From assembly GCA_003225295.1 (NCBI GenBank), contig QHYZ01000103.1, forward strand, positions 1 to 60,666: a DNA stretch of 60,666 bases, in the 5' to 3' direction. The notes under the pieces are model-generated. The model was not told where the DNA came from and searched no databases. It saw only the letters and a program-made list of their open reading frames with translations. The translations under genes and the position numbers were made by a program. Positions 1 through 60,666 of the stretch are shown piece after piece (the first letter of the stretch is position 1; each line of letters begins with the position of its first letter). This DNA is from Acidobacteriota bacterium (lineage in GTDB: Bacteria > Acidobacteriota > Terriglobia > Acidiferrales > UBA7541).

Positions 1-264
1 GGATGTGCGCCGGACGCCAACCAGTCCAAAGGAACGGCGAGCGAACACCATGGAGTCGCGGGCTTCTGGCTCGGCCTCTGGCATGGCTTTATTGCACCAT
101 TTGTGTTCGTGGCCTCGCTGTTCAAAAGCAACCTCAGTATCTACGAAGTCCACAACAACGGAGGCTGGTACAACTTCGGCTACCTGTTCGGCCTGGCCTG
201 CTTCTTCGGTGGTGGCGGCAACAGGACGGCACGTCGAAAGCAAATCCGCACAGCAAGTGCCTGA
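1..264 (+). CDS. C-terminal part of a small lipoprotein/membrane protein (5' end outside window)
   Basis: Frame 1 is open from the first base to a TGA at 262-264 and gives 87 residues. The second residue is a Cys preceded by Gly, as in a lipobox cleavage site, so the mature protein probably begins here as a lipoprotein and the missing part is the signal peptide. The segment GFWLGLWHGFIAPFVFVASL is a membrane-spanning stretch, followed by YEVHNNGGWYNFGYLFGLAC, a second hydrophobic stretch. This two-helix pattern with HNNGGWYNFG is one I recall from small conserved bacterial membrane proteins of unknown function. Longer overlapping frames here have no such structure and were discarded. No function is proposed. 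Confidence 0.7.
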   Translation, partial: GCAPDANQSKGTASEHHGVAGFWLGLWHGFIAPFVFVASLFKSNLSIYEVHNNGGWYNFGYLFGLACFFGGGGNRTARRKQIRTASA

Positions 265-377
265 TAACTGACAAGTGAAACTTGGATTGGTCTCATCCTG
301 GCCGAGCGTTGGACTTGAGTTCGAAGGGTGGTAAAAGGTGTCGCTTGAAGTTCTTGAAAACAAAAACCAGAAGGAAG

Positions 378-454
378 TGGCGCGCCCGGAGGGGTTCGAA
401 CCCCCGACCCCGTGCTCCGGAGGCACGTGCTCTATCCATCTGAGCTACGGGCGC
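378..454 (-). tRNA. tRNA-Arg (anticodon CCG)
   Basis: On the minus strand the gene is 77 nt with an encoded CCA end (378-380). The acceptor stem GCGCCCG/CGGGCGC is a perfect 7-bp pairing (448-454 with 382-388). The D-arm is GCTCAGATGGATAGAGC. The anticodon arm is CGTGC-CTCCGGA-GCACG, giving anticodon CCG (Arg), and the T-arm carries TTCGAAC. It lies 17 nt past the 3' end of the integrase gene. A second tRNA-Arg-like fragment at 1711-1760 has different stems, so the two are not copies of each other. Confidence 0.95.
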
Positions 455-471
455 ACAATCGGATTGTATCA

Positions 472-1614
472 TCAACTCGCTTTGCGCTTCTTGTCGAACG
501 TCTTCTGGCCGCGTTTGAATGCGGCTTCCAATTTGCTCATCGCCTCTGTACGTTGCTCCAGACGCACTTTGATGTAGAACTCCATCGTAGTGCGTACGTT
601 CGCGTGGCGCAGGATTGCTTGGGCTACTTTCGGGTCAGCGCCCAAGTCCCTCAAGTTCGATGCTAAACCACGACGGAAGGCGTGCCAACCATGCCACGGC
701 ACTCCCGCCTTTTTCAGAGTAGGACGGATGATACGCGCATTAAAATTATCCATCCGCAGCGGTTCTCCGGTCTCGCCGTGGAATACCCACTGGCTGTATC
801 CGTTCCGCGCTTTGTGCGCTTCCAGGGCTTTCCGAACAACGGGCAAGAGTGGGAGGCTCTCTTCTCTTGCTTCAGTCTTTGTTTCATCTTCCTTCCCCTG
901 CCAAACCGCACGTTTGATATTGAGCGTGTCACCCGTGAAATCTTCCCACTTCAATCCGACAAGTTCACTCTGGCTTAGACCTGTCAATGCTGCCGTCAGA
1001 CAGAGCGTGTGCGCAGGCTCGTCATCCAGTACTGCAAGCAACGCGTAAATCTCGTCGAGCGTGTAAGCGTGTGTCTTCTTTGGCCTAGCACCTCTGGGCG
1101 TGATCACTTCATATACCGGATTGGCAGCGATGAGTCGCTTGTTCTTTGCATATTTGAATGCACCGCTTAAGAAATTCCGCGCATTCTTCAGCGACCTCTG
1201 TGCTCGATTCTTTTCAGAAGCTATCATCTTTAGGACTTCATGCACGTCTGCTGTGCTGACCTGGTGCATCGGGAGTCGGCAGAAAGATTCTTGCCGCTTG
1301 ATTAGATTAAACTGGTGATGGTATCCGCGTGCGGTACTGGCTTTGAAGTCTCCGCATGCATCGACATACGGCAGAAAGACATCTTTCAAATATCGCCCAA
1401 CTGTATCGACTGATTCCGGCGCGGCTCCGGCATTCAACGGAGCAAGAATTTTATCGGCTAGTTCCCGTACGCTGCTTTCACTGCGATGCTGGTCATCTAC
1501 CATGTGCAGCCTCTCGACAATCCGTTGGCGTTTTGACTGCCCATTTACGAGTACGGTTTTCCGATAGCGCAGCACCCACCATTTCCCATGTTTGTAAATA
1601 TTCCCTGTCTGCAA
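472..1614 (-). CDS. Tyrosine-type integrase/recombinase
   Basis: A 380-residue phage-type integrase that would catalyse site-specific strand exchange at an attachment site. The N-terminal 60 residues (KHGKWWVLRYRK) look like the arm-DNA-binding domain, residues 65-165 like the core-binding SAM-like domain, and 185-355 like the catalytic domain. Catalytic residues visible are H311 and R314 (HAFRRG), H337 (ILRHANV) and the nucleophile Y347 (MEFY). The first catalytic Arg, normally in TGLR, is Ser214 here (TGLSQSEL). The gene sits between an intact tRNA-Arg gene and a 3' tRNA-Arg fragment, the usual setting for a tRNA-targeting integrase. Two direct repeats just upstream (1644-1664) could be arm-type sites. 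Whether it is active without the first Arg is uncertain. Confidence 0.9.
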   Translation of the reverse strand: MQTGNIYKHGKWWVLRYRKTVLVNGQSKRQRIVERLHMVDDQHRSESSVRELADKILAPLNAGAAPESVDTVGRYLKDVFLPYVDACGDFKASTARGYHHQFNLIKRQESFCRLPMHQVSTADVHEVLKMIASEKNRAQRSLKNARNFLSGAFKYAKNKRLIAANPVYEVITPRGARPKKTHAYTLDEIYALLAVLDDEPAHTLCLTAALTGLSQSELVGLKWEDFTGDTLNIKRAVWQGKEDETKTEAREESLPLLPVVRKALEAHKARNGYSQWVFHGETGEPLRMDNFNARIIRPTLKKAGVPWHGWHAFRRGLASNLRDLGADPKVAQAILRHANVRTTMEFYIKVRLEQRTEAMSKLEAAFKRGQKTFDKKRKAS

Positions 1615-1643
1615 TGTTTCCTCCCGCTACCCCTACTCTAACG

Positions 1644-1664
1644 TGGGCACAATTTGGGCACAAT
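1644..1664. repeat. Tandem direct repeat TGGGCACAAT x2 upstream of the integrase
   Basis: TGGGCACAAT occurs at 1644-1653 and again at 1655-1664, separated by one T, so the spacing is 11 bp or about one helical turn. It lies between the integrase start (1614) and the tRNA fragment (1711), where integrase arm sites or promoter elements are expected. Function is inferred from position only. A short hairpin, CCGCAT-AAA-ATGCGG, follows at 1678-1692. Confidence 0.6.
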
Positions 1665-1710
1665 AGTACGAGAGTACCCGCATAAAATGCGGTGTTTTGG
1701 TGTGTAGTCG

Positions 1711-1760
1711 CTGGTCTCCGGAACCAGAGGTCGGGCGTTCGAATCGCCCCAGGCGCGCCA
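1711..1760 (+). other. 3' fragment of a tRNA-Arg(CCG) gene, probable attachment-site scar
   Basis: The fragment holds an anticodon arm CTGGT-CTCCGGA-ACCAG, a variable loop, a T-arm GGGCG-TTCGAAT-CGCCC, the acceptor 3' strand CAGGCGC, a discriminator G and CCA. The matching acceptor 5' strand (GCGCCTG) and a D-arm are absent upstream, where element-like sequence begins. A tRNA 3' part without its 5' half next to an integrase gene is the typical product of integration into a tRNA gene. The orientation implies that the element lies to the left and that the restored tRNA is outside the window. Confidence 0.75.
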
Positions 1761-1993
1761 CCACTTTTCTCTTGTCCGTTCAGGCGCTTGCGGCAGGGGC
1801 GTTCCGGCGTTTCGAACCATTTCGAGGTCGCCAGTGCCAATCAGTATGCCAGTTCCGCGCCTACCGCAGCCCTCTGCTCGTGGCCATCGCGGTAAACGGC
1901 CTCCACGACTTTGCCACTAAGACAGACTGGGGGCCGAACAATTGCCTCAGAACGCGTCCCAAGATCGATTATGAAATCGACTCCAACTACGGC

Positions 1994-2353
1994 TCACGGC
2001 GCGCCATAAATTCCAAGTGAGCGCGCGATGGCAGCGAGCCGCCGGTCGGTGCTCCAGAGCAGTACGCTTTCCAATGCCGCCGACGCCAGCAGATGTACAT
2101 CGACCCAGCCAACACCCCGACCCATGAGGCGATGCCGCTCGACGAACGTCATCACTTCCTCATTCTCCACGATCGGCACGGATGGCAGTCTCCGGAGCAA
2201 TTGCAGGATCTCAGAGCGGTGGCTTATGGATCCACATGCCAATTCGCCGATAATAAAAGGATGGCACTGAACTTCGGCGCGATGAAGAAGCGAGATGAGC
2301 TCGAGCTGGCCGTGGCGCAAATGCTCCACCCAGATCGAGGTATCCACAAGCAT
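1994..2353 (-). CDS. vapC: VapC-type PIN-domain toxin ribonuclease
   Basis: A 119-residue PIN domain, the usual size for VapC toxins, which cleave RNA and are neutralised by a VapB antitoxin. The N-terminus MLVDTSIWVEHL carries the first acidic residue (D4). A mid-protein Glu lies in IIGELACG, and a further acidic site in GWVDVHLLASA, followed by LLWSTDRRL, fits the C-terminal metal-binding set. Its ATG shares one base with the stop codon of the upstream antitoxin gene (TGATG arrangement at 2351-2355), so the two are translationally coupled. Expression is probably repressed through the palindrome upstream of the antitoxin gene. Confidence 0.9.
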   Translation of the reverse strand: MLVDTSIWVEHLRHGQLELISLLHRAEVQCHPFIIGELACGSISHRSEILQLLRRLPSVPIVENEEVMTFVERHRLMGRGVGWVDVHLLASAALESVLLWSTDRRLAAIARSLGIYGAP

Positions 2354-2562
2354 CAGCCGCTGGCCAGAAGGGCCCGAGGGCGGCGGCGTCGAATTTTCCG
2401 CAGACGCGGCTCGCTGCCGCCCATTGCCGCCAGCCTCTTAGCACTCTCACGGGCCACAAGGGCTTCCAGTCCGGCGTGAACCACGGCAGTCTTCTCCGTG
2501 ATACCGCTGAGCCGTGCCGCTTGCTTGAGGAGGTCATCGTTAATGTTCAGAGTCGTCCGCAT
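2353..2562 (-). CDS. vapB: VapB-type antitoxin
   Basis: The protein begins MRTTLNINDDLLKQAARLSG, the ribbon-helix-helix signature of VapB antitoxins that bind DNA as dimers, and ends in a basic tail, 69 residues in all. I chose the ATG at 2562 over an upstream in-frame start at 2682 because the domain begins exactly there and the added 40 residues cross the operator palindrome. It pairs with the adjoining PIN toxin. No convincing ribosome-binding site is seen before the ATG, so the start may be leaderless or weakly translated. Confidence 0.88.
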   Translation of the reverse strand: MRTTLNINDDLLKQAARLSGITEKTAVVHAGLEALVARESAKRLAAMGGSEPRLRKIRRRRPRALLASG

Positions 2563-2570
2563 ATGTATCA

Positions 2571-2591
2571 GTATGCATGATTCATGCATAC
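2571..2591. promoter_or_regulatory. Perfect palindromic operator upstream of vapB
   Basis: GTATGCATGA (2571-2580), one central T, then TCATGCATAC (2582-2591): a perfect 10-bp inverted repeat starting 9 bp before the vapB ATG. Ribbon-helix-helix antitoxins autoregulate by binding such palindromes over their promoter, so this is the likely VapBC operator. The sequence is direct observation; the role is inferred. Confidence 0.75.
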
Positions 2592-2815
2592 GATTTCTAG
2601 AGGTAAGAATGAGAATAAGGATAGGCCACCGCATTTTTCCTTCACACTCCTCCAAGCTGGGCGTTGTCAGTCGCGAACTCACTCACTCTCCGGCGCCGCC
2701 AACGCTTCCGGACCACCCAAGTCTTGGGAAACGGATTGAGGGCTCTCTGGCGCGCAGCCTCGGTGTTCCGAAACGCAACTCTATCCACGTAATACATCAG
2801 TGCTAGATCAAAAGA

Positions 2816-3379
2816 TCAAAACGGGATCTCGTCGTCGGACTGGCGCTTCTGATCCCCTCGTTGCGACAACGCGTAGCGGGCCCGGCGGGGTGGTTGCGGA
2901 ATCGCCGGAATCGGCCACACGGGCGCTCCAGTCTCAAGCGCCTCCGCGATCTCCCGCAGTTCCTGGATCACCTGGGGCAGCACCTCCGGCGCGACCACGC
3001 CCTGCGCGAGCCACGCGTTCAGATCGTCGGCGAGATTCATGAGGTAGCAGACCAGATCCTCAACCGGCCACGCCGCCTCCCTGACGCCTTTCAGCGCCTC
3101 CACGGCCCGTTGCGGGGTCAGAAGCTTCGGCGACCCCGACCCCGATTTGTGCGGGTGATGGTCGAGGGGACCGCCCCCGAACCGCTTCCAGTAGCACGCT
3201 TCGATGAACTCGCCTACTGGGAGCTTCCAACGCTGCTGCGGGCTGGGACGTAGGCTGGGAAGTTTCTTCGGATTCATGTCGAGGCCGCGCGCCATCTCGA
3301 CCTGCCGAGCATTGATTTGGCAGATCTTCTGCGCTTTTCTCCACGATTCCTCGTGGTACGGTCGACGCTTCCTCGCCAT
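2816..3379 (-). CDS. Conserved hypothetical protein, charged, no recognised domain
   Basis: A 187-residue soluble protein starting MARKRRPYHEESWRKAQKIC, rich in Arg, Lys and Glu in its first 60 residues, with PSPQQRWKLPVGEFIEACYW at about 45-65 and a helical C-terminal half. It ends in a proline-rich and acidic tail. The N-terminal arrangement (two basic helices, then MNPKKLPSLRP) resembles small acidobacterial proteins I recall only as hypothetical. There is no signal peptide and no membrane segment. It stands alone on the minus strand between the VapBC module and the Wadjet block, so accessory origin is plausible. No function is proposed. Confidence 0.6.
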   Translation of the reverse strand: MARKRRPYHEESWRKAQKICQINARQVEMARGLDMNPKKLPSLRPSPQQRWKLPVGEFIEACYWKRFGGGPLDHHPHKSGSGSPKLLTPQRAVEALKGVREAAWPVEDLVCYLMNLADDLNAWLAQGVVAPEVLPQVIQELREIAEALETGAPVWPIPAIPQPPRRARYALSQRGDQKRQSDDEIPF

Positions 3380-3565
3380 GCTACCACCACGTACTAGTCG
3401 ATACCGGAGTTCAATTTAGTTGGCAACGCCGGAGAAAAATGTGCAAAACGATGGATCTCACCGGGGCAATTAACCGCCCCTACCGTCCGAGGCTGCCCCA
3501 AGCGGCGACGCACAACAGGAGGATACACCTTTCGGAGTGCGCCTAGTCAGTGTATCGTCTCCGGC
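3380..3565. other. Intergenic stretch with nothing recognised
   Basis: No gene, RNA or clear hairpin was recognised here. The open frames in either direction lack domain-like composition. It separates the hypothetical gene on the right-to-left strand from the end of the Wadjet-linked genes. Confidence 0.5.
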
Positions 3566-3823
3566 TCACCGTCCTCGAGGTGCAAGCCCACTGCAGGTTC
3601 GATGGTGTTTTTTTCCCTGAGAGGCGTGGCGATCTTCGGATTCCGGACGGTTCGCGTGCCCCGCGTATGGGACGACCCCGGAGCGAAGGCTATCTTGTAT
3701 CCGCTGTGTCCGCCGCCCCTGGTTTCGCTTGCCCCGCCGGAAAATGGCATCTACGATCTTGCCTTTCCAAATCAACTGTAATAGCACCCCACCAAAAGTT
3801 CGTTTACTTGGGAGTCGTGTCAT
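3566..3823 (-). CDS. Possible small basic protein coupled to the HTH gene (doubtful)
   Basis: An 85-residue frame whose ATG overlaps the stop codon of the HTH gene by 4 nt (ATGA at 3820-3823). That is the same coupling seen between jetC and jetD, and it is the main reason to list it. The product starts MTRLPSKRTFGGVLLQLIWK and is strongly basic after residue 20. It matches no toxin or known family I can name, and its composition would also fit non-coding DNA read by chance. It may be a small unrecognised operon member or simply a random frame. Confidence 0.25.
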   Translation of the reverse strand: MTRLPSKRTFGGVLLQLIWKGKIVDAIFRRGKRNQGRRTQRIQDSLRSGVVPYAGHANRPESEDRHASQGKKHHRTCSGLAPRGR

Positions 3824-4164
3824 GTTCCAAGTTTCTCCTGCCGGCGGGCCGGCGATCGGCAAATCTGGAGCAGTATTTGCGGGTTGCTTTGCGCAATACT
3901 CAAAAGTTTGAGAGCCGCGCTTGTTGGCCGCCGTGCGCCGTGTTCCCAACTCTGAACGACTTTGGGACTGACATTTAGAATATACGCAAACACGGATTGG
4001 CTGGCCCCTAGCGCCAGTCGTATTCTCTTGATCTGTCGGGGGCGCATGGGCTTGACGCGGGGAATTTCAGTAACTCGGAGTGCCACCTTGCGGCCCTTCT
4101 TCCGAGCAACGGCTTCCTGGAAACCCTCCATCAATGCGTCGAAAATCTGGATTTTCGTCGCCAT
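3820..4164 (-). CDS. XRE/HigA-like helix-turn-helix protein linked to the Wadjet operon
   Basis: A 114-residue DNA-binding protein. The C-terminal half (about 40-90) is an XRE-type HTH: RQIKRIRLALGASQSVFAYI, then VVQSWEHGARRPTSAALKLL, as in YiaG/HigA-type antitoxins and repressors. The first 40 residues are a charged lead-in (FDALMEGFQEAVARKKGRK). Its ATG lies 2 nt after the jetD stop, with a GGGGAG Shine-Dalgarno inside the end of jetD, so it is almost certainly co-transcribed with jetABCD. No RelE/HigB toxin is seen next to it. It could be an operon autoregulator or an antitoxin whose toxin is lost. The HTH assignment is firm; the Wadjet link is inferred from spacing. Confidence 0.8.
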   Translation of the reverse strand: MATKIQIFDALMEGFQEAVARKKGRKVALRVTEIPRVKPMRPRQIKRIRLALGASQSVFAYILNVSPKVVQSWEHGARRPTSAALKLLSIAQSNPQILLQICRSPARRQEKLGT

Positions 4165-4166
4165 TG

Positions 4167-5468
4167 TTAACTCCCCTTCAGTTCCCCGACCACAGTTCGC
4201 AGAGCGGTTTTCTGTTCCTCAGAGCCACGTTCCAGATCACCAATCAGCAGACCCAAGACACTCTCTTCCAGCACGGCCTTCCCACGCGAATGCATCTGTG
4301 AGGAAAGTTGATCATCCCAGATCGCATCGAGGGCGCAGCCGCGGAGAGACGGGCCAGCCGTGCTCACGGCGGAAACATAGTCAGCGGCGCTCATCCGCCA
4401 TGGGTCGACGGCAAACCGCTGCATCAACATATTAGCGATAGCGATTCCTGGCGGGTCCAAATCGCCGTGGTAGCGCAGCCGGCAGCCGGTCCGGCACAGG
4501 AGGTCGAGCAGAAGCTGTGCGGCGGAGGCAGGCTGCCCTGCTGTGCAGATGAGCGGCAGGCTGCGCGGACCGAGACGCTGCGCTGCGGCTGCGATGACGC
4601 TGGGATTCTCGCAAACCGAGACCGTGCGGCTGTTCCATTCTCCGAAGACACGTTCGTCCGCCCTGCGAAGCTGGCGAACGGTGAGATGACATGGTTCGCC
4701 CGAGTCCGCCATCAGATTGAGCAACTGACCGATGAGCGTTGAGGCTGTGCCGCGTAGGTTGAGCACCAGCACAGGCGCAGAGAGTTCGTCGACCACGACG
4801 CCGACCAAGTCCCACAATTGGCGTCGGCAATCGGCAGCACGCGAGAGCTTAAGCCCTTGCTGGTGCGCGATCGCCTGCAAACAGAGGGTCGAAAGTGGTT
4901 TCCCGGCATCGAGCGCGTGGCTATCGCCGGTCGTGCGCGTTGCAAGTTCAGCCAGTGGAACCGCGGGCTGGGGAAGCTGGCGCAAGACGAACAAGGCCTG
5001 ACGGAGAAGAATGTCGCCGAATATGCAATCGTCACCGCTGTATTTTTTGAGCAGGCCGGTCGAGCGAATCCTCGCGAGCCAGCCGCGGTACTGGGGCAGG
5101 TCCGCCATGGCCGCTTCGATGGAGCTAAACAGGTTCGTCCATCGTTGCGACGCGGAATCACGAGCGCGACGTTGGTCTTCAATCGGGCCGGCAATGGCCT
5201 GAACCGCTTCGACGAGCGAATCGCACATGCCGCTCTCGCACAGAATGCGTTCCATTTCGGCCAGTCGCACGACCAGCGGTGTTCCCGAGGAGGGGCGCCG
5301 CCCGAGAAAGTGATCGATTGCGGAACGCTCTTCCGCAGATACGCCTGGCAACGTCAGAGTGCCGCCAAGCGATTGGCCGAAGCGCAGACGCGCTGCCATG
5401 CCTTGGATGAGGCGGGCCAACGTGGCCTTGCCGAGTGCCTGCTGGAGGCGATCTGGATCGTGGATCAT
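4167..5468 (-). CDS. jetD: Wadjet type II JetD, TOPRIM nuclease subunit (TIGR02679/DUF2399 family)
   Basis: A 433-residue protein of the TIGR02679 type. Its N-terminal part fits the DUF3323-like region, and the last 150 residues form a TOPRIM fold. Visible acidic sites are E287 in VCENPS and D336/D338 in YHGDLDPPG, the expected metal-binding set of the DNA-cleaving subunit. In Wadjet systems JetD is recruited by the loop-extruding JetABC complex and cuts circular plasmid DNA. Its ATG overlaps the jetC stop by 4 nt (ATGA), so the two are translationally coupled. It is the fourth gene of the operon, and a HTH gene follows 2 nt later. Domain integrity looks complete. Confidence 0.9.
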   Translation of the reverse strand: MIHDPDRLQQALGKATLARLIQGMAARLRFGQSLGGTLTLPGVSAEERSAIDHFLGRRPSSGTPLVVRLAEMERILCESGMCDSLVEAVQAIAGPIEDQRRARDSASQRWTNLFSSIEAAMADLPQYRGWLARIRSTGLLKKYSGDDCIFGDILLRQALFVLRQLPQPAVPLAELATRTTGDSHALDAGKPLSTLCLQAIAHQQGLKLSRAADCRRQLWDLVGVVVDELSAPVLVLNLRGTASTLIGQLLNLMADSGEPCHLTVRQLRRADERVFGEWNSRTVSVCENPSVIAAAAQRLGPRSLPLICTAGQPASAAQLLLDLLCRTGCRLRYHGDLDPPGIAIANMLMQRFAVDPWRMSAADYVSAVSTAGPSLRGCALDAIWDDQLSSQMHSRGKAVLEESVLGLLIGDLERGSEEQKTALRTVVGELKGS

Positions 5469-8400
5469 GTTGAGGGCCTGGCGTTGTGCTCGGGAAAGAC
5501 CTCGACCGAAGAGACTTCGTCGATCTCCTGTGCCTTGCCGTTAACGTTCGCCATGGTCGAGCGACCATCCTGAGCATCGTTACCCCGCAAGCGTTCGCGG
5601 CCATTCCAGACCCAGCGTGAGGTCCATACCGCATCAACGCCCGCCCGTGCGGAAAGCTGATAAATCGCCAGCCCCGGCAGCGTGGCATAACAGCCCCATT
5701 CACGTTCGCTGGTCATGACGAAATCGAGGTCGAATTCGTGCAGCATGCCCATGCACTTGCTACGCATATCGGAATCGATGCCCACGAAGGCCTCATCCAG
5801 CAGGATCAGCCGCGGCGCGAACTTTCCCGCGCTGCCGTAATATGCAGCGGCTGCGGCGAATTGCGGGATGGTCAGCGCCAGCGCCTTTTCGCCGCCTGAA
5901 GCGGTGCCGTGCGTGCGCTTGGTGAGTCGCTGCCAATCGCCATCCTGTTTTCGTTCGACAAAAAATTGATGCCAGCGGCGATAGTCGAGCGCGATCGTGA
6001 GTTGTTCCTGCCAGGTGCCGGTCGTCTCGGTCTCTCGCACGGAGCGGATCTGCTCCTGAAGGAAATCGCCGAGCAACATGCGGTCCGCCTGCGACCAGGT
6101 GGAACTTTCTCCCATCAGCTTTTTTCTGGCCTCGTTAAACGCAGCCGGCCCCTCCGACAGCGCCTCCCACTTGAATTGCAGCATCATGCCGGTGCTGGTC
6201 GGGCGCAGTTGCAGTTGCTTGCTCATATCACGCACCAGTTCCGCGGCGCGGCGGATGAGCGATCCGAGCTCGACAGCGACATCGTGAATGAGATAGTTCT
6301 CAAGCACCTCGCGTTCCTTGGCGGTTAACAATGCGCCGCGATTGACGATTTCCTCGGCCAGCAAGGAACTGAAGTCGTTCATCCGTCGCCGCTCGCCTTG
6401 AAAAAGCACGGTCACCACCAACACATCGTTATCCGTGGTGTGCTCGGGGCGATAGTCGTGACTTTGCAGAGCATTGGTCACTTCCTGCACGTGCTGATAG
6501 ATCAATTTCTGATTCTTTTCCCAGGCACCGTCGCTGTAATCGATCGCCTGGAGAGCGACGTCGATTCGCCTTGCTAGATCGACTGCCGCGGCGACGGAAA
6601 GTTCACCCTGCGTTTGCCCCGCAAGCAGCCGCTCCTCGGCGGCAGCGAGATGGAGCAGGCCCGTGTTGGCGAAGCGCAATAGATGTTCGATCGCCCGCGC
6701 GCGGTTGGCCGTATCCGCAGCGATCTCCCGTTCCATGTCGGCGATGGACGACACCAGCAGTCGGACGCGCTCTTGCGCCCCACCCAAAGTTTGAGCAGCT
6801 CCCTGTTGTTCCTTTTGAATGCGGTCGAGACGTCCCTCAACTTCGCGGAGCCGTCGCTGCACCTCTTCGACCGCTGCGCCAACCGTCTGATGAAGCATGG
6901 CGAATTCTGCATCGGCAGCGGCGGTCTTCTGCTCCGCTTCCTGCTTCGCCGAGTGCAATCGATCCTCGCGAAGGCGGTTGCTTTCCAACCGTGATCGCTC
7001 TTCACGCAAGGCCAGGTCCGCAAACATCCGCTCGCGAGCCGCGGGCCAGAGCGAGCCCAGGACCTGCTGGTACTCGCCGAGGGCATCTTCGAGCGACCGC
7101 AAACGGTCGATCCACTCGCGCAGGCCCAGATCGACCGCTGTCGCATCCCGCGCCGTGGTCTTGCGTTCGAACACTTCTGCGGCCGCACCAACACGCGCCT
7201 CCGCCTCGCGCAAGCGAACTCGTCTCTGCGTCAGCTGCTGTCGCTGCGCATCCCGTTCGGCAACGGACAGGCGCACGCTGCCGTCATCGGGCGCGTGCGC
7301 CGCCTCCGCCTTTGCCGCGGCGTCCCGTTGATCGAGTTCCGTCATTGCCGCGCGAATCGCCGAGAGCGCCTGCCGCAAGGCCATCAGCTCGTCATCCAAC
7401 TCTCGCAGCCGCCGCAACCGCGCGGCTTCGCGTGCCGCCTGACCAATGTGTTGCGCGGCAGGCTTCGTCCACCGCCCGAGCTTCGGACCAATTCGCCATC
7501 GTCCCGCGAGATCCACCCACACTGGGCCGCTGTCTTCTCCAAACCCGATCCGGTGAATAATGCGGGCAATCACCTCCACCGGCACTCCTGCAGGGCCGCC
7601 CGTGCGGTCACCCGACGGACGAAGCACATCCGCCAGCGTCGGATAGCTCGGCAAAGCCTCCTGCGGTTCCTCATCCAGCAGGAACGTGTCTAAACGTTCT
7701 TCCTTGCTTCGGATCGCTCCCTCAGGATTCACCCACGCGTCCAGCAAACCGGACGATTCCATGGCCGCCTCAATAGCAGCCCTGTGCTCGGCAGGCACAT
7801 GCTCAAAGAACTCACAAAGCATCCAGAATGGCGCCCCATCGCGTGCGCGGCGAGATTCGGGATCGCGCGTATACGGCGGGGGCGGAGGCTGATGCTCGCC
7901 CTTAGAAAGCCGCTCCTGTTCGTCGCAAAGTACGCGCAACTTTTCTTCAGCCGACCGCAATTCCTGCTCCTTCGCTGCCCGCTCGGATGCCACGCTGCGG
8001 TGGAAGTTCTCCATCGCCTGATCCACGGCCGCACGCACAGGGCTGGTTGCGGCCATGTTCTCCTCACACCACGAGGAAATCTCGGGCACGACTTCAGGAA
8101 CCGCCGCCGGCGCCAACACGACAACAGCGGCACACCACTGGCGATACGCTTCCGCCAACGCGCCAATCGAAGCAAGGACTTCTCTCTCCGCGGCGCTGAC
8201 CGCCTCGGCCCCTTCGGAGACCCGTTCTTGCTCCTGGTCGCGCTTGTCCGAGGCAGCCTGAAATACGCGCCTCGCAGCATCCACGTCCGCATTCAGCTCA
8301 TCGAGCAGCCGAGCCGCCCGACGCCGCTCGCGAACCGCCGCAGTGAGCGAGCGATGGACTTCCTCGAGTAGCGTCGCGTTGTTCGTTTCTGCCATCACGC

Positions 8401-9679
8401 CTTGTAGAATCCCCTCGTCGTGTTCTCTATCCATGCCGCATGCAGCGGCGGCGAGATGCGCTTCGTCAATGTATTTCTTCAGAGCGGCAGACGCTGTCTG
8501 AACGCGCTCCTGGTATCGTTCGACCGCTCGCTCACAAATTTCCCGCTCCCGCAACGATTCCCCATGCTCGTCGGCAGCTCTTTCGGCATCGCGCCTGCGA
8601 TCCGCGGCGCGTTTCGCGGCGGCATCGAGATCCCGTGCGGATCGCATTTCGGGACTGCTCTCCAGCGTCTGCTTCTCTCCCAGCGCAGTTGCCAGCTCCA
8701 GTGACAGCTCCTCCAGCCGGACCAGCAATGACTTGCTTTGTTCCTTTGCCTGATCGCAAGCGCTCTCCGCCTCTCGGAGTTTCCGTTGGCGACTTTCATA
8801 CACACTGTGCGCCTTGCGCACTTCTTCGGATCGTCGGCAAGCCAGTATTGCGGCATATTGGCGATACTCCTTCAGAAACGCATCCGCCGACCGCTTGGCC
8901 GCGACCAGGTTCTCGAGCGCGAGCCGGTCTTCTTCCAGGCCGCGCATGGCCTCGGCCACCTGCGTGATAATCGTTTGCGATACCGGTGGCAGCGCGTTGC
9001 TCAGCGCATTCGACAGCCGCCCTTCATCCAACTGGCGCGCCAGCTGAGGCTGGCGCAGCTCAATCAGCAGATCGATCAATGCCTCGTAACGATCCTGCCG
9101 CAATCCAAACATCCGGCGGTTCACTTCCGCCCGATATTCTGAGGCAGTCGTGAACAGCTGGCCGGTGCCACCGAGCGCTTCGAGCAGCGCGTCTTTTGAC
9201 AGTGGGTTGCCTTGCGAGGAGCAAAGCGCAAGATCACGCCCAATCCTTTGCGGCGTGACGAAAAACCACCTCCCAGCGATGCCTTTCCCGCTCACCGCGC
9301 GCACGCCGCATCCGAGTGTGAGGTAATGGTCGCAGCCGACATCGTCCCGGCGGCCGAACTCGATCCAGGTGTAACCAAGACGGTCATCATACTTGCCCAT
9401 TAACAAGTTCCACTCAAATCGCTTGGCGGAATCGCCGTCGGGCTCGACACGATGCGGCGAGGTCTCTCCATCGAGCAGAAACGGGAGTTGCATGGCCAGC
9501 ACCCGGCTTTTTCCCGTGCCGTTGTTTCCCCGCAGCAGCAGCCGACCGCAATGGAAGTGAAATTCTTGATAGTCGTAGCGATACAGATTTACCAGTCCCG
9601 ACCGTAGCGGCTGCCAGCGCGCACTGGCCGCCTGCGGTAGCGGAATCGCCTGACGTCTCACCGTATCCATGTTTTCCAC
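5465..9679 (-). CDS. jetC: Wadjet type II JetC, SMC/SbcC-like ATPase (TIGR02680 family)
   Basis: A 1404-residue SMC-like ATPase. The Walker A motif GNNGTGKS lies at about 51-58. A long coiled-coil middle rich in Glu, Arg and Ala runs over several hundred residues, with a globular hinge-like insert near 600-750. The C-terminus has the ABC signature SGGEK (about 1261) and the Walker B motif LILLDEAF (about 1291-1298). This head-coil-head design drives ATP-dependent DNA loop extrusion. The annotated start is GTG (9677-9679); an ATG three codons in (9670) is an alternative. It overlaps jetD by 4 nt and follows jetB by 34 nt. All ATPase motifs are intact, so the complex should be functional. Confidence 0.93.
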   Translation of the reverse strand: MENMDTVRRQAIPLPQAASARWQPLRSGLVNLYRYDYQEFHFHCGRLLLRGNNGTGKSRVLAMQLPFLLDGETSPHRVEPDGDSAKRFEWNLLMGKYDDRLGYTWIEFGRRDDVGCDHYLTLGCGVRAVSGKGIAGRWFFVTPQRIGRDLALCSSQGNPLSKDALLEALGGTGQLFTTASEYRAEVNRRMFGLRQDRYEALIDLLIELRQPQLARQLDEGRLSNALSNALPPVSQTIITQVAEAMRGLEEDRLALENLVAAKRSADAFLKEYRQYAAILACRRSEEVRKAHSVYESRQRKLREAESACDQAKEQSKSLLVRLEELSLELATALGEKQTLESSPEMRSARDLDAAAKRAADRRRDAERAADEHGESLREREICERAVERYQERVQTASAALKKYIDEAHLAAAACGMDREHDEGILQGVMAETNNATLLEEVHRSLTAAVRERRRAARLLDELNADVDAARRVFQAASDKRDQEQERVSEGAEAVSAAEREVLASIGALAEAYRQWCAAVVVLAPAAVPEVVPEISSWCEENMAATSPVRAAVDQAMENFHRSVASERAAKEQELRSAEEKLRVLCDEQERLSKGEHQPPPPPYTRDPESRRARDGAPFWMLCEFFEHVPAEHRAAIEAAMESSGLLDAWVNPEGAIRSKEERLDTFLLDEEPQEALPSYPTLADVLRPSGDRTGGPAGVPVEVIARIIHRIGFGEDSGPVWVDLAGRWRIGPKLGRWTKPAAQHIGQAAREAARLRRLRELDDELMALRQALSAIRAAMTELDQRDAAAKAEAAHAPDDGSVRLSVAERDAQRQQLTQRRVRLREAEARVGAAAEVFERKTTARDATAVDLGLREWIDRLRSLEDALGEYQQVLGSLWPAARERMFADLALREERSRLESNRLREDRLHSAKQEAEQKTAAADAEFAMLHQTVGAAVEEVQRRLREVEGRLDRIQKEQQGAAQTLGGAQERVRLLVSSIADMEREIAADTANRARAIEHLLRFANTGLLHLAAAEERLLAGQTQGELSVAAAVDLARRIDVALQAIDYSDGAWEKNQKLIYQHVQEVTNALQSHDYRPEHTTDNDVLVVTVLFQGERRRMNDFSSLLAEEIVNRGALLTAKEREVLENYLIHDVAVELGSLIRRAAELVRDMSKQLQLRPTSTGMMLQFKWEALSEGPAAFNEARKKLMGESSTWSQADRMLLGDFLQEQIRSVRETETTGTWQEQLTIALDYRRWHQFFVERKQDGDWQRLTKRTHGTASGGEKALALTIPQFAAAAAYYGSAGKFAPRLILLDEAFVGIDSDMRSKCMGMLHEFDLDFVMTSEREWGCYATLPGLAIYQLSARAGVDAVWTSRWVWNGRERLRGNDAQDGRSTMANVNGKAQEIDEVSSVEVFPEHNARPST

Positions 9680-9713
9680 TCGATCCGCACAGACCCTCAG
9701 TTATTTCCTGAAG

Positions 9714-10970
9714 TCACGGAGTACTTTCTCTCATCGGTGACGCATCGTCACGTAGAGTACCAACCGCAAAACGGCCGATCGTCGGCAAGGGCGTAACCGC
9801 CTGCTTCTTCGGGTCTACTTCAATCAACCTCAACATTTCCATGCGACCCAGCGCTTCATACAGCAACACGCCGGCTGCGCCTGGCTCGCCGACGTCCTTC
9901 CGCCAGTGATGTCGATGCTGCCGAATCAGCGACTCGACATGGCCCTCCAGCTCGGAAATGCTCAAGGGGTCCGTCCGTTCGTCACGAAGGCGGTTCGCGA
10001 GATGCTCGGCAATCAGCAGCGTGGCATGGCCGTCTGTGCCCTCTTCCGGCATCTTCACGTCGGTCATCAGTTCATCCGGGTCGATCATCGCCACACCCTC
10101 GCGCCGGGTCTCCTGAACCAATCCGGTTGCGACTTCAATTTCTTTCACGATCGAAGGGCGCTGCGACACAAAATACGCGCGTTCTTCCTCGCTGAGCGCC
10201 GAATAGTACGTTACCGGGTCGTTCAGCAATCGGCGAAACAATCGCGTGCGCAGCCGGCGATGCCGGCCCTCTTCGGTGTCCGGAAACGGCTCGTCCACCA
10301 TAGCGTTGATGCGCTCTTCAGTCGATCGTGCAGCCATCGTTGACGGCCCGCGCCGCACGTTCAGCATCGCCGCCAATGCCGCACCGTTGATGTTGTACAG
10401 TACGTCTTGCTCCGGAGAGGTCAGGAAGTGCTGTTCGTCACCGTCCACCCGCGTCAAAACACGCAGATCGATCAGGTGCTTGATGACTTCCACAAGATCC
10501 CGGCGATGCTCGCGCAGCGCTAAGTCAAAGGAAACACCTTTGCGGTCCAACTGCGGATCGGCAGCAAACTCGCCGGCGATGGCATCCGCCAACCGCCGCA
10601 GCACCGTTTGCCGCTCGGATTTCTCCAGCACTGCCAGCGCCAGACACAGCACCACGTACCGCCGCCGCGCGAATGGCTGCTCCTTGCTGTCGAGCAGCGG
10701 CCGCGTGGAATCGTTGAGTTCGCCAGGCGTCTTGCGCAGGCGCGCCAGCTCGCTTTCGACGTGCAGCGTCCATTGGCAATGCCTCATGAACCACTCCCGC
10801 AGCCACGCCGCATGCCGGCGAACCAGGATGAAATCGGCAGCCCCTTTCTCGCCAGGCGTCAGCAGTGGCCGCCGCAACAGCGCTGCAATCGCACGCCGCC
10901 GCTCATACACGGTTTGGGCCTGCAAGCTACTCGATATCGTCTGCCGCGGTAAGGACGTATCCATGTCCAT
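9714..10970 (-). CDS. jetB: Wadjet type II JetB (TIGR02678/DUF2398 family)
   Basis: A 418-residue protein matching the DUF2398 kite-type subunit that binds the SMC arms in Wadjet complexes. Typical features are RRRAIAALLRRPLLTPGEKG near the start, an Arg-rich helical middle, and LSEEERAYFVSQRP around 270. A longer frame reaches 11015, but I prefer the ATG at 10970. It comes directly after the jetA stop (TAG, 10973-10975) and is preceded by a GGAGGG Shine-Dalgarno (10976-10981) inside the last jetA codons. It is soluble, with no signal peptide. The assignment rests on family features and on gene order jetA-jetB-jetC-jetD, which is the type II layout. Confidence 0.88.
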   Translation of the reverse strand: MDMDTSLPRQTISSSLQAQTVYERRRAIAALLRRPLLTPGEKGAADFILVRRHAAWLREWFMRHCQWTLHVESELARLRKTPGELNDSTRPLLDSKEQPFARRRYVVLCLALAVLEKSERQTVLRRLADAIAGEFAADPQLDRKGVSFDLALREHRRDLVEVIKHLIDLRVLTRVDGDEQHFLTSPEQDVLYNINGAALAAMLNVRRGPSTMAARSTEERINAMVDEPFPDTEEGRHRRLRTRLFRRLLNDPVTYYSALSEEERAYFVSQRPSIVKEIEVATGLVQETRREGVAMIDPDELMTDVKMPEEGTDGHATLLIAEHLANRLRDERTDPLSISELEGHVESLIRQHRHHWRKDVGEPGAAGVLLYEALGRMEMLRLIEVDPKKQAVTPLPTIGRFAVGTLRDDASPMRESTP

Positions 10971-10972
10971 AT

Positions 10973-12556
10973 CTATCCCTCCGCTACCAGCGATGGCGGA
11001 ACTTCCAGCCGCCACGCGTCATCCGCTTCTTCGCCATCCTCCGCAAGGGGACGAATCATCAGATAGTGGTCTTCGCCGATCAGTACACCCGCAGTCGCGC
11101 GGATTACGGCCATGGCCCCATCCTCGGTCGGCTCAAGATCGATCTGCAGAACGCCATCGCTGGATGTCACCGAGACCGCCGCTGCGGATCCAGATTTGGC
11201 CGCCAGCGCATCGGCGAGAACATCAAGAAACAACTGAAACGCTCCCTCTGGCAACTCGTCAAGCTGCGACAGACGTACGCGCCGCCCGGCCCCCAGTATC
11301 TGCAGCCACTGGCTGATCTCCCCCGCCTCCTGAAGTGCCAGCTGGCCGAGCTTCGCTCTTTCCGCACTCCGGTCAATCACGTTCTGCGGCCGTCCCCGCG
11401 CCGCGTATCGCCCGGAATTGTGCAGCCGCGGCGAAATCCGTACCGGCGGGGCATCAATCCAGCGCGTCGTTGACGACACAGGCTCGGCGCCGCGCTGGTC
11501 CAGCGTGTCGGCGTCAATCGATAGATGCCGACAGGAATCGAGGGCAAACGCGCCCCGCCACAGTCGATGGGCCGCTTGATCATCCTCCGCTTCTGCAAAC
11601 CACAGAGCCAGTGCCCGCAGGTCGGCTGCCCGATCGCTCCGCCCCGCTCGCCGGTCATTGATCCCCGTCACTGCCGCTACGAGAGAGGGAATCGCCGCCC
11701 GTGCCGCGCCGCGCAACTCCTCTGCTTGCGACGGCCGCTTGTCGCTCCCGACAAACCAGGAACAAAGCCCCTCCCAGCGCTGCTGCCACGCTCGCCGCGC
11801 CACCGCCCGGTCTTCGTCGGTCACCGTCAGCCGATCAACCAATTCTCGCTCCGCTGCCCGATGTAGAAGGGGTGCGATCCTCTCCGGTTCAATCGACCGA
11901 ATCGTCATAGCTATTTCATGCCCCGCCAGAACTAGCTGCGACAAGAACCGCTCCAGATAGTCGATCAGCCGTTGTTTGTAGATGAGAAAGGATTCGACAT
12001 TCAGCCCCTGCAGCTCGATCCGCCGCTGCAAGCCTCCAATGAACCGCTGCGCCTGCGCCGTGAGCTCATCGAACCGCTGCCTCAAGAGCGAAAACGCATT
12101 GAATACGTCCGCATCGTCAACTTTTTCCTGCCGCGAAAGGAAGATGACCTGGTCGAGCTGTTTGCGTATGTCGTCGAGTGCCGCCGCCTGCAATTCGCCC
12201 GGCTGCCGGAGCGATTGCTCGAACACCGCCAGCGCCGCTTCCGCCGCCTCGCCCGCAGCAGACATCTGATACAGGTTCCGGACCCGCCAAAAGTCATCCA
12301 CCGTCAACACTTCCGCAGTGTCGGGATGCGCCTCCAGATTCCCCCACGCCATTAACTGCTGCAACATCATTTCAACCGCCGTCGCATCCGCGTACCTCAT
12401 GCCATCGTCCGCCAACTGCCGTTCCACATCCGTTGGCCGGAGATGTATGACAAACCGGGCCTTGGCCTGCGTAAAGACATTCAGTACGGTGCGATACGTC
12501 ACGCACTTTTCGGCTGTGAGATGCGCGAAGACGTTGTAGTTTGACGACGATGCCAA
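10973..12556 (-). CDS. jetA: Wadjet type II JetA, kleisin-like subunit (TIGR02677/DUF2397 family)
   Basis: A 527-residue protein of the DUF2397 type, the kleisin-like subunit that bridges the JetC heads. The N-terminus NYNVFAHLTAEKCVTYRTVL is a winged-helix-like opening common to the family. Long amphipathic helices follow (residues 150-300), and a C-terminal domain ends near LRLEVPP. The start is an uncommon TTG at 12554-12556, supported by a perfect AGGAGG at 12563-12568 with 6-nt spacing. It is the first gene of the operon. The 318-nt stretch upstream should hold the promoter, though I see no clear boxes. Confidence 0.88.
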   Translation of the reverse strand: MASSSNYNVFAHLTAEKCVTYRTVLNVFTQAKARFVIHLRPTDVERQLADDGMRYADATAVEMMLQQLMAWGNLEAHPDTAEVLTVDDFWRVRNLYQMSAAGEAAEAALAVFEQSLRQPGELQAAALDDIRKQLDQVIFLSRQEKVDDADVFNAFSLLRQRFDELTAQAQRFIGGLQRRIELQGLNVESFLIYKQRLIDYLERFLSQLVLAGHEIAMTIRSIEPERIAPLLHRAAERELVDRLTVTDEDRAVARRAWQQRWEGLCSWFVGSDKRPSQAEELRGAARAAIPSLVAAVTGINDRRAGRSDRAADLRALALWFAEAEDDQAAHRLWRGAFALDSCRHLSIDADTLDQRGAEPVSSTTRWIDAPPVRISPRLHNSGRYAARGRPQNVIDRSAERAKLGQLALQEAGEISQWLQILGAGRRVRLSQLDELPEGAFQLFLDVLADALAAKSGSAAAVSVTSSDGVLQIDLEPTEDGAMAVIRATAGVLIGEDHYLMIRPLAEDGEEADDAWRLEVPPSLVAEG

Positions 12557-12874
12557 CCCTGGCCTCCTACTTCCTCATCATCGACGGGAGTCGGACCCTT
12601 GCTCTGCCTGGGGATGCGGGACAAAAAGTATGGCTATTCCTGAAAACCATTGCAAATTCGTCGAGAATCCAACGCTGCTGATCTTCCTCCTTGGCCGCTG
12701 CAACGCATGCAACTTGCAAAGGGACTATCTTGTTGGACGGACTGCCACAAATGTTATTCATCTTTGTCCAACAATCGTGCTGAGAACGAACCTCCTCTCG
12801 CCCGCTATGGCCACCGTCACCGTATTCGATCAATCCTCGGCCGCCCCTGTAGTAACCAGCAAGGATGATGGAAT
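12557..12874. other. Intergenic region upstream of the Wadjet operon
   Basis: This contains the jetA Shine-Dalgarno (12563-12568) and presumably the operon promoter. Open frames on both strands have no recognisable domains. No hairpin or operator stands out. Confidence 0.5.
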
Positions 12875-13144
12875 CTAAATCAAGCGCGGCTGATATATCT
12901 CGCGTGGCGAGCCGTCCGTTCTTTCCAACATCTTCGTGAAATCCATGGGCTTGACCTCATGCTCGACACAAACATCCGCGGCTGACACCTTAACGAGGTT
13001 GAGCGCCGGGGCGATTCCGGGAACCTGTTCGTCGCCACCGGTCCACATAATGCAGCGGCCGTGTCCTCAGCCGTATATCGAAACGCCATCCATATCTTGA
13101 CCGTCGCGCGACATCAGCGCACCGCCACAGGAAGAAACTATCAT
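12875..13144 (-). pseudogene. Possible decayed gene fragment with one in-frame TGA
   Basis: Reading the minus strand from ATG 13144 gives MIVSSCGGALMSRDGQDMDG and then a TGA. After it the same frame continues as GHGRCIMWTGGDEQVPGIAP and further protein-like sequence (KVSAADVCVEHEVKPMDFTK) to a TAG at 12875-12877. The balanced composition on both sides of the single stop suggests a former coding sequence of about 90 codons. I do not recognise the family. It may instead be a chance frame. Confidence 0.35.
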
Positions 13145-13307
13145 ATTCGTATTTTATTCGCCATAACCGAATCTGAAGACCAGCCCGCGGGGTGACTTGC
13201 CGTGGCAAACGACCTGCCGCGCGTTGGCGCAAAGAGATGAGTAAGGGTAGGAACTCTGAGTCTGTATTAGTGAGGGTATTCGCGATGAACCACCGCGAGA
13301 GAGTGAA

Positions 13308-13350
13308 TTGCGCAGGTTCTTCCTTAAGATATACCATTGGAATGTATATC
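13308..13350 (+). promoter_or_regulatory. Promoter and inverted-repeat operator of the AbrB/PIN module
   Basis: GATATAC (13328-13334) and GTATATC (13344-13350) form a perfect 7-bp inverted repeat around CATTGGAAT, directly before the Shine-Dalgarno. A possible -35 TTGCGC (13308-13313) and -10 TATACC (13330-13335), 16 bp apart, would place the operator over the -10 box. AbrB/MazE-type antitoxins usually repress their own promoter. The repeat is observed; promoter boxes and role are inferred. Confidence 0.6.
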
Positions 13351-13361
13351 AAGGAGGGGCA

Positions 13362-13592
13362 ATGCGGGTATCAAAATGGGGCAATAGTCTGGCGGTGCGG
13401 TTGCCCACGGCAGTGGTCGACGCGCTCGATCTCAAAGAAGGCGACCAGATCGAGATTCGAATTGCGCGTGAGCGGGTGTTCGAGGTGAGCCGCGATCAAA
13501 GCAAACCTCACGCGCTCGCCCGGCTACGCAAACTCCGGCGTCCTCTGCCTCCCGGATTTGTTTTTGACCGAGAAGAGGCCGATGACCGTTAA
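13362..13592 (+). CDS. AbrB/MazE-type antitoxin
   Basis: A 76-residue swapped-hairpin AbrB-family protein starting MRVSKWGNSLAVRLPTAVVD and continuing LDLKEGDQIEIRI, the standard SpoVT/AbrB DNA-binding fold. The C-terminal part should bind the toxin. I chose the ATG at 13362 because an AAGGAGGGG ribosome-binding site sits at 13351-13359 and the domain starts there; a longer frame from 13308 crosses the operator. It overlaps the PIN toxin gene by 11 nt, so the two are coupled. Confidence 0.9.
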   Translation: MRVSKWGNSLAVRLPTAVVDALDLKEGDQIEIRIARERVFEVSRDQSKPHALARLRKLRRPLPPGFVFDREEADDR

Positions 13593-13998
13593 GGCTTTCT
13601 TCGATGCTAATGTGCTGATCTATGCAGTAGCGGAGAACGATCCACGCAGCGCGCAAGCTGAAGTACTCCTCGCATCAGGAGGAGTACTCAGCGTTCAGAT
13701 CTTGAACGAATTTGTCTCCGTCACTCGCCGAAAAATCTTGATGTCTTGGAGTGACGTGAGCGAAGCGTTGGATGCTTTTCGAGTTCTTTGTCCCTCTCCG
13801 CTCCCCATCACCATTGAAATCCACGAAGCGGCACTCAAGATTGCCGAGAAGCACGGTTACAACATCTATGATGCGTTGGTCATTGCCGCTGCCTTGGAAG
13901 CTGGGTGCACCACTCTCTATTCCGAAAACCTTCACGATGGCCTGACGATTGATGGGCAACTCACAATTCGAAACCCCTTCGCTAGATCATCCGGTTAG
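13582..13998 (+). CDS. PIN-domain toxin paired with the AbrB antitoxin
   Basis: A 138-residue PIN nuclease. The first acidic residue lies in MTVKAFFDANVLIYAVAEND, a Glu follows in QILNEFVSV, and late Asp residues occur in YNIYDALVIAAA with the Glu in TLYSENLHDG, giving the full metal-binding set. It should be an RNase toxin held in check by the AbrB-type partner. The ATG at 13582 is preferred to one at 13558 because it begins the PIN fold, has GAAGAGG upstream and overlaps the antitoxin end by 11 nt. This is the second PIN-based module within 12 kb, and its antitoxin class differs from that of the first. Confidence 0.9.
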   Translation: MTVKAFFDANVLIYAVAENDPRSAQAEVLLASGGVLSVQILNEFVSVTRRKILMSWSDVSEALDAFRVLCPSPLPITIEIHEAALKIAEKHGYNIYDALVIAAALEAGCTTLYSENLHDGLTIDGQLTIRNPFARSSG

Positions 13999-14280
13999 CG
14001 GTCTCTACGACTTCAAATCGAGAGAGATATATCTCTCCCATGCTAGAGCCGCGAAAAGCACGCTGTTCCACGACGAGGAACACTGTGTTGTGTGAAATTC
14101 CGGCCTTCGTGTCCGCTAGGAGAATCGAAGAGCTCATGAATGCGGTGCTAAAAGTGGACTTGTGGCCTTCAGCGTAGAATCGAAATCCTCGTTCGCACAA
14201 GAACCCTCGATAGCTTTCGCCTTCGCAAGCTGTCCCTCTTCATTGACTTGGTTGCGGCTGCAACCTAAGATGAGCGCCAG

Positions 14281-16647
14281 ATGACGGATTCCTCATCTCT
14301 GATCGGGCAGACCATCTCGCATTACCGCATGATCGAGAGGATCGGTGCTGGCGGAATGGGAGAGGTGTACCGCGCCCGGGACGAGCACCTCGACCGCGAA
14401 GTTGCCATCAAGGTCCTTCCTCAGCGAACCCTCATAGATGAACATGCCCGAAAGCTTCTGCACAAAGAAGCCGTGACACTTTCCAAACTAAACCACTCTC
14501 ATATTGCGACCATATACGACTTCGATACTCAACAGGGTTTGGATTTCCTCGTGATGGAATATGTGAGCGGGGAGACGCTCTCGCAGCACCTGTCGGCTTC
14601 GGTGCTCTCTGAGAAGGAAGTGGCGGCACTGGGCCTGCAAATTGTCCAGGCTCTGGAAGAGGCCCACGAGCACGGCATCATTCATCGCGATCTGAAGCCC
14701 GCGAACATCGCGATTACTTCGAAAGGACGAGTGAAGGTATTGGACTTCGGCTTGGCGAAATTATTTGATCCGACCCGAGGTGGATTGAAAGCGGAAACAC
14801 TGACGCAAAGCGTGGATGATTCCAATCTGATTGGAACCCTGCCATACATGGCGCCGGAGCAAGTGAACGGGGAGCACATCGACGCACGCGCCGACATTTG
14901 GGCCGCGGGCTGCGTGCTCTACGAGATGGCGACTCATCAGCGGTCGTTTCGCGAGGAATCTACGGCACGCCTGTTTGATTCGATTCTGCATCAAGTGGTG
15001 GTCGCGCCGCGAGCGCTGAATCCAAGGATCTCGCCGGAGATGGAACGGATCATTCTGAAGTGCCTGGCGAAGGAACCAGAGAACCGCTATCAGTCTGCCA
15101 AAGAATTACTCGTGGACCTCCGCCGCCTCACCGGGAACTCAACTACGGTGGTCGGTCACCAAAAACACCCTCTGTGGAAGCTTGTGTCGAAACTCGCCAC
15201 ACTCCTGATCGCTCTGGCACTCGGCACCGCTTACTTCGTCTCGCGGCGCTATTGGCCGCAAAGCGCTGCTGCACAGCGAATCATGTTGGCGGTACTCCCT
15301 TTCGAAAACCTCAGCGGCGACCCCAAGCAGGAATACTTCAGCGATGGCCTCACGGAGGAGATGATTTCGCAGTTGGGGAGGTGGCAGCCTCAGCGGCTCG
15401 GCGTCATCGCCAGAACCTCCACGACGCACTACAAAGGATCCAAGAAACGCATTGACCAGATCGGGCACGAACTCGGCGTGAGCTACGTTCTGGAGGGCAG
15501 TGTCCGCCGCGAGGAGGACCGTGTCCGGATCGCCACGGAACTCATTCACGTCGTCGATCAGACTCCTCTTTGGTCAGAGACCTATGAGCGCCAAGCCGCT
15601 GATGTATTTGCCGTGCAGAGCGAAGTCGCGAGCCGCATCACCCAATCGCTGGCTCTCGAATTGCTCCCCTCCCAGCGAGCCTCGTTACTTCGTTCCCCGA
15701 CCAAGGATTCCGCCGCGCACGAAGCTTATCTCAAGGGCCTCTATTATTTGAACAATGTCACGGGCGAGAATTACGAGCGAGCTAGAACCCATTTGGAGCG
15801 AGCGATAGAACTTGATCCCCGCTATGCTCCTGCATATGCAGCGCTAGCTGAATATTATTGGGGCACCGATAAACTGCCGCCGCAGCTAGCCATGCCGAAA
15901 GCCGAGGAGTTTACCCTGAAGAGCCTGCAGCTTGATGAGTCGCTTCCCGAGGCCCACAGCGCACTTGCGGGCATTCGTTTTTATTACAATTGGGACTGGT
16001 CCGCCGCCGAGAAAGAATTCACGCGGTCACTGGAATTAAACCCCAGCGGGGCAGAGACGCACCGCTTGTACTCCCTGTATCTGGCCTCGGTCAGTGGTGC
16101 GGATCAGGCCGTACGGGAGATACGCCGTGCCCAGCAGCTCGATCCTCTCTCTCTCAACATCAACACCTCCGCAGGATGGGTATTCAATTACACTCGCCAG
16201 TACGACCAGGCGATCGAGCAGTGCCGGAAGGCGCTGGAGATCGATCCCGACTATGTCTCCGCGCACGATTGTCTGGGTGAGGGCTACCTCGCCAAAGGAA
16301 TGTTTGAGCAGGCTGTCGCGGAGTTCCGACGAGCCGCTTCGGGCGGCGAACCGGTGCGCACTGTGGGTCTGGCCCGAGCCTACGGAATCATGGGGAGGAG
16401 AAACGAAGCGCGGAAGGTCTTGGACGAATTAACGAAGGCGTCCAGGCAAAGTTATTTCCCGCCGTATCTTTTCGGCGCGATCCACGTAGCTCTCGGCGAA
16501 AACCAACTGGGTCTCGTTTGGCTCGAAGAGGCCTACACCCACCGCGACCCGTACATGGTGCATCTTAAGAGGGACGCAACTTTCGACCCCCTTCGCTCGG
16601 ATCCCCGCTTTCAGGATCTCTTGCGCCGAATGAGCTTCCCGCAGTAG
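14281..16647 (+). CDS. Membrane Ser/Thr protein kinase with TolB-like and TPR sensor region
   Basis: A 788-residue one-pass kinase. The N-terminal PknB-type domain (about 15-285) has the P-loop GAGGMGEVY, the ATP-anchoring K44 (VAIK), HRDLKPAN (135-142), DFG at 155-157 and MAPEQV, so it should be active. A transmembrane helix lies at about 301-320. Outside it is a TolB amino-terminal-like domain (AVLPFENLSGDPKQEYFSDG, 338-460) of the kind also found in adenylate cyclases, then TPR repeats to the end. The architecture is common in Acidobacteriota, where such kinases occur in many copies. The signal and substrates are unknown. It is a monocistronic gene with no tight neighbours. Confidence 0.93.
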   Translation: MTDSSSLIGQTISHYRMIERIGAGGMGEVYRARDEHLDREVAIKVLPQRTLIDEHARKLLHKEAVTLSKLNHSHIATIYDFDTQQGLDFLVMEYVSGETLSQHLSASVLSEKEVAALGLQIVQALEEAHEHGIIHRDLKPANIAITSKGRVKVLDFGLAKLFDPTRGGLKAETLTQSVDDSNLIGTLPYMAPEQVNGEHIDARADIWAAGCVLYEMATHQRSFREESTARLFDSILHQVVVAPRALNPRISPEMERIILKCLAKEPENRYQSAKELLVDLRRLTGNSTTVVGHQKHPLWKLVSKLATLLIALALGTAYFVSRRYWPQSAAAQRIMLAVLPFENLSGDPKQEYFSDGLTEEMISQLGRWQPQRLGVIARTSTTHYKGSKKRIDQIGHELGVSYVLEGSVRREEDRVRIATELIHVVDQTPLWSETYERQAADVFAVQSEVASRITQSLALELLPSQRASLLRSPTKDSAAHEAYLKGLYYLNNVTGENYERARTHLERAIELDPRYAPAYAALAEYYWGTDKLPPQLAMPKAEEFTLKSLQLDESLPEAHSALAGIRFYYNWDWSAAEKEFTRSLELNPSGAETHRLYSLYLASVSGADQAVREIRRAQQLDPLSLNINTSAGWVFNYTRQYDQAIEQCRKALEIDPDYVSAHDCLGEGYLAKGMFEQAVAEFRRAASGGEPVRTVGLARAYGIMGRRNEARKVLDELTKASRQSYFPPYLFGAIHVALGENQLGLVWLEEAYTHRDPYMVHLKRDATFDPLRSDPRFQDLLRRMSFPQ

Positions 16648-16679
16648 AGCGCCTGCCGCCCCGTGATGATGTTTCGCGG

Positions 16680-17159
16680 TCAATGTCCTATGGCGTGTTC
16701 CGGGAGAGCCGTACAACTGCATAGACTTTGCCTGTGATCGATAGTGACCAACCAACTGACATCGTCCGATTTTTCGCCCCCCGGTTCCGGCAGCTTACAT
16801 CCCTCTGTGATAGTCACCAGAGCATCAAACACGGGTTTTCCGGTCTGTGTTCCGTCAACAAATGCCTTAAACACCTTGCTATCGTTCCTGAACTCCTTAT
16901 AGACTGCCGGCGGCAGTCGCAGCAGCGCGAGCTGCGGCCACTTTGGGTCGCCTGCTGCAGATTTCCAAACCTCCAAAACCAGAACGTCTTCCTCTTTGCC
17001 TCTCTCAGACTTGAAAGTCACATGTTTCCAATTGACCGGTTTAGCATTTTGTTTCTCGTCCGCAAAAGAGGGCTGGCTTGCATGCCACCCCACTAGAGCA
17101 CAGACGAAAATTAGAGCACAGACCAAAGTCCCTGGGATCAGGATATTGAGTCGCTTCAT
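16680..17159 (-). CDS. Exported protein of unknown function
   Basis: A 159-residue protein with a clear N-terminal signal or anchor (LIPGTLVCALIFVCALVGWH, then ASQPSFADE). The mature part is a soluble, mixed alpha/beta-looking domain with VNWKHVTFKSERGKEEDVLV and WPQLALLRLPPAVYKEFRND, which I do not recognise. The start at 17159 has a strong AGGAGGG ribosome-binding site just upstream. It is convergent with the kinase gene and not in an operon. Probably periplasmic. Confidence 0.75.
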   Translation of the reverse strand: MKRLNILIPGTLVCALIFVCALVGWHASQPSFADEKQNAKPVNWKHVTFKSERGKEEDVLVLEVWKSAAGDPKWPQLALLRLPPAVYKEFRNDSKVFKAFVDGTQTGKPVFDALVTITEGCKLPEPGGEKSDDVSWLVTIDHRQSLCSCTALPEHAIGH

Positions 17160-17539
17160 GAAACCCTCCTCTAGTTAGTACATGGCCGTGTAATCGTATT
17201 TGAATCGGGTCCAGAATCCAAGACAGGTCGTTATCTGCTGTCAAGTCCATTTGACCCCGCCAACTTTCGCGACGGATTTCAAGTCTACGAGTGATATGAC
17301 GTTAACCAGGCAGTTGGCTCAAACTCTGGCCCAAACTCTCACACACGTTGTCTCCGTCGACCTCCACGTGGATGCACAGCATATCCTAGATGTCGCACCT
17401 AGAATATTGGACGGAAGCGCGTAGCCGATTACAATTCATTCTTGACTGTAAGATTGCGAGCCCGCTGGGCTATATTGAACGCCATGGGCTTCCCTGCGCG
17501 GCTCGCTCGGCGTCTAATAATGACGGAGGTGATTGTCTT
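17160..17539. other. Intergenic region between divergent small genes
   Basis: No coding sequence was recognised. It should hold the promoters of the flanking divergent genes. A short imperfect repeat (GCTCAAACTCT / GCCCAAACTCT near 17319-17339) is the only pattern noted. Confidence 0.5.
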
Positions 17540-18049
17540 ATGATTCGGCACTTATCAATCGTCACGTGCATTTGCCTGGCGGCAACTGGCTTGGCAGCTA
17601 CTGGTCTGGCCGCGCAACTTCGAAGACCAGATTTCAGCGGCACTTGGCAAGTAGACCCGATACGTAGTTCGAAGGAAACGCGGCTCGTCAGATGGATCGA
17701 GCCGCCGCCCACCAACGGATGGTTTTTCTCGTTGGTGCCCGAGAGGTTTACACACCACGAGCCTTATTTGGTGATCGTCGACGCGCATGGTCAACGAATT
17801 AAAATGACGACTGACGGCAAGGAGAAAGTAAATCAGCTGTCCAGTGGGTTGGTGCACCGTTCCAAAACGAGATGGGACGGGAACGAGTTGGTTACGGAGT
17901 GGAGCATAGAGCGCGATGGCAAGACAAGCGTGCGCGGCATGGACCGGCGCTCCCTTTCAGCAGACGGCGAGGAGCTGATAGATGATAGGACAATTGCGGT
18001 CTCCTTCGCCGAGCAGCACTTTCGCATCGTGTGGGTCAAGAACGAATAG
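17540..18049 (+). CDS. Small secreted protein of unknown function
   Basis: A 169-residue exported protein. The signal peptide is MIRHLSIVTCICLAATGLAA ending near GLAAQ. The mature domain opens PDFSGTWQVDPIRSSKE, a lipocalin-like or avidin-like start often seen in acidobacterial secreted proteins, and contains repeated beta-strand patterns (WDGNELVTEWSIERDGK). I chose the ATG at 17540 because GGAGGTG lies at 17525-17531 and the signal peptide starts there; the longer frame from 17390 has none. It is convergent with the frameshifted gene that follows. Function unknown. Confidence 0.8.
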   Translation: MIRHLSIVTCICLAATGLAATGLAAQLRRPDFSGTWQVDPIRSSKETRLVRWIEPPPTNGWFFSLVPERFTHHEPYLVIVDAHGQRIKMTTDGKEKVNQLSSGLVHRSKTRWDGNELVTEWSIERDGKTSVRGMDRRSLSADGEELIDDRTIAVSFAEQHFRIVWVKNE

Positions 18050-18096
18050 GTAAGCAAACGGGCGTAATCGGAAACTTGGGCACTCAACGACGCCGT

Positions 18097-18704
18097 TTAC
18101 CCGCGACCTGGCGGGGCTTTCAAAGCAAGATATTTGTCGTTCCACCATTTGACCAGCTGTCCGTGTTCCTCGTGGCTGACCCAGACAAGGTTTTCGCCGA
18201 CACCGGCGTCACCACCGAGCGCGATTGGTTTCACATACCATTTTATTTTTCCGGTAAAGCGCCCGTCAGGTTGCAAGGCAGTTTTTCCGTCGGGGACAGA
18301 AAACGATGAAGGTATAGCGTGTCAAGAGGAAGAGTAGGAATCGAATAAGTCTGACCGGCTGCGTTTCGTACAATGAAATCATCCCAGCGTCGCAGCCCCA
18401 GAACTTTGAACCCAGGCAACAATCGCAAGACTTCATAACGCTCCGATACCGCTGCTGCTTCCGACTCATCGAACAGGACCAAGTAATCTTCGCCGTGCCA
18501 ATCTCGCGCATGTTCACTCCCAGCTACGTGTTGATGGTCGGAAGTATTCAAATGTCTATGCTCCACGGAAAAAACAACGGTAGTAAACCTCGGAAAGAGG
18601 GCTAACTCTTGTTTCGCGTCCATCTGACGAGCCCCCTTCGAGGCAGATTCCATGTGGACGCGAACGACGCAGATTTCCCCGGAAGAGCGAACACCACCTA
18701 CCAC
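18097..18704 (-). pseudogene. Frameshifted conserved gene of unknown function
   Basis: The first frame (GTG 18704 to about 18305) carries RRWDDFIVRNAAGQTYSIPT and ends at a premature stop near 18243. One base out of frame, from about 18300 on, the sequence reads VPDGKTALQPDGRFTGKIKW and ends LVWVSHEEHGQLVKWWNDKY with a TAA at 18097-18099. The two halves join into one continuous protein if one base is added in the A4 run (18300-18303), so this is a one-base deletion or a sequencing error. The start overlaps the upstream exported-protein gene by 7 nt, suggesting an operon. The mature gene would encode about 200 residues. Function unknown. Confidence 0.75.
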
Positions 18705-19255
18705 ACGGTGTGCACCTTGAGGCTACGCGGAATTCTAAGGGATGGTTTGTAATGACAATCTTCGAAATCAAGCTTGTCCACGTAAACGAGCAGCCGTACG
18801 TAGTCGTCTTTGGCACTTCCATTGCCACGAATGCCACAAGATTCGACGTCGACGGCCTGCCCGGGAGGCAGAGGTGACGAGCTGACCGTTCCGGAGCCTC
18901 CACCCGCACCACCGATCGTGGAAAGCATAAGCATGATTTCGAATTGCTGAACGGTCCGATCGCTCCGGTTCTGAATCCTGTACTTGGCGCAGTCTCGTTC
19001 AGTATGTTGCTCGTGGGAAACGGAAACCCACATTCCGGTCAGGTCCACGGAAACCACCTCGATTGGAGAGTCAGGCTGTTCGACGACGTACACCAGCGGC
19101 GCGATGTCGTCTGGCCCGCTGACCATGGGCTGCGCTGGTTCGCCATGAACAGCAAAACCACATGAATTACCGCTCTGTTGCGACTGTCGAGCTAGGCCGA
19201 AGCCGAAACTCACAACCAGCAGAAGCAAAACCAAGAACGTTACTCTCGTTTTCAT
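18698..19255 (-). CDS. Exported protein of unknown function
   Basis: A 185-residue protein with signal peptide MKTRVTFLVLLLLVVSFGFG and a mature beta-rich domain (QPDSPIEVVSVDLTGMWVSV; RTVQQFEIMLMLSTIGGAGG). Four Cys in the mature part could form disulphides. The ATG at 19255 has GGGGAGG upstream, while an ATG at 19288 would precede the signal peptide by 11 residues. It overlaps the frameshifted gene downstream, and the pair is probably co-transcribed. No family is recognised. Confidence 0.75.
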   Translation of the reverse strand: MKTRVTFLVLLLLVVSFGFGLARQSQQSGNSCGFAVHGEPAQPMVSGPDDIAPLVYVVEQPDSPIEVVSVDLTGMWVSVSHEQHTERDCAKYRIQNRSDRTVQQFEIMLMLSTIGGAGGGSGTVSSSPLPPGQAVDVESCGIRGNGSAKDDYVRLLVYVDKLDFEDCHYKPSLRIPRSLKVHTVW

Positions 19256-19495
19256 GTTGTGCCTCCCCGGCGTGTGATCATACAGCACTGTATTCGTCCC
19301 TTAAACTTTCAACTTCAAAGTCCCGATTAGTTCCCGTCTATATGACATTCGCGAGTGAGTTCACATCTCCGCCAACGTGCTTACCGGACATGGAACACCT
19401 TGATCGGTATCATTTTGGCCGGGGCAGGCGGGATGCGGCAAGAGAAGGGTGTACAATGCGCTCGTTTTTTAAAGGCAAGAGGAGAGTCAGTTCCG

Positions 19496-19858
19496 ATGGG
19501 TGAAAATCCTACTCCGCGAAGCATCTGGTGGGGGCGCGCGGATTGGTTCGTCTTCGTCCCCTGGTTCCTCGTGTTGGCCAGCTTTTGGATCTATCTTTTT
19601 GGGCCAGACCGCGCGCCATGGACGGAAGCGATGCACGAGTTCTATGGAATGCGCCATACCGCCGAAATCCACACACCCTGGGTGATGTTCGGATCACTGC
19701 CTATTATTCTTTATTCGTTTACGCTCTTCCTGCGTCGCCGGCTTCTGTTCGGGCGGGTTGCAAGATCATGGACGATCGCAATCGCGATCTTGTTCATCGT
19801 CCTGGCAGCAGCCACCGGCCTGGAGGCCTTGGCCACCTACGCCAGTTCGTTTCTGTGA
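19496..19858 (+). CDS. Small integral membrane protein
   Basis: A 120-residue protein with three predicted membrane helices: WFVFVPWFLVLASFWIYLFG, PWVMFGSLPIILYSFTLFL and WTIAIAILFIVLAAATGLEA. The ATG at 19496 is preceded by AGGAGAG; a longer frame from 19355 has no hydrophobic start. It stands alone, divergent from the exported-protein pair. Function unknown. Confidence 0.65.
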   Translation: MGENPTPRSIWWGRADWFVFVPWFLVLASFWIYLFGPDRAPWTEAMHEFYGMRHTAEIHTPWVMFGSLPIILYSFTLFLRRRLLFGRVARSWTIAIAILFIVLAAATGLEALATYASSFL

Positions 19859-20177
19859 TCCGTGCTATTGCCAGGGGCTATTTTGGCGCTGGCAAGCGTA
19901 CGAAAAAGCAAAGCCACTGGACTCCGCGGTAGCCGAGGGGCCTTGCTAACGCCCCCGAGAGCTTTGGCATCGAGATAATCGGTTCGTTGACAGTGGCTTG
20001 CAGAAATATATAGTGGAGGTTGTCTGGTTTTGCCTCCTTCATAGCTCCGAGAACCTTAGTTTTTGCGTAGCTTCGTGATCCTGCGTCCTCGCCCACCGTG
20101 GCAGGGCACACTACGGCTGACGTTGCGAAGCGCTCGGGCTGATCAGATGCAAATCGACTAGAAGACGAGGGACTTCG
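19859..20177. other. Intergenic stretch with nothing recognised
   Basis: No gene or RNA was recognised. The longest frame (minus strand) has no domain-like sequence. The last bases contain the ribosome-binding site GAGGGA of the next gene. Confidence 0.5.
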
Positions 20178-21491
20178 ATGCAAGCATCAGGTGGAACCGG
20201 AACTCCGGAGCGGGAGCGATGGAAGAACGTAGAAGAGTTATGCGACCGCTACCTGGGCGGGCGCCCGTCCGAAGCCGCACTTCAAGTGCTCAGGAACGCA
20301 GAACAGCAACGGCCGGAAGTGCGCGATTTCGTGGAGCGCGCGTTTCGGCTCATGGCACTCTCGAAGTTCGATCCGCGCGATTTTTCTCCCTTCGTGGCAC
20401 GCTTCTTCACAGTGATAGCGCCAGGCATTTTGCCTGGCGCCTGGGGAGGAATCGTGCCGCCCTTCACGCTCCCGGGGCGGCATAGGAAAATCGATGCCTA
20501 TTTGCGCGCGAATGAATGGGCGAACTTCGAGCCAGGGACGGTCTTGTTGGATGTGGGATGCGGGTTTCCTCCTCAGACTTCCATTGAAGCGGCGGAGGCG
20601 TTTCCGGAATGGCGAATCGTTGGCGCGGATCCGACTTTTGAACAATATCTCCTGTACGACGAACGCGAGAACTATGCATGTCTCGACCGGACGGGAAGAG
20701 TGCGGTATTTTCAAGCCAGCCGCCCGGAAGAGTTTCTCCCCCTGTACTCCGATCGGGACGCTACGATTCAGCATTTTTCGCAGGCGTTCGCACAACTGCT
20801 CCCCAGTCTTCCCACCGATGAGGGAACACTATCCACTGCGGAACACGACGGCAGGCGTCTGGTCCGCCATCCTTTGAGTGCCTACGAGCGATCCAACCTC
20901 ACATTCGTTCAGGGGGGATTTGGATCAAGCGGCTTGCCGGAAGCGGGAGTCGTGCGCAGTTTCAACGTGCTTATCTACTACGACGCGGATTTTCGACGCG
21001 AGGCGGAGGAATGGGTGGCGCAGGTTCTGCGGCCGGGGGGATTGTTCGTTTGCGGCCGGGACGACTCGGAATCGCTAAATGCTCATTATTCGGTGTACCG
21101 CAGCGAGGGCGGTCGGCTAGTGGAGAAGGAATTTGCGTTCGGCGTAGAAACAGTCCGTCATTCCGTCTGGTTTGCTCTGCACGATGGCGAGCGGGAGACC
21201 TGGCGGCTTGCGGAATTGTTGGGAACTCTGCGGTCCGATCGGGAGTTTCTGCACGATTACGACACCCGGTTGGACGCTCTGTTGGCAGAAAACAGGATGG
21301 CCATTCGGGATGAGAAAGGATGTCTCGTTGAGCCGCCCGACCCCATCGAGGCGGCGCGGGCGCTTCCGGTCTACCAAGAGATCGCGCATGAGATCGAGGG
21401 GGAGTTCGCCGATAGGGCTGTATCCGTGCTTAAGCGAGCGGGCCTGCATGCGTGGCGAAATCCAGTGGGACACATCGCCGTCGGTGCCTGA
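20178..21491 (+). CDS. SAM-dependent methyltransferase-like protein
   Basis: A 437-residue soluble protein. Motif I of class I methyltransferases is at about 121-130 (VLLDVGCGFPPQTS), with the acidic end of strand 2 in WRIVGADPTFEQ (about 145-156) and motif IV/post-I in VVRSFNVLIYYDADF and RPGGLFVCGRDD. The N-terminal 110 residues are helical and of unknown role. The substrate cannot be told. A perfect 10-bp inverted repeat (20418-20440) lies inside the gene. It is monocistronic, with GAGGGA before the start. Confidence 0.75.
   Translation: MQASGGTGTPERERWKNVEELCDRYLGGRPSEAALQVLRNAEQQRPEVRDFVERAFRLMALSKFDPRDFSPFVARFFTVIAPGILPGAWGGIVPPFTLPGRHRKIDAYLRANEWANFEPGTVLLDVGCGFPPQTSIEAAEAFPEWRIVGADPTFEQYLLYDERENYACLDRTGRVRYFQASRPEEFLPLYSDRDATIQHFSQAFAQLLPSLPTDEGTLSTAEHDGRRLVRHPLSAYERSNLTFVQGGFGSSGLPEAGVVRSFNVLIYYDADFRREAEEWVAQVLRPGGLFVCGRDDSESLNAHYSVYRSEGGRLVEKEFAFGVETVRHSVWFALHDGERETWRLAELLGTLRSDREFLHDYDTRLDALLAENRMAIRDEKGCLVEPPDPIEAARALPVYQEIAHEIEGEFADRAVSVLKRAGLHAWRNPVGHIAVGA
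20418..20440. repeat. Perfect inverted repeat inside the methyltransferase gene
   Basis: GCGCCAGGCA (20418-20427), loop TTT, then TGCCTGGCGC (20431-20440): a 10-bp perfect stem. It codes for part of a Gly/Pro turn region. No U-tract follows, so it is not a terminator for the plus strand. It may be accidental or a pause signal. Confidence 0.6.
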
Positions 21492-21648
21492 CAGGTCATC
21501 GTTCTGGACGCCGCTGAGTTGCCCGGTTACGTCCGTTCCTAACGGGTTGAGCGCATGGACCCGCCGATTTCGTTCCACATGGCCTGATTAAACGCCGAAA
21601 TCGTACAAGTGGATCTCCGGTTATACACGGGAGTTAGGCCGAATTCGG

Positions 21649-22299
21649 TCAGCAGAGTCCTATCTTCTTCCGAACTTTATCGACAAATTCCGGGTCTAAG
21701 GCGTATTTGGTTTGCAGGCTCTTCCCCGTGAGGCATGGACTACTGTTTAGTAATACTAAATAGTCTGCATCCGTTTGTTTGTGAAAATAATCCAAGTTCT
21801 CTTGTAAATGCGGTGTGGACGATGGAATTTGAGCATAATGCTGCATTTCGAAGGTAGGTTGTCCTGCCCAGACGGCGTGGGGTGCTGCTAGAGTTACCGA
21901 TATACATTCTTTCTCGCATCCGCGTTGTTTAAAGACCCCGGCAACCGCATGGCGCATGTCCAAAGGTTGGTCGATCCAAAGCAAAGGAGCCAGCGCTCTT
22001 GAATCAATGGACTGTCTAGCGCCAAGAACATTGATTGCTTCCAGTCGTCCGTCGGGGAAGGCGTTTCGATCTTGTGCCAGCTTCTCGATGAACTGCATAG
22101 CTTCCGGTGAAGGGTATTCTGCGAGCCGCCTGACGCTGGCAGGGTCCCCACCACTCGCGATTGCGTACAAAGCATTCATCTCGTCTCTCCGGGCGGCTTG
22201 CGTGTTCCATCGGTGCATCCACACTGCCCAAGCTCCCAGCGACACAATGAGGAAGATTGCTAAGACCGCCAGTTCAGGACGTTTCAATTTTCGGAGCAT
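21649..22299 (-). CDS. Membrane-anchored protein of unknown function
   Basis: A 216-residue protein with an N-terminal membrane anchor (PELAVLAIFLIVSLGAWAVW) and a periplasmic part with HEAT-like helices (ASVRRLAEYPSPEAMQFIEK; SRALAPLLWIDQPLDMRHAV) and a Cys-containing C-terminus. I prefer the ATG at 22299, just before the anchor, over 22437, though neither has a strong ribosome-binding site. No family is recognised. Confidence 0.6.
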   Translation of the reverse strand: MLRKLKRPELAVLAIFLIVSLGAWAVWMHRWNTQAARRDEMNALYAIASGGDPASVRRLAEYPSPEAMQFIEKLAQDRNAFPDGRLEAINVLGARQSIDSRALAPLLWIDQPLDMRHAVAGVFKQRGCEKECISVTLAAPHAVWAGQPTFEMQHYAQIPSSTPHLQENLDYFHKQTDADYLVLLNSSPCLTGKSLQTKYALDPEFVDKVRKKIGLC

Positions 22300-22989
22300 T
22301 TTGTTTCTGCTGAGACTCTCTCTCGAAGAATTTAGCCCAATGCTATCGCGAACGGGTGTGTCGACGACTCTGAGACAGGCGCTCACGAAATTTAGTGAGT
22401 TTTTCATTTGTTCGATTAGGGTGTCCAGTTTCAACAAGAAATTTCGCGCCAGGATTGCCTAGCGATCAGCAACTCGGTTGACTCACAGCATCCCCGCTTT
22501 TGGCACTGCTTAGGCGCATTTCGGTTTTCCAAAGTAGCTTGCTACTGGCAGCTGATCGTCTCCAAGGAAATCTTGGCCTTCTCCTCTGCGCGGTAATGCC
22601 TTCGCTGCCGTTTCATCTGACTTCTCCCACAGACAGCGGTTCCGGAGTGGCAACCGGCTTGTTAATCCAGACTTCGCTGGGAGGGGGCCGTGGTTTGGGA
22701 GCGCTTCGTACGAAGCGCTCCGGGTGACGTTGGTAAGCAACATCGAGCACATCTTGGCGTTGCCGCAGAATGTTTTTCGCTTGACCATCTCTTGGTTGTA
22801 CCACCGAAAGAATCTCTGACAGAATTGACTATTAACAATGAGTTGTATTGTTGTATTGAACGTTGGAGATGCGGCAACGTCGCGCTTTCCCGTGTGGAAT
22901 CCAGCGGGAAAGCGGACCGGGAACTTACCAGATGAGTCGAGAATGCGTGAGATCAGCGTTATTTTTGTTGGTGCGTGAGGCACGCTGAG
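22300..22989. other. Intergenic stretch with a long palindrome, otherwise nothing recognised
   Basis: Open frames exist on both strands but none shows a domain, signal peptide or good ribosome-binding site. The only structure is the 24-bp palindrome at 22698-22721. The stretch borders the decayed mobile-element zone. Confidence 0.5.
22698..22721. repeat. Perfect 24-bp palindrome without spacer
   Basis: GGAGCGCTTCGT followed directly by ACGAAGCGCTCC, each the reverse complement of the other. No loop and no T-run follow, so it is not a normal terminator. It may be a protein-binding site or a mobile-element end. Confidence 0.7.
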
Positions 22990-23227
22990 TCAGTGTGGCT
23001 TCAAGAATTCAAAAGTTCCATGAAGTGTGCCTGCAGCACGAATGAAATCGCGATCCACGAGAAGCCCGGACGTTTGAAGCGGTCCCCCACCGGGTCGGAC
23101 CAAGTCGAAGCTTTGAATCATCTTGCCTGAACCATCGAGCTGCAAGACCTTAGCTCCCGAAGCCACCCAGAGCGTCTTTGAGTCCTCGCACTTCGGCCCT
23201 GATCTTCGGATCGGAACATAAGCGCGC
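22990..23227 (-). pseudogene. Possible C-terminal gene fragment next to the integrase remnant
   Basis: The minus frame reads DSKTLWVASGAKVLQLDGSG and then KMIQSFDLVRPGGGPLQTSG to a TGA at 22990-22992. The repeated strand-turn pattern looks like a beta-propeller end. There is no start codon; the frame begins after a TAG near 23228 and overlaps the recombinase remnant, so it is a fragment joined to other DNA. Family not identified. Confidence 0.3.
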
Positions 23228-23674
23228 TAGCCCTCCAGCTGCGCACCGGTGCGACGCTGGTAGAACCTGAACGTACACATTGGGAGGCACGGCCACATCC
23301 GCGTGCCGGGGTTTGGGCTTGCAGAACTCTCTGCTCGACGCCTCGGTCTGCCACGTAGGTCGAATGCAGCTTTCGCAGCCGGTGCCACGAGAACCTCGGC
23401 AATTGCAGCCGCACGAGTACCGCATGAAGTTTCCGTCGCGTTAGGCTGTGCGGACCGACCGGTGTTCCCACACTGGTTTCCAACACCCAACGCTCTCGAT
23501 TTTCCTTGCTGCTCATAAGATTCACAAGCAGAACGGGGCCAAGCCGCGCAACACGTTTGCCAGCTTCATACCCAGGTGTGTCCACCTTCCGTGCCACACG
23601 TCTCTGCGCCCTCTTGAGCGTGTGTGCGTCGAGGTCGACGTCATCCGATCGCAACCTTACCCCTTCGGTCGTAG
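23150..23674 (-). pseudogene. Degenerate tyrosine recombinase
   Basis: Two minus-strand frames together rebuild an integrase catalytic domain. The first (from 23654) has LRSDDVDLDAHTLK, then NRERWVLETSVGTPVGPHSL and FSWHRLRKLHSTYVAD, the HxLR box. The second, after a shift near 23330, has HADVAVPPNVYVQVLPASH with the late His and the Tyr nucleophile region. The N-terminal half is missing and at least one frameshift is present, so it is inactive. Confidence 0.75.
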
Positions 23675-23721
23675 CCGTGAGTGCTGCTTGAGACTCAATG
23701 CAAACTCATCCTCTGAGAACC

Positions 23722-23844
23722 CAGACCCAGCGCGAGTTCGATTCCAAAACCGGCCTGTATTCCTACGGCGCCAGATACGACGACCAACAGACAGGAAGAC
23801 CTATCCGGGAAGACTTTCTGGCTTTATCAGTTGAGAGGCTATGA
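23722..23844 (+). pseudogene. RHS-repeat core fragment
   Basis: A 40-codon stretch reads QREFDSKTGLYSYGARYDDQ and then QTGRPIREDFLALS, the hallmark of the RHS-repeat-associated core near the end of Rhs/YD-repeat proteins. No upstream YD repeats and no start codon are present, so it is a remnant. Confidence 0.8.
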
Positions 23845-23941
23845 CTGATTCGCGCCAATTGGAGTCGGTTCCATTGACCAAGAATGATTGCATTGAAAGG
23901 CTGGGTCAGAAGCTGCTCAAGTCTATTGCGTGAGGTGAAGC

Positions 23942-24706
23942 ATGCCCGGCTTTAATGGGAACGATGGCCCGCCACAGAACAAACTCACGGCAAGTGTTCC
24001 AGCAATGTCCGATACGGTTGCGGCGCCGGTGCCGAGCCGCAGCGTGCCGTTGAGAAAGCCTACGTCGTCGGAAGTCGCGAGCAAAATCGTGGCAGGGCTC
24101 GGGGTCCTTGCCCTCGCGGTCGTTTTGGGAGGACCTCTGCTCTACTTTGGGTGGACCGTGGCGGGAATTGCGGGGTTGATTTTTTTCGGAGGAGGCGGGT
24201 TGCTGGTGATGTTGTTCAGCAGGGACGAAGTTTCAGCGTGCCCGTTCTGCGGGGCGGCGCTGGACAACTTGCCGAAGCCGAATGCGGATGGCGTGCCGAG
24301 ACCGGTGCAGTGCAGGAAGTGCTGGGAGTATTCGGGGCTGCAAAGGGGTTTTGTGTCCCCCTACAACCCCAACGCGGTGGAGGAGCGGCCCACGTTTCGA
24401 TCGCCGCTAGCACAGAGCGTGGTATGGCCACGCGGATGCGTGCAGCGCGGAGTGGAACCGACGCGGTTTGACGAAGTGGGCACGTTCAGCGTGAACAAAG
24501 GGTTGCTGGTGGTTGGTGCGGTGCGGGTAAAGACATTCAAACTGCCGGGTGTTCCCTACTGCGCCGCGCACAAGAAAGCTGTGGAGATGAAGACCGAAAT
24601 CGGGAACAAACTGTTTTTGGATTGGCGGTCGCTGGCGATGATGCGGCGGTATATGGCGGCGAATCGCGGGCAGTTTGTGGAGTCGAGTTCGTCGGGCAAG
24701 AGTTGA
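23942..24706 (+). CDS. Membrane protein with zinc-ribbon-like motif
   Basis: A 254-residue protein. Residues 50-90 hold two membrane helices (IVAGLGVLALAVVLGGPLLY; GIAGLIFFGGGGLLVMLF). A Cys pair CPFCG is followed about 25 residues later by CRKC, a zinc-ribbon arrangement. The C-terminal 120 residues are soluble with KLPGVPYCAAHKKAVEMKTE. GAGGTGAA lies before the ATG. It lies intact between RHS remnants, so it may be cargo or a resident gene. Function unknown. Confidence 0.7.
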   Translation: MPGFNGNDGPPQNKLTASVPAMSDTVAAPVPSRSVPLRKPTSSEVASKIVAGLGVLALAVVLGGPLLYFGWTVAGIAGLIFFGGGGLLVMLFSRDEVSACPFCGAALDNLPKPNADGVPRPVQCRKCWEYSGLQRGFVSPYNPNAVEERPTFRSPLAQSVVWPRGCVQRGVEPTRFDEVGTFSVNKGLLVVGAVRVKTFKLPGVPYCAAHKKAVEMKTEIGNKLFLDWRSLAMMRRYMAANRGQFVESSSSGKS

Positions 24707-24757
24707 GTGTCTGTACTTCAAGCGCGGGTGACACGGACTTGCCCGTCGCCGGCGCGA

Positions 24758-24896
24758 GCCAACAACTATCTCTTCGCCGGCGAACGGTTCGATCAACCTC
24801 TACTGCGATGTCTCCACCGGCAGGTTCTGGCCAATGGATTCGTACGAAGGCGATCTGCAATCTCCGGTAGCTCTTCACAATCCACGGGTGGAATGA
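24758..24896 (+). pseudogene. Second RHS-repeat core fragment, frameshifted
   Basis: ANNYLFAGERFDQ (24758-24796) shifts frame to LYCDVSTGRFWPMDSYEGDL, then QSPVALHN and a TGA at 24894-24896. YLFAGERFD followed by STGRFWPMDSYEGD is typical of an RHS core. The frameshift and short length mark it as a remnant. Confidence 0.8.
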
Positions 24897-24962
24897 CCAC
24901 TAAATCGGGCCGATCACTCTGGGCACGGTGTCGAGGATGCCAGAGGCTGTCTGTGCATGGGG

Positions 24963-25139
24963 TTATAAGCGTCGGCCGACTTTGCTTAGCATCGGTGGCA
25001 CGATATCGATGAGCCACTCCTCGTGATCGTGCAAGTCTTCGTAGCCCAGGGCCAGACCGTAGACTCTCGGGACTATCAATTCCTCCACCGTGTGTTCAAC
25101 CAGATCCACCTTCCGACAGCCCAGCCCTCCGGCCATCAT
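24963..25139 (-). pseudogene. IS1380-type transposase fragment
   Basis: A 58-residue minus frame with CRKVDLVEHTVEELIVPRVY and then GLALGYEDLHDHEEW, matching the conserved RVYGLALGYEDLNDHD-type segment of IS1380-family transposases. The rest of the transposase is missing and I found no terminal repeats. Confidence 0.75.
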
Positions 25140-25445
25140 TAGACCCCCATAAGTCCCCTTTTGCCTGGACTAAACCAAAAAACCCGGTCAGGGCACTCCT
25201 ACGCAAGCATTGGTAATCGGGGAAGTACGACGCAAAGACCCACCAAAGTGAAGCTTGCTCGGCCCGACCCTAGTAAATTTACCTCCTTTTTTTTGTTTCA
25301 ACGCAAAGAGAACAATTCTTTTGGGGGTAAGGTCTCAACACTGGCACCGGACAGAACCCCGGTGCTTGCGAGTGGCCCCCAATAAAGCGGGGGATTCTCG
25401 GGGGCGCTGCTTGCGCCTGCATGTCTGCAAGGAGGCCACACTGTC
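25140..25445 (+). other. Leader region of the multicopper oxidase operon
   Basis: A 306-nt non-coding stretch before the first oxidase gene. It ends with the ribosome-binding site AAGGAGGCC. It contains GACGCAAAGACC near 25229-25240, similar to the conserved end of c-di-GMP class I riboswitches, but the rest of that fold could not be drawn. A promoter was not pinned down. Confidence 0.4.
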
Positions 25446-27059
25446 ATGAGAAAGCTGCACCATATTGGTTTGTTTATCGCTCTTGTCTGTCTTTCGACGG
25501 GGGTCGCGAGAGCACAGTCGTTCCGGGTTCAGTGCCCAACGAGCACCATTACTCACCCGGTGGCGGCCAACAATAATTCGGAACTTCCCTACGCCGGTCC
25601 AACTTACACCGGCACGAGTGGATTTCCTGCAGCACCCGCCCACGTAAACGGGGCAATAAAATGCCAACAGATCTCAGGCGGAGATGGTTTCGCGACGATG
25701 GGTGACGGCACACAGACGTACATGTTCTCCTTCGGACCATTGTCTGGGCTCGCGGACATCGCTAACGGCCAGCCCGGTACAGAGTTCCCGAGCGTCTTCA
25801 ATACCCCCTATTCGGGCACGCCGCTGCTGCCTGGTGATCCTGCCACGACGGTTGATGGGTCCGGTTCGTTTACGTACAACGGCGCCGTGGGGCTGGTTCC
25901 CGAGACTTACACCAATGCATTAGGAAACCCGGTTACGGTCATCAACGGGCACGTGGATGCCCGCCCGATCGAGGATATCGGCGTGATGAACGGCAACATC
26001 CCAGCGCCGCTGATGGCGATCGATGAGGATGACGAATTCTTCCTCACCCTCACTAACGTGGGCATGATCATGCGGCCAGATCTATTCGAGCAGCACACCG
26101 TCCACTTCCACGGTTATCCCAACGCCTCGGCGTACTACGACGGCGTGCCCGACGCCTCGGTGGCCATCAACATCGGCGGCAGCTTCACGTATTACTATCT
26201 TGCGCCGGACGCCGGCACTTACTTCTGGCACTGCCATATCACGCCGCCCGAGCACTTGCAGATGGGCATGGTCGGGCAACTTTATGTGCGCCCGCGGCAG
26301 AATCGCGTCCCGATCGGCGGCAGCCTCTACAACGCCCTTGTGGCCCAGCAAACCGATCCGCGCACGGCTTGCAATTCCGCCGCCGATATTCTGTGCAGCA
26401 ATCCCGTGCCAGCCGTTGTTCCGGTTTCGAACGGTCGGGCAGCAACCGGCAACTACGCCTATAACGATGGTGACGGCTCGACGCACTACGATGTCGAGTA
26501 TCCCATCCAGATCCACGGGTTCGACCCCAATTTCCATTTTGTCGGCATGACTTTCAACCCGGAAGGTTTTACGGATATGAAGGACAAGTACTTCCTGCTG
26601 AACGGACGGAGCTATCCCGACACGGTGCAATCCGGTCCACTGGAGACGAATTCGACGGATGGCGCCAATCATTTCTCGCAGCCGCTGCCCTCAATCATCA
26701 ACATTCCGGCGGGCGGAAAAGCCCTCCTACGCATTTCCGACCTGGACGTGACGGAGTATCAAACTCTGGCATCGCTGGGAATTCCCATGCACGTCATCGC
26801 GCTCAATGCCAAGCTGCTCCGCGATCAAGCGGGAATCAACCTCGCTTACGATTCCAACTCGATCACCCTAGCTGGTGGCGAGTCGCTCGACGTGATTCTG
26901 GATGCTACCAATTACACGGCACCCAATACCTTCTATCTTTACACCCCAAATCTTGACCATCTGTCGAACGATGCTGAGAACTTTGGTGGGTTGATGACCG
27001 AGGTGCATGTCTGCGCCTCGGTAGATCCCCTCACCAAAGTCGGCGTCGGATGCAACTAG
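25446..27059 (+). CDS. Exported multicopper-oxidase-like protein, first part of a split oxidase
   Basis: A 537-residue cupredoxin protein with signal peptide (LFIALVCLSTGVARAQ). The copper motifs present are HTVHFHG (217-223) and WHCHITPPEHLQMGM (261-275), which supply trinuclear-site His pairs and a type 1 Cys263, His270 and Met. The second half keeps the cupredoxin shape (LLRISDLDVTEY; IPMHVIALNAKLL) but lacks the HPxHxH and second HCH motifs. Those His motifs appear instead in the next gene 10 nt downstream. Multicopper oxidases oxidise phenols or metals such as Mn(II), Fe(II) or Cu(I) with O2. AAGGAGG precedes the ATG. Family firm, substrate unknown. Confidence 0.9.
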   Translation: MRKLHHIGLFIALVCLSTGVARAQSFRVQCPTSTITHPVAANNNSELPYAGPTYTGTSGFPAAPAHVNGAIKCQQISGGDGFATMGDGTQTYMFSFGPLSGLADIANGQPGTEFPSVFNTPYSGTPLLPGDPATTVDGSGSFTYNGAVGLVPETYTNALGNPVTVINGHVDARPIEDIGVMNGNIPAPLMAIDEDDEFFLTLTNVGMIMRPDLFEQHTVHFHGYPNASAYYDGVPDASVAINIGGSFTYYYLAPDAGTYFWHCHITPPEHLQMGMVGQLYVRPRQNRVPIGGSLYNALVAQQTDPRTACNSAADILCSNPVPAVVPVSNGRAATGNYAYNDGDGSTHYDVEYPIQIHGFDPNFHFVGMTFNPEGFTDMKDKYFLLNGRSYPDTVQSGPLETNSTDGANHFSQPLPSIINIPAGGKALLRISDLDVTEYQTLASLGIPMHVIALNAKLLRDQAGINLAYDSNSITLAGGESLDVILDATNYTAPNTFYLYTPNLDHLSNDAENFGGLMTEVHVCASVDPLTKVGVGCN

Positions 27060-27069
27060 GAGAGCAGCG

Positions 27070-28680
27070 ATGAGCCAAATGAATACGAAAAGACTGATCA
27101 CGCTTGTAGGACTGCTTCCGGCTGTACTGGCAGCAGCGGCTGTTTTGTTCGCCCTTCCGGCGCATGCGGCGGCTCCTGGGATTACCGGGCCCACATTCAA
27201 TCTGACCGCGCAACCGGCTTACATCAGCCAACCCGACGGAGCGATGATCTACTCCTGGGGGTACGGCTGCCGTACCGGCTTCGCGCCGAGCGGCTTTGCG
27301 CCGAGCGCTATCTCCGGTGCTGCGTGCCCCACGATGCAGGTTCCCGGGCCCACACTGATCGTCACCGAAGGACAGACGGTCACAGTGAGGCTGACGAATA
27401 ATCTGCCCAATGCAGCTGGCAACACATCGATTCTGTTTCCCGGTTTTCAGGTGACGTCAACGCTTGGTGTAAGCGGCCTGCTGACGAGGGAAGCCGGGCA
27501 TTCCACGGTTAACAATACGGTGGTTTACACGTTCGTGGCCTCGTCGCCGGGGACGCACTCCTATTACAGCGGAACGCAAAGCGACCTGCAGGTCGAGATG
27601 GGACTGTACGGCGCAATCATTGTGCTCCCGAACGCCGTCCCCGCCGCGTGCACGGGTGGGCTGGCGGCTGCGAACCGAGCCGTGGAAATTAATTTTGGTG
27701 AAACTGATTACCGCCTGTCGGCTTCCGCTTACGACCACGTGAAGAGTTGCTACGACCGCGAATACCTGTTCCAGTTCTCAGAAATGGATCCCGTCATTCA
27801 CAGCCAGGCACAAGTGCAAGTTGCGGCTAAGACTGGATGTGTGGCTGGAGCTGCCGGATGCAGTCTCAACGTCGCGACCGAGCCTTACCATCCTGCATAT
27901 TTCCTGATTAACGGGCGCTCCATGCCCGACGACATGGACCCGAACTATGCCTTCGAGTATCCGCACCAGCCCTACAACGGCAATCCCCACATGCATCCAG
28001 GCGAGCAAGTGTTGTTGCGCGTCATCGGCCAGGGCCGCTGGCAACATCCGTTCCACGAGCATGGCAACCACGTGCGAATCCTGGGGCGCGACGGGAACTT
28101 GATTCTCAGCCAGGCTGACCCGGCTAACAATCTTGCCGGACCTCTGATGTTCACCACCACGACGACTCCCGGGCTGGCCTTCGACGGAATTTTCTACTGG
28201 ACTGCCAAGGGTCTGAACTGGGATGCCTACGGTCACAATCCTGCTTCTGGTGACGCTTCCGCCAAGCTTTCCTGTACCCCGGATGCCAACGGCTACAACA
28301 CCGGTGTGGCGGCGCAATCGGCGATCAACTATTACGAGTGGTGCCAGGACCACAACAAGCCGATGCAGGTTGCTCCGTTCGGCGATGTGGCGGGTGGCGG
28401 CCCGGTAACTCTGCCCGATGCGAATATTTTCGCGAACGGCGCCTGGTTCGGTGGCAGTCCGTACCTTGGGCCGAATGCAACCGTCCGCGCGACCGGGCCC
28501 ACCGGCACGACTCCGCCGTCAGGCACCATCGCGAACTCGCCCACCGGCGAGGCTGGCTTTGCGTTTATGTGGCACTCGCACAACGAGCGCGAGATCACCA
28601 CCAACAATATTTTCCCCGGCGGGATGCTGATGATGATGCTGGTTGATTCTAGGGAATTCGTGATCGACGAGTCCAATTGA
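27070..28680 (+). CDS. Exported multicopper-oxidase-like protein, second part of a split oxidase
   Basis: A 536-residue cupredoxin protein with signal peptide ending AHAAAPG. The first cupredoxin unit (PGPTLIVTEGQTVTVRLTNN) has no HxHG copper motif. The C-terminal half carries HPFHEHG (326-332) and WHSHNE (501-506) followed by FPGGMLMMM. The usual Cys between the last two His is Ser503, so this protein alone has no type 1 Cys. Its His motifs complement those of the preceding protein. AGGAGA lies 6 nt before the ATG, the gap to the first gene is 10 nt and to the giant gene 16 nt, so all three are one operon. Secreted or periplasmic. Confidence 0.9.
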   Translation: MSQMNTKRLITLVGLLPAVLAAAAVLFALPAHAAAPGITGPTFNLTAQPAYISQPDGAMIYSWGYGCRTGFAPSGFAPSAISGAACPTMQVPGPTLIVTEGQTVTVRLTNNLPNAAGNTSILFPGFQVTSTLGVSGLLTREAGHSTVNNTVVYTFVASSPGTHSYYSGTQSDLQVEMGLYGAIIVLPNAVPAACTGGLAAANRAVEINFGETDYRLSASAYDHVKSCYDREYLFQFSEMDPVIHSQAQVQVAAKTGCVAGAAGCSLNVATEPYHPAYFLINGRSMPDDMDPNYAFEYPHQPYNGNPHMHPGEQVLLRVIGQGRWQHPFHEHGNHVRILGRDGNLILSQADPANNLAGPLMFTTTTTPGLAFDGIFYWTAKGLNWDAYGHNPASGDASAKLSCTPDANGYNTGVAAQSAINYYEWCQDHNKPMQVAPFGDVAGGGPVTLPDANIFANGAWFGGSPYLGPNATVRATGPTGTTPPSGTIANSPTGEAGFAFMWHSHNEREITTNNIFPGGMLMMMLVDSREFVIDESN

Positions 28681-28696
28681 CAACGAGGAAAGAAAA

Positions 28697-31600
28697 ATGC
28701 GAACGAACAATATGAAAGCTATCTTGAAGGCCGCGCTACGAGTAGTCTGTATTCTTCCGTTCGCGGCGGTAGCCGCCTTCGGCCAGACGGTTAATCTGAC
28801 TGCCGGACCGGCCACCGCAACCCTGCCCGATGGCTCAGCGGTGCCGATGTGGGGCTACAGTTGCGGAGCGCCCGTGGCTGGTGCGACTTGCGCCAAATTG
28901 AATCCGGCTGCTCCTGCTGGCGTCTGGTCCCCCGTGGTGATTACCGTTCCCCCAGGACCACTGACGATTAGCCTCACGAATAGCCTCACGTTTGGCGCGA
29001 ATTCCGTGCCCACGTCGCTGGTGATCGTGGGTCAGTTGGGCGGCGGTCTCGGAACGACGGCGACCTCTATGCCGGGTCCGGACCACAGCGGCGCCCAGCC
29101 AATCACGTGGCCCATCGCGGACCCCACACCGACAGGTGTACCACCGGTGCAGGGTCCACGTGTGCAGTCGTTCTCCACTGAAGTGGCGTCTGGCGCGACA
29201 ACGTCACTGACTTGGACAGCTCTTCGACCGGGCACATATCTGATTGAGTCCGGCACGCACCCGTCCATCCAAGGTCCCATGGGTCTGTACGGAATGCTGG
29301 TGGTCACCACTGCTCCCGTAGGAACCACGGCGGGCATAGCGTATCCCGCAGTTGGGACGACTCCTGCGGTGAACTATAATGCGGAAGTTCCCTTGCTACT
29401 CAGTGAAATCGACCCGGTGCAAAATAGGGCGGTCAGCACTGCGGTCAACACTGCGGGCTTTAGCGAGACCGCAGTGTGGTCCGGCCAACCCGGCCAGTGC
29501 GGCAATCCCAGTTCGGCAGTCGGAATTGTAAACACCTGCTATCCGCCCGCAGTGAATTACTCGCCGCTCTATTACCTCTTCAATGGCGTCGCTTTTAATA
29601 AGGCCAGCGCGGCGGCTTCGTTGTTCCCGTCTTCTCCGGCAACAGGGGTTGCCGGAAGCGTTTTGGTGCGCTTGGTGAATGCCGGATTGCGCATGCACGT
29701 ACCTTCGATTGTGGGAACACAAACAGGCACCACACCCCGTTCTGGCTTTTCACTCATTGCGGAAGACGGCAACCCTCTGCCGGGCGTTGCACGCGTGCAG
29801 AGCGAAGTATTCATGGCCGCGGGCAAAACATACGATGTGATGGTGAATGTCCCTGCCGCCGGCGGGACGGCCATTCCCGTGTTCGACCGTCAGTTGAGCC
29901 TGTCGGCCAACGCCATCTCGCGCGACGCCGGAATGCTGGCCTATATTGGCGTCAATGGCGCCTTACTTCCGGCCACTCCTTCAATCGCGGCCGCTGTAGC
30001 CAGGCCGGACACCTACCTTTCCCTTATCGCGGGCAAGACCCTGATCGTATCTGATCCAGCCAAAGGTGTAATCGCCAACGACACGAACGTCAACGGCGTT
30101 ACCGTCTTAACAGCGCCTGCCAATGGCACGCTGACTCTCAACGCCAACGGCACGTTTACGTATGTGCCCACGGGGACCGCTACCACGGACTCGTTCGTTT
30201 ACTATGCGAACGGCAACACGGCCATCACCGCAACGGTGTCATTGGGTGCCGCGACGATTGAGGCGGCTAGTGGCATCACCATGGGCAACATCACGTACAA
30301 CGCCAACGTAGCAGGATTCCTGAGCATCAAGTCCCCGGGCGTATTGTCTGTTGATAAAGATGCGGCCGGGTATCCTCTTATAGTTGCCACGTCGACTGGG
30401 AATGCCCCCGTACCGTCTTCAGGTCTAATTCTTGCGGTTGATCAGAACGGCGGGTTCATCGCGTCCCTTGCGGCGCCGAACACTGCCCCAGCCACTTACA
30501 CTTTTACTTACAAGGCGCAAAACTCGCAGGGGACAATCAGCGCTGCGAGCGCGACCGTGACGATAAACTTCCCGGCGGGGAGTGGTCTTACGGTTTCGGT
30601 TCTGGACGGCGTAGACAAAACTACCGATCTCAGCAACGACTATCGCTGGATCATTGAGGAAGATCGCACCTTCTTTATCGACCCGACCACTACCACGAAC
30701 ACAGGCACGACGATCGTTCCAACCTTTGGCACGAATTTCCACACCAGCTACATGCCCATCGTGGCGGCGGGCTGTGTCGGGACGCGCTCCTGCGAATCAG
30801 GCCAGAGCGTATTAGGCGTGCCGGCGGTGTGCGATGTTGGCAATGGTGTGTGCAGGACCACTGCTGCACAACAGATGGCCGTAAATCCCGGACAAGTCAA
30901 TCTGGATATTACCAAGCGCTACTACATCACGGTCCTGCCGGGTGACGGCGCCGACGCGCTTGACGTCAACGCCCAGGGCCACGCACACGGCATGGGCGGC
31001 GCTCCGCTTGCCTACAACACAACCCTCGCCAGGTGGGTGAACCCGGGTATCACGCCGGCCGGACAGGCGTTCGTCACCGTGCTCGTCGAACCCACGCCCA
31101 TGACGCCAGCCAAACTCTCGGTGTTTGTGTTTCAGGACGACTTCCCGCTCAACGGTGAGCAGGATGGCGGTGGCGGTATCGACGTGTTATCTCCCAACGA
31201 GGCAGGTCTGGGCAGCTTCCAGATCACGCTCCTCGACGATGCGGGCGGCAGCGGTGATGCCACCGGACAACCTACCTACGACATGTTCAACATGCCGTTG
31301 TCGAACAGCTTGGCAGGAACGATCGATCCGGCCACGGGGAATGATGCGTGCCCGGTTTCGGCTCTTGCGACGACTGGAATTGATACAGGCACTGGTCTTC
31401 CCGGTGCCTCGAGTCCCACCGGCATCACGGGCATGATCGTTACCTGCCCGAAGTACGAATCGGACGGACTGACTCTATCACCCCTGGCGGGCCAGGCGAT
31501 CGTTGCTAACTTGTACCCCGGCAGATATGGCGTTTTCGCGACGCCGTCGGCCGATCGGATTGCCAGAGGTGAAGAGTGGCTGCAAACCAATACGCTGGAC

Positions 31601-34600
31601 GGAGAGAAGGCGCACGATTCGTTCCTCCGCGTCGGCGAGCCGGGCTTCTTCCAAGAGTTTGGACCGGCGGGATTCCACGTGTCCATCGGCTTTGCCAACC
31701 CGAAGATCATCAATGATCGCTTGGCGGGCGTCTGCGGAGGCAGCGACCCCACCGTCACCGGCACGAACTGCACCAATACTGTGACGGGCACCGTCACGAC
31801 CGAGCGTATGAGCCGCACCCCGGACCAGAGACTCTACAGCAGCGGCTCGTACGATAGCTTCGCTTTCACCCAATGCTACGTGAGCTTTGGAGACCCGGAC
31901 GGCGAGGATTTTGCATTCACCAAGTGCGCCGCCGATGGCTCTTTCACTCTCTCTGGCCTGCCGGATGGTGATTGGAGAATCACCGTTTTCGACCAGTGGA
32001 ACGACATGCTGGTGGATGGCCTTTCGACGCCTGTCAGACTGGCCGGCGGAACGACCGCCCACTTCGACAACGCTCCCGGCGGCTTAGGCGCGATTGCCAT
32101 GAACCAGTGGCAGACGAACATTTACACCCGAACGTTCTTCGACACGAACCGCGATGGCGTTTCACAGGACACCGAACCCGGACTCTCACTGGTATCGACC
32201 AACATTCGATTCCGAGATGGCAGCTTCTCCAATTTCAACAACACCGACCTCGCCGGCAACGCGGGCTTCAACGAGATATTTCCGCTGTTCAGCTGGTATG
32301 TTGTTGAAACGACAACGACACGCTATAAGAGCACTGGGACTCACGTAGTCTACGACGCAGGCGGCCCCGCCGACGGCACGTGCACCACAGCAACGGCCCC
32401 GTGCGGAAGCTCCAATATTGGCACCTTCTACGCGAACACCTCTGAACAGGTTCCCGTGCCCGCTGGCCTGCGGGTTCCCGGCGCGAGGTACTGTGCGAAC
32501 GCGGACTGCCCTGCTGGCGACACGGCCGGAGGATCAACGGGCCGAGTTGACCCCGCGTGGGTTCTCACCGAGGGCTGGCAAGGATTTTCCGGACAGAACT
32601 CGTTCATCGAATTCGGCAAGATGCCCTTCGCGGCCGGCGAGAACGGCGGCATCAATGGACATGTTGTGTATGCTTCGACTCGTCCATTTGACGACCCATC
32701 GTTGCTCCTGCAGCTGAGTTGGGAGCCGCAGATTCCGCATGTCACCATTAACCTTTACCAGGAGGGGACAGCGGCGGATGGTAGCCAATCCCTCAGATTG
32801 GTTGACACCACGCAGACCAGCAGCTGGGACGATTGGGCCCAGGGCTTTTACCCGGGAACCAACAAGCCCTACATGAGCTGCCCGGGTCAGGGAACGGCCA
32901 GCGGAACAAACGCGGATCTCTTCTTTTTCACGCTGTTCAACCAGCCGGACTACCTTGATTTGTACAACTCCCAGCACGGCGGTCCCGCCGTCCACACGCT
33001 GCCGAACAATTCCCAGTTCAAGTGCTATGACGGCATGCACAACTGGAATCAGGTCCAGCCGGCGCCTTACGACGGCTTTTATCTGTTCCCCAGCATCATC
33101 GGCAGAAATTCGACGAGCGGGGCACCCACCGGGACCGGATCAACCAACGGAACGCCCGGAACGCGTCCCGGTTCGAACTGCACAATCTGCGTAGCTAATC
33201 CGACCGACGGGACTCCCATGCTGCCCGCTGGCAAGTACGTGGTAGAAGTGGTTGTGCCTCCGAACTATGAACTGGTGAAGGAAGAAGACAAGAACATTTT
33301 GATCGGCGACACCTACATCGCGCCGGTGGTGCAACAGTTCGCAGGTCTCGGCAACATCTACATTATTCCCGACCAAGCGGCCGTCGGCGCTACCTACAAC
33401 GCCAACAATGCACAGAACCCGACGCAGGATCTGGGCGTTGTACCACGTCACGAGGGTGATACCGGGAGCGTGGAGACCTTCTGGCCTTGCGTGGGGGCGT
33501 CGCGCGTCGTTCCCGACTACATCAGCCTGTTCCCAGGGTCCCAGGAAGTATCGCCGTTCGCCGGAGCTACTCGCAATCTGTGCGACCGTAAGGAAGTGAC
33601 GCTCACTGACCAGGCGTCCGCGTTGGCGAAGTTCTACCTCTTCACCTCGGCTCACGTGGCCGCCCACTTCACCGGCGTGATCACCGACGACTTCACTTCA
33701 GAATTCGACCCGTTCTCGCCACAGTTTGGCGAGAAATTCTCGCCGGCCAACTTGCCGGTAGCCATCAAGGATTTCAACGGCAACGAGATTTCCCGCGTGT
33801 ATACCGACCACTGGGGGGCCTACAATGGCTTGAATTACTCGACCTGGGAAGTCAACCCGCCCAATCCGACCGGGTACGCGCCCCAGATGATGGTGACGTG
33901 CATGAACGACGCAGGGACTGGAGCGACTCCGGATCCGCTGTACAACTCGCAATACAGCCAGTTCTGCTACGAAATCCCATTCATGCCTGGGCAAACCCAG
34001 TACATGGATACCCCGGTTGTGCCCACCTCCGCCTTTGCGGGCGCGGGATACAACAATCCTGACTGCAACTATCCGGCGTTGACGCCCGCCATCAAAGAAG
34101 TGGATGGCGATGGAGTTGGACCCTACGTGAGCGCGGCCGGTAACACCCTTACGATTACGGCATTGGGCGACCAGATGGTGAACAACAACGCATACTCCGG
34201 GCCTTCGGCCACAGCAGCTCCTTTCAATCAGAAGACTGTTCTGCGCCACTATGGATTTGGCACCGCGGGAACAGTAGCTCTTGTCGGCAGCGATGGCGTT
34301 TCCCATCCGCTTACAGGCGTGAGCTGGAGTGACCTATCGATCACTGGTGGTGTGCCCACCGGCTTGCCGAACTGCGGCATTCAGCAGCAAGCGCAATACG
34401 GAGGCTCGACCGCGCAGTGCGGTCAATTGCTCATCACCAGAGCCGACAACGGCCATCAGTCCATCGACACCGTGACCGTCACCATCGGCGGCAAAGCTCC
34501 AAGCCACGTCCTAGCCTCGACCACGATCCAGAGTGCGATTGACACGGCGGCGCCGGGCGACCTGATTATCGTTGACCCCACTTGCGCGCCGACTACTGGG

Positions 34601-37582
34601 GCCACGCCAGTGGCGTGTACAAAAACTGGTCAGATCCACAACCAGTCTGCCCACCAAGAAATGCTGCTGATGTGGAAGCCGGTCCGGCTGCAAGGTGTCG
34701 GGGCTGCCTCCAGCATCATCAACGCGAATACCCACCCTGCGGGCAAGGTGGAATTGTGGCGCACCCAGATCGACTGTCTGTTCGGGCTGGCGACCAGCGG
34801 TACGCCGAACGGGTGGAGTTCTGCTTGCGCGACCGGCTGGACCGCCTTCAATGCCACTGCCAATAATCCGCAGATCGACCGGATACCTCTGGAGTCCACT
34901 GTTGGATGGGACGCCGGCCTCAACGGCAACCTGGCCGAGTTGTTGCAAGAGCCCTCGCTGATGGGCGCGCTAGAAGGAGCAGCCATTACCGTGTTGTCGA
35001 AAGGCGCGGACTTCCACGGAGGGAATCCATGGGATCCCACTCTCCTCGCCGGCTTCCCGGCTGCTACTACGTTGCTTACGGGCAGCACTTGCGGGCCGGT
35101 CGCAGGGCCGAATCCGTTCCCGAGCAGCTTCTGGTGCAATCCGTCGAGCATCGATGGCTTGGGTATCACCAACAGCTCCCAGGGAGGCGGAGGCATCTTC
35201 GTGCACGGTTGGGGTCACAACATTCAAATTGCCAACAACCGGGTCTCCAACAATACGGGAACTCTGACCGGCGGCATCAGCATCGGCCTGGGTGAATTTC
35301 CTGCCCCTTACATGCAAGGGTCGGCCACAAACGCAGCTCCCGGGTCCTGCCAGTCCAGCTTGGTAACGAATGTGCAGCTGCCGTACTGTCATAACCTGAA
35401 CGTGAACGTGCACAACAACTCGGTCACGTCGAACTCTTCCACCGGCGACGAATTGTTCTCGGCCACGCCGGCGGGAGCAGGCGGTGTCAGCTTCTGCGCC
35501 GGCTCCGACTACTACAAATTCAACTACAACTGGGTTTGTGGAAACCTGAGCACGGGCGACGGCGGCGGCGTCGGTCAGCTTGGGTTCAGCTACGGCGGTG
35601 ACATCGAACACAACGCGATTGTGTTCAATCAGAGCACCAACCCGACGATCCCAGCCAACGGCGGCGGACTCCTTATCATGGGCTCCCCCGATGTGGATCC
35701 TCCATGTTCCACGGTCGACCAGGATTGCGTGGGGGCCACTAACCTTATTGGGCCGAGCGACGGCGTGGGTCCCGGCCTGCTGATCAATGCCAACCTGATT
35801 ATGGGCAACGCAGCAGACAGTGGCAGCGGCGGCGGACTACGCTTGCAGAACATCAACGGCTCGGAAGTGGTTACTTTCCCCACGACTCCGGCGCAATGGT
35901 ACTCTGTCAGGGTCACCAACAATATCATCACTAACAATGTGGCCGGCTGGGACGGTGCCGGAGTTTCACTGGTGGACGCGTTAAACGTGGATTTCATCAA
36001 CAACACGGTCATGTCTAACGACACCACTGCCTCATCGGGTGTGCTCTTCAACACTCTTGGGGCACCCATAGCCAGCAGCCAGGGCCCCTGCGTTACCAAC
36101 CCCGGTACTGGCCTGCCCCCGAATCCCTGCGTTTCGGGTTCGACGCCTCAGCCCGCCGGTCTGGTGAGTATCCAGAACAGCGCGGTCCTGATCGCAAACT
36201 TGCCCAATCCGATTACCTGTCCAGCAGGTCATTTTGCCGGAACGACCGCTAGCAATGGGACCTGCAGGACCGTCTCATATCCGCTTCTCGCCAACGATGT
36301 GTTCTGGCAGAACCGTCCGTTCAACATCACGGTAGGCGCTCTCGGGGCGGGAACTCTAAACCAGCAGCACGTCGTCACGCTGGTTCCCACGTTGAGCCAG
36401 ACCGCAACAGGCCAGTGCGCCACTGGGGCCTCCTATTGGGACATCGGCGTGCGCGGCGACACGGGACCGAGCAACCATAGCTCGACGGTCACGCTCGCCC
36501 CGACGTATTCGGTGCTAACGGACGCGGCGGACTATCCCAGCGGTAATAACCTGGCATCTAACCCGGGCGTTGTCAGCCAGTATTGCAACGGCTCACGAGT
36601 TCCGCCGGAAAACGGTGGGATGGGTTATCAGGTGCCTCCGGGAATCTCGGACGCGACTGTGCCGAACCCCATCTTCAACCTGACGCCAGCCGCGACAGTG
36701 GACGAGGGCAACAACTGGATCAACATGGCTTGGGGCCCGCTGGCGATGGCGAGTCCGACCACTGGGGCCGTACTCGGGAACTATGCGCTGGCGGCGGGTT
36801 CGCCGGCCATTAATTACATCCCCTCCTCTGCGGCTACGAACTTCGCGGAGGCGCCGAGCCTTGACTTCTTCGGCACCTCAAGGAAGGCTAATAACGCTGT
36901 TGACGCTGGCGCGGTTGAGTTCACGGGTGGTACTACTACAGGGCCGCCGACGCTGACCTCGATCGCTCCTACATCAGGCGCACGCAGCACCATCGTCCCG
37001 GTGACTTTGACTGGCACGAACCTGACCGGCGCAACGGCTGTGAACGTGTCCGGAACGGGTATCACCGTCGGCGCCTTAACCGTGACTTCGACTACGGTTA
37101 CGACCACCTTCACAATCTCGAATACCGCCACCCTCTCGGCCAGGACCGTTAGCGTCACGACGCCAGCGGGAACCAGCAACACTGTGACGTTCACAGTGAA
37201 CGTGGGGACGGTGACCTTCACCTCGGCGACCAATGGAACACTGGGGACCGTAGCGGGCGTTCGGACCCTCACCTTCACAATTCCGACGCTGCGCGCTCCC
37301 GTCACTAGCGTGGTCACGGTAACTAACAGCGGTACCGCACCCGTGCAAATCACAGCGGAGAACCTCCTGGTCAACATCGGCGGGTTGTACTCTGTGACTG
37401 CAAACGGCTGCACAGCCCCAGTACCCGGCGGTGGCACATGCACCTTCAGTGTGAGGTACGCAACGCCAGCCACTCTACCAGCACTTCCTGATGTGGGAGC
37501 GCTGGCCGTTCGCAACAACGGTACGGGAACGATTCCTATTCCCGCTCCTCCGTACACACCGCTTGCGTTGGTTGCCCGGTAG
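28697..37582 (+). CDS. Giant exported mosaic protein (2961 aa) with copper-free cupredoxin start
   Basis: Signal peptide 1-30. Residues 31-435 are cupredoxin-like (VVITVPPGPLTISLTNSLTF; GPMGLYGMLVV) without copper motifs. Residues 437-515 resemble a cadherin/Ig-like repeat (VIANDTNVNGVTVL, NGTLTLNANGTFTYVP). A long middle has SdrD/Cna-B-like beta units with Ca-type loops (DTNRDGVSQDTEPG). About 1940-2500 is a pectate-lyase-like beta-helix (TIQSAIDTAAPGDLIIVD; NNRVSNNTGTLTGG). About 2750-2850 is IPT/TIG-like and the end an ASH-like beta domain. No sortase or PEP-CTERM tail is seen. GAGGA precedes the start. It is probably a cell-surface or secreted partner of the two oxidases. Domain limits are by eye. 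Confidence 0.88.
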   Translation: MRTNNMKAILKAALRVVCILPFAAVAAFGQTVNLTAGPATATLPDGSAVPMWGYSCGAPVAGATCAKLNPAAPAGVWSPVVITVPPGPLTISLTNSLTFGANSVPTSLVIVGQLGGGLGTTATSMPGPDHSGAQPITWPIADPTPTGVPPVQGPRVQSFSTEVASGATTSLTWTALRPGTYLIESGTHPSIQGPMGLYGMLVVTTAPVGTTAGIAYPAVGTTPAVNYNAEVPLLLSEIDPVQNRAVSTAVNTAGFSETAVWSGQPGQCGNPSSAVGIVNTCYPPAVNYSPLYYLFNGVAFNKASAAASLFPSSPATGVAGSVLVRLVNAGLRMHVPSIVGTQTGTTPRSGFSLIAEDGNPLPGVARVQSEVFMAAGKTYDVMVNVPAAGGTAIPVFDRQLSLSANAISRDAGMLAYIGVNGALLPATPSIAAAVARPDTYLSLIAGKTLIVSDPAKGVIANDTNVNGVTVLTAPANGTLTLNANGTFTYVPTGTATTDSFVYYANGNTAITATVSLGAATIEAASGITMGNITYNANVAGFLSIKSPGVLSVDKDAAGYPLIVATSTGNAPVPSSGLILAVDQNGGFIASLAAPNTAPATYTFTYKAQNSQGTISAASATVTINFPAGSGLTVSVLDGVDKTTDLSNDYRWIIEEDRTFFIDPTTTTNTGTTIVPTFGTNFHTSYMPIVAAGCVGTRSCESGQSVLGVPAVCDVGNGVCRTTAAQQMAVNPGQVNLDITKRYYITVLPGDGADALDVNAQGHAHGMGGAPLAYNTTLARWVNPGITPAGQAFVTVLVEPTPMTPAKLSVFVFQDDFPLNGEQDGGGGIDVLSPNEAGLGSFQITLLDDAGGSGDATGQPTYDMFNMPLSNSLAGTIDPATGNDACPVSALATTGIDTGTGLPGASSPTGITGMIVTCPKYESDGLTLSPLAGQAIVANLYPGRYGVFATPSADRIARGEEWLQTNTLDGEKAHDSFLRVGEPGFFQEFGPAGFHVSIGFANPKIINDRLAGVCGGSDPTVTGTNCTNTVTGTVTTERMSRTPDQRLYSSGSYDSFAFTQCYVSFGDPDGEDFAFTKCAADGSFTLSGLPDGDWRITVFDQWNDMLVDGLSTPVRLAGGTTAHFDNAPGGLGAIAMNQWQTNIYTRTFFDTNRDGVSQDTEPGLSLVSTNIRFRDGSFSNFNNTDLAGNAGFNEIFPLFSWYVVETTTTRYKSTGTHVVYDAGGPADGTCTTATAPCGSSNIGTFYANTSEQVPVPAGLRVPGARYCANADCPAGDTAGGSTGRVDPAWVLTEGWQGFSGQNSFIEFGKMPFAAGENGGINGHVVYASTRPFDDPSLLLQLSWEPQIPHVTINLYQEGTAADGSQSLRLVDTTQTSSWDDWAQGFYPGTNKPYMSCPGQGTASGTNADLFFFTLFNQPDYLDLYNSQHGGPAVHTLPNNSQFKCYDGMHNWNQVQPAPYDGFYLFPSIIGRNSTSGAPTGTGSTNGTPGTRPGSNCTICVANPTDGTPMLPAGKYVVEVVVPPNYELVKEEDKNILIGDTYIAPVVQQFAGLGNIYIIPDQAAVGATYNANNAQNPTQDLGVVPRHEGDTGSVETFWPCVGASRVVPDYISLFPGSQEVSPFAGATRNLCDRKEVTLTDQASALAKFYLFTSAHVAAHFTGVITDDFTSEFDPFSPQFGEKFSPANLPVAIKDFNGNEISRVYTDHWGAYNGLNYSTWEVNPPNPTGYAPQMMVTCMNDAGTGATPDPLYNSQYSQFCYEIPFMPGQTQYMDTPVVPTSAFAGAGYNNPDCNYPALTPAIKEVDGDGVGPYVSAAGNTLTITALGDQMVNNNAYSGPSATAAPFNQKTVLRHYGFGTAGTVALVGSDGVSHPLTGVSWSDLSITGGVPTGLPNCGIQQQAQYGGSTAQCGQLLITRADNGHQSIDTVTVTIGGKAPSHVLASTTIQSAIDTAAPGDLIIVDPTCAPTTGATPVACTKTGQIHNQSAHQEMLLMWKPVRLQGVGAASSIINANTHPAGKVELWRTQIDCLFGLATSGTPNGWSSACATGWTAFNATANNPQIDRIPLESTVGWDAGLNGNLAELLQEPSLMGALEGAAITVLSKGADFHGGNPWDPTLLAGFPAATTLLTGSTCGPVAGPNPFPSSFWCNPSSIDGLGITNSSQGGGGIFVHGWGHNIQIANNRVSNNTGTLTGGISIGLGEFPAPYMQGSATNAAPGSCQSSLVTNVQLPYCHNLNVNVHNNSVTSNSSTGDELFSATPAGAGGVSFCAGSDYYKFNYNWVCGNLSTGDGGGVGQLGFSYGGDIEHNAIVFNQSTNPTIPANGGGLLIMGSPDVDPPCSTVDQDCVGATNLIGPSDGVGPGLLINANLIMGNAADSGSGGGLRLQNINGSEVVTFPTTPAQWYSVRVTNNIITNNVAGWDGAGVSLVDALNVDFINNTVMSNDTTASSGVLFNTLGAPIASSQGPCVTNPGTGLPPNPCVSGSTPQPAGLVSIQNSAVLIANLPNPITCPAGHFAGTTASNGTCRTVSYPLLANDVFWQNRPFNITVGALGAGTLNQQHVVTLVPTLSQTATGQCATGASYWDIGVRGDTGPSNHSSTVTLAPTYSVLTDAADYPSGNNLASNPGVVSQYCNGSRVPPENGGMGYQVPPGISDATVPNPIFNLTPAATVDEGNNWINMAWGPLAMASPTTGAVLGNYALAAGSPAINYIPSSAATNFAEAPSLDFFGTSRKANNAVDAGAVEFTGGTTTGPPTLTSIAPTSGARSTIVPVTLTGTNLTGATAVNVSGTGITVGALTVTSTTVTTTFTISNTATLSARTVSVTTPAGTSNTVTFTVNVGTVTFTSATNGTLGTVAGVRTLTFTIPTLRAPVTSVVTVTNSGTAPVQITAENLLVNIGGLYSVTANGCTAPVPGGGTCTFSVRYATPATLPALPDVGALAVRNNGTGTIPIPAPPYTPLALVAR

Positions 37583-37931
37583 GCGACAGCGGCTAGTTGA
37601 CGATAACCAGGGCGGCTAATGCCCAGTAGAAACAAACAAGTGCCGTCCCGCTTCAACCGGGACGGCACTTGGCTTTTCTGGGCCGTTAGTGAGGAAGGGC
37701 GGTAGGCGGCCTCAAAAGTGCCAGGAACGAAAGAAGTAAATGGGCCGGAACGCCTACACAAGAAGTCCATGAGAAGGCTACTACTCATCGAAGCATTTTA
37801 TTAGTCAGTGCTAACGAACAACGCAATTTTACGGCAGTCGCATGTGGATTTGTGAAGAATGCCTCCACGTGAATCCCAAGCCGAGGCGAAACATAGGGAA
37901 TGGCGCAAACGGTTGGTTAAGCATGGACTGA
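37583..37931. other. Intergenic region after the giant gene
   Basis: This holds the terminator listed separately. No other gene, RNA or repeat was recognised. Confidence 0.5.
37638..37670 (+). terminator. Strong hairpin terminator after the oxidase operon
   Basis: AAGTGCCGTCCCG (37638-37650), loop CTTCAAC, then CGGGACGGCACTT (37658-37670): a perfect 13-bp stem, followed by GGCTTTTCT. It lies 56 nt past the giant gene stop, where an intrinsic terminator is expected. Confidence 0.85.
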
Positions 37932-38162
37932 AATAGGCTGCTGGAAGCAGGGAATTCCGGCGAATACGATGCGGCCTACGATTCGCTTAGCGAGGAACTC
38001 GCCAAGACCCCGAAAGAGAAGGGGGCCGAGGAATGTCACAGGAAAGGGATCGTCGACTGCGGTGCACACGAGTTCGAAGTAGTTCAGCTACTCTCGAGTG
38101 CTCGCTCGAGGCAATCCAGCGCCAAACCTGATTGTCCGATGATGGGCAAGTGCGCCAAGTAG
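37932..38162 (+). pseudogene. Possible decayed open frame without start codon
   Basis: A frame from after a TGA (37929-37931) to a TAG reads LLEAGNSGEYDAAYDSLSEE and then LAKTPKEKGAEECHRKGIVD, followed by CGAHEFEVVQLL. The composition looks like real helical protein, but there is no ATG or GTG start and I do not recognise it. It may be the tail of a lost gene. Confidence 0.3.
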
Positions 38163-38475
38163 CCACCCCGGAGAATGGAGGCGGTTACTGAATGGTGTTC
38201 CGAGATGGGAAACCAAGCGACCACGCCGATGTGATGATTGGCACGTTTCGTGCAGGCAGATACCTATAGAAGCTTCCAACAGGCCCTGGAGAGGGATCCG
38301 TGAGGAGTGTACTTACCAAGTTGTGCAGATCTTTTCTCATTTTTGACTTCGGGGCGTTTGTTGACCGGGGGCTATCAGTGCTTGCCAGCGGTATCGTGGA
38401 CTAAGCCAGGAAAACAGGGGCGGTTTGGCGCAGCCTGCACATCCCCCCGGAGCCTGGCACAAGGATAAATCAGCA
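38163..38475. other. Intergenic stretch with nothing recognised
   Basis: No gene, RNA or repeat was recognised. The promoter of the next exported-protein gene should be near the right end, with AAGGA before its ATG. Confidence 0.5.
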
Positions 38476-38982
38476 ATGTCTAAACATAATGTGACGAGAG
38501 GAACTAAAGTAATGTTGCTGGCAGGGGTTCTCGCGAGCAGCACTTTGGTTATGACGGTGGGGGCCCAATCTCCCGCCCCGACCGGGCAGCCGGGACATGC
38601 GGATGCCAAGCGCTATCAGCCCGACAGGTTTGCCGGACGAGCGGGCAAATATTACGAACTGGTCTGGGGAGTTGACTCTCTGGCCGTGAAGTGGACGGAG
38701 TCGGGCGAGGTCGTCCGATTTACCTACCGCGTGTTAGACGCGGATAAAGCCAAGACGCTCAACGATAAGAAGGCTGAACCCTTCCTGATCGACCCGAGGG
38801 CCCAGGTCAAGCTGGTGGTGCCGTCGCTCGAAAAGGTCGGGCAGTTGCGTCAGAGCAGCACACCCCAGGCGGGTAAGTCCTACTGGATGGCGTTCTCGAA
38901 CAAAGGCAGGCTGGTGAAACGCGGAGACCGTGTAAGCGTGGTGATTGGGCGATTTCGAGCTGACGGACTGGTGGTGGATTAG
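38476..38982 (+). CDS. Exported conserved protein of unknown function
   Basis: A 168-residue protein with signal peptide VMLLAGVLASSTLVMTVGAQ. The mature domain has YYELVWGVDSLAVKWTESGE, VVRFTYRVLDADKAKTLNDK and ends SYWMAFSNKGRLVKRGDRVS plus a short strand. I recall this WGVDSL...YRVLDADKA pattern in small conserved exported proteins without assigned function. The ATG at 38476 with AAGGA upstream is preferred over 38425. It lies between the oxidase operon and the RND pump, so a metal or envelope role is possible but unproven. Confidence 0.75.
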   Translation: MSKHNVTRGTKVMLLAGVLASSTLVMTVGAQSPAPTGQPGHADAKRYQPDRFAGRAGKYYELVWGVDSLAVKWTESGEVVRFTYRVLDADKAKTLNDKKAEPFLIDPRAQVKLVVPSLEKVGQLRQSSTPQAGKSYWMAFSNKGRLVKRGDRVSVVIGRFRADGLVVD

Positions 38983-39115
38983 CGTCTCGCTGCTGGCCTC
39001 TGGTGTGACCGGCGTAGGCTCGCTTGGAGCTTGATGCCGCGCAAAGAAAAATATGTCTTTTGATCCTATGCTTGACTTAAGTCTAAGTCTCAAATCTTCG
39101 AACGAGGTCGCATCG

Positions 39116-40006
39116 ATGTTACGAAAATCACTGGTCATTTCTATGTCGCTGGCGTTTGCCGTTTCCCTTGGCGCAGCCGGGGGCGAAACTCCTTCGCAAG
39201 CCAAGCTTTCCGCTGCTGCCATCGTCGATAAGAACGTGGCGGCCCGCGGCGGTTTGCAGGCGTGGCGCGCGGTCCAAACGATGTCGATGCAGGGAAAACT
39301 GGGCGCCGGAGGGAATCGGCGGGCTACCATCTCGGTTCCAATTCCGGAGAGGAAGTCGAGCAGACAGGCGCTCCCGACGCGGCCGACCGAGGAGGTTCAA
39401 CTGCCGTTTGTTATGGAGTTGAAGCGACCCGGCAAAATGCGGATGGAGCTTCAATTCAACGGCCAGACGGCCATTCAGGTCTTTGACGGCGCCAACGGCT
39501 GGAAGCTGAGGCCGTTCCTCAACCGGCTTGTGGTTGAGCCTTACACGACAGAGGAAATGAAGTTGTCATCCATGCAGGCAGACGTCGATGGTTACTTGAT
39601 CGATTACGCGGCCAAGGGCACCCAGATCGAACTGGTTGGCATGGAGAAGGTTGAGGACCGCGACACATATAAGCTCAAGCTGACCATGAAAAATGGGCAG
39701 GCGATCCATGACTGGATAGACGCGCAGACCTTTCTGGAAGCGAAAATTGAAGGGCAGCCTAGGCGGCTCGATGGCGTGTATCATCCAGTGGAGGTGTATT
39801 ATCGCGATTATCGGCCAGTAAGCGGCCTTCAGATTGCGCATCTTTTGGAGACGAAAGTTCTCCAAGTGGCTCGAACAGCGCAGGGGTTCAGAGACCCGGT
39901 TGTTCCGAGCGAGAAAATCATCGTGGAAAAGGTCGTGGTGAATCCCAAGCTTGATGAAAACCACTTCTCGAAACCAGAACTCCCAGTCGCACCGAATGCC
40001 AAGTAG
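39116..40006 (+). CDS. Exported LolA/LolB-like protein
   Basis: A 296-residue protein with signal peptide LVISMSLAFAVSLGAAGG. Residues 30-230 show the single-sheet pattern of outer-membrane lipoprotein-sorting-like proteins: IVDKNVAARGGLQAWRAVQT, PGKMRMELQFNGQTAIQVFD and GANGWKLRPF, then long strands with ELVGMEKVEDRDTYKLKLTM. Such proteins bind lipids or carriers in the periplasm. The ATG at 39116 begins the signal peptide; the longer frame at 39053 does not. It stands 134 nt after the previous exported-protein gene. The specific ligand is unknown. Confidence 0.75.
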   Translation: MLRKSLVISMSLAFAVSLGAAGGETPSQAKLSAAAIVDKNVAARGGLQAWRAVQTMSMQGKLGAGGNRRATISVPIPERKSSRQALPTRPTEEVQLPFVMELKRPGKMRMELQFNGQTAIQVFDGANGWKLRPFLNRLVVEPYTTEEMKLSSMQADVDGYLIDYAAKGTQIELVGMEKVEDRDTYKLKLTMKNGQAIHDWIDAQTFLEAKIEGQPRRLDGVYHPVEVYYRDYRPVSGLQIAHLLETKVLQVARTAQGFRDPVVPSEKIIVEKVVVNPKLDENHFSKPELPVAPNAK

Positions 40007-40378
40007 GCTGGTTTGAGCTGTAACCTAACTCCGCTCTCAATTCGTTCCGACTTCCGCTGAAGGCGGTGAATCCCCAGGCTCGAGGATTCCATCTTCCGAA
40101 AGCCCAAGGGCAACAAGCAAAGCGTTGCCCGGGAGAAAGGTCCGCAAAACGGCTGCTACGAGTACCAGCGGATCTTCCACTGATTTGGCAACCTGTTTGC
40201 TCTCTATCCTTCGTATGTCCCTAGAGGCGCAGACCCCTGATTCCGTCGTATCTTGTTCATTCTGCGCCATTTCTGAGATTAGACAGGAGACCTCGAGCGG
40301 AACGGATGGTCCAAAGAATGGCAACTTTTTTGATTTAGAAGGCACGCAGGTTCAGTCTACGCCGTTCCGAACAACCCC
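40007..40378. other. Intergenic region upstream of the RND pump genes
   Basis: Presumably contains the RND operon promoter. A plus-strand frame 40125-40382 overlaps the adaptor start by ATGA but shows no domain and is not called. The adaptor ATG has no clear ribosome-binding site, so coupling to such a leader frame remains possible. Confidence 0.4.
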
Positions 40379-41860
40379 ATGAAGAGGCCCCTCGCACTAG
40401 GTTCCCTAGCTTTCCTGGCGCTGCTTGCGTTCGCAGCAGGCCGTTATACTGCTAAGCCCAACGATAACCATACTGACGCGAAACGCGTTCTCTATTACGT
40501 CGATCCGATGCACCCTTCCTACCGGTCAGACAAACCGGGAATCGCGCCCGACTGCGGGATGGCCTTGGAGCCTGTGTACGAGGGTGAAGATCGGGCGGCG
40601 AAGCTTCAGTTGAGGCCCGGCGCAGTTTCGATCAGTCCGGAGAAGCAATTGTTGATCGGAGTTCGTGTTTTGAAAGTTGAAAGAAACTCCGGATCTCGCA
40701 TGATACGCACGACCGGCCGCGTGGATGCGGACAGTGGCAAGATCTTTCGCGTGATGGCGGGCGCCGAGGGCTGGGTGCAATCCGTCAAGAATAACCCTGC
40801 TGGCGCGTTTGTAAAAAAAGACGAGCTCCTGGCCTTCCTTTACAGCCGTGAATTTCGCAACGCCGAGCAGGCCTACTTAGGCTCCCTTGCCAGCCTGGAG
40901 CGCTTGAAAGGCACCCACGATCAGGAAGATCCCGCCAGATCGAGCGATGCAAGTTTGCGAATCAATGAGGAACAGTTGCGTTCTTTGGGGATGGGTGAGC
41001 CGCAAATAAAGGAGTTGGCTAAAACACGGCAGATCACTCGCGATATCACGCTGACTTCTCCCATTGATGGAATTGTACTCTCCCGCGATGTCTCTCCCGG
41101 CCAGAGGTTTGAAAAAGGGACGGAGTTTTACCGCATCGCCGATCTGCGCAATGTCTGGATCACTGCCGATCTCTTTGGAGGAGACACACAGTTCTTCGCG
41201 CCGGGTGCACGAGTGAAGGCCACTATTCGCGAACGGGGGAAAACCATCTTTGCCACCGTCGGCGATACCGCGCCGCTCTTCGATCCGGCGTCACGCACCT
41301 TGAAGCTGCGGCTGGAAGCCGAGAATCCCGGCTTTGTCCTGCGCCCAGATATGTTCGTGGATCTGGAATTCAGCGCCAAAGCACCCGCGGGACTTGCGAT
41401 TCCGCAGGATGCCGTCATTGACAGCGGTCTGCAAAAAATTGTCTACGTGGAAACCAGTGACGGGGTGTTCGAGCCGCGCCCCGTGATTCTTGGAACTGCT
41501 TACGGTAATCTCGTCACCGTGACCAGCGGCCTGGCCGCTGGCGAGAAAGTCGTCACCTCGGGGAATTTTCTGATCGATTCGGAGAGTAAGATGCGCTCCT
41601 CGGCGCTCATCTCTCCCGCAATAAAAGATGTGCAACTGTCCTCCGGTCAGCATGCCGTCGCTTTGCGGGACCCGGTCTGTGGAATGGAGCTCGATCCCAA
41701 CCGAGCTTCCTCTGCCGGGTATTCGGAGAAGTACCAGGGTGAAGTGTTCCAGTTCTGTTCGGACAAATGTCAAAAGAAGTTCCAACAGGATCCGGCTAAG
41801 TATGCAGGCGTAAAGGTGAGTTCGGTATCGGATCCGGCGCGCGCTTCGAGACCTGAATGA
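40379..41860 (+). CDS. cusB: CusB-type periplasmic adaptor of a heavy-metal RND pump, with HMBD and YHS domains
   Basis: A 493-residue membrane-fusion protein. After an N-terminal anchor (LGSLAFLALLAFAAGRY) comes a heavy-metal-binding domain (DPMHPSYRSDKPGIAPDCGM, 42-61). The lipoyl/hairpin/beta-barrel core runs about 75-420 (ITSPIDGIVL-type segment TSPIDGIVLSRDVSPGQRFE). The C-terminus is a YHS domain (DPVCGMELDP ... FCSDKCQKKF, about 430-477). Both added domains bind soft or transition metals, so the adaptor can sample periplasmic metal for export. It overlaps cusA by 4 nt (ATGA). No outer-membrane CusC partner is encoded nearby. The name follows family likeness; exact metal unknown. Confidence 0.9.
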   Translation: MKRPLALGSLAFLALLAFAAGRYTAKPNDNHTDAKRVLYYVDPMHPSYRSDKPGIAPDCGMALEPVYEGEDRAAKLQLRPGAVSISPEKQLLIGVRVLKVERNSGSRMIRTTGRVDADSGKIFRVMAGAEGWVQSVKNNPAGAFVKKDELLAFLYSREFRNAEQAYLGSLASLERLKGTHDQEDPARSSDASLRINEEQLRSLGMGEPQIKELAKTRQITRDITLTSPIDGIVLSRDVSPGQRFEKGTEFYRIADLRNVWITADLFGGDTQFFAPGARVKATIRERGKTIFATVGDTAPLFDPASRTLKLRLEAENPGFVLRPDMFVDLEFSAKAPAGLAIPQDAVIDSGLQKIVYVETSDGVFEPRPVILGTAYGNLVTVTSGLAAGEKVVTSGNFLIDSESKMRSSALISPAIKDVQLSSGQHAVALRDPVCGMELDPNRASSAGYSEKYQGEVFQFCSDKCQKKFQQDPAKYAGVKVSSVSDPARASRPE

Positions 41861-44800
41861 TTAACCGCATCATCGAATTCTCTGCAAACAACAAGGTTTT
41901 GGTATTCGCTTTACTCGCCGCAGCTTGTCTCTGGGGAGCCTGGTCAGCTTTTCATCTGCCTTTGGATGCCCTCCCAGACCTCGGCGAGACCCAGGTAATC
42001 GTTCTCTCCCGTTGGGATAGAAGCCCGGATATTATCGAGGACCAGGTCACTTATCCCATTCTCTCCGCCATGACTGGTGCGCCGAAGGTGCGGACCGTTC
42101 GCGGCATCTCGGACTTTGGGTACTCCTATGTTTATGTCATTTTCGAGGAAGGCACCGACATCTACTGGGCGCGTTCTAGGACCCTCGAATATCTTTCCGG
42201 CGTGACTTCCCGGCTTCCCCCGGAGGTCAAGACAGAAATTGGGCCCGATGCGACGGCGCTCGGTTGGGTTTTCCAGTACGTTCTCAAGGACGAATCCGGG
42301 CAGCACAGTCTTGGAGAGCTGCGTTCCTATCAGGATTGGTATCTCCGCTATTACTTGCGAGCCGTGCCGGGAGTCGCCGAGGTCGCTTCCCTCGGCGGAT
42401 TCACACAGCAATACCAGGTCAATGTAGATCCCAACCGGCTGCGCTCCTATGGAATCCCCATCTCGCGCGTGGCCGACGCCGTTCGCGAAGGCAACCGCGA
42501 AACCGGAGCGCGGCTGCTGGAATTCGGCGGCGCTGAATATATGATCCGGGGCCGCGGATACCTAAGCTCAACCAAAGATATTGAGGAGACCGTCCTGACG
42601 GCCGTTGACGGGACTCCGATCCGCATCAAGGATGTGGCTCGCGTGGTCATTGGCCCTGATCTCCGGCGCGGCGCAACTGATCTGAATGGCATGGGGGAAG
42701 TCGTCTCCGGAATTGTAGTCACGCGCGAGGGCAGCAACGCCCTCGACGTGATCGACCGCGTCAAGGTGCGGTTGAAAGAAATCGAGCCGAGCCTGCCCCA
42801 AGGAGTCAAGATTGTCCCGGTTTACGACCGCTCGGAATTAATCCTCCGTGCCGTTTCGAATGCACGCCTGACGCTGATCGAAGTGATGCTCACGGTGGTC
42901 ATCGTTATTGTGATTTTTCTCTGGCATTTCCCAAGCGCCGCGATTCCCGTTGTCACCATCCCGGTCACCATCCTGCTTACTTTTATTCCGCTGCACTTTG
43001 CCGGCGTCAGCATAAATATTATGTCACTGGCCGGCATTGCCATTGCGTGCGGCGAACTCGTGGACGCCGCCATTGTGGTTGTCGAGCAGACACACAAGAA
43101 GCTGGAAATTTGCGAGCGATCCGGCAAGCCATTTTCCCCTAGCGAAGTGATTTTGGCGGCCGTGAAGGAAGTAGCTGGGCCCACATTTTTTGCTTTATTG
43201 GTTATTGCCGTAGCTTTCTTGCCGGTTCTTGCTTTGGAAGGCCAGGAAGGCAAGCTCTTCCGGCCACTGGCCTATACCAAGAACTTTGCCATGCTGGTGG
43301 CGGCTGGGCTCGCCGTCACACTAACTCCGGCACTTCGGCTTCTCCTAGTGCGCAACAGGCCCATCCTCGCCAATGCCGGCACGCGGCTTCAGCGCCTGCT
43401 TGATTCATTATTGGGTGGCAAGATCCGATCACAAGAGGATCACCCCATCACCGGGCCACTCATGCGTATCTACGCTCCAGTCGTTCGCTGGACTCTCCGT
43501 CGGAAAATGCAGGTTATTGCGGCGGCGATCGCCCTCGTGCTCCTGGCGATTCCCATGTACTGGACGCGTGGCTCGGAGTTTATGCCCCAAGTGGACGAAG
43601 GCTCCCTCCTTTATATGCCTACCACTATGCCGGGTATTTCCATCGCAGAGTCGCAGAGACTTCTGCAGCTGACGGATCAGATCTTGATGAATTTTCCGGA
43701 AGTCGATCATGTCCTGGGCAAAGCGGGGCGCGCCGATACTCCGACCGATCCGGCGCCACTCTCCATGCTCGAGACCGTCATCGTCCTCAAGCCGCAATCG
43801 GAATGGAGCGATGCTCACACCTGGTACTCCTCCTGGGCGCCACGGTGGCTCCTTCCCGTTCTACGGCACATCACGCCCGACCACATTTCGCAACAACAAC
43901 TCGTTGCGGAGATGAACCAGGCGCTGAAAATCCCAGGCCTCTCGAATTCCTGGACCATGCCCATCCGGGGACGCATTGATATGTTGAACAGCGGCATACG
44001 CACGCCGGTGGGGCTAAAGATTCAGGGCGCCGACCTGAACAAGATGCAGGAGATCGGACGGCAGGCAGAAAAACTCCTCAGCGTTGTTCCCGGCACTCGA
44101 AACGTTTTTGCCGAACGCATCGGCGATGGCTACTTTCTCGACGTGAATTGGGATCGTCAGGCACTGGCCCGCTACGGGCTCTCGATCGAAGATGCCCAAA
44201 ACGCCCTCTCGACCGCGGTTGGCGGGGAAAACGTCAGCACGGTGATCAAAGCCAGGGAGCGGTACCCTGTCAACGTCCGCTATCTGCGCGACTTTCGGTC
44301 GGACCTCGAGTCGCTCGGCCGCGTGTTGGTGTCCGTCAGCGGCGATAAACAAATCCCATTGTCCGAGCTGGCCACCCTTCATACTTTAACTGGCCCCTCC
44401 ATGATTCGGAACGAGGACGGATTGCTCACCGAGTATGTCTTTGTTGACGTGACGGACGTCCCCGTTGGTGACTATGTCGAACAAGCGCAACGCGAATTGC
44501 AAAACAAGCTGAAGCTCCCGACTGGTTATTCGATCTTGTGGAGTGGCCAATATGAAATGGCTCTTCGCGTCCGGCATCGATTGATGCTCATCGTGCCGGT
44601 CACTGTCGCCATCATCCTCTTTCTGCTTTACTGCAATACGCGATCGGCGGTGAAAACCATGATCGTTGCCCTGGCAGTTCCATTCTCCGCAGTGGGCTCC
44701 ATCTGGATGATTTCCGCGCTCGGCTACAATATGAGCATTGCTGTCTGGCTCGGCATTCTCGCCCTTCTCGGGATCGATGCCGAAACCGGAGTCTTTATGC

Positions 44801-45174
44801 TGCTCTACCTTGACCTCGCGTATGAGGCCGCGCGGCGCGAGCACCCGCAGTTCACGCAAGAGCATCTCTATGATGCCATTGTGGAAGGGGCCGCCCGCCG
44901 GTTGCGTCCCAAATTCATGACCTTTGCGATCATGTGCATCGGCTTGATTCCCATCCTGTGGTCTAATGGAACCGGATCGGAAATCATGAAGCGGATGGCC
45001 GCTCCGATGATCGGCGGTATCTTCACCTCCTTCATTCTCGAGCTGCTCGTTTATCCTCCTATCTATGCGGTATGGCGAGAAAAAGGACTGAAAAAGGAAC
45101 CCATTCGGGATCCAATCATGGTGGCCGGCCATGTAGGCGCAGCGCAAGCGATTGGCGCCGATACGATCCGGTAA
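41857..45174 (+). CDS. cusA: CusA/CzcA-type heavy-metal RND transporter
   Basis: A 1105-residue inner-membrane proton antiporter of the HME-RND group. It starts INRIIEFSANNKVLVFALLA with TM1, followed by a periplasmic porter domain (DLGETQVIVLSRWDRSPDII). The TM4 proton-relay region GELVDAAIVVVEQTHKKLE has the Asp and Glu typical of metal RND pumps. A second TM block ends SFILELLVYPPIYAVWREKG. Length and 12-helix layout are complete. With the adaptor it would export Cu(I)/Ag(I) or divalent cations from the periplasm. The operon is cusBA only. The nearby copper oxidases make copper a reasonable but unproven substrate. Confidence 0.93.
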   Translation: MINRIIEFSANNKVLVFALLAAACLWGAWSAFHLPLDALPDLGETQVIVLSRWDRSPDIIEDQVTYPILSAMTGAPKVRTVRGISDFGYSYVYVIFEEGTDIYWARSRTLEYLSGVTSRLPPEVKTEIGPDATALGWVFQYVLKDESGQHSLGELRSYQDWYLRYYLRAVPGVAEVASLGGFTQQYQVNVDPNRLRSYGIPISRVADAVREGNRETGARLLEFGGAEYMIRGRGYLSSTKDIEETVLTAVDGTPIRIKDVARVVIGPDLRRGATDLNGMGEVVSGIVVTREGSNALDVIDRVKVRLKEIEPSLPQGVKIVPVYDRSELILRAVSNARLTLIEVMLTVVIVIVIFLWHFPSAAIPVVTIPVTILLTFIPLHFAGVSINIMSLAGIAIACGELVDAAIVVVEQTHKKLEICERSGKPFSPSEVILAAVKEVAGPTFFALLVIAVAFLPVLALEGQEGKLFRPLAYTKNFAMLVAAGLAVTLTPALRLLLVRNRPILANAGTRLQRLLDSLLGGKIRSQEDHPITGPLMRIYAPVVRWTLRRKMQVIAAAIALVLLAIPMYWTRGSEFMPQVDEGSLLYMPTTMPGISIAESQRLLQLTDQILMNFPEVDHVLGKAGRADTPTDPAPLSMLETVIVLKPQSEWSDAHTWYSSWAPRWLLPVLRHITPDHISQQQLVAEMNQALKIPGLSNSWTMPIRGRIDMLNSGIRTPVGLKIQGADLNKMQEIGRQAEKLLSVVPGTRNVFAERIGDGYFLDVNWDRQALARYGLSIEDAQNALSTAVGGENVSTVIKARERYPVNVRYLRDFRSDLESLGRVLVSVSGDKQIPLSELATLHTLTGPSMIRNEDGLLTEYVFVDVTDVPVGDYVEQAQRELQNKLKLPTGYSILWSGQYEMALRVRHRLMLIVPVTVAIILFLLYCNTRSAVKTMIVALAVPFSAVGSIWMISALGYNMSIAVWLGILALLGIDAETGVFMLLYLDLAYEAARREHPQFTQEHLYDAIVEGAARRLRPKFMTFAIMCIGLIPILWSNGTGSEIMKRMAAPMIGGIFTSFILELLVYPPIYAVWREKGLKKEPIRDPIMVAGHVGAAQAIGADTIR

Positions 45175-45821
45175 TTCCGTCGAAATGCTGGCGACCTTTC
45201 GGAACTGAACCCCTACCCAGTTAATGGTGATGGCAGCCCGCGCGTTTATTCGCGACAATGAATCCCGGTTGGCAAGCGGTTCGACGGTTGCGGTGAATGC
45301 AATGCGCTGGCGTATGTCCCATTTCAGGAGAGTAGAGAATCAGGATGAAACGCCATACGGAAACCCAACTTCCGCAGTTGGTCGGCGTGGTGTTACCGAC
45401 GCGCAACGGAGTAACGATTCGAAAGCGCTGCAACTCGCTCGAAATGGCCAAGCGTGCTGCGAAGACTCGGGCCTGTTCGCGTTCAAAACACAGGTACTTA
45501 TTCACTAAACTACGGGACCTCGGTTAAGTATTGGAAAAATGGAACAGGTTTGTTGCACCCGAGGATGCCCCAACGAGTCACGCCACTCACACGGAATGGA
45601 TCACCTTCCACCATCCGCGGGAGTGAACACGGCCAGTTGAACTATGCGAAATCGGTTCCCGTTACCTTGGAAGTTTTGCTGCCAACTCGAAGATACAGAG
45701 TCTCTCGCCTGAAAGCAAAGAACATCGAATGACGAAGATGATTTAAAGGCACGCCTAGCGTTCTACAATCGTTCTAAGCGCAACGACCGCGCAGAATGGC
45801 CAAGCAAGACTAAGGATTCCT
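45175..45821. other. Intergenic region with small doubtful frames
   Basis: A 647-nt stretch. A 60-codon frame at 45345-45527 (MKRHTETQLPQLVGVVLPTR) has AGGAG 20 nt upstream but no recognised domain. Other frames overlap it with equal weight. Nothing is called. The end contains AAGGA before the GTG start of the next gene. Confidence 0.45.
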
Positions 45822-46295
45822 GTGAAATATATTCGAATCGCTATCTTTCTGTTCATCTGTGCCCAGACTACCTTGGCCCAGCACTACATCGTTGCACCAA
45901 TACCAAAGGCTGACCCGTTCTTGAAAAGGCCGAAGTCTTTCGAAGGCCACAGGTTCGATAGGCGCATGTTCTTTGTGGAGATCAGTCTACTCGGGGCGGC
46001 AAAGACGGCTGACGCAATCTCGACGCGCCAATTGCTTAACCGTGGGGGAGGAGAAGGCAATCCCATTTTCGGCCGTAATCCATCGTCGGGAAAACAGGCT
46101 GGAATCAACGCTGGGTTTTTCATCGCGCAATCTACTCTCTTCTATCTGACAGAACATAACCACAACGCATGGGTCCGTTGGACCGGGCGTGTCTGGTTGG
46201 GCGCCACGATCGCAAATCATGCGCAGCTGGCTGTCTGCAACGCCCGACTTGTCCGTCATTCCAAGCCATGCCAGGACATGGTTTCAGGCCTCTAA
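45822..46295 (+). CDS. Small exported/membrane protein of unknown function
   Basis: A 157-residue protein beginning with GTG, AAGGA 5 nt upstream. Signal peptide IAIFLFICAQTTLAQ. The mature part has a hydrophobic AGINAGFFIAQSTLFYLTEH and an RWTGRVWLGATIANHAQLAV segment, probably two membrane-associated helices, plus two Cys near the end. It resembles short acidobacterial hypothetical proteins. It stands alone. Confidence 0.65.
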   Translation: MKYIRIAIFLFICAQTTLAQHYIVAPIPKADPFLKRPKSFEGHRFDRRMFFVEISLLGAAKTADAISTRQLLNRGGGEGNPIFGRNPSSGKQAGINAGFFIAQSTLFYLTEHNHNAWVRWTGRVWLGATIANHAQLAVCNARLVRHSKPCQDMVSGL

Positions 46296-46599
46296 CGTTC
46301 AGGCACCTAAGCAGAAAAGATGAAGATTCAATCCCGGGATGGTTTCTTTGAGAGCGCCACGACGCTGGAACCGACTGCACCAACCAGTGAATTTGTTGTC
46401 GTCGCGTTGCCCATCGTAAACAAAACATCACGGCGCGGCCTGCAGTTCCCAGTCGATTTTGGTTGAACGTTAAACATAGCGTCTTACGTGTTTGCGCATA
46501 GTCGAGGTAGGGTTTCGTTTCCCTACGCCAATTTTCAAGCTGCGCCTCAACGACCTCCTCCAGCACAGGAAAGTATCGGTGGTGCAAGCACTGACGACC

Positions 46600-47130
46600 G
46601 ATCGGCTTTCGAGACCCGCTCAATCGGACTCGGTTCGAGGCTGAAGGGCGGCAAGTCATCCACGGGGGCACCCCCATGCGACAGCGGGAGCCGCGCTGCT
46701 CGAAGTGGACTTCGTCAGTGGCCCAGTGGTAGACCGCGGGCATCTTCCCGCAGGCCTGGGAGTTTTTTTGCGCCTTCTGCCGTTCCGGATCGGCTTGCCC
46801 AATTGCGGAACCAGGCTTGCGTAACCGAAAACCCAATTGCCGAAACATGTGCTGGCATTGCCGTACGCCCGAGTCTATTCCGTACGCCCGCTCGTTCCAT
46901 GCCGCCAGCGTCTTGCCCTCGCAGATTTCCGCTCAAGCCTAGCGTCGCGGCATCCGCCGAAGCAAAGCGTTGATTCCCCAAAAGGTGCTTCTCGTTCAGG
47001 AGTCTCGACCGCCCCGACTGTTCACCCTCGCGCAGTGCGGCTGGCCTTTGCCTTCGAACCTGCGAATCCAATACTCGACAGGTTTTCGGTACGCCTCCCA
47101 ACTGCGCCGCCTTCCGGACACGTCATATCA
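46600..47130 (-). pseudogene. Degenerate IS630-family transposase
   Basis: Pieces in three minus-strand frames rebuild an IS630 transposase. An N-terminal piece, RKPVEYWIRRFEGKGQP, is followed by REGEQSGRSRLLNEKHLLGN. Then come RQCQHMFRQLGFRLRKPGSA and HWATDEVHFEQRGSRCRMGV, which contains the first DDE-type Asp. Several frameshifts and stops separate them, and the C-terminal half is not clearly preserved. Limits are approximate and no terminal repeats were found. Inactive. Confidence 0.75.
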
Positions 47131-47236
47131 TGACCCGCCAGTAGCTAGGACGTGGTGAAGCCGGTGGTCATGGCGTGATTCCACGAGAGATCCATCGGTT
47201 TAATTCGCAACTACCCAATTACTGATGACGTTGTGC

Positions 47237-48253
47237 TTAGTTTGGGGTGGGAGGTTTGTTGCGGTCCTGCTGCATCTGTTTTCGCTGCTGGTACATGTTC
47301 TGTAGTTTTTGGATCATTTGCTCTGGTGACTTAACTACCGATTTGTCAGCGTCGGCCTCGGAAGTGTCTGGCACGGCCTGCAGCTCGGCTGAGGCGGGTT
47401 GCTGCTCTGCTGACGCGGGCGGCGAGCCCGCTAGTGGCACTTCCACGGGACTGGCTGGTTCAGTTGAATTCTCCAGGCTGGGAGCTTCCACTGGGCCGCG
47501 GTTGGCCTGGGGATTTCTTCGACTCGCACCCCGCGCCTGTGCCGGCTCTGCCGGACTTGCTGGCCTGCCAGTTGTGACGGCGCCGGCAGCCCTAGTGCGG
47601 GGAGTCAGCAGTACGCTCAGTATGCCCTCCGGATCGGTATCAGACGCCTGGATAACGTAGTCGAGGTCCGTCCCGCCCAGAAGGGCGGCCAGTACTCTGC
47701 GTGCCGGACCCGGTCCAGCACGGACCCAGATCCTTTCGTCGGAAGAACTCGCTGGGAGTTCGATGTTTGCGCCCAGGCGCTCGCTGACTGCTGCCAGGAT
47801 TTCCCCTAACTTTGAGTTTTCTGCAATGATGGTGAGCTGCCCGTCCTCATAGGACACCTGCTGCCGGCTGGGCGTCCCTTGTTCGGCGGTGAGAGGTAGG
47901 GGCACTTGCGGTGATATCGGTTCCTGCAGCAGCGCCGACGCTGCTGCCGTCAGTACGGATTTCGCAACATTAGATGCCTTCCTGCCGTTCGGAGGCGGTG
48001 TCGGCAGTTTCTGCGCTCTCACGGCCGGAGCCACGATCATGACCGCCAGTCCGCATACAAGAGTGAACAGCTTACGAGAATGCCCCTCGAGATTGAACCG
48101 CCACGCTCTCCCGAACGCTGCCCGCAACTCATGGAAGATCCTGTTCATCGATTTGGCCCTTACCATCTGGGAGAAAATCTGACGATAACTCTCTCCCGCT
48201 TCACCATCGGCGAGGTCGTCGAGCCCCAGGTCCGTTCGAAGACTGTCTATCAT
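47237..48253 (-). CDS. Membrane-anchored STN-like protein
   Basis: A 338-residue protein with one membrane helix (FTLVCGLAVMIVAPAVRAQ, about 62-80) after a charged cytoplasmic lead. The periplasmic part has VSYEDGQLTIIAENSKLGEI, LAAVSERLGANIELPASSSD and a LLGGTDLDYVIQAS segment, the secretin/TonB short N-terminal (STN) fold. A Pro/Ala-rich linker and a Gln-rich helix end the protein. The ATG at 48253 has AGAGGG upstream and is preferred over a GTG at 48313. It lies downstream of a Crp/Fnr gene and a secretin gene on the same strand, so a role with that secretin is plausible. Confidence 0.75.
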   Translation of the reverse strand: MIDSLRTDLGLDDLADGEAGESYRQIFSQMVRAKSMNRIFHELRAAFGRAWRFNLEGHSRKLFTLVCGLAVMIVAPAVRAQKLPTPPPNGRKASNVAKSVLTAAASALLQEPISPQVPLPLTAEQGTPSRQQVSYEDGQLTIIAENSKLGEILAAVSERLGANIELPASSSDERIWVRAGPGPARRVLAALLGGTDLDYVIQASDTDPEGILSVLLTPRTRAAGAVTTGRPASPAEPAQARGASRRNPQANRGPVEAPSLENSTEPASPVEVPLAGSPPASAEQQPASAELQAVPDTSEADADKSVVKSPEQMIQKLQNMYQQRKQMQQDRNKPPTPN

Positions 48254-48388
48254 GGGTCCCTCTACCTGGTCAACAACCCTTTGCGGCGGCGGCCTCTGTA
48301 CAAAAGGAATCACTAGACCCTGCTGACTGTCGCAGCAGTTGACTGCTCCGATGCGGAGCGACCTTCTCGATCAAAAAGAGCGCGGAGA

Positions 48389-49153
48389 TCACTTGAGTTC
48401 ACATATACCCAACAGGCCAAGTGGACTTTTCACCACTACGGCTTCTCGTCGAAGGACTAAGATGCCTTGCCTTTCCCAGCCGGAGAGCAGCCGGCTCACG
48501 GTAAACAGCGTAGTCGCGGTCATCTGCGCCAATTCCTCCCGCGAAAGGTTGATTTCCAGCGCGCCATCCACACTCCGGCCTACTTGCGGAAGCAAGCGAA
48601 CCAGCTCACGAGCCAGGCGTGGCGCAACCCTTTCCGTGGATATCTCTCGAAATCGGCCTTCGAGCATTTGCAAACGTTGTGCCAGGATACGCATGGTGTT
48701 GCGCTGCAGGAGAGGGAACCGTTCTGACAGAGCTTCAAACGTCGGTGCATTCCAGACCAGCGCCCTACACGTAAGAAGGGCCTCCGCCGTTGAGCAATGC
48801 CTGCCACGCTGCGCTGATCCAACCGACCCCACTATTTGACCGGGTCCTTCGAGTCGAAGGATGACGGCGCTGCCGTTCTCTCCCAATTGCGTTACCTTTA
48901 CGGATCCTTCGGTTAGCAGCACTATTTCCTTGATAGCGTCGCCAGCGAAAAAGATCGTCTGCCGGCGCGTGAACTTTGTTACGCGCGCGGCGGATACAAT
49001 GATTGCGGAATCAGCCCGCGGGATGCCCTCAAATAGCTTGGACAGTTCCGCGCACTGGCTCCCTTGGCGGGCCACGACCTTCATGTCCAAGTTGTTGTTG
49101 CTTTGCGGCAATTGCAATCTTGCTGTAAGTGAGGCCGCTTGGGCGTTTGCCAT
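48389..49153 (-). CDS. Crp/Fnr-family transcriptional regulator
   Basis: A 254-residue regulator. Residues 40-150 form the cyclic-nucleotide-binding-like beta-roll (FAGDAIKEIVLLTEGSVKVT ... GPGQIVGSVG). A dimer helix follows (LLQRNTMRILAQRLQMLEGR), then a winged HTH (LSREELAQMTATTLFTVSRL). The phosphate-binding Arg-Ser motif of cAMP-binding Crp is not present, and no Fe-S Cys set is seen at the N-terminus, so the effector is unknown. It sits between the secretin gene and the STN-protein gene and may regulate them. Confidence 0.88.
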   Translation of the reverse strand: MANAQAASLTARLQLPQSNNNLDMKVVARQGSQCAELSKLFEGIPRADSAIIVSAARVTKFTRRQTIFFAGDAIKEIVLLTEGSVKVTQLGENGSAVILRLEGPGQIVGSVGSAQRGRHCSTAEALLTCRALVWNAPTFEALSERFPLLQRNTMRILAQRLQMLEGRFREISTERVAPRLARELVRLLPQVGRSVDGALEINLSREELAQMTATTLFTVSRLLSGWERQGILVLRREAVVVKSPLGLLGICELK

Positions 49154-49562
49154 AATTTTCAGCGTTGTCCCCGTCTCGATTGAGTTACAGGTCCTAGCTG
49201 CGGGGGCTGGACCTTAAGTTTCGCGGAGCTTTGCCAGGACGATGCAGTTCTTCCGACCGAATAACAGGCCATAGGCTTGAAGAGGGCACGAGGCAATCGG
49301 TTCATCTTGGCACCCTTCCCCGGAAGGAGTGTTGTATAACTCCAAGCAAGCTCCATGCCTATGGTTCGTGTCCCCAAACAATTTATTCTAAAGGAGTTAC
49401 CTAAGGGCACAGGGTTCTGCGTGAAATATCTTGCGCAAATTGGGAACGCAAGGGAAAAATATGGGAAAAGGAGGGAAGTTATCTCTCTAGGTGAGAATCC
49501 GTAGTCGGCCAGACCAGGACGCCCGAGCTCTTGAGTGTGTGGTGTTGGCATTAGGACACCGG
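49154..49562. other. Intergenic region between regulator and secretin genes
   Basis: A 409-nt stretch without a recognised gene. It should carry the promoter of the Crp/Fnr gene. No strong hairpin was found. Confidence 0.5.
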
Positions 49563-51359
49563 TTAGGAAGTTGGTGCTGTTTGAGCCGGAGTCGGGCGCT
49601 GTGGTCGCACTGGACCGCGAGCCGCGGGCTTGCTTGGCTGCGCCGCGCCGTTGGCGGCCTTTTTCTTTGTTTCTCCACGCCGCACGGCAACAGAAGTGCC
49701 GGTACCGATATCAATCAGCCGCAAATTCTCGTCGGTGATCTCCTCGGCCCGCACGATGTGAGGTGTGATAGCGAAGACGATTTCGCTTTCGTGCCGTTCT
49801 TTATTCTCCTGACCAAACAGGTACTTCAAGAGGGGAATTTTTGTCAGCCACGGATAACCGCTCAGTGACTGTGTTTCTGTGTCTTGCAGAATGCCACCCA
49901 CCAGATTAATCTCACCGTCCTCCAACCGCGATTCATGCTCGATGCGGCGCTGTCCAATGGTGGGTTGATTAATTCCACCGATATTGGAAGTACCCGTGAC
50001 CGCTGAAACTTCCAAAACCATCTTGAGGGTGACCTCACGATTCGAGTGAATTTGCGGAGTAATGTCGATATTCACGCCGACATCCAGATACTGAAATTGA
50101 GTGTTGACCAGCGGGCTGATACCTCCCCCACTGACACCGGCGCCTGCCTGAAACGACCCGGTAGCGATTGGTATGCGATCGCCGATTTTCAAGCTAGCCT
50201 TTTGTTGGTCAAGGACGCGGATTTGCGGGTTCTGGAGAACCTTGGTGTTGTTGTCGGACATAAGAAAGTTGAACGAACCGCTCGGAACCGCTATAGAGAA
50301 ACTGCCTCCATTCACCGAACCCAGTTTGACCGCACCCGCGGCCAGTGGGGCAGCCGCAAAAGCGATGGAGGTAGCCGTTGGAACAGTTGTGCCTAGGTTC
50401 CGCACCCGGTCGCGGGTGATTGACAACACGGCGATATCGATCACCACTTCGGCCCTCGGCTTGTCAAGGTCGGAGACCAATTTCTGCGCCAGTACCATCT
50501 GGTCTGGCGTGCCTCTGAGGGTGATCGCGCTGTGCGTGGGATTTACTTGAATCCGGCTGATGTCCAGAATTCCTTTGAGCGTGCTGACCACCTCTTGCAA
50601 CTCGGCCGGCGTCGAAGCATTGCGAAGATAGAATGTGGTCATCACGTTGTCTTCAAAGTCCTTGCGCCTGCCTTCCGAGGCCACAAAGATGGCCTTGGTC
50701 GAAACCGGCCGCCAAAAGGTCTTCGATTGCATGGCGACCATCCTCAAAGCTTCGCGCAGGGGGACGTCGTCCAACTCGATATTAATTCGCTGTGGTTTGT
50801 AGTCCAGGTCAAACAGCACGTTGATTCCAGCCAGCTTGCCAATCGTTTTATAGACATTATCAGCCGTGGTCGTCATGCGCAGGGTAAGCGGAGTATCCGA
50901 AAAGGGTTCCAGATCGACCGGGCCTTCAGCCTGCTCTATCATTTTGCTCAATGGCGACTCCGGCGTCGGGGCAGCCGCCAGGCCTTCCTGCTGTTTTTTG
51001 AGCATGGCGGCTGTGCGTCCCAGCTCTTCTTGGGCCGCAATGTTGGTGATGTCGATCTGCGCCGCAAGCTGAAATTCCGCGAGCGCTTCGGCTAACTTGA
51101 GGCTACTGCGCAGCAATTGGCCTTTGCGCACATGCTCAGCTGCAGCGGAGCCTCGCAACCGGAGGTAGGCAGCCAAGTATCTCGAATCCTTGGGCTTCAG
51201 CGCGTACGCTTCCTTGTATGCTTCAAAAGCAGCATCGTATTGGGTCTGCGACTCGGCGCGAACACCGCGATCATAGGCAGCCTTCGCTTTATCGGCATAG
51301 GCTGGCGCGTTGATCGCCAGAATCAGGATGGAAGCCAACACCATGCGAAAATGCCTCAT
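49563..51359 (-). CDS. Secretin-family protein (type II/IV secretion-like) with TPR lead
   Basis: A 598-residue exported protein. After the signal peptide (ASILILAINAPAYA) come TPR-like helices (AAYDRGVRAESQTQYDAAFE), an STN domain (about 160-230), a secretin N1/NolW-like domain (TLKGILDISRIQVNPTHSAI) and the secretin beta-domain (VVIDIAVLSITRDRVRNLGT; VGVNIDITPQIHSNREVTLK; YPWLTKIPLLKYLFGQENKE). The usual secretin hallmark near the gate is present. It would form a ring in the outer membrane. No GspE/F/G-type partners lie nearby, so it is an orphan or works with a machine elsewhere. GGAGG lies about 11 nt before the ATG. Confidence 0.88.
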   Translation of the reverse strand: MRHFRMVLASILILAINAPAYADKAKAAYDRGVRAESQTQYDAAFEAYKEAYALKPKDSRYLAAYLRLRGSAAAEHVRKGQLLRSSLKLAEALAEFQLAAQIDITNIAAQEELGRTAAMLKKQQEGLAAAPTPESPLSKMIEQAEGPVDLEPFSDTPLTLRMTTTADNVYKTIGKLAGINVLFDLDYKPQRINIELDDVPLREALRMVAMQSKTFWRPVSTKAIFVASEGRRKDFEDNVMTTFYLRNASTPAELQEVVSTLKGILDISRIQVNPTHSAITLRGTPDQMVLAQKLVSDLDKPRAEVVIDIAVLSITRDRVRNLGTTVPTATSIAFAAAPLAAGAVKLGSVNGGSFSIAVPSGSFNFLMSDNNTKVLQNPQIRVLDQQKASLKIGDRIPIATGSFQAGAGVSGGGISPLVNTQFQYLDVGVNIDITPQIHSNREVTLKMVLEVSAVTGTSNIGGINQPTIGQRRIEHESRLEDGEINLVGGILQDTETQSLSGYPWLTKIPLLKYLFGQENKERHESEIVFAITPHIVRAEEITDENLRLIDIGTGTSVAVRRGETKKKAANGAAQPSKPAARGPVRPQRPTPAQTAPTS

Positions 51360-51931
51360 ATCGTTGCTGCCTCCACGGCAGGCCTCAATCGGACCATGAA
51401 AACCCGCCTGAACCGCACGGGGCCGCTCTAAAAAGTCAAATCCAGTGGAGGTAAGAGCAAATGTACGGCCACGGTAGGAAATCGCTATTTCAGTACATCA
51501 TCCCGTATGACCCACCTTATAGCTCATAACCCTGGTCTACTTATTTGCTGTAGCGCAAAGAAGGACCCTTTGCTCCCCTTCAAATACTCGCGTGCTGCCA
51601 GTCGGCGTTTAGGGCGGCTAAGAATGAAATGTCCTTTTAATGGAAATCTTGAGGAAGGTAACCCCTATTCAGAGGCAGATGCCGGACCCGTAGGAAAGGC
51701 CTACGGAGCTGATCAACGTGCGGAGACCAGGTCGATTACCCACGGCAATCGAGATGCATGAATAATGCCGGGCACTCATGAATTCTCATACCCCCGACAA
51801 TTCGCTGCCAAGGTTGTTGTAGCGCAAAGACGAACCGCCAAGATACGTTGATATTATTGTTTAATGGCTGAACTGGCAGCCGAAATGCGCGGTTGCCTGT
51901 CGCTGGTCCGATGGAGTAGGTCTCTCAAGCT
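51360..51931. other. Divergent intergenic region with repeats and a hairpin
   Basis: A 572-nt stretch between the divergent secretin and transglycosylase genes. TTGCTGTAGCGCAAAG (51545-51560) and TTGTTGTAGCGCAAAG (51814-51829) are 15/16 identical direct repeats. CCGTAGG (51688-51694) and CCTACGG (51700-51706) form a 7-bp hairpin with loop AAAGG. The repeats might be regulator sites for both genes. No coding sequence was recognised. Confidence 0.55.
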
Positions 51932-52777
51932 ATGAAACTTGGCTACCAACTTGGCATCGTCGCGGCTTTGATCTTTCTGGCCAGTCCATCTGCGTCCGCA
52001 GCGGAGATGGCCATCTTGCGCAATGGCTTTGCCATCCGTCACGAACGTCGCGAAACCCTAGACACGGTGACTCGCCTATACCTGCTAAAGGCGCCAGACA
52101 ACTACATTGACGTACCTACTGCGGAGATCGTGCGTTTCGAAGAGGTGGACTCGCCCTTACCGCCAGCCGTCCGCTCCGCACCTGCCCGTGATCTCGACGC
52201 GGTCGTCAGTGCCGCCAGCAAACGAAACAACCTTGACCCCGATCTGGTCAACTCCGTGATCCTGGCCGAAAGTGGATTCGATCCCCACGCAGTTTCCCCC
52301 AAGGGTGCGCAGGGACTAATGCAGCTGATGCCGCAGACTGCCGCCCGAATGGGGGTACAGAATGCCTTGGACCCGGCCGCCAACGTGGAAGGTGGAACAC
52401 GCTACTTGGGTGAACTGCTGGTCCGCTATCACCACGACCTTAGCAAAGCTCTGGCGGCTTACAACGCCGGACCGGATCGCGTGGAACAATATCACGGCGT
52501 GCCTCCCTACCCGGAGACACTGGCCTATGTGGCTCGGGTTGTTCGCGATTTCAACCGCAAGAAAGATATCCAGCGGCGCCCACTACAGGATCCCGGCAGT
52601 AGCCGCTCGCCGGACCAGAATTCCGATGCCACCCAGTTCGACGAGCCCGGCCAACCTAAACTAGCGCCCCTTGCCATGGTGCGCTACACGCCCAGCGCCA
52701 ACGCCCTTTCCCGAGCTGCCATTTCTGACGCCGCCAGATTAATCTCCATGATGAGTTCATCTCCTCGAGGGGATTAA
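51932..52777 (+). CDS. Lytic transglycosylase (SLT family)
   Basis: A 281-residue exported enzyme. Signal peptide AALIFLASPSASAAE. Residues 25-75 form a short beta domain. Residues 90-210 are the goose-lysozyme-like SLT fold: catalytic E113 in ILAESGFDPHAVSPKGAQGL, then MQLMPQTAARMG, GTRYLGELLVRYHHDLSKAL and AAYNAGPDRV. It cleaves peptidoglycan to 1,6-anhydro-muropeptides, possibly making room for envelope machines such as the divergent secretin. The Pro/Ser-rich tail is probably disordered. Confidence 0.92.
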   Translation: MKLGYQLGIVAALIFLASPSASAAEMAILRNGFAIRHERRETLDTVTRLYLLKAPDNYIDVPTAEIVRFEEVDSPLPPAVRSAPARDLDAVVSAASKRNNLDPDLVNSVILAESGFDPHAVSPKGAQGLMQLMPQTAARMGVQNALDPAANVEGGTRYLGELLVRYHHDLSKALAAYNAGPDRVEQYHGVPPYPETLAYVARVVRDFNRKKDIQRRPLQDPGSSRSPDQNSDATQFDEPGQPKLAPLAMVRYTPSANALSRAAISDAARLISMMSSSPRGD

Positions 52778-53118
52778 TGTCCAGCGAATGCTAGCGGCAC
52801 GGATGATTGAAAAACCTATCCTGCGTAGCCCGATCATGCTGGTCATTGACACTCGATGTTTGTGCCGAGAGTGCGTCCTCTCTGATCCTCCTTCCACGAT
52901 CTCCCGCTGCTGTTCCGTCGTCATGCGCATCGATTCATGCTTGCCCAGGCTGCTACTCTTTGATCCCGCAGGCCCCGGATCTCATCATCCGGCCGCTGGC
53001 AAGCGCAACGGGTTCTATACCATCACGACATTCACACCGTCAGCGGCCGCGCTTTGAGCTACCTTAGTACTGTCAACGCCTTCTGCCCGTTGGGAATACA
53101 TTGCTGAAGGAGGAACGC
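52778..53118. other. Intergenic stretch upstream of the porin operon
   Basis: No gene was recognised in 341 nt. It should contain the porin-operon promoter and ends with AAGGAGG (53107-53113) before the ATG at 53119. Confidence 0.5.
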
Positions 53119-54468
53119 ATGAAGTTCCCTGGTCCACTCCCCATCAGAGCTATGTTTGCGCTGAAGCTCACCGGCCGGATGATCGTATGGCGAATATTTC
53201 CACTGCTTCTGATAATTCTGGTCAACGCCACGATTCTTCGCTCGCAGCAACTGATCGACGCGCCGGCTGCAGATAAGCAAACATTGCAACTCTTGCTCCA
53301 ACGAATTGATCAATTGGAGGCTAGAGTCAAGCAATTAGAAGCGGCCAAGCAGCAAGCTGCCCCGGTAAGCCTTCCATCGGCGACCGCCCAATCGAGTGCG
53401 CCGCCTGTAAGTGAAGCTGAGCCGCAGGCCGACAACGCCGTGCCGGAGAGGATGGATTCTAGCAAGACATTGTTGCGCATGCGCGGTTTCGGCGATATCA
53501 CCCTTCACGGGGATAACCAGAGGCACGATACGACCTCCTTCAGCCTTGGCCAACTCAACCTGTTCATCACTTCGGACATCTCGGAAAAATTTAAGTTCCT
53601 CAGCGAAATTGTCTTTGAAGGTGGGCCAGACAACATTTTCGGCGAAACACGGGGAGAAAATAATACCTTCGGTGTGGATGTCGAACGCATGGTGGTTCAG
53701 TACTCCCACAGTGATTTTTTCAAGCTCGCTGTTGGCCGATATCATACCGCGATCGGCTACTACAACACCGCCTATCACCATAGCACTTGGTTTCAAACAA
53801 CGACGGGGCGCCCCTTTCTCTTTCAATTCGAGGACCGCGGAGGAATTCTGCCGGTTCATACTGTAGGTGCGTCGGCGTCGGGCCTGATCCCCTCCGGCCA
53901 TCTCGGCTTGCACTACGTCGCAGAAGTTGGGAACGGGCGTGCCTCGCGTTCCCCGATTACTGAGGAACCGGTGCAGAATGTGGTTGATGACCAGAACCAT
54001 AAGGCCTTCAACCTTGCACTTTTCGCCCGTCCTGACGCAGTTCGCGGCCTGCAAGTGGGTTTTTCCGCTTACCGCGACCTGCTCGCGCCAGCAAGTCTCC
54101 CGAGAATCGGAGAAACTATCTTTGCGGCGCACGCCGTGCTGGTCCGACCAAAGTTTGAATGGCTCAACGAAATCTTGTTGGTGCGCCACGCTCCCAACGG
54201 TATCCCGCGCGTATTCAATACCCCAGGGTTTTACACCCAGCTCTCGAAACAGTTCGGCTCTTATCGGCCCTACTTCCGATACCAGTATGTGAACGCTTCT
54301 AGCACCGAACCCATCTTCCCCGACGTTGGATTGCGCCAAGGACCCTCCTTCGGTCTCCGTTATGACGCTAGCGAGACGGTGGCCGTGAAGCTCCAATACG
54401 ACTACACTGCCTTGCGAGGACAGCCGGCGGTCAATGCGCTTGCCCTACAAGTCGGATTTACGTTCTAG
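53119..54468 (+). CDS. Outer-membrane beta-barrel porin with coiled-coil lead
   Basis: A 449-residue protein. After an N-terminal membrane/signal helix (VWRIFPLLLIILVNATILRS) comes a coiled coil (LLLQRIDQLEARVKQLEAAK), a Pro/Ala linker and a beta-barrel of alternating strands (FSLGQLNLFITSDISEKFKF; GRYHTAIGYYNTAYHHSTWF) ending in ALALQVGFTF with terminal Phe, as barrels do. The coiled-coil lead is common in trimeric phosphate- or substrate-selective porins. The ATG at 53119 with AAGGAGG is preferred to TTG 53101. It leads an operon with a phosphate-binding-like protein and a two-component pair. Confidence 0.85.
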   Translation: MKFPGPLPIRAMFALKLTGRMIVWRIFPLLLIILVNATILRSQQLIDAPAADKQTLQLLLQRIDQLEARVKQLEAAKQQAAPVSLPSATAQSSAPPVSEAEPQADNAVPERMDSSKTLLRMRGFGDITLHGDNQRHDTTSFSLGQLNLFITSDISEKFKFLSEIVFEGGPDNIFGETRGENNTFGVDVERMVVQYSHSDFFKLAVGRYHTAIGYYNTAYHHSTWFQTTTGRPFLFQFEDRGGILPVHTVGASASGLIPSGHLGLHYVAEVGNGRASRSPITEEPVQNVVDDQNHKAFNLALFARPDAVRGLQVGFSAYRDLLAPASLPRIGETIFAAHAVLVRPKFEWLNEILLVRHAPNGIPRVFNTPGFYTQLSKQFGSYRPYFRYQYVNASSTEPIFPDVGLRQGPSFGLRYDASETVAVKLQYDYTALRGQPAVNALALQVGFTF

Positions 54469-54480
54469 AAAGACCCACGC

Positions 54481-55020
54481 ATGCCGCGCTTGGCAGGTCT
54501 GCTGTTCATTTTGGCGAGTGCCGTTTTCTCAATGGCGGCCCTGTCCTTAGCCTTAGTGCCGACCCTCGGGCGATTGCCGGAGCCGCAGATCACGACCGAA
54601 CAAAATCTGGCCATTGTCGTGAGCCTGTCTAATCCGGTGGAGAACCTTTCTATGGCCGAGCTACGAAGGATTTTTCTTGGCGAGCGCAGTCACTGGCCGA
54701 ATGGCCGCCGCATCACCCTGGTTATGATGGAACCCGGCCAGCCTGAGCGCGCCGTCGTGCTTCGAGATATCTGCCAGATGAATGAGACCGATTTCAATAA
54801 TCACTTCCTGCATGGCGTTTTCACCGGCGAAGTGCTTGTTTCACCAAAAACTCTGGCAACTCCTGTGGGTGTGCGCAAGTTCGTATTCAACGTGCCCGGC
54901 GCCATTGGCTATCTGCGGGTCTCGGATTTGGACTCCTCGGTAAAAGCGGTGCGCGTCGATGAGCGCGGTCCCGAGGATAAGGGCTACAAGCTTCACGTGC
55001 CACCGCGCTCTTCCAAATAG
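54481..55020 (+). CDS. PstS-like periplasmic substrate-binding protein, short
   Basis: A 179-residue exported protein. Signal/anchor GLLFILASAVFSMAALSLAL. The mature part IVVSLSNPVENLSMAELRRI, FLGERSHWPNGRRITLVMME and VLRDICQMNETDFNNHFLHG is the small PBP-like domain related to phosphate-binding PstS proteins. It is much shorter than transport PstS and no ABC permease follows, so it is more likely a sensor partner. It starts 12 nt after the porin and ends 2 nt before the histidine kinase gene. Confidence 0.8.
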   Translation: MPRLAGLLFILASAVFSMAALSLALVPTLGRLPEPQITTEQNLAIVVSLSNPVENLSMAELRRIFLGERSHWPNGRRITLVMMEPGQPERAVVLRDICQMNETDFNNHFLHGVFTGEVLVSPKTLATPVGVRKFVFNVPGAIGYLRVSDLDSSVKAVRVDERGPEDKGYKLHVPPRSSK

Positions 55021-55022
55021 AC

Positions 55023-56507
55023 ATGAACGGGCAAAACAAACGCGCACGCAGACCGACACTGGTCGGCCCGGCTCCGCTGTTGGACCGCGTCTTGGCTCTG
55101 GCCTCCCCCTACAATTCGTCCTTGTTGCTTCTCATCGTGTTCCTGGTGGTGATTGTGGTGGGACTATTCGTGGTACGCGATCTTCACTCCACCAACGTTG
55201 AGGCTCAGAAAATGTATGCTGGCTCGGTGCTGGGACTGCACAGAATTGGTGAGCTGCAATATCAGGCCCAGGAGACACGCCGAAGTACTTTTTATGCCTT
55301 AACCACCAACGATAGCAATCTCCAACTGGAATATGCCGACCAGTCTCGCGAAGCGGATCGCCGTGTAAACGAAGGGATCGGCGAATATCTTCGTCAGGTT
55401 CACATGCCTCACGAAATCGAGGTGGGCAAACGGCTGCAGCGCGATTGGTCCGACTATCTTAGTGTGCGCAATGAGGTGTTAGCTTCCATTCTTGAGGGCA
55501 GCACCAAAGAAGCGGTGAACCTGGATCTTAAGGGGGGTGTGCCGTCTTTTGAACGTGTCCGTCAAGACTTGGAGGAAATCAAGCGGCTCTACGACCAGCA
55601 AGCCTCCGAGCAGCTCGCCAACGTCGCAGCCACCTCTCGGCGCACTATCTTCCGGCTCATCGGTGTCCTGGGTATTACTTTGACCTTGGCCAGTACTTCG
55701 GTCTGGGCCATCCAGAGAAGCAAGATGCTCGGCACGATTCAACTGGCCAAGCTGCAAATGGAGTTTGTTGCCTCGGTCTCTCACGAACTACGCACTCCGC
55801 TGACGGTCATCTCCTCCGCGGCAGACAATATTGCCGACGGTCTTGTGGGCGGGAAGGATCAGGTGAAGCGTTATGGCCTCGCCATCCGAAACCAATGCCG
55901 GCAGATCACCGAACTTGTAAATCAGATTCTGCTGTTTGCCGCGACGAAAGACCGTAAGAATCGCTATATTCTACGCCCCCTGCAGGTGTCGCAAATCATG
56001 GATTCCGTGCGAGACAATACCGCGGAATTGGTCGAGGGAGCAGGCTTTGTGGTTGAGCAGCGCATCGAGTCTGGGCTACCCTGGGTCATGGGTGACTTAT
56101 CCGCGCTCTCTCAATGCCTGCAGAACTTGATCGTAAATGCGGTGAAGTATAGTGGTGAGAGCCGCTGGATCGGTATCCGCGCTTTTCTCCACGATTCCGG
56201 AGAGCAAAGCGGCAAGGAAATCAGCATCAGCGTCGAAGATCGCGGCATGGGCATTGACCGTTTGGAGATGCCGCACATTTTCGAACCCTTTTATCGCGGC
56301 GCGGCAGTCTCGGCTGCCCAGATTCACGGGACAGGATTGGGATTGTCTCTCGCCAAAAACATTGCCGAAGCTATGGGAGGAACACTTTCCGTGGTCAGTG
56401 AACTGGCGGTTGGGAGTGTTTTCACGCTGCGCTTACCAATGGTGGAGAAACAAGAGTTGGAAATGGCGTCCGTCAATTCCGAAGGGGATCCGACTATCCG
56501 AAAATGA
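55023..56507 (+). CDS. Membrane sensor histidine kinase
   Basis: A 494-residue kinase. TM1 at about 33-51 (SLLLLIVFLVVIVVGLFVV), a periplasmic helical sensor (52-205) and TM2 (IFRLIGVLGITLTLASTSVW). The phosphoacceptor H254 lies in SVSHELRTPLTVISSAADNI. The ATPase domain has NLIVNAVKYSG (368-378), DRGMGID and GTGLGLSLAKNI. It is complete and should phosphorylate the response regulator encoded downstream (4-nt overlap). Together with the porin and PstS-like gene it probably senses an oxyanion or envelope signal. Confidence 0.92.
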   Translation: MNGQNKRARRPTLVGPAPLLDRVLALASPYNSSLLLLIVFLVVIVVGLFVVRDLHSTNVEAQKMYAGSVLGLHRIGELQYQAQETRRSTFYALTTNDSNLQLEYADQSREADRRVNEGIGEYLRQVHMPHEIEVGKRLQRDWSDYLSVRNEVLASILEGSTKEAVNLDLKGGVPSFERVRQDLEEIKRLYDQQASEQLANVAATSRRTIFRLIGVLGITLTLASTSVWAIQRSKMLGTIQLAKLQMEFVASVSHELRTPLTVISSAADNIADGLVGGKDQVKRYGLAIRNQCRQITELVNQILLFAATKDRKNRYILRPLQVSQIMDSVRDNTAELVEGAGFVVEQRIESGLPWVMGDLSALSQCLQNLIVNAVKYSGESRWIGIRAFLHDSGEQSGKEISISVEDRGMGIDRLEMPHIFEPFYRGAAVSAAQIHGTGLGLSLAKNIAEAMGGTLSVVSELAVGSVFTLRLPMVEKQELEMASVNSEGDPTIRK

Positions 56508-57184
56508 ACGAGAATATATTGTTGATAGAAGATGAACAGGCATTGCGGATGACCCTGAGCGACCGTCTGCAAGGCGAGGGTTATGTCGTAGATTTCTCTC
56601 CCGATGGTGAGCAAGGCTTCGAAAAGGCCACTACTCTGCCTTTCGACTTGATCATCCTGGACATCATGCTGCCTCGCCGCAGCGGTCTGGATGTCTGTCG
56701 CGACATCCGGCTGGCGGGGTTGGGGACGCCCATTCTGCTGCTTACTGCCCGTGGCCAAACTGTCGACAAGGTGGTTGGTTTTAAACTAGGTGCGGATGAC
56801 TACGTCACGAAACCATTTGACACTCTGGAACTCATGGCCCGCATCGAGGCCTTGTTGCGACGCGCCCCCACACGAACCGGCCAGGGCATTCTCCAATTTG
56901 GCTCAGTCCGAGTAGACATTCGCGGCACTCAGGTTACGCGAGAAGGCACTCCTGTTTATCTTTCTGCTCGAGAATTTCAGCTCTTGCGCTATTTCATAGA
57001 GCGCAAAGGAATCACTCTTTCTCGTGATGAAATCCTGCGCGAGGTGTGGGGCTACGAAGCTGGTACGTTCACGCGCACCGTCGATGTGCACGTTGCCAGC
57101 CTGCGCCAGAAATTGGAGAAGACTCCCAAAAAACCTGAGATCATCCTCACCGTACCCGGGATTGGCTATAAATTCCAAGGATGA
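56504..57184 (+). CDS. OmpR/PhoB-family response regulator
   Basis: A 226-residue regulator. The receiver domain has the acidic pair in LLIEDEQ, the phosphoacceptor D53 (LIILDIMLPRRSG), Thr in LLLTARGQ and Lys in VTKPFDTLE. The C-terminal winged helix has LSAREFQLLRYFIERKGITL and RTVDVHVASLRQKLE. ATGA overlaps the kinase gene. It should activate or repress the porin operon or other envelope genes. Confidence 0.93.
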   Translation: MNENILLIEDEQALRMTLSDRLQGEGYVVDFSPDGEQGFEKATTLPFDLIILDIMLPRRSGLDVCRDIRLAGLGTPILLLTARGQTVDKVVGFKLGADDYVTKPFDTLELMARIEALLRRAPTRTGQGILQFGSVRVDIRGTQVTREGTPVYLSAREFQLLRYFIERKGITLSRDEILREVWGYEAGTFTRTVDVHVASLRQKLEKTPKKPEIILTVPGIGYKFQG

Positions 57185-57230
57185 GGGGGTATTGACCGCG
57201 TCTTCCGGATATCCGCCGCTGCCTGTTTCT

Positions 57231-57437
57231 TCAGAACTTTTTCGCTGAGCGCAACGCGGACACAACTCTTTCCTGATGATGCAATGTGTACCACGTCGGA
57301 GCATAGTCTTCCAGCAGCTCATATACCTCTGCGAGGGCATTGGCCAAGTGTCTCAGCTGTAGCCGCATCTCAGATGCCTCATTCATTTGCTTTGGGAAAC
57401 TGCCCACATCCAGTTGTTCCCTATGATGCACGATCAC
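57231..57437 (-). CDS. Small soluble protein of unknown function, GTG start
   Basis: A 68-residue protein on the minus strand. A perfect AAGGAGGT (57444-57451) lies 6 nt before the GTG at 57435-57437, which fixes this start over an upstream ATG at 57530. The product is helical, with MNEASEMRLQLRHLANALAE and VYELLEDYAPTWYTLHHQER, and has no membrane segment. The YELLEDYAPTWY pattern recalls short acidobacterial proteins of unknown role. It is convergent with the response regulator gene. Confidence 0.7.
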   Translation of the reverse strand: MIVHHREQLDVGSFPKQMNEASEMRLQLRHLANALAEVYELLEDYAPTWYTLHHQERVVSALRSAKKF

Positions 57438-57971
57438 GTCTTTACCTCCTTTCGACCGGTGGTTCGGGCTAGGGGTAAAAATATGTAAAGTGTCTGTAAA
57501 TCCCACGTAAGCGTTCTCGCGCGCTCGCACTCAGCTCAACTTCGGTCATCGCGCCCAGAATTTGCCCCACGGCAGAAACCTATTCCAGTCGTTCCTTTCA
57601 TTTCTGTTCAATATTGAACTCTTTTGAGAATCCTTTTGGCGCCTGTAGAATTCGGCGGATGACACTCCTCGGGCCGGGGGACATTAGTTTATGAGGGGAA
57701 AACGGATTGTGTCAATGAGCGAGGTGCGCATGGTGCGCATCGCAATCGGCTTTTTTGAAACATGACTGGTGCAAGCGCTCATAGGGGAACGTGGGCTGTC
57801 CTCCTTTCAACTATGGCCACCATCCGGTACCATCCGGTAGCAAGGTGCGCGAAAAAGTCTTTTCGTGTGCTACCATGCCGTTACCCAGACCTCGGATGAT
57901 TGCTTCGAATCCCCTTGAGGGAGAGATTGGTGCACTGCAACGGGCCATCAGCAAAGGGTGTTTCCTCGCGT
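57438..57971. other. Divergent intergenic region before the cytochrome gene
   Basis: Contains the ribosome-binding site of the small minus-strand gene and presumably the cytochrome promoter. CCATCCGGTA is repeated (57819-57828 and 57829-57838). No gene was recognised. Confidence 0.5.
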
Positions 57972-60209
57972 ATGCAGTACATCGGCCCATTGGCGATACG
58001 CCTTTCCGTTTTTTTCCTATTCTTTTTCTTCGCCGGCGTTCCAGCACAGGCACAGATCTCACCCGGGCCTCTCGCGAAAGCCCACCAGTCTTTGAGCGGA
58101 ACGATACAATGCGCGACCTGCCACCAATTCGGGACCAGCACGCCTACTTTCAAATGTCTGGATTGCCATAAAGAGGTGGCGCACCGCTTGGCCGCCAAGC
58201 ACGGATATCACGCTCAGATCCAGATGAAGAATCCCAATGGCAAGGATTGTGTCCGCTGCCACCTCGATCACAACGGCGAGGATTTCGGCCTCATCCACTG
58301 GGAGCCTTCACAAAAACAATTTGATCACCGGTTGACGGGTTACGTCCTGGAAGGAAAGCATGCCGGCCTTGCTTGTGAGAAGTGCCACGCGCCGGCCTAC
58401 ATGGTTGCCGAGGAGCGCGCGCTCATCAAGATGAAAGATGTCTCGAAATCCTTTTTCGGGTTGTCGCAAAATTGCGTGCCATGCCACAAAGATGTGCACA
58501 AAGGCCAGCTCGGAAACGATTGCCTGCAATGTCATAATTACATGGATTGGAAGGCCGCCAAACAGTTCGATCACTCCAAGACACGCTATCCGCTGACAGG
58601 TCTGCACCTCAAGGTGGACTGTGAGAAGTGCCACAAACCGGATGTGGCCGGTGGTCCGGCACGTTACCGGGACATGAAGTTCCAGGCTTGCATCGACTGC
58701 CATATCGATCCGCACCGAGGCTCTTTCAAACAGCGCTGCGAAGAATGTCACACCACTGCGGGATGGAAGAAATTGCTGCCGGCTTTTGGATTCGACCATT
58801 CCAAGACCAAGTACCCCCTGCTCGGAAAACACGCCGAGGTAGGCTGCGCTCAGTGCCATTTGAAGGCTGACTTCAAAAAGCCCCTCCCGTTTAATAATTG
58901 CAATGATTGTCATAAACCAGACCCCCACAAGGGTCAGTTCGAAGCACGTCCGAAGAAGGGGGAGTGCGCGGAATGCCATACCGTGGACGGATGGAAACCC
59001 TCGCTTTTCGGAGTGAAAGAGCACGACACATCCAAATATCCGCTAAAGGGCAAACACATTACCGTTAAATGCGAGAAGTGCCATCTACCCGCGGGCAAGG
59101 ACACCATCTATAAGGTGAAATTCGCGGCCTGCACCGACTGCCATAAGGACGCCCATGACGGACAATTTGCGGCCGCGCCGTATCGAGACAAATGCGAAGA
59201 TTGTCATACCGTTCTGGATTTTCACCGCTCCACATTTACGATTGCCAAACATCGCAAAGCGCGGTTCGCTCTGAGCGGAGCTCACGCGGCCGTGCCTTGT
59301 ACCGATTGCCACAAAGTCGGTGCCGCCGGACGGACCGACAAAATCCTGCCATTCCATTTTGAGGATCGGACTTGCACTGCGTGTCACACCGACGTGCACC
59401 ACGGCGAATTCAACGAGCGCATGGCGCGGCGCCGCGCCGATGGCACACCTCAGGGATGCGAGGCCTGCCATAACGTGAGGTCATGGATCGAGGTGAGTGG
59501 CTTCGACCATTCCAAGACCAAATTCCCGTTGCTGGGGGCGCACCGCAGCGCCAAGTGCGGCGATTGCCACAAAGTGCCGGTCGGCAAGAAGGAAATACAG
59601 TTCAAGGACACCTCGCAGGTCTGCGAAGATTGTCACAAAGACGCCCATGACGCCCAATTCGCCAAGGCCGGAAAAACGCCTTGTGCAGACTGTCATGATT
59701 CGCAGCGCTGGGTGCCTTCGACCTTCAACCATGATACCCGCACGCATTTCCCCTTGCAGGGCGGCCACGCAGGCGTGGCTTGCGGCAAATGCCACAAGCA
59801 GACGCGCATGGTCGACACGAAGCCTGTAATTGTCTACAAACAGGCGCCTTCGAAGTGTACCGACTGCCATGGACCGAACATCGGCCCCTTGAAGTCAAGT
59901 CTTCGGCCGTATGCAGTGCCTCTTGCCGGCGGGAGAGGAGCTCTTACCAAACCTTTGAGCCAGCCCCCCTCTCTGGCCGCTCTGCCGTGCCGGGATTTCG
60001 CTCGAAAGGGAACGAGATCGCCGCAGGGAGTGTCGAAGGATGCCGAAATCTCTGCCCCGGCCACGTTTAGAATCTGGCTCATTTGTGCAGGACAAGGGCG
60101 CGAAGGTACCAATAGTCCTGGTACTATAGTTGGGCTGGCTTGTTGTCCTGGCCAAAAACTGAACACAGGTACAGTTGTGCTTGGCTGCGCGCAAGGAACA
60201 ATATCATGA
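57972..60209 (+). CDS. Periplasmic/extracellular multiheme cytochrome c (23 CxxCH)
   Basis: A 745-residue exported c-type cytochrome. Signal peptide LAIRLSVFFLFFFFAGVPAQ ends AQAQ. I count 23 CxxCH haem-binding motifs, from CATCH to CTDCH. Seven copies of a repeat like FDHSKTKYPLLGKH precede a CxxCH. His residues in these repeats are likely distal haem ligands. Such large cytochromes carry electrons through the periplasm or to extracellular acceptors. The ATG at 57972 begins the signal peptide; the frame extends to a TTG at 57900. The last ~105 residues after the 23rd haem lack CxxCH and look unlike the rest. A second multiheme gene follows. Confidence 0.9.
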   Translation: MQYIGPLAIRLSVFFLFFFFAGVPAQAQISPGPLAKAHQSLSGTIQCATCHQFGTSTPTFKCLDCHKEVAHRLAAKHGYHAQIQMKNPNGKDCVRCHLDHNGEDFGLIHWEPSQKQFDHRLTGYVLEGKHAGLACEKCHAPAYMVAEERALIKMKDVSKSFFGLSQNCVPCHKDVHKGQLGNDCLQCHNYMDWKAAKQFDHSKTRYPLTGLHLKVDCEKCHKPDVAGGPARYRDMKFQACIDCHIDPHRGSFKQRCEECHTTAGWKKLLPAFGFDHSKTKYPLLGKHAEVGCAQCHLKADFKKPLPFNNCNDCHKPDPHKGQFEARPKKGECAECHTVDGWKPSLFGVKEHDTSKYPLKGKHITVKCEKCHLPAGKDTIYKVKFAACTDCHKDAHDGQFAAAPYRDKCEDCHTVLDFHRSTFTIAKHRKARFALSGAHAAVPCTDCHKVGAAGRTDKILPFHFEDRTCTACHTDVHHGEFNERMARRRADGTPQGCEACHNVRSWIEVSGFDHSKTKFPLLGAHRSAKCGDCHKVPVGKKEIQFKDTSQVCEDCHKDAHDAQFAKAGKTPCADCHDSQRWVPSTFNHDTRTHFPLQGGHAGVACGKCHKQTRMVDTKPVIVYKQAPSKCTDCHGPNIGPLKSSLRPYAVPLAGGRGALTKPLSQPPSLAALPCRDFARKGTRSPQGVSKDAEISAPATFRIWLICAGQGREGTNSPGTIVGLACCPGQKLNTGTVVLGCAQGTIS

Positions 60210-60282
60210 CTGGAGTAACTGTCATTATGGCATTCCACCACCAGTTTTCGGCAGAAGCGATCTCAGGGAAACTGAAGCTTAG

Positions 60283-60666
60283 GAGAATGTTACGTCTAAG
60301 TTAATTCAGATCCTGTGTTGGCTGCTGCTTTTCTCCTCCCCGGCCGGGAGCGCTGCGCTCCCTGCTGGTCAGCAGGGCAGCACTCGTAGTCCGCACGGAC
60401 CGCTGGCGATTCCTTGCGAGAACTGCCACACCGCTGCGGGCTGGCGCCCCATTCGCGCGGTTCCCGAATTCGATCATAACAAAACGAACTACCCGCTACG
60501 CGGCATGCACGAGAAAGTGCAATGCACGCAGTGCCACGTAAAGCCGATATTCACGGATGTGGGGAAGAATTGTCAGGATTGCCACGCCGATATTCACCAG
60601 CGCAAGATGGGCACGGATTGCGCGCAGTGTCACACGGTTCTTGGTTGGAACAATGCCATTCAGCAA
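60283..60666 (+). CDS. Start of a second multiheme cytochrome c (3' end outside window)
   Basis: The open frame runs from after a TAG (60280-60282) to the window end. It has a signal-like LCWLLLFSSPAGSAALPA, then four haem motifs CENCH, CTQCH, CQDCH and CAQCH, and the repeat FDHNKTNYPLRGMH like its neighbour. No ATG, GTG or TTG lies in frame before the hydrophobic stretch; an ATG at 60287 is one frame off and too close to AGGAG (60281-60285). Either a non-standard start or a frameshift is present. It is probably an operon partner of the 23-haem cytochrome. Confidence 0.75.

Follow-up and report, generated by a model that had tools for sequence, protein, structure and literature searches.

A putative multicopper oxidase site divided between adjacent exported cupredoxin proteins of soil bacteria

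Ceruloplasmin arranges six cupredoxin domains around one trinuclear copper site. Six-domain multicopper oxidases (6dMCOs) occur as monomers, and the known two-domain enzymes (2dMCOs), among which a type C has been defined, are trimers with a trinuclear site built by two protomers (PMC13151041). In the Mnx complex, MnxG-MnxE3F3, only mnxG encodes a multicopper oxidase (MCO), and MnxE and MnxF are described as having had no known homologues (PMC5622069). The MofABC/OmpB clusters are described as combining an extracellular MCO and a cytochrome c with a periplasmic-binding-domain protein, a peptidyl-prolyl isomerase and/or SCO1 (PMC5566968).

For Sideroxydans lithotrophicus ES-1, three tandem MCO genes have been reported (PMC5566968). 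The cluster Slit_1812-1818 of this strain reached higher abundance in late cultures on magnetite than in late cultures on Fe(II)-citrate; it is described as encoding three predicted extracellular cupredoxin proteins, two of them credited with canonical MCO motifs and the third, a larger protein, motif-free with adhesin- and polysaccharide-lyase-like domains, along with small hypothetical proteins, SCO1/SenC and a cytochrome (PMC12016527). Akin clusters are reported in Paraburkholderia, Ralstonia, Anaeromyxobacter and Steroidobacteraceae (PMC12016527, PMC5566968).

Here we describe a cassette of three adjacent genes from soil bacteria, P1, P2 and P3, whose exported products share one copper-enzyme fold. 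No description of an MCO split over two gene products was found in the open PMC papers searched.

Division of the copper ligands between P1 and P2

The cassette was analysed in a stretch of 60,666 nucleotides, referred to as the window (Table 1). An AGGAGG sits 10 nt upstream of the P1 ATG, and the giant region of P3 contains Cadherin_4, Big_9 and choice-of-anchor Q matches over the cut-off.

Table 1. Features of the cassette and its downstream genes, in positions of the whole window
Feature	Positions	Strand	Description
P1	25446..27059	+	537 aa two-domain MCO-fold subunit; signal peptide by eye
P1 H217-G223 (HTVHFHG) codons	26094..26114	+	aligned with HTIHWHG of 3g5w/2zwn domain 1
P1 H262-C263-H264...H270...M275 codons	26229..26270	+	aligned with HCH..EH..GM of 3g5w/2zwn
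P2	27070..28680	+	536 aa two-domain MCO-fold subunit; signal peptide by eye
P2 H326-G332 (HPFHEHG) codons	28045..28065	+	aligned with HAMHSHG of 2zwn domain 2; H329 and H331 putative trinuclear His by alignment
P2 H502-S503-H504 codons	28573..28581	+	aligned with HDH of 2zwn domain 2; H502 and H504 putative trinuclear His by alignment
P3	28697..37582	+	2961 aa; third subunit with two cupredoxin domains, joined to a giant adhesin-like region
P3N (P3 residues 30-425)	28784..29971	+	two cupredoxin domains without copper motifs; own gene in clade 2
hyp185	38425..38982	+	conserved, signal peptide by eye; no Pfam match; downstream of cassette in both clades
317 aa protein	39053..40006	+	relative of LolA-like protein from the C. 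metallidurans cluster
CusB-type adaptor	40379..41860	+	heavy-metal-binding and YHS domains; context, outside the enzyme
RND efflux pump gene (ACR_tran)	41857..45174	+	adjoins the CusB-type adaptor; context

By motif, P1 has a type 1 copper site together with four trinuclear His in domain 1, and no copper motifs in domain 2. Judged by alignment to known enzymes, H217 would be a type 1 His and H220 and H222 trinuclear His, while H262 and H264 would be trinuclear His flanking the type 1 ligand Cys263, with His270 and Met275 as the further type 1 ligands. In P2, domain 1 is copper-free, with FPGF and YYSG in place of the MCO HxHG and HSH, and domain 2 has four candidate trinuclear His and lacks a type 1 Cys. 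Summed over both proteins, the type 1 ligands are one Cys, two His and one axial Met, and the trinuclear His number eight. The eight, which a type C 2dMCO holds in one chain, are split four and four, and type 1 ligands lie in the N-terminal domain of P1 only, not of P2 or P3N.

An earlier note on this DNA had located these residues correctly throughout (P1 HTVHFHG at 217-223, WHCH at W261-H264, H270, M273 and M275; P2 HPFHEHG at H326-G332 and WHSH at W501-H504 with Ser503). P2 contains no HCH, and the census agrees with the note that a full MCO ligand set is absent from P1 alone and from P2 alone. Its statement that P1 has no HPxHxH and P2 no HxHG is true only of these literal spellings or of the opposite domain in each protein: HTVHFHG is itself an HxxHxH, and HPFHEHG contains HEHG. 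We also considered whether P2 is no more than an oxidase that decayed by losing its type 1 Cys and rejected this, as its HSH aligns with the HDH of type C domain 2; since Ser503 falls within that HDH, there is no need to see a ruined type 1 site in the HSH. The P2 pair H307/H309 was likewise set aside as a general copper site, being invariant in 79/79 clade 1 rows but not in clade 2.

The motifs are conserved to an extent that is more than chance. Seven positions of P1 (H217, H220, H262, C263, H264, H270 and M275) are identical in all 81 aligned rows, and H222 is kept in 80, with Ser instead in L073; M273 is Leu in L150, where M275 stays. In P2, H326, H329, H331, H502, S503 and H504 are identical in 79/79 rows. 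The ligands are nearly invariant even in the distant clade 2, where P1 is 37-45% and P2 33-39% identical. HCHx5H occurs in 97/97 P1 rows, whereas HCH occurs in 0/94 P2 rows and 0/92 P3N rows; P3N has no HSH either. Twenty other MCO relatives taken from the same family search served as a control; in 19 of them a single chain holds at least four HxH pairs, HCH among them, compared with two pairs in P1 and three, none of them HCH, in P2. One of these control relatives comes from the window's own genome.

Folds, gene order and co-occurrence

We take 3g5w (the N. europaea blue copper oxidase) and 2zwn (a metagenome laccase) to be type C two-domain MCOs. They are the best PDB matches of P1 domain 1 (E 9.7e-16 and 4.6e-14, respectively). 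The best match of the P2 domain 2 profile is again 2zwn, weak (E 0.0011) with the motifs in register: HPFHEHGN lies over HAMHSHGH, and WHSH...FPGG over FHDH...HPGG. The P1-P2 structure model is a read-through from locus L151 (32 rows), and its halves are L151 relatives, not the window proteins. Its P2 half gave Z 28.0 to 2zwn (rmsd 2.3, 263 residues) and 27.9 to 3g5w, and its P1 half Z 24.9 to the CuNIR 3x1e. The window's own P3N was modelled with pLDDT 83.2 and pTM 0.85, at Z 24.3 to both 3g5w and 2zwn. The two-cupredoxin 2dMCO/CuNIR fold is found in P3N and, through the L151 relatives, in P1 and P2. The third gene had been noted earlier as starting with a copper-free cupredoxin; copper-free it is, with two domains there and not one. 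Ceruloplasmin was not among the 50 matches listed for the L151 model or for P3N, which are single-chain matches and exclude nothing.

The L151 model as a whole (pTM 0.57, mean pLDDT 70) speaks for the folds of the halves and not for their placement. In our judgement these are about the values that two well-folded halves of unknown relative placement would give, and part of P2 domain 2 near the HSH is poorly predicted (blocks of 33-57). Mutual information between the subunits, computed from 91 paired loci with an effective number of about 52, gives the predicted ring contacts no preference over others. Covariation between P1 domain 1 and P2 domain 2, a predicted contact, was 1.21-1.32 times expectation, and the other predicted contacts were near or under 1 (P2 domain 1 with P3 domain 2, 0.86-1.15; P3 domain 1 with P1 domain 2, 0.29-1.08). 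By the 200 top pairs, P2 domain 1 with P3 domain 1 was strongest (2.13-2.66 over four cut-offs).

P1 and P2 are neighbours on one strand in 80/80 loci, P2 being one full-length frame in 78, and almost every sampled genome with P1 or P2 has both. Within the window's phylum, P1 occurs in 14 and P2 in 13 of 297 genomes, the odd genome having its P1 cut at a contig end; in the family and the phylum of the L112 genome, both occur in the same 16/200 and the same 2/398 genomes, respectively. P1, P2 and P3N stay together in both clades, while the fusion partners vary: the giant adhesin-like region is joined to P3N, stands alone or is joined to P1. All nine clade 2 loci long enough to show it have P3N as its own gene after P2; among 10 clade 2 loci, six have the giant region as a gene by itself ahead of P1, and one (L149) has it fused with P1. 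The search for a fused gene that the earlier note had suggested was negative: no single frame spans P1 and P2 in any of the 80 related loci, in 16 retrieved regions or in L164, and the long open frames in L065, L110 and L158 have P1 and P2 in different frames. The six cupredoxin domains are encoded by three genes with two domains each, not in one polypeptide.

A plasmid search with the clade 2 P1 returned the same 8 clade 1 records as before and none further. In PLSDB, all three genes are annotated as hypothetical in P. largidicola, and the stretch is without annotation in C. metallidurans CH34 and P. caribensis MBA4.

A proposed composite enzyme and its alternatives

Our preferred explanation, to which we give a probability of about two in three, is an exported and scaffold-bound heterotrimer of P1, P2 and P3N with one composite site, which would probably oxidise metal ions. 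The three would have arisen as copies of a single two-domain MCO of type C and then diverged, and they would assemble 1:1:1 into a ring of six cupredoxin domains. P1 domain 1, with the type 1 and trinuclear ligands assigned above, would meet P2 domain 2, so that H329, H331, H502 and H504 of P2 and the four His of P1 could form a single trinuclear copper site, loaded with copper and reducing O2, at one of three interfaces; the remaining two would have lost their ligands. The ligand count, made from the sequences, amounts to one trinuclear site for the six domains of the predicted assembly. Because the ligand halves lie on separate proteins, the enzyme can probably work only as an assembly of different proteins. 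More loosely, the complex might be exported and held on the adhesin-like scaffold of the P3 giant region, and electrons might flow to O2 or a cytochrome from Fe(II), Mn(II) or Cu(I), as metal ions or in a mineral.

Among the parts of this explanation, the composite P1/P2 copper site is likely, and P3N is probably the third ring member; a metal-ion or mineral substrate could go either way. We see even odds for the more specific description of a heteromeric MCO whose trinuclear cluster exists only between two gene products, with a ligand-free paralogue closing the ring and an adhesin-like giant as its mount. The idea of the earlier note, one oxidase site over two chains and the start of the third gene, finds support in ligand complementarity, fold, conservation and co-occurrence; its motif logic has to be corrected, P1 domain 1 and P2 domain 2 each being intact in the type C sense.

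Another possibility is that P1 acts alone, as a homotrimer with type 1 copper only or as a nitrite-reductase-like enzyme, with P2 and P3N as structural or regulatory paralogues and no shared site. The type 1 site of P1 is complete, the P1 half of the L151 model is close to CuNIRs, and degenerate, non-catalytic MCO relatives exist. However, the four candidate trinuclear His of P2, invariant in all 79 rows and kept in the distant clade, are hard to explain without copper, and the four of P1 have no partner His in P1. In addition, the candidates by sequence comparison for a CuNIR-like type 2 copper His in P1 domain 2, H505 and H449, differ between the clades: neither is kept in clade 2, and H449 is present in 45/81 clade 1 rows. 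We consider a P1-only enzyme improbable. It is also improbable that P1 and P2 share the cluster in another stoichiometry, with P3N merely anchoring the giant protein. P3N lacks copper motifs, and its conservation is the lowest of the three subunits, with 42 invariant positions (77 rows, some partial) against 179 in P1 (81 rows) and 156 in P2 (79 rows); yet it shares the two-domain fold, follows P2 in both clades even as a separate gene, and would fit the known two-domain MCOs, which close as trimers (PMC13151041).

The cassette might also encode chiefly a copper-detoxifying (cuprous) oxidase like CueO/PcoA and not an extracellular Fe/Mn or mineral oxidase, which would be compatible with a composite site. 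CusB/CusA-type genes (the ACR_tran pump gene presumably being CusA) lie after the cassette in two stretches, the window and L151, and ahead of P1 in three, L059 and L060 on the same strand and L070 on the opposite one; C. metallidurans, which carries the cassette, is copper-tolerant. These five are the only ones of 100 stretches with such genes; none was found in the other 95 at 34% identity or above, most of which stop short of the region after P3, most long stretches ending about where P3 does. Several stretches have genes resembling those of type II secretion, along with a giant adhesin-like partner and a cytochrome c, and the matching S. lithotrophicus cluster is reported to be higher on magnetite (PMC12016527). 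We regard a chiefly detoxifying role as unlikely.

If the heterotrimer with one composite site is real, it would represent an intermediate stage, still in use, on the route from homotrimeric two-domain to six-domain ceruloplasmin-type enzymes, which plausibly passed through unlike repeats and lost sites. Its adhesin-like mounting would let it work at a mineral or cell surface, and a concrete, testable active site could be assigned to the cupredoxin cluster that an iron oxidiser raises on magnetite. Motif searches can label each chain a canonical or a degenerate oxidase and so miss the enzyme.

Comparison with known systems

By described gene order and content, the cassette appears to match the S. 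lithotrophicus cupredoxin cluster; the clusters of C. metallidurans (L117) and G828 (L164) fit the published description of Slit_1812-1818 in content, a match by description and not by sequence (PMC12016527). SCO1-like and cytochrome c genes occur in clusters of both clades. Unlike Slit_1812-1818, the window has CusB/CusA-type genes after the cassette; the cytochrome and SCO1 of CH34 had no match within it, and the cytochrome query none in the window's own genome, in a search without a positive control. The C. metallidurans cluster, with its cytochrome c, PpiC-type and SCO1 genes, also resembles MofABC/OmpB by description, although there is one MCO gene there.

The earlier comparison with MnxG-type enzymes stands in part. 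As in the Mnx complex, the proposed MCO would need other subunits for activity; MnxG is nevertheless the weaker analogue, because Mnx is described with a single MCO subunit (PMC5622069), whereas P1, P2 and P3N all have the MCO fold, two of them with ligands. The proposed assembly would share six cupredoxin domains and one trinuclear site with ceruloplasmin and the six-domain MCOs, in three chains as opposed to their single chain. Like 3g5w and 2zwn, the subunits have two cupredoxin domains, and the type 1 site with HxxHxHG and HCHx5H in domain 1 is that of P1, the HxxHxHG and HxH in domain 2 that of P2. In known type C enzymes each chain holds both halves; in the cassette each half belongs to a separate protein, with one site per predicted trimer.

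Copper ligands of a probable single oxidase on two chains

Three adjacent genes, each with a purine-rich ribosome site ahead of it, encode the putatively exported cupredoxin-fold proteins P1, P2 and P3, the last with a two-cupredoxin start (P3N, residues 30-425) followed by a giant adhesin-like region. Pfam Cu-oxidase_3 and Cu-oxidase_2 are matched above cut-off in both P1 and P2, and neither protein reaches any NCBIfam cut-off. The earlier note had divided the copper motifs of a single multicopper oxidase (MCO) between P1 and P2, and these motifs sit exactly at the residues it named.

Positions of the cassette and of other features in the window
Feature	Position	Strand	Details
P1-P2-P3 cassette	25446-37582	all same strand	intergenic gaps 10 and 16 nt
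P1			537 aa; signal peptide, read by eye
P2			536 aa; signal peptide, read by eye
P3			2961 aa; signal peptide, read by eye
P2 H307-M-H309	27988-27996		extra HMH pair
hyp185	38425-38982		small, conserved, without Pfam family
JetA2, JetB2, JetC2, JetD2	4167-12556	minus	four adjacent genes; PADLOC matches, best E 0 to 6.3e-127
Secretin match and lytic transglycosylase (SLT) gene	about 49563-52774		secretin match weak (29%); some 12-15 kb downstream of cassette

In comparison with the two-domain oxidases 3g5w and 2zwn, residues 180-293 of P1 align to the first domain, with HTVHFHG over HTIHWHG and HCHITPPEHLQM-GM over HCHVNVNEHVTMRGM; a further, weak alignment sets YTP of P1 against the HDH of the second domain. 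The first domain of P2 aligns to ordinary oxidase domains, with FPGF replacing their HxHG and YYSG in place of the HSH of 4f7k. The best match of the P2 second-domain profile is 2zwn, where HPFHEHGN lies over HAMHSHGH and WHSH...FPGG over FHDH...HPGG; here the motif register, not the score (E 0.0011, whole chain), carries the argument. These alignments indicate that P1 and P2 have retained the copper halves of domain 1 and domain 2, respectively, of a single enzyme type. Summed in this way, the two chains would hold one type 1 site (H217, C263, H270 and M275 of P1) and the eight trinuclear His (H220, H222, H262 and H264 of P1; H329, H331, H502 and H504 of P2). Since L150, a related locus, has Leu in place of M273, the axial ligand is taken to be M275. 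The H307/H309 pair of P2, both His being invariant in 79/79 rows of clade 1 (the window's clade) and not kept in clade 2 (a distant clade of the same cassette), is possibly a further copper site.

Conservation of the split

The division of the copper ligands between P1 and P2 is genuine and ancient. From 249 relatives in a scan of genome contigs the best 80 loci were taken; by title they belong to Acidobacteriota, Burkholderiaceae and others. P1 adjoins P2 on the same strand in all 80, and 78 have P2 as one full-length frame; the P2 counts exclude the other two, L054 (P2 split over two frames) and L106 (likewise split, at a contig end). P3N was found in 77 of the 80, and the contigs of the other three (L062, L065, L106) end there; with L041 too short to be used, the P3N count takes in 76 loci plus the window. 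The ligands are invariant in 81 P1 and 79 P2 rows, with the sole exception of Ser for H222 in L073.

Sixteen regions fetched from further genomes widened the set to 97 P1, 94 P2 and 92 P3N rows, some of them near-duplicates. P1 carries HxxHxHG in 96/97 rows and HCHx5H in 97/97, while P2 has HPxHxH in 94/94 and HSH in 93, the missing row (L147) reflecting a cut of the row sequence, as HSH is present in the locus itself. HCH was found in none of the 94 P2 or 92 P3N rows. In P3N, five of the 92 rows have an HxH, and a single row, L145, has an HxxHxH, right where its open frame begins. The control set was 20 other MCO relatives from the search of the window's own family: 19 of them have four or more HxH pairs, HCH among them, within a single chain, and the twentieth, L018, was probably read in the wrong frame. 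A second cassette with the same motifs lies elsewhere in the window's genome (contig C147, 1-16000), its P1 and P2 being 80% and 83% identical; its P3 runs into the contig end.

Across 297 genomes of the window's phylum (presumably Acidobacteriota; E 1e-10), P1 is present in 14 and P2 in 13, and in the only P1 genome without P2 (G224) P1 is cut at the contig end. P1 and P2 occur in the same 16 of 200 genomes of the family of the L112 genome (presumably Burkholderiaceae; E 1e-20), and in the same two of 398 genomes of its phylum, one already counted. Among the genomes of the L112 family, G422 also shows two additional partial matches to P1 and carries a stop in one P1 frame. With P1 alone as query, 45/89 genomes of the window's own family match at E 1e-3, ordinary single-chain MCOs included.

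Clade 2 comprises ten loci (L145-L153, L164) with the same ligand split (P1 37-45%, P2 33-39% identical). Here P3N is a separate gene after P2 in all nine loci that extend far enough (L153 stops within P1); the P3N frame of L152 also weakly matches the start of the giant region. That region, fused to P3N in the window's clade, is a separate gene before P1 in six of the ten. In L149 (5857-12726) it shares one 2290-aa frame with P1, and this frame has cadherin-like, SdrD_B and beta-helix matches. No such region was found in L145, L150 or L153. That P1, P2 and P3N are kept together while the fusion partner moves argues that they are parts of one assembly. The hyp185 gene follows the cassette in both clades, including seven of ten clade 2 loci; the remaining three are L146 and L153, whose sequence stops too soon, and L147, where no hyp185 was found.

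A candidate heterotrimer

Two-domain MCOs are described as trimers in which the trinuclear site lies between protomers (PMC13151041). L151 offers a natural P1-P2 read-through, and its model, built with 31 relatives, has a mean pLDDT of 70 and pTM of 0.57. The P2 half of the model resembles 2zwn (Z 28.0, rmsd 2.3, 263 residues) and 3g5w (Z 27.9), and the P1 half resembles CuNIRs (3x1e, Z 24.9, rmsd 2.8, 264 residues). The window P3N model, built with 38 relatives (pLDDT 83.2, pTM 0.85), matches 3g5w and 2zwn (Z 24.3, rmsd 2.9, 268 and 267 residues). On these predicted folds, all three subunits share the two-domain fold of such trimeric enzymes. Three two-domain paralogues, two with complementary site halves and a third with none, would be the expected look of a heterotrimer with one active interface.

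A six-cupredoxin ring would predict contacts between P1D1 and P2D2, P2D1 and P3D2, and P3D1 and P1D2 (D1 and D2 being the domains of each subunit). Mutual information over 91 paired loci (effective number about 52, four cut-offs) was 1.21-1.32, 0.86-1.15 and 0.29-1.08 times expectation for these pairs, and 2.13-2.66 times for P2D1-P3D1. Covariation gives the ring model no help, though invariant residues cannot covary. We favor a trinuclear site shared by P1 and P2 as the best explanation (probability about 0.8); P3N is rather likely the third ring member, and the odds that the substrate is a metal ion or mineral seem about even.

Gene neighborhood and the Sideroxydans cluster

Upstream of P1 in C. 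metallidurans CH34 (L117) lies a group of type II secretion-like genes (ATPase, secretin, pseudopilins), and the cassette is followed by hyp162, LolA-like proteins, a cytochrome c protein, SCO1, a PpiC-type isomerase and a lytic transglycosylase, the last and some other neighbors being named by eye. The secretion set recurs in L091, L100, L107, L112, L114 and L115, SCO1 in L107, L118, L152 and L164, and the cytochrome in L118, L119, L164 and, weakly, L145. With a threshold of 34% identity, CusB/CusA-type genes are found in five of the 100 stretches: after the cassette in the window and L151, and before P1 in L059 and L060 (same strand) and L070 (other strand). Six more stretches have RND matches of only 23-26%. 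Absence of these genes means little, because the majority of long stretches stop near the end of P3. Elsewhere in the window, the Jet genes form a complete-looking type II Wadjet anti-plasmid system.

Our search of the open literature yielded no statement of a split site of this kind. S. lithotrophicus ES-1 is reported to carry three MCO genes in tandem, their products predicted to be extracellular, together with a MofC-like cytochrome and a copper chaperone (PMC5566968). The cluster, later designated Slit_1812-1818, had a higher abundance in late magnetite cultures than in late cultures on Fe(II)-citrate; one of its proteins is larger, motif-free and adhesin- and polysaccharide-lyase-like, and Slit_1817 and Slit_1818 are called canonical-MCO-motif proteins, their role left open (PMC12016527). 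Matching by published description alone, we take Slit_1817 and Slit_1818 to be the orthologues of P2 and P1. The gene neighborhoods described above fit the content of the ES-1 cluster (PMC5566968, PMC12016527).
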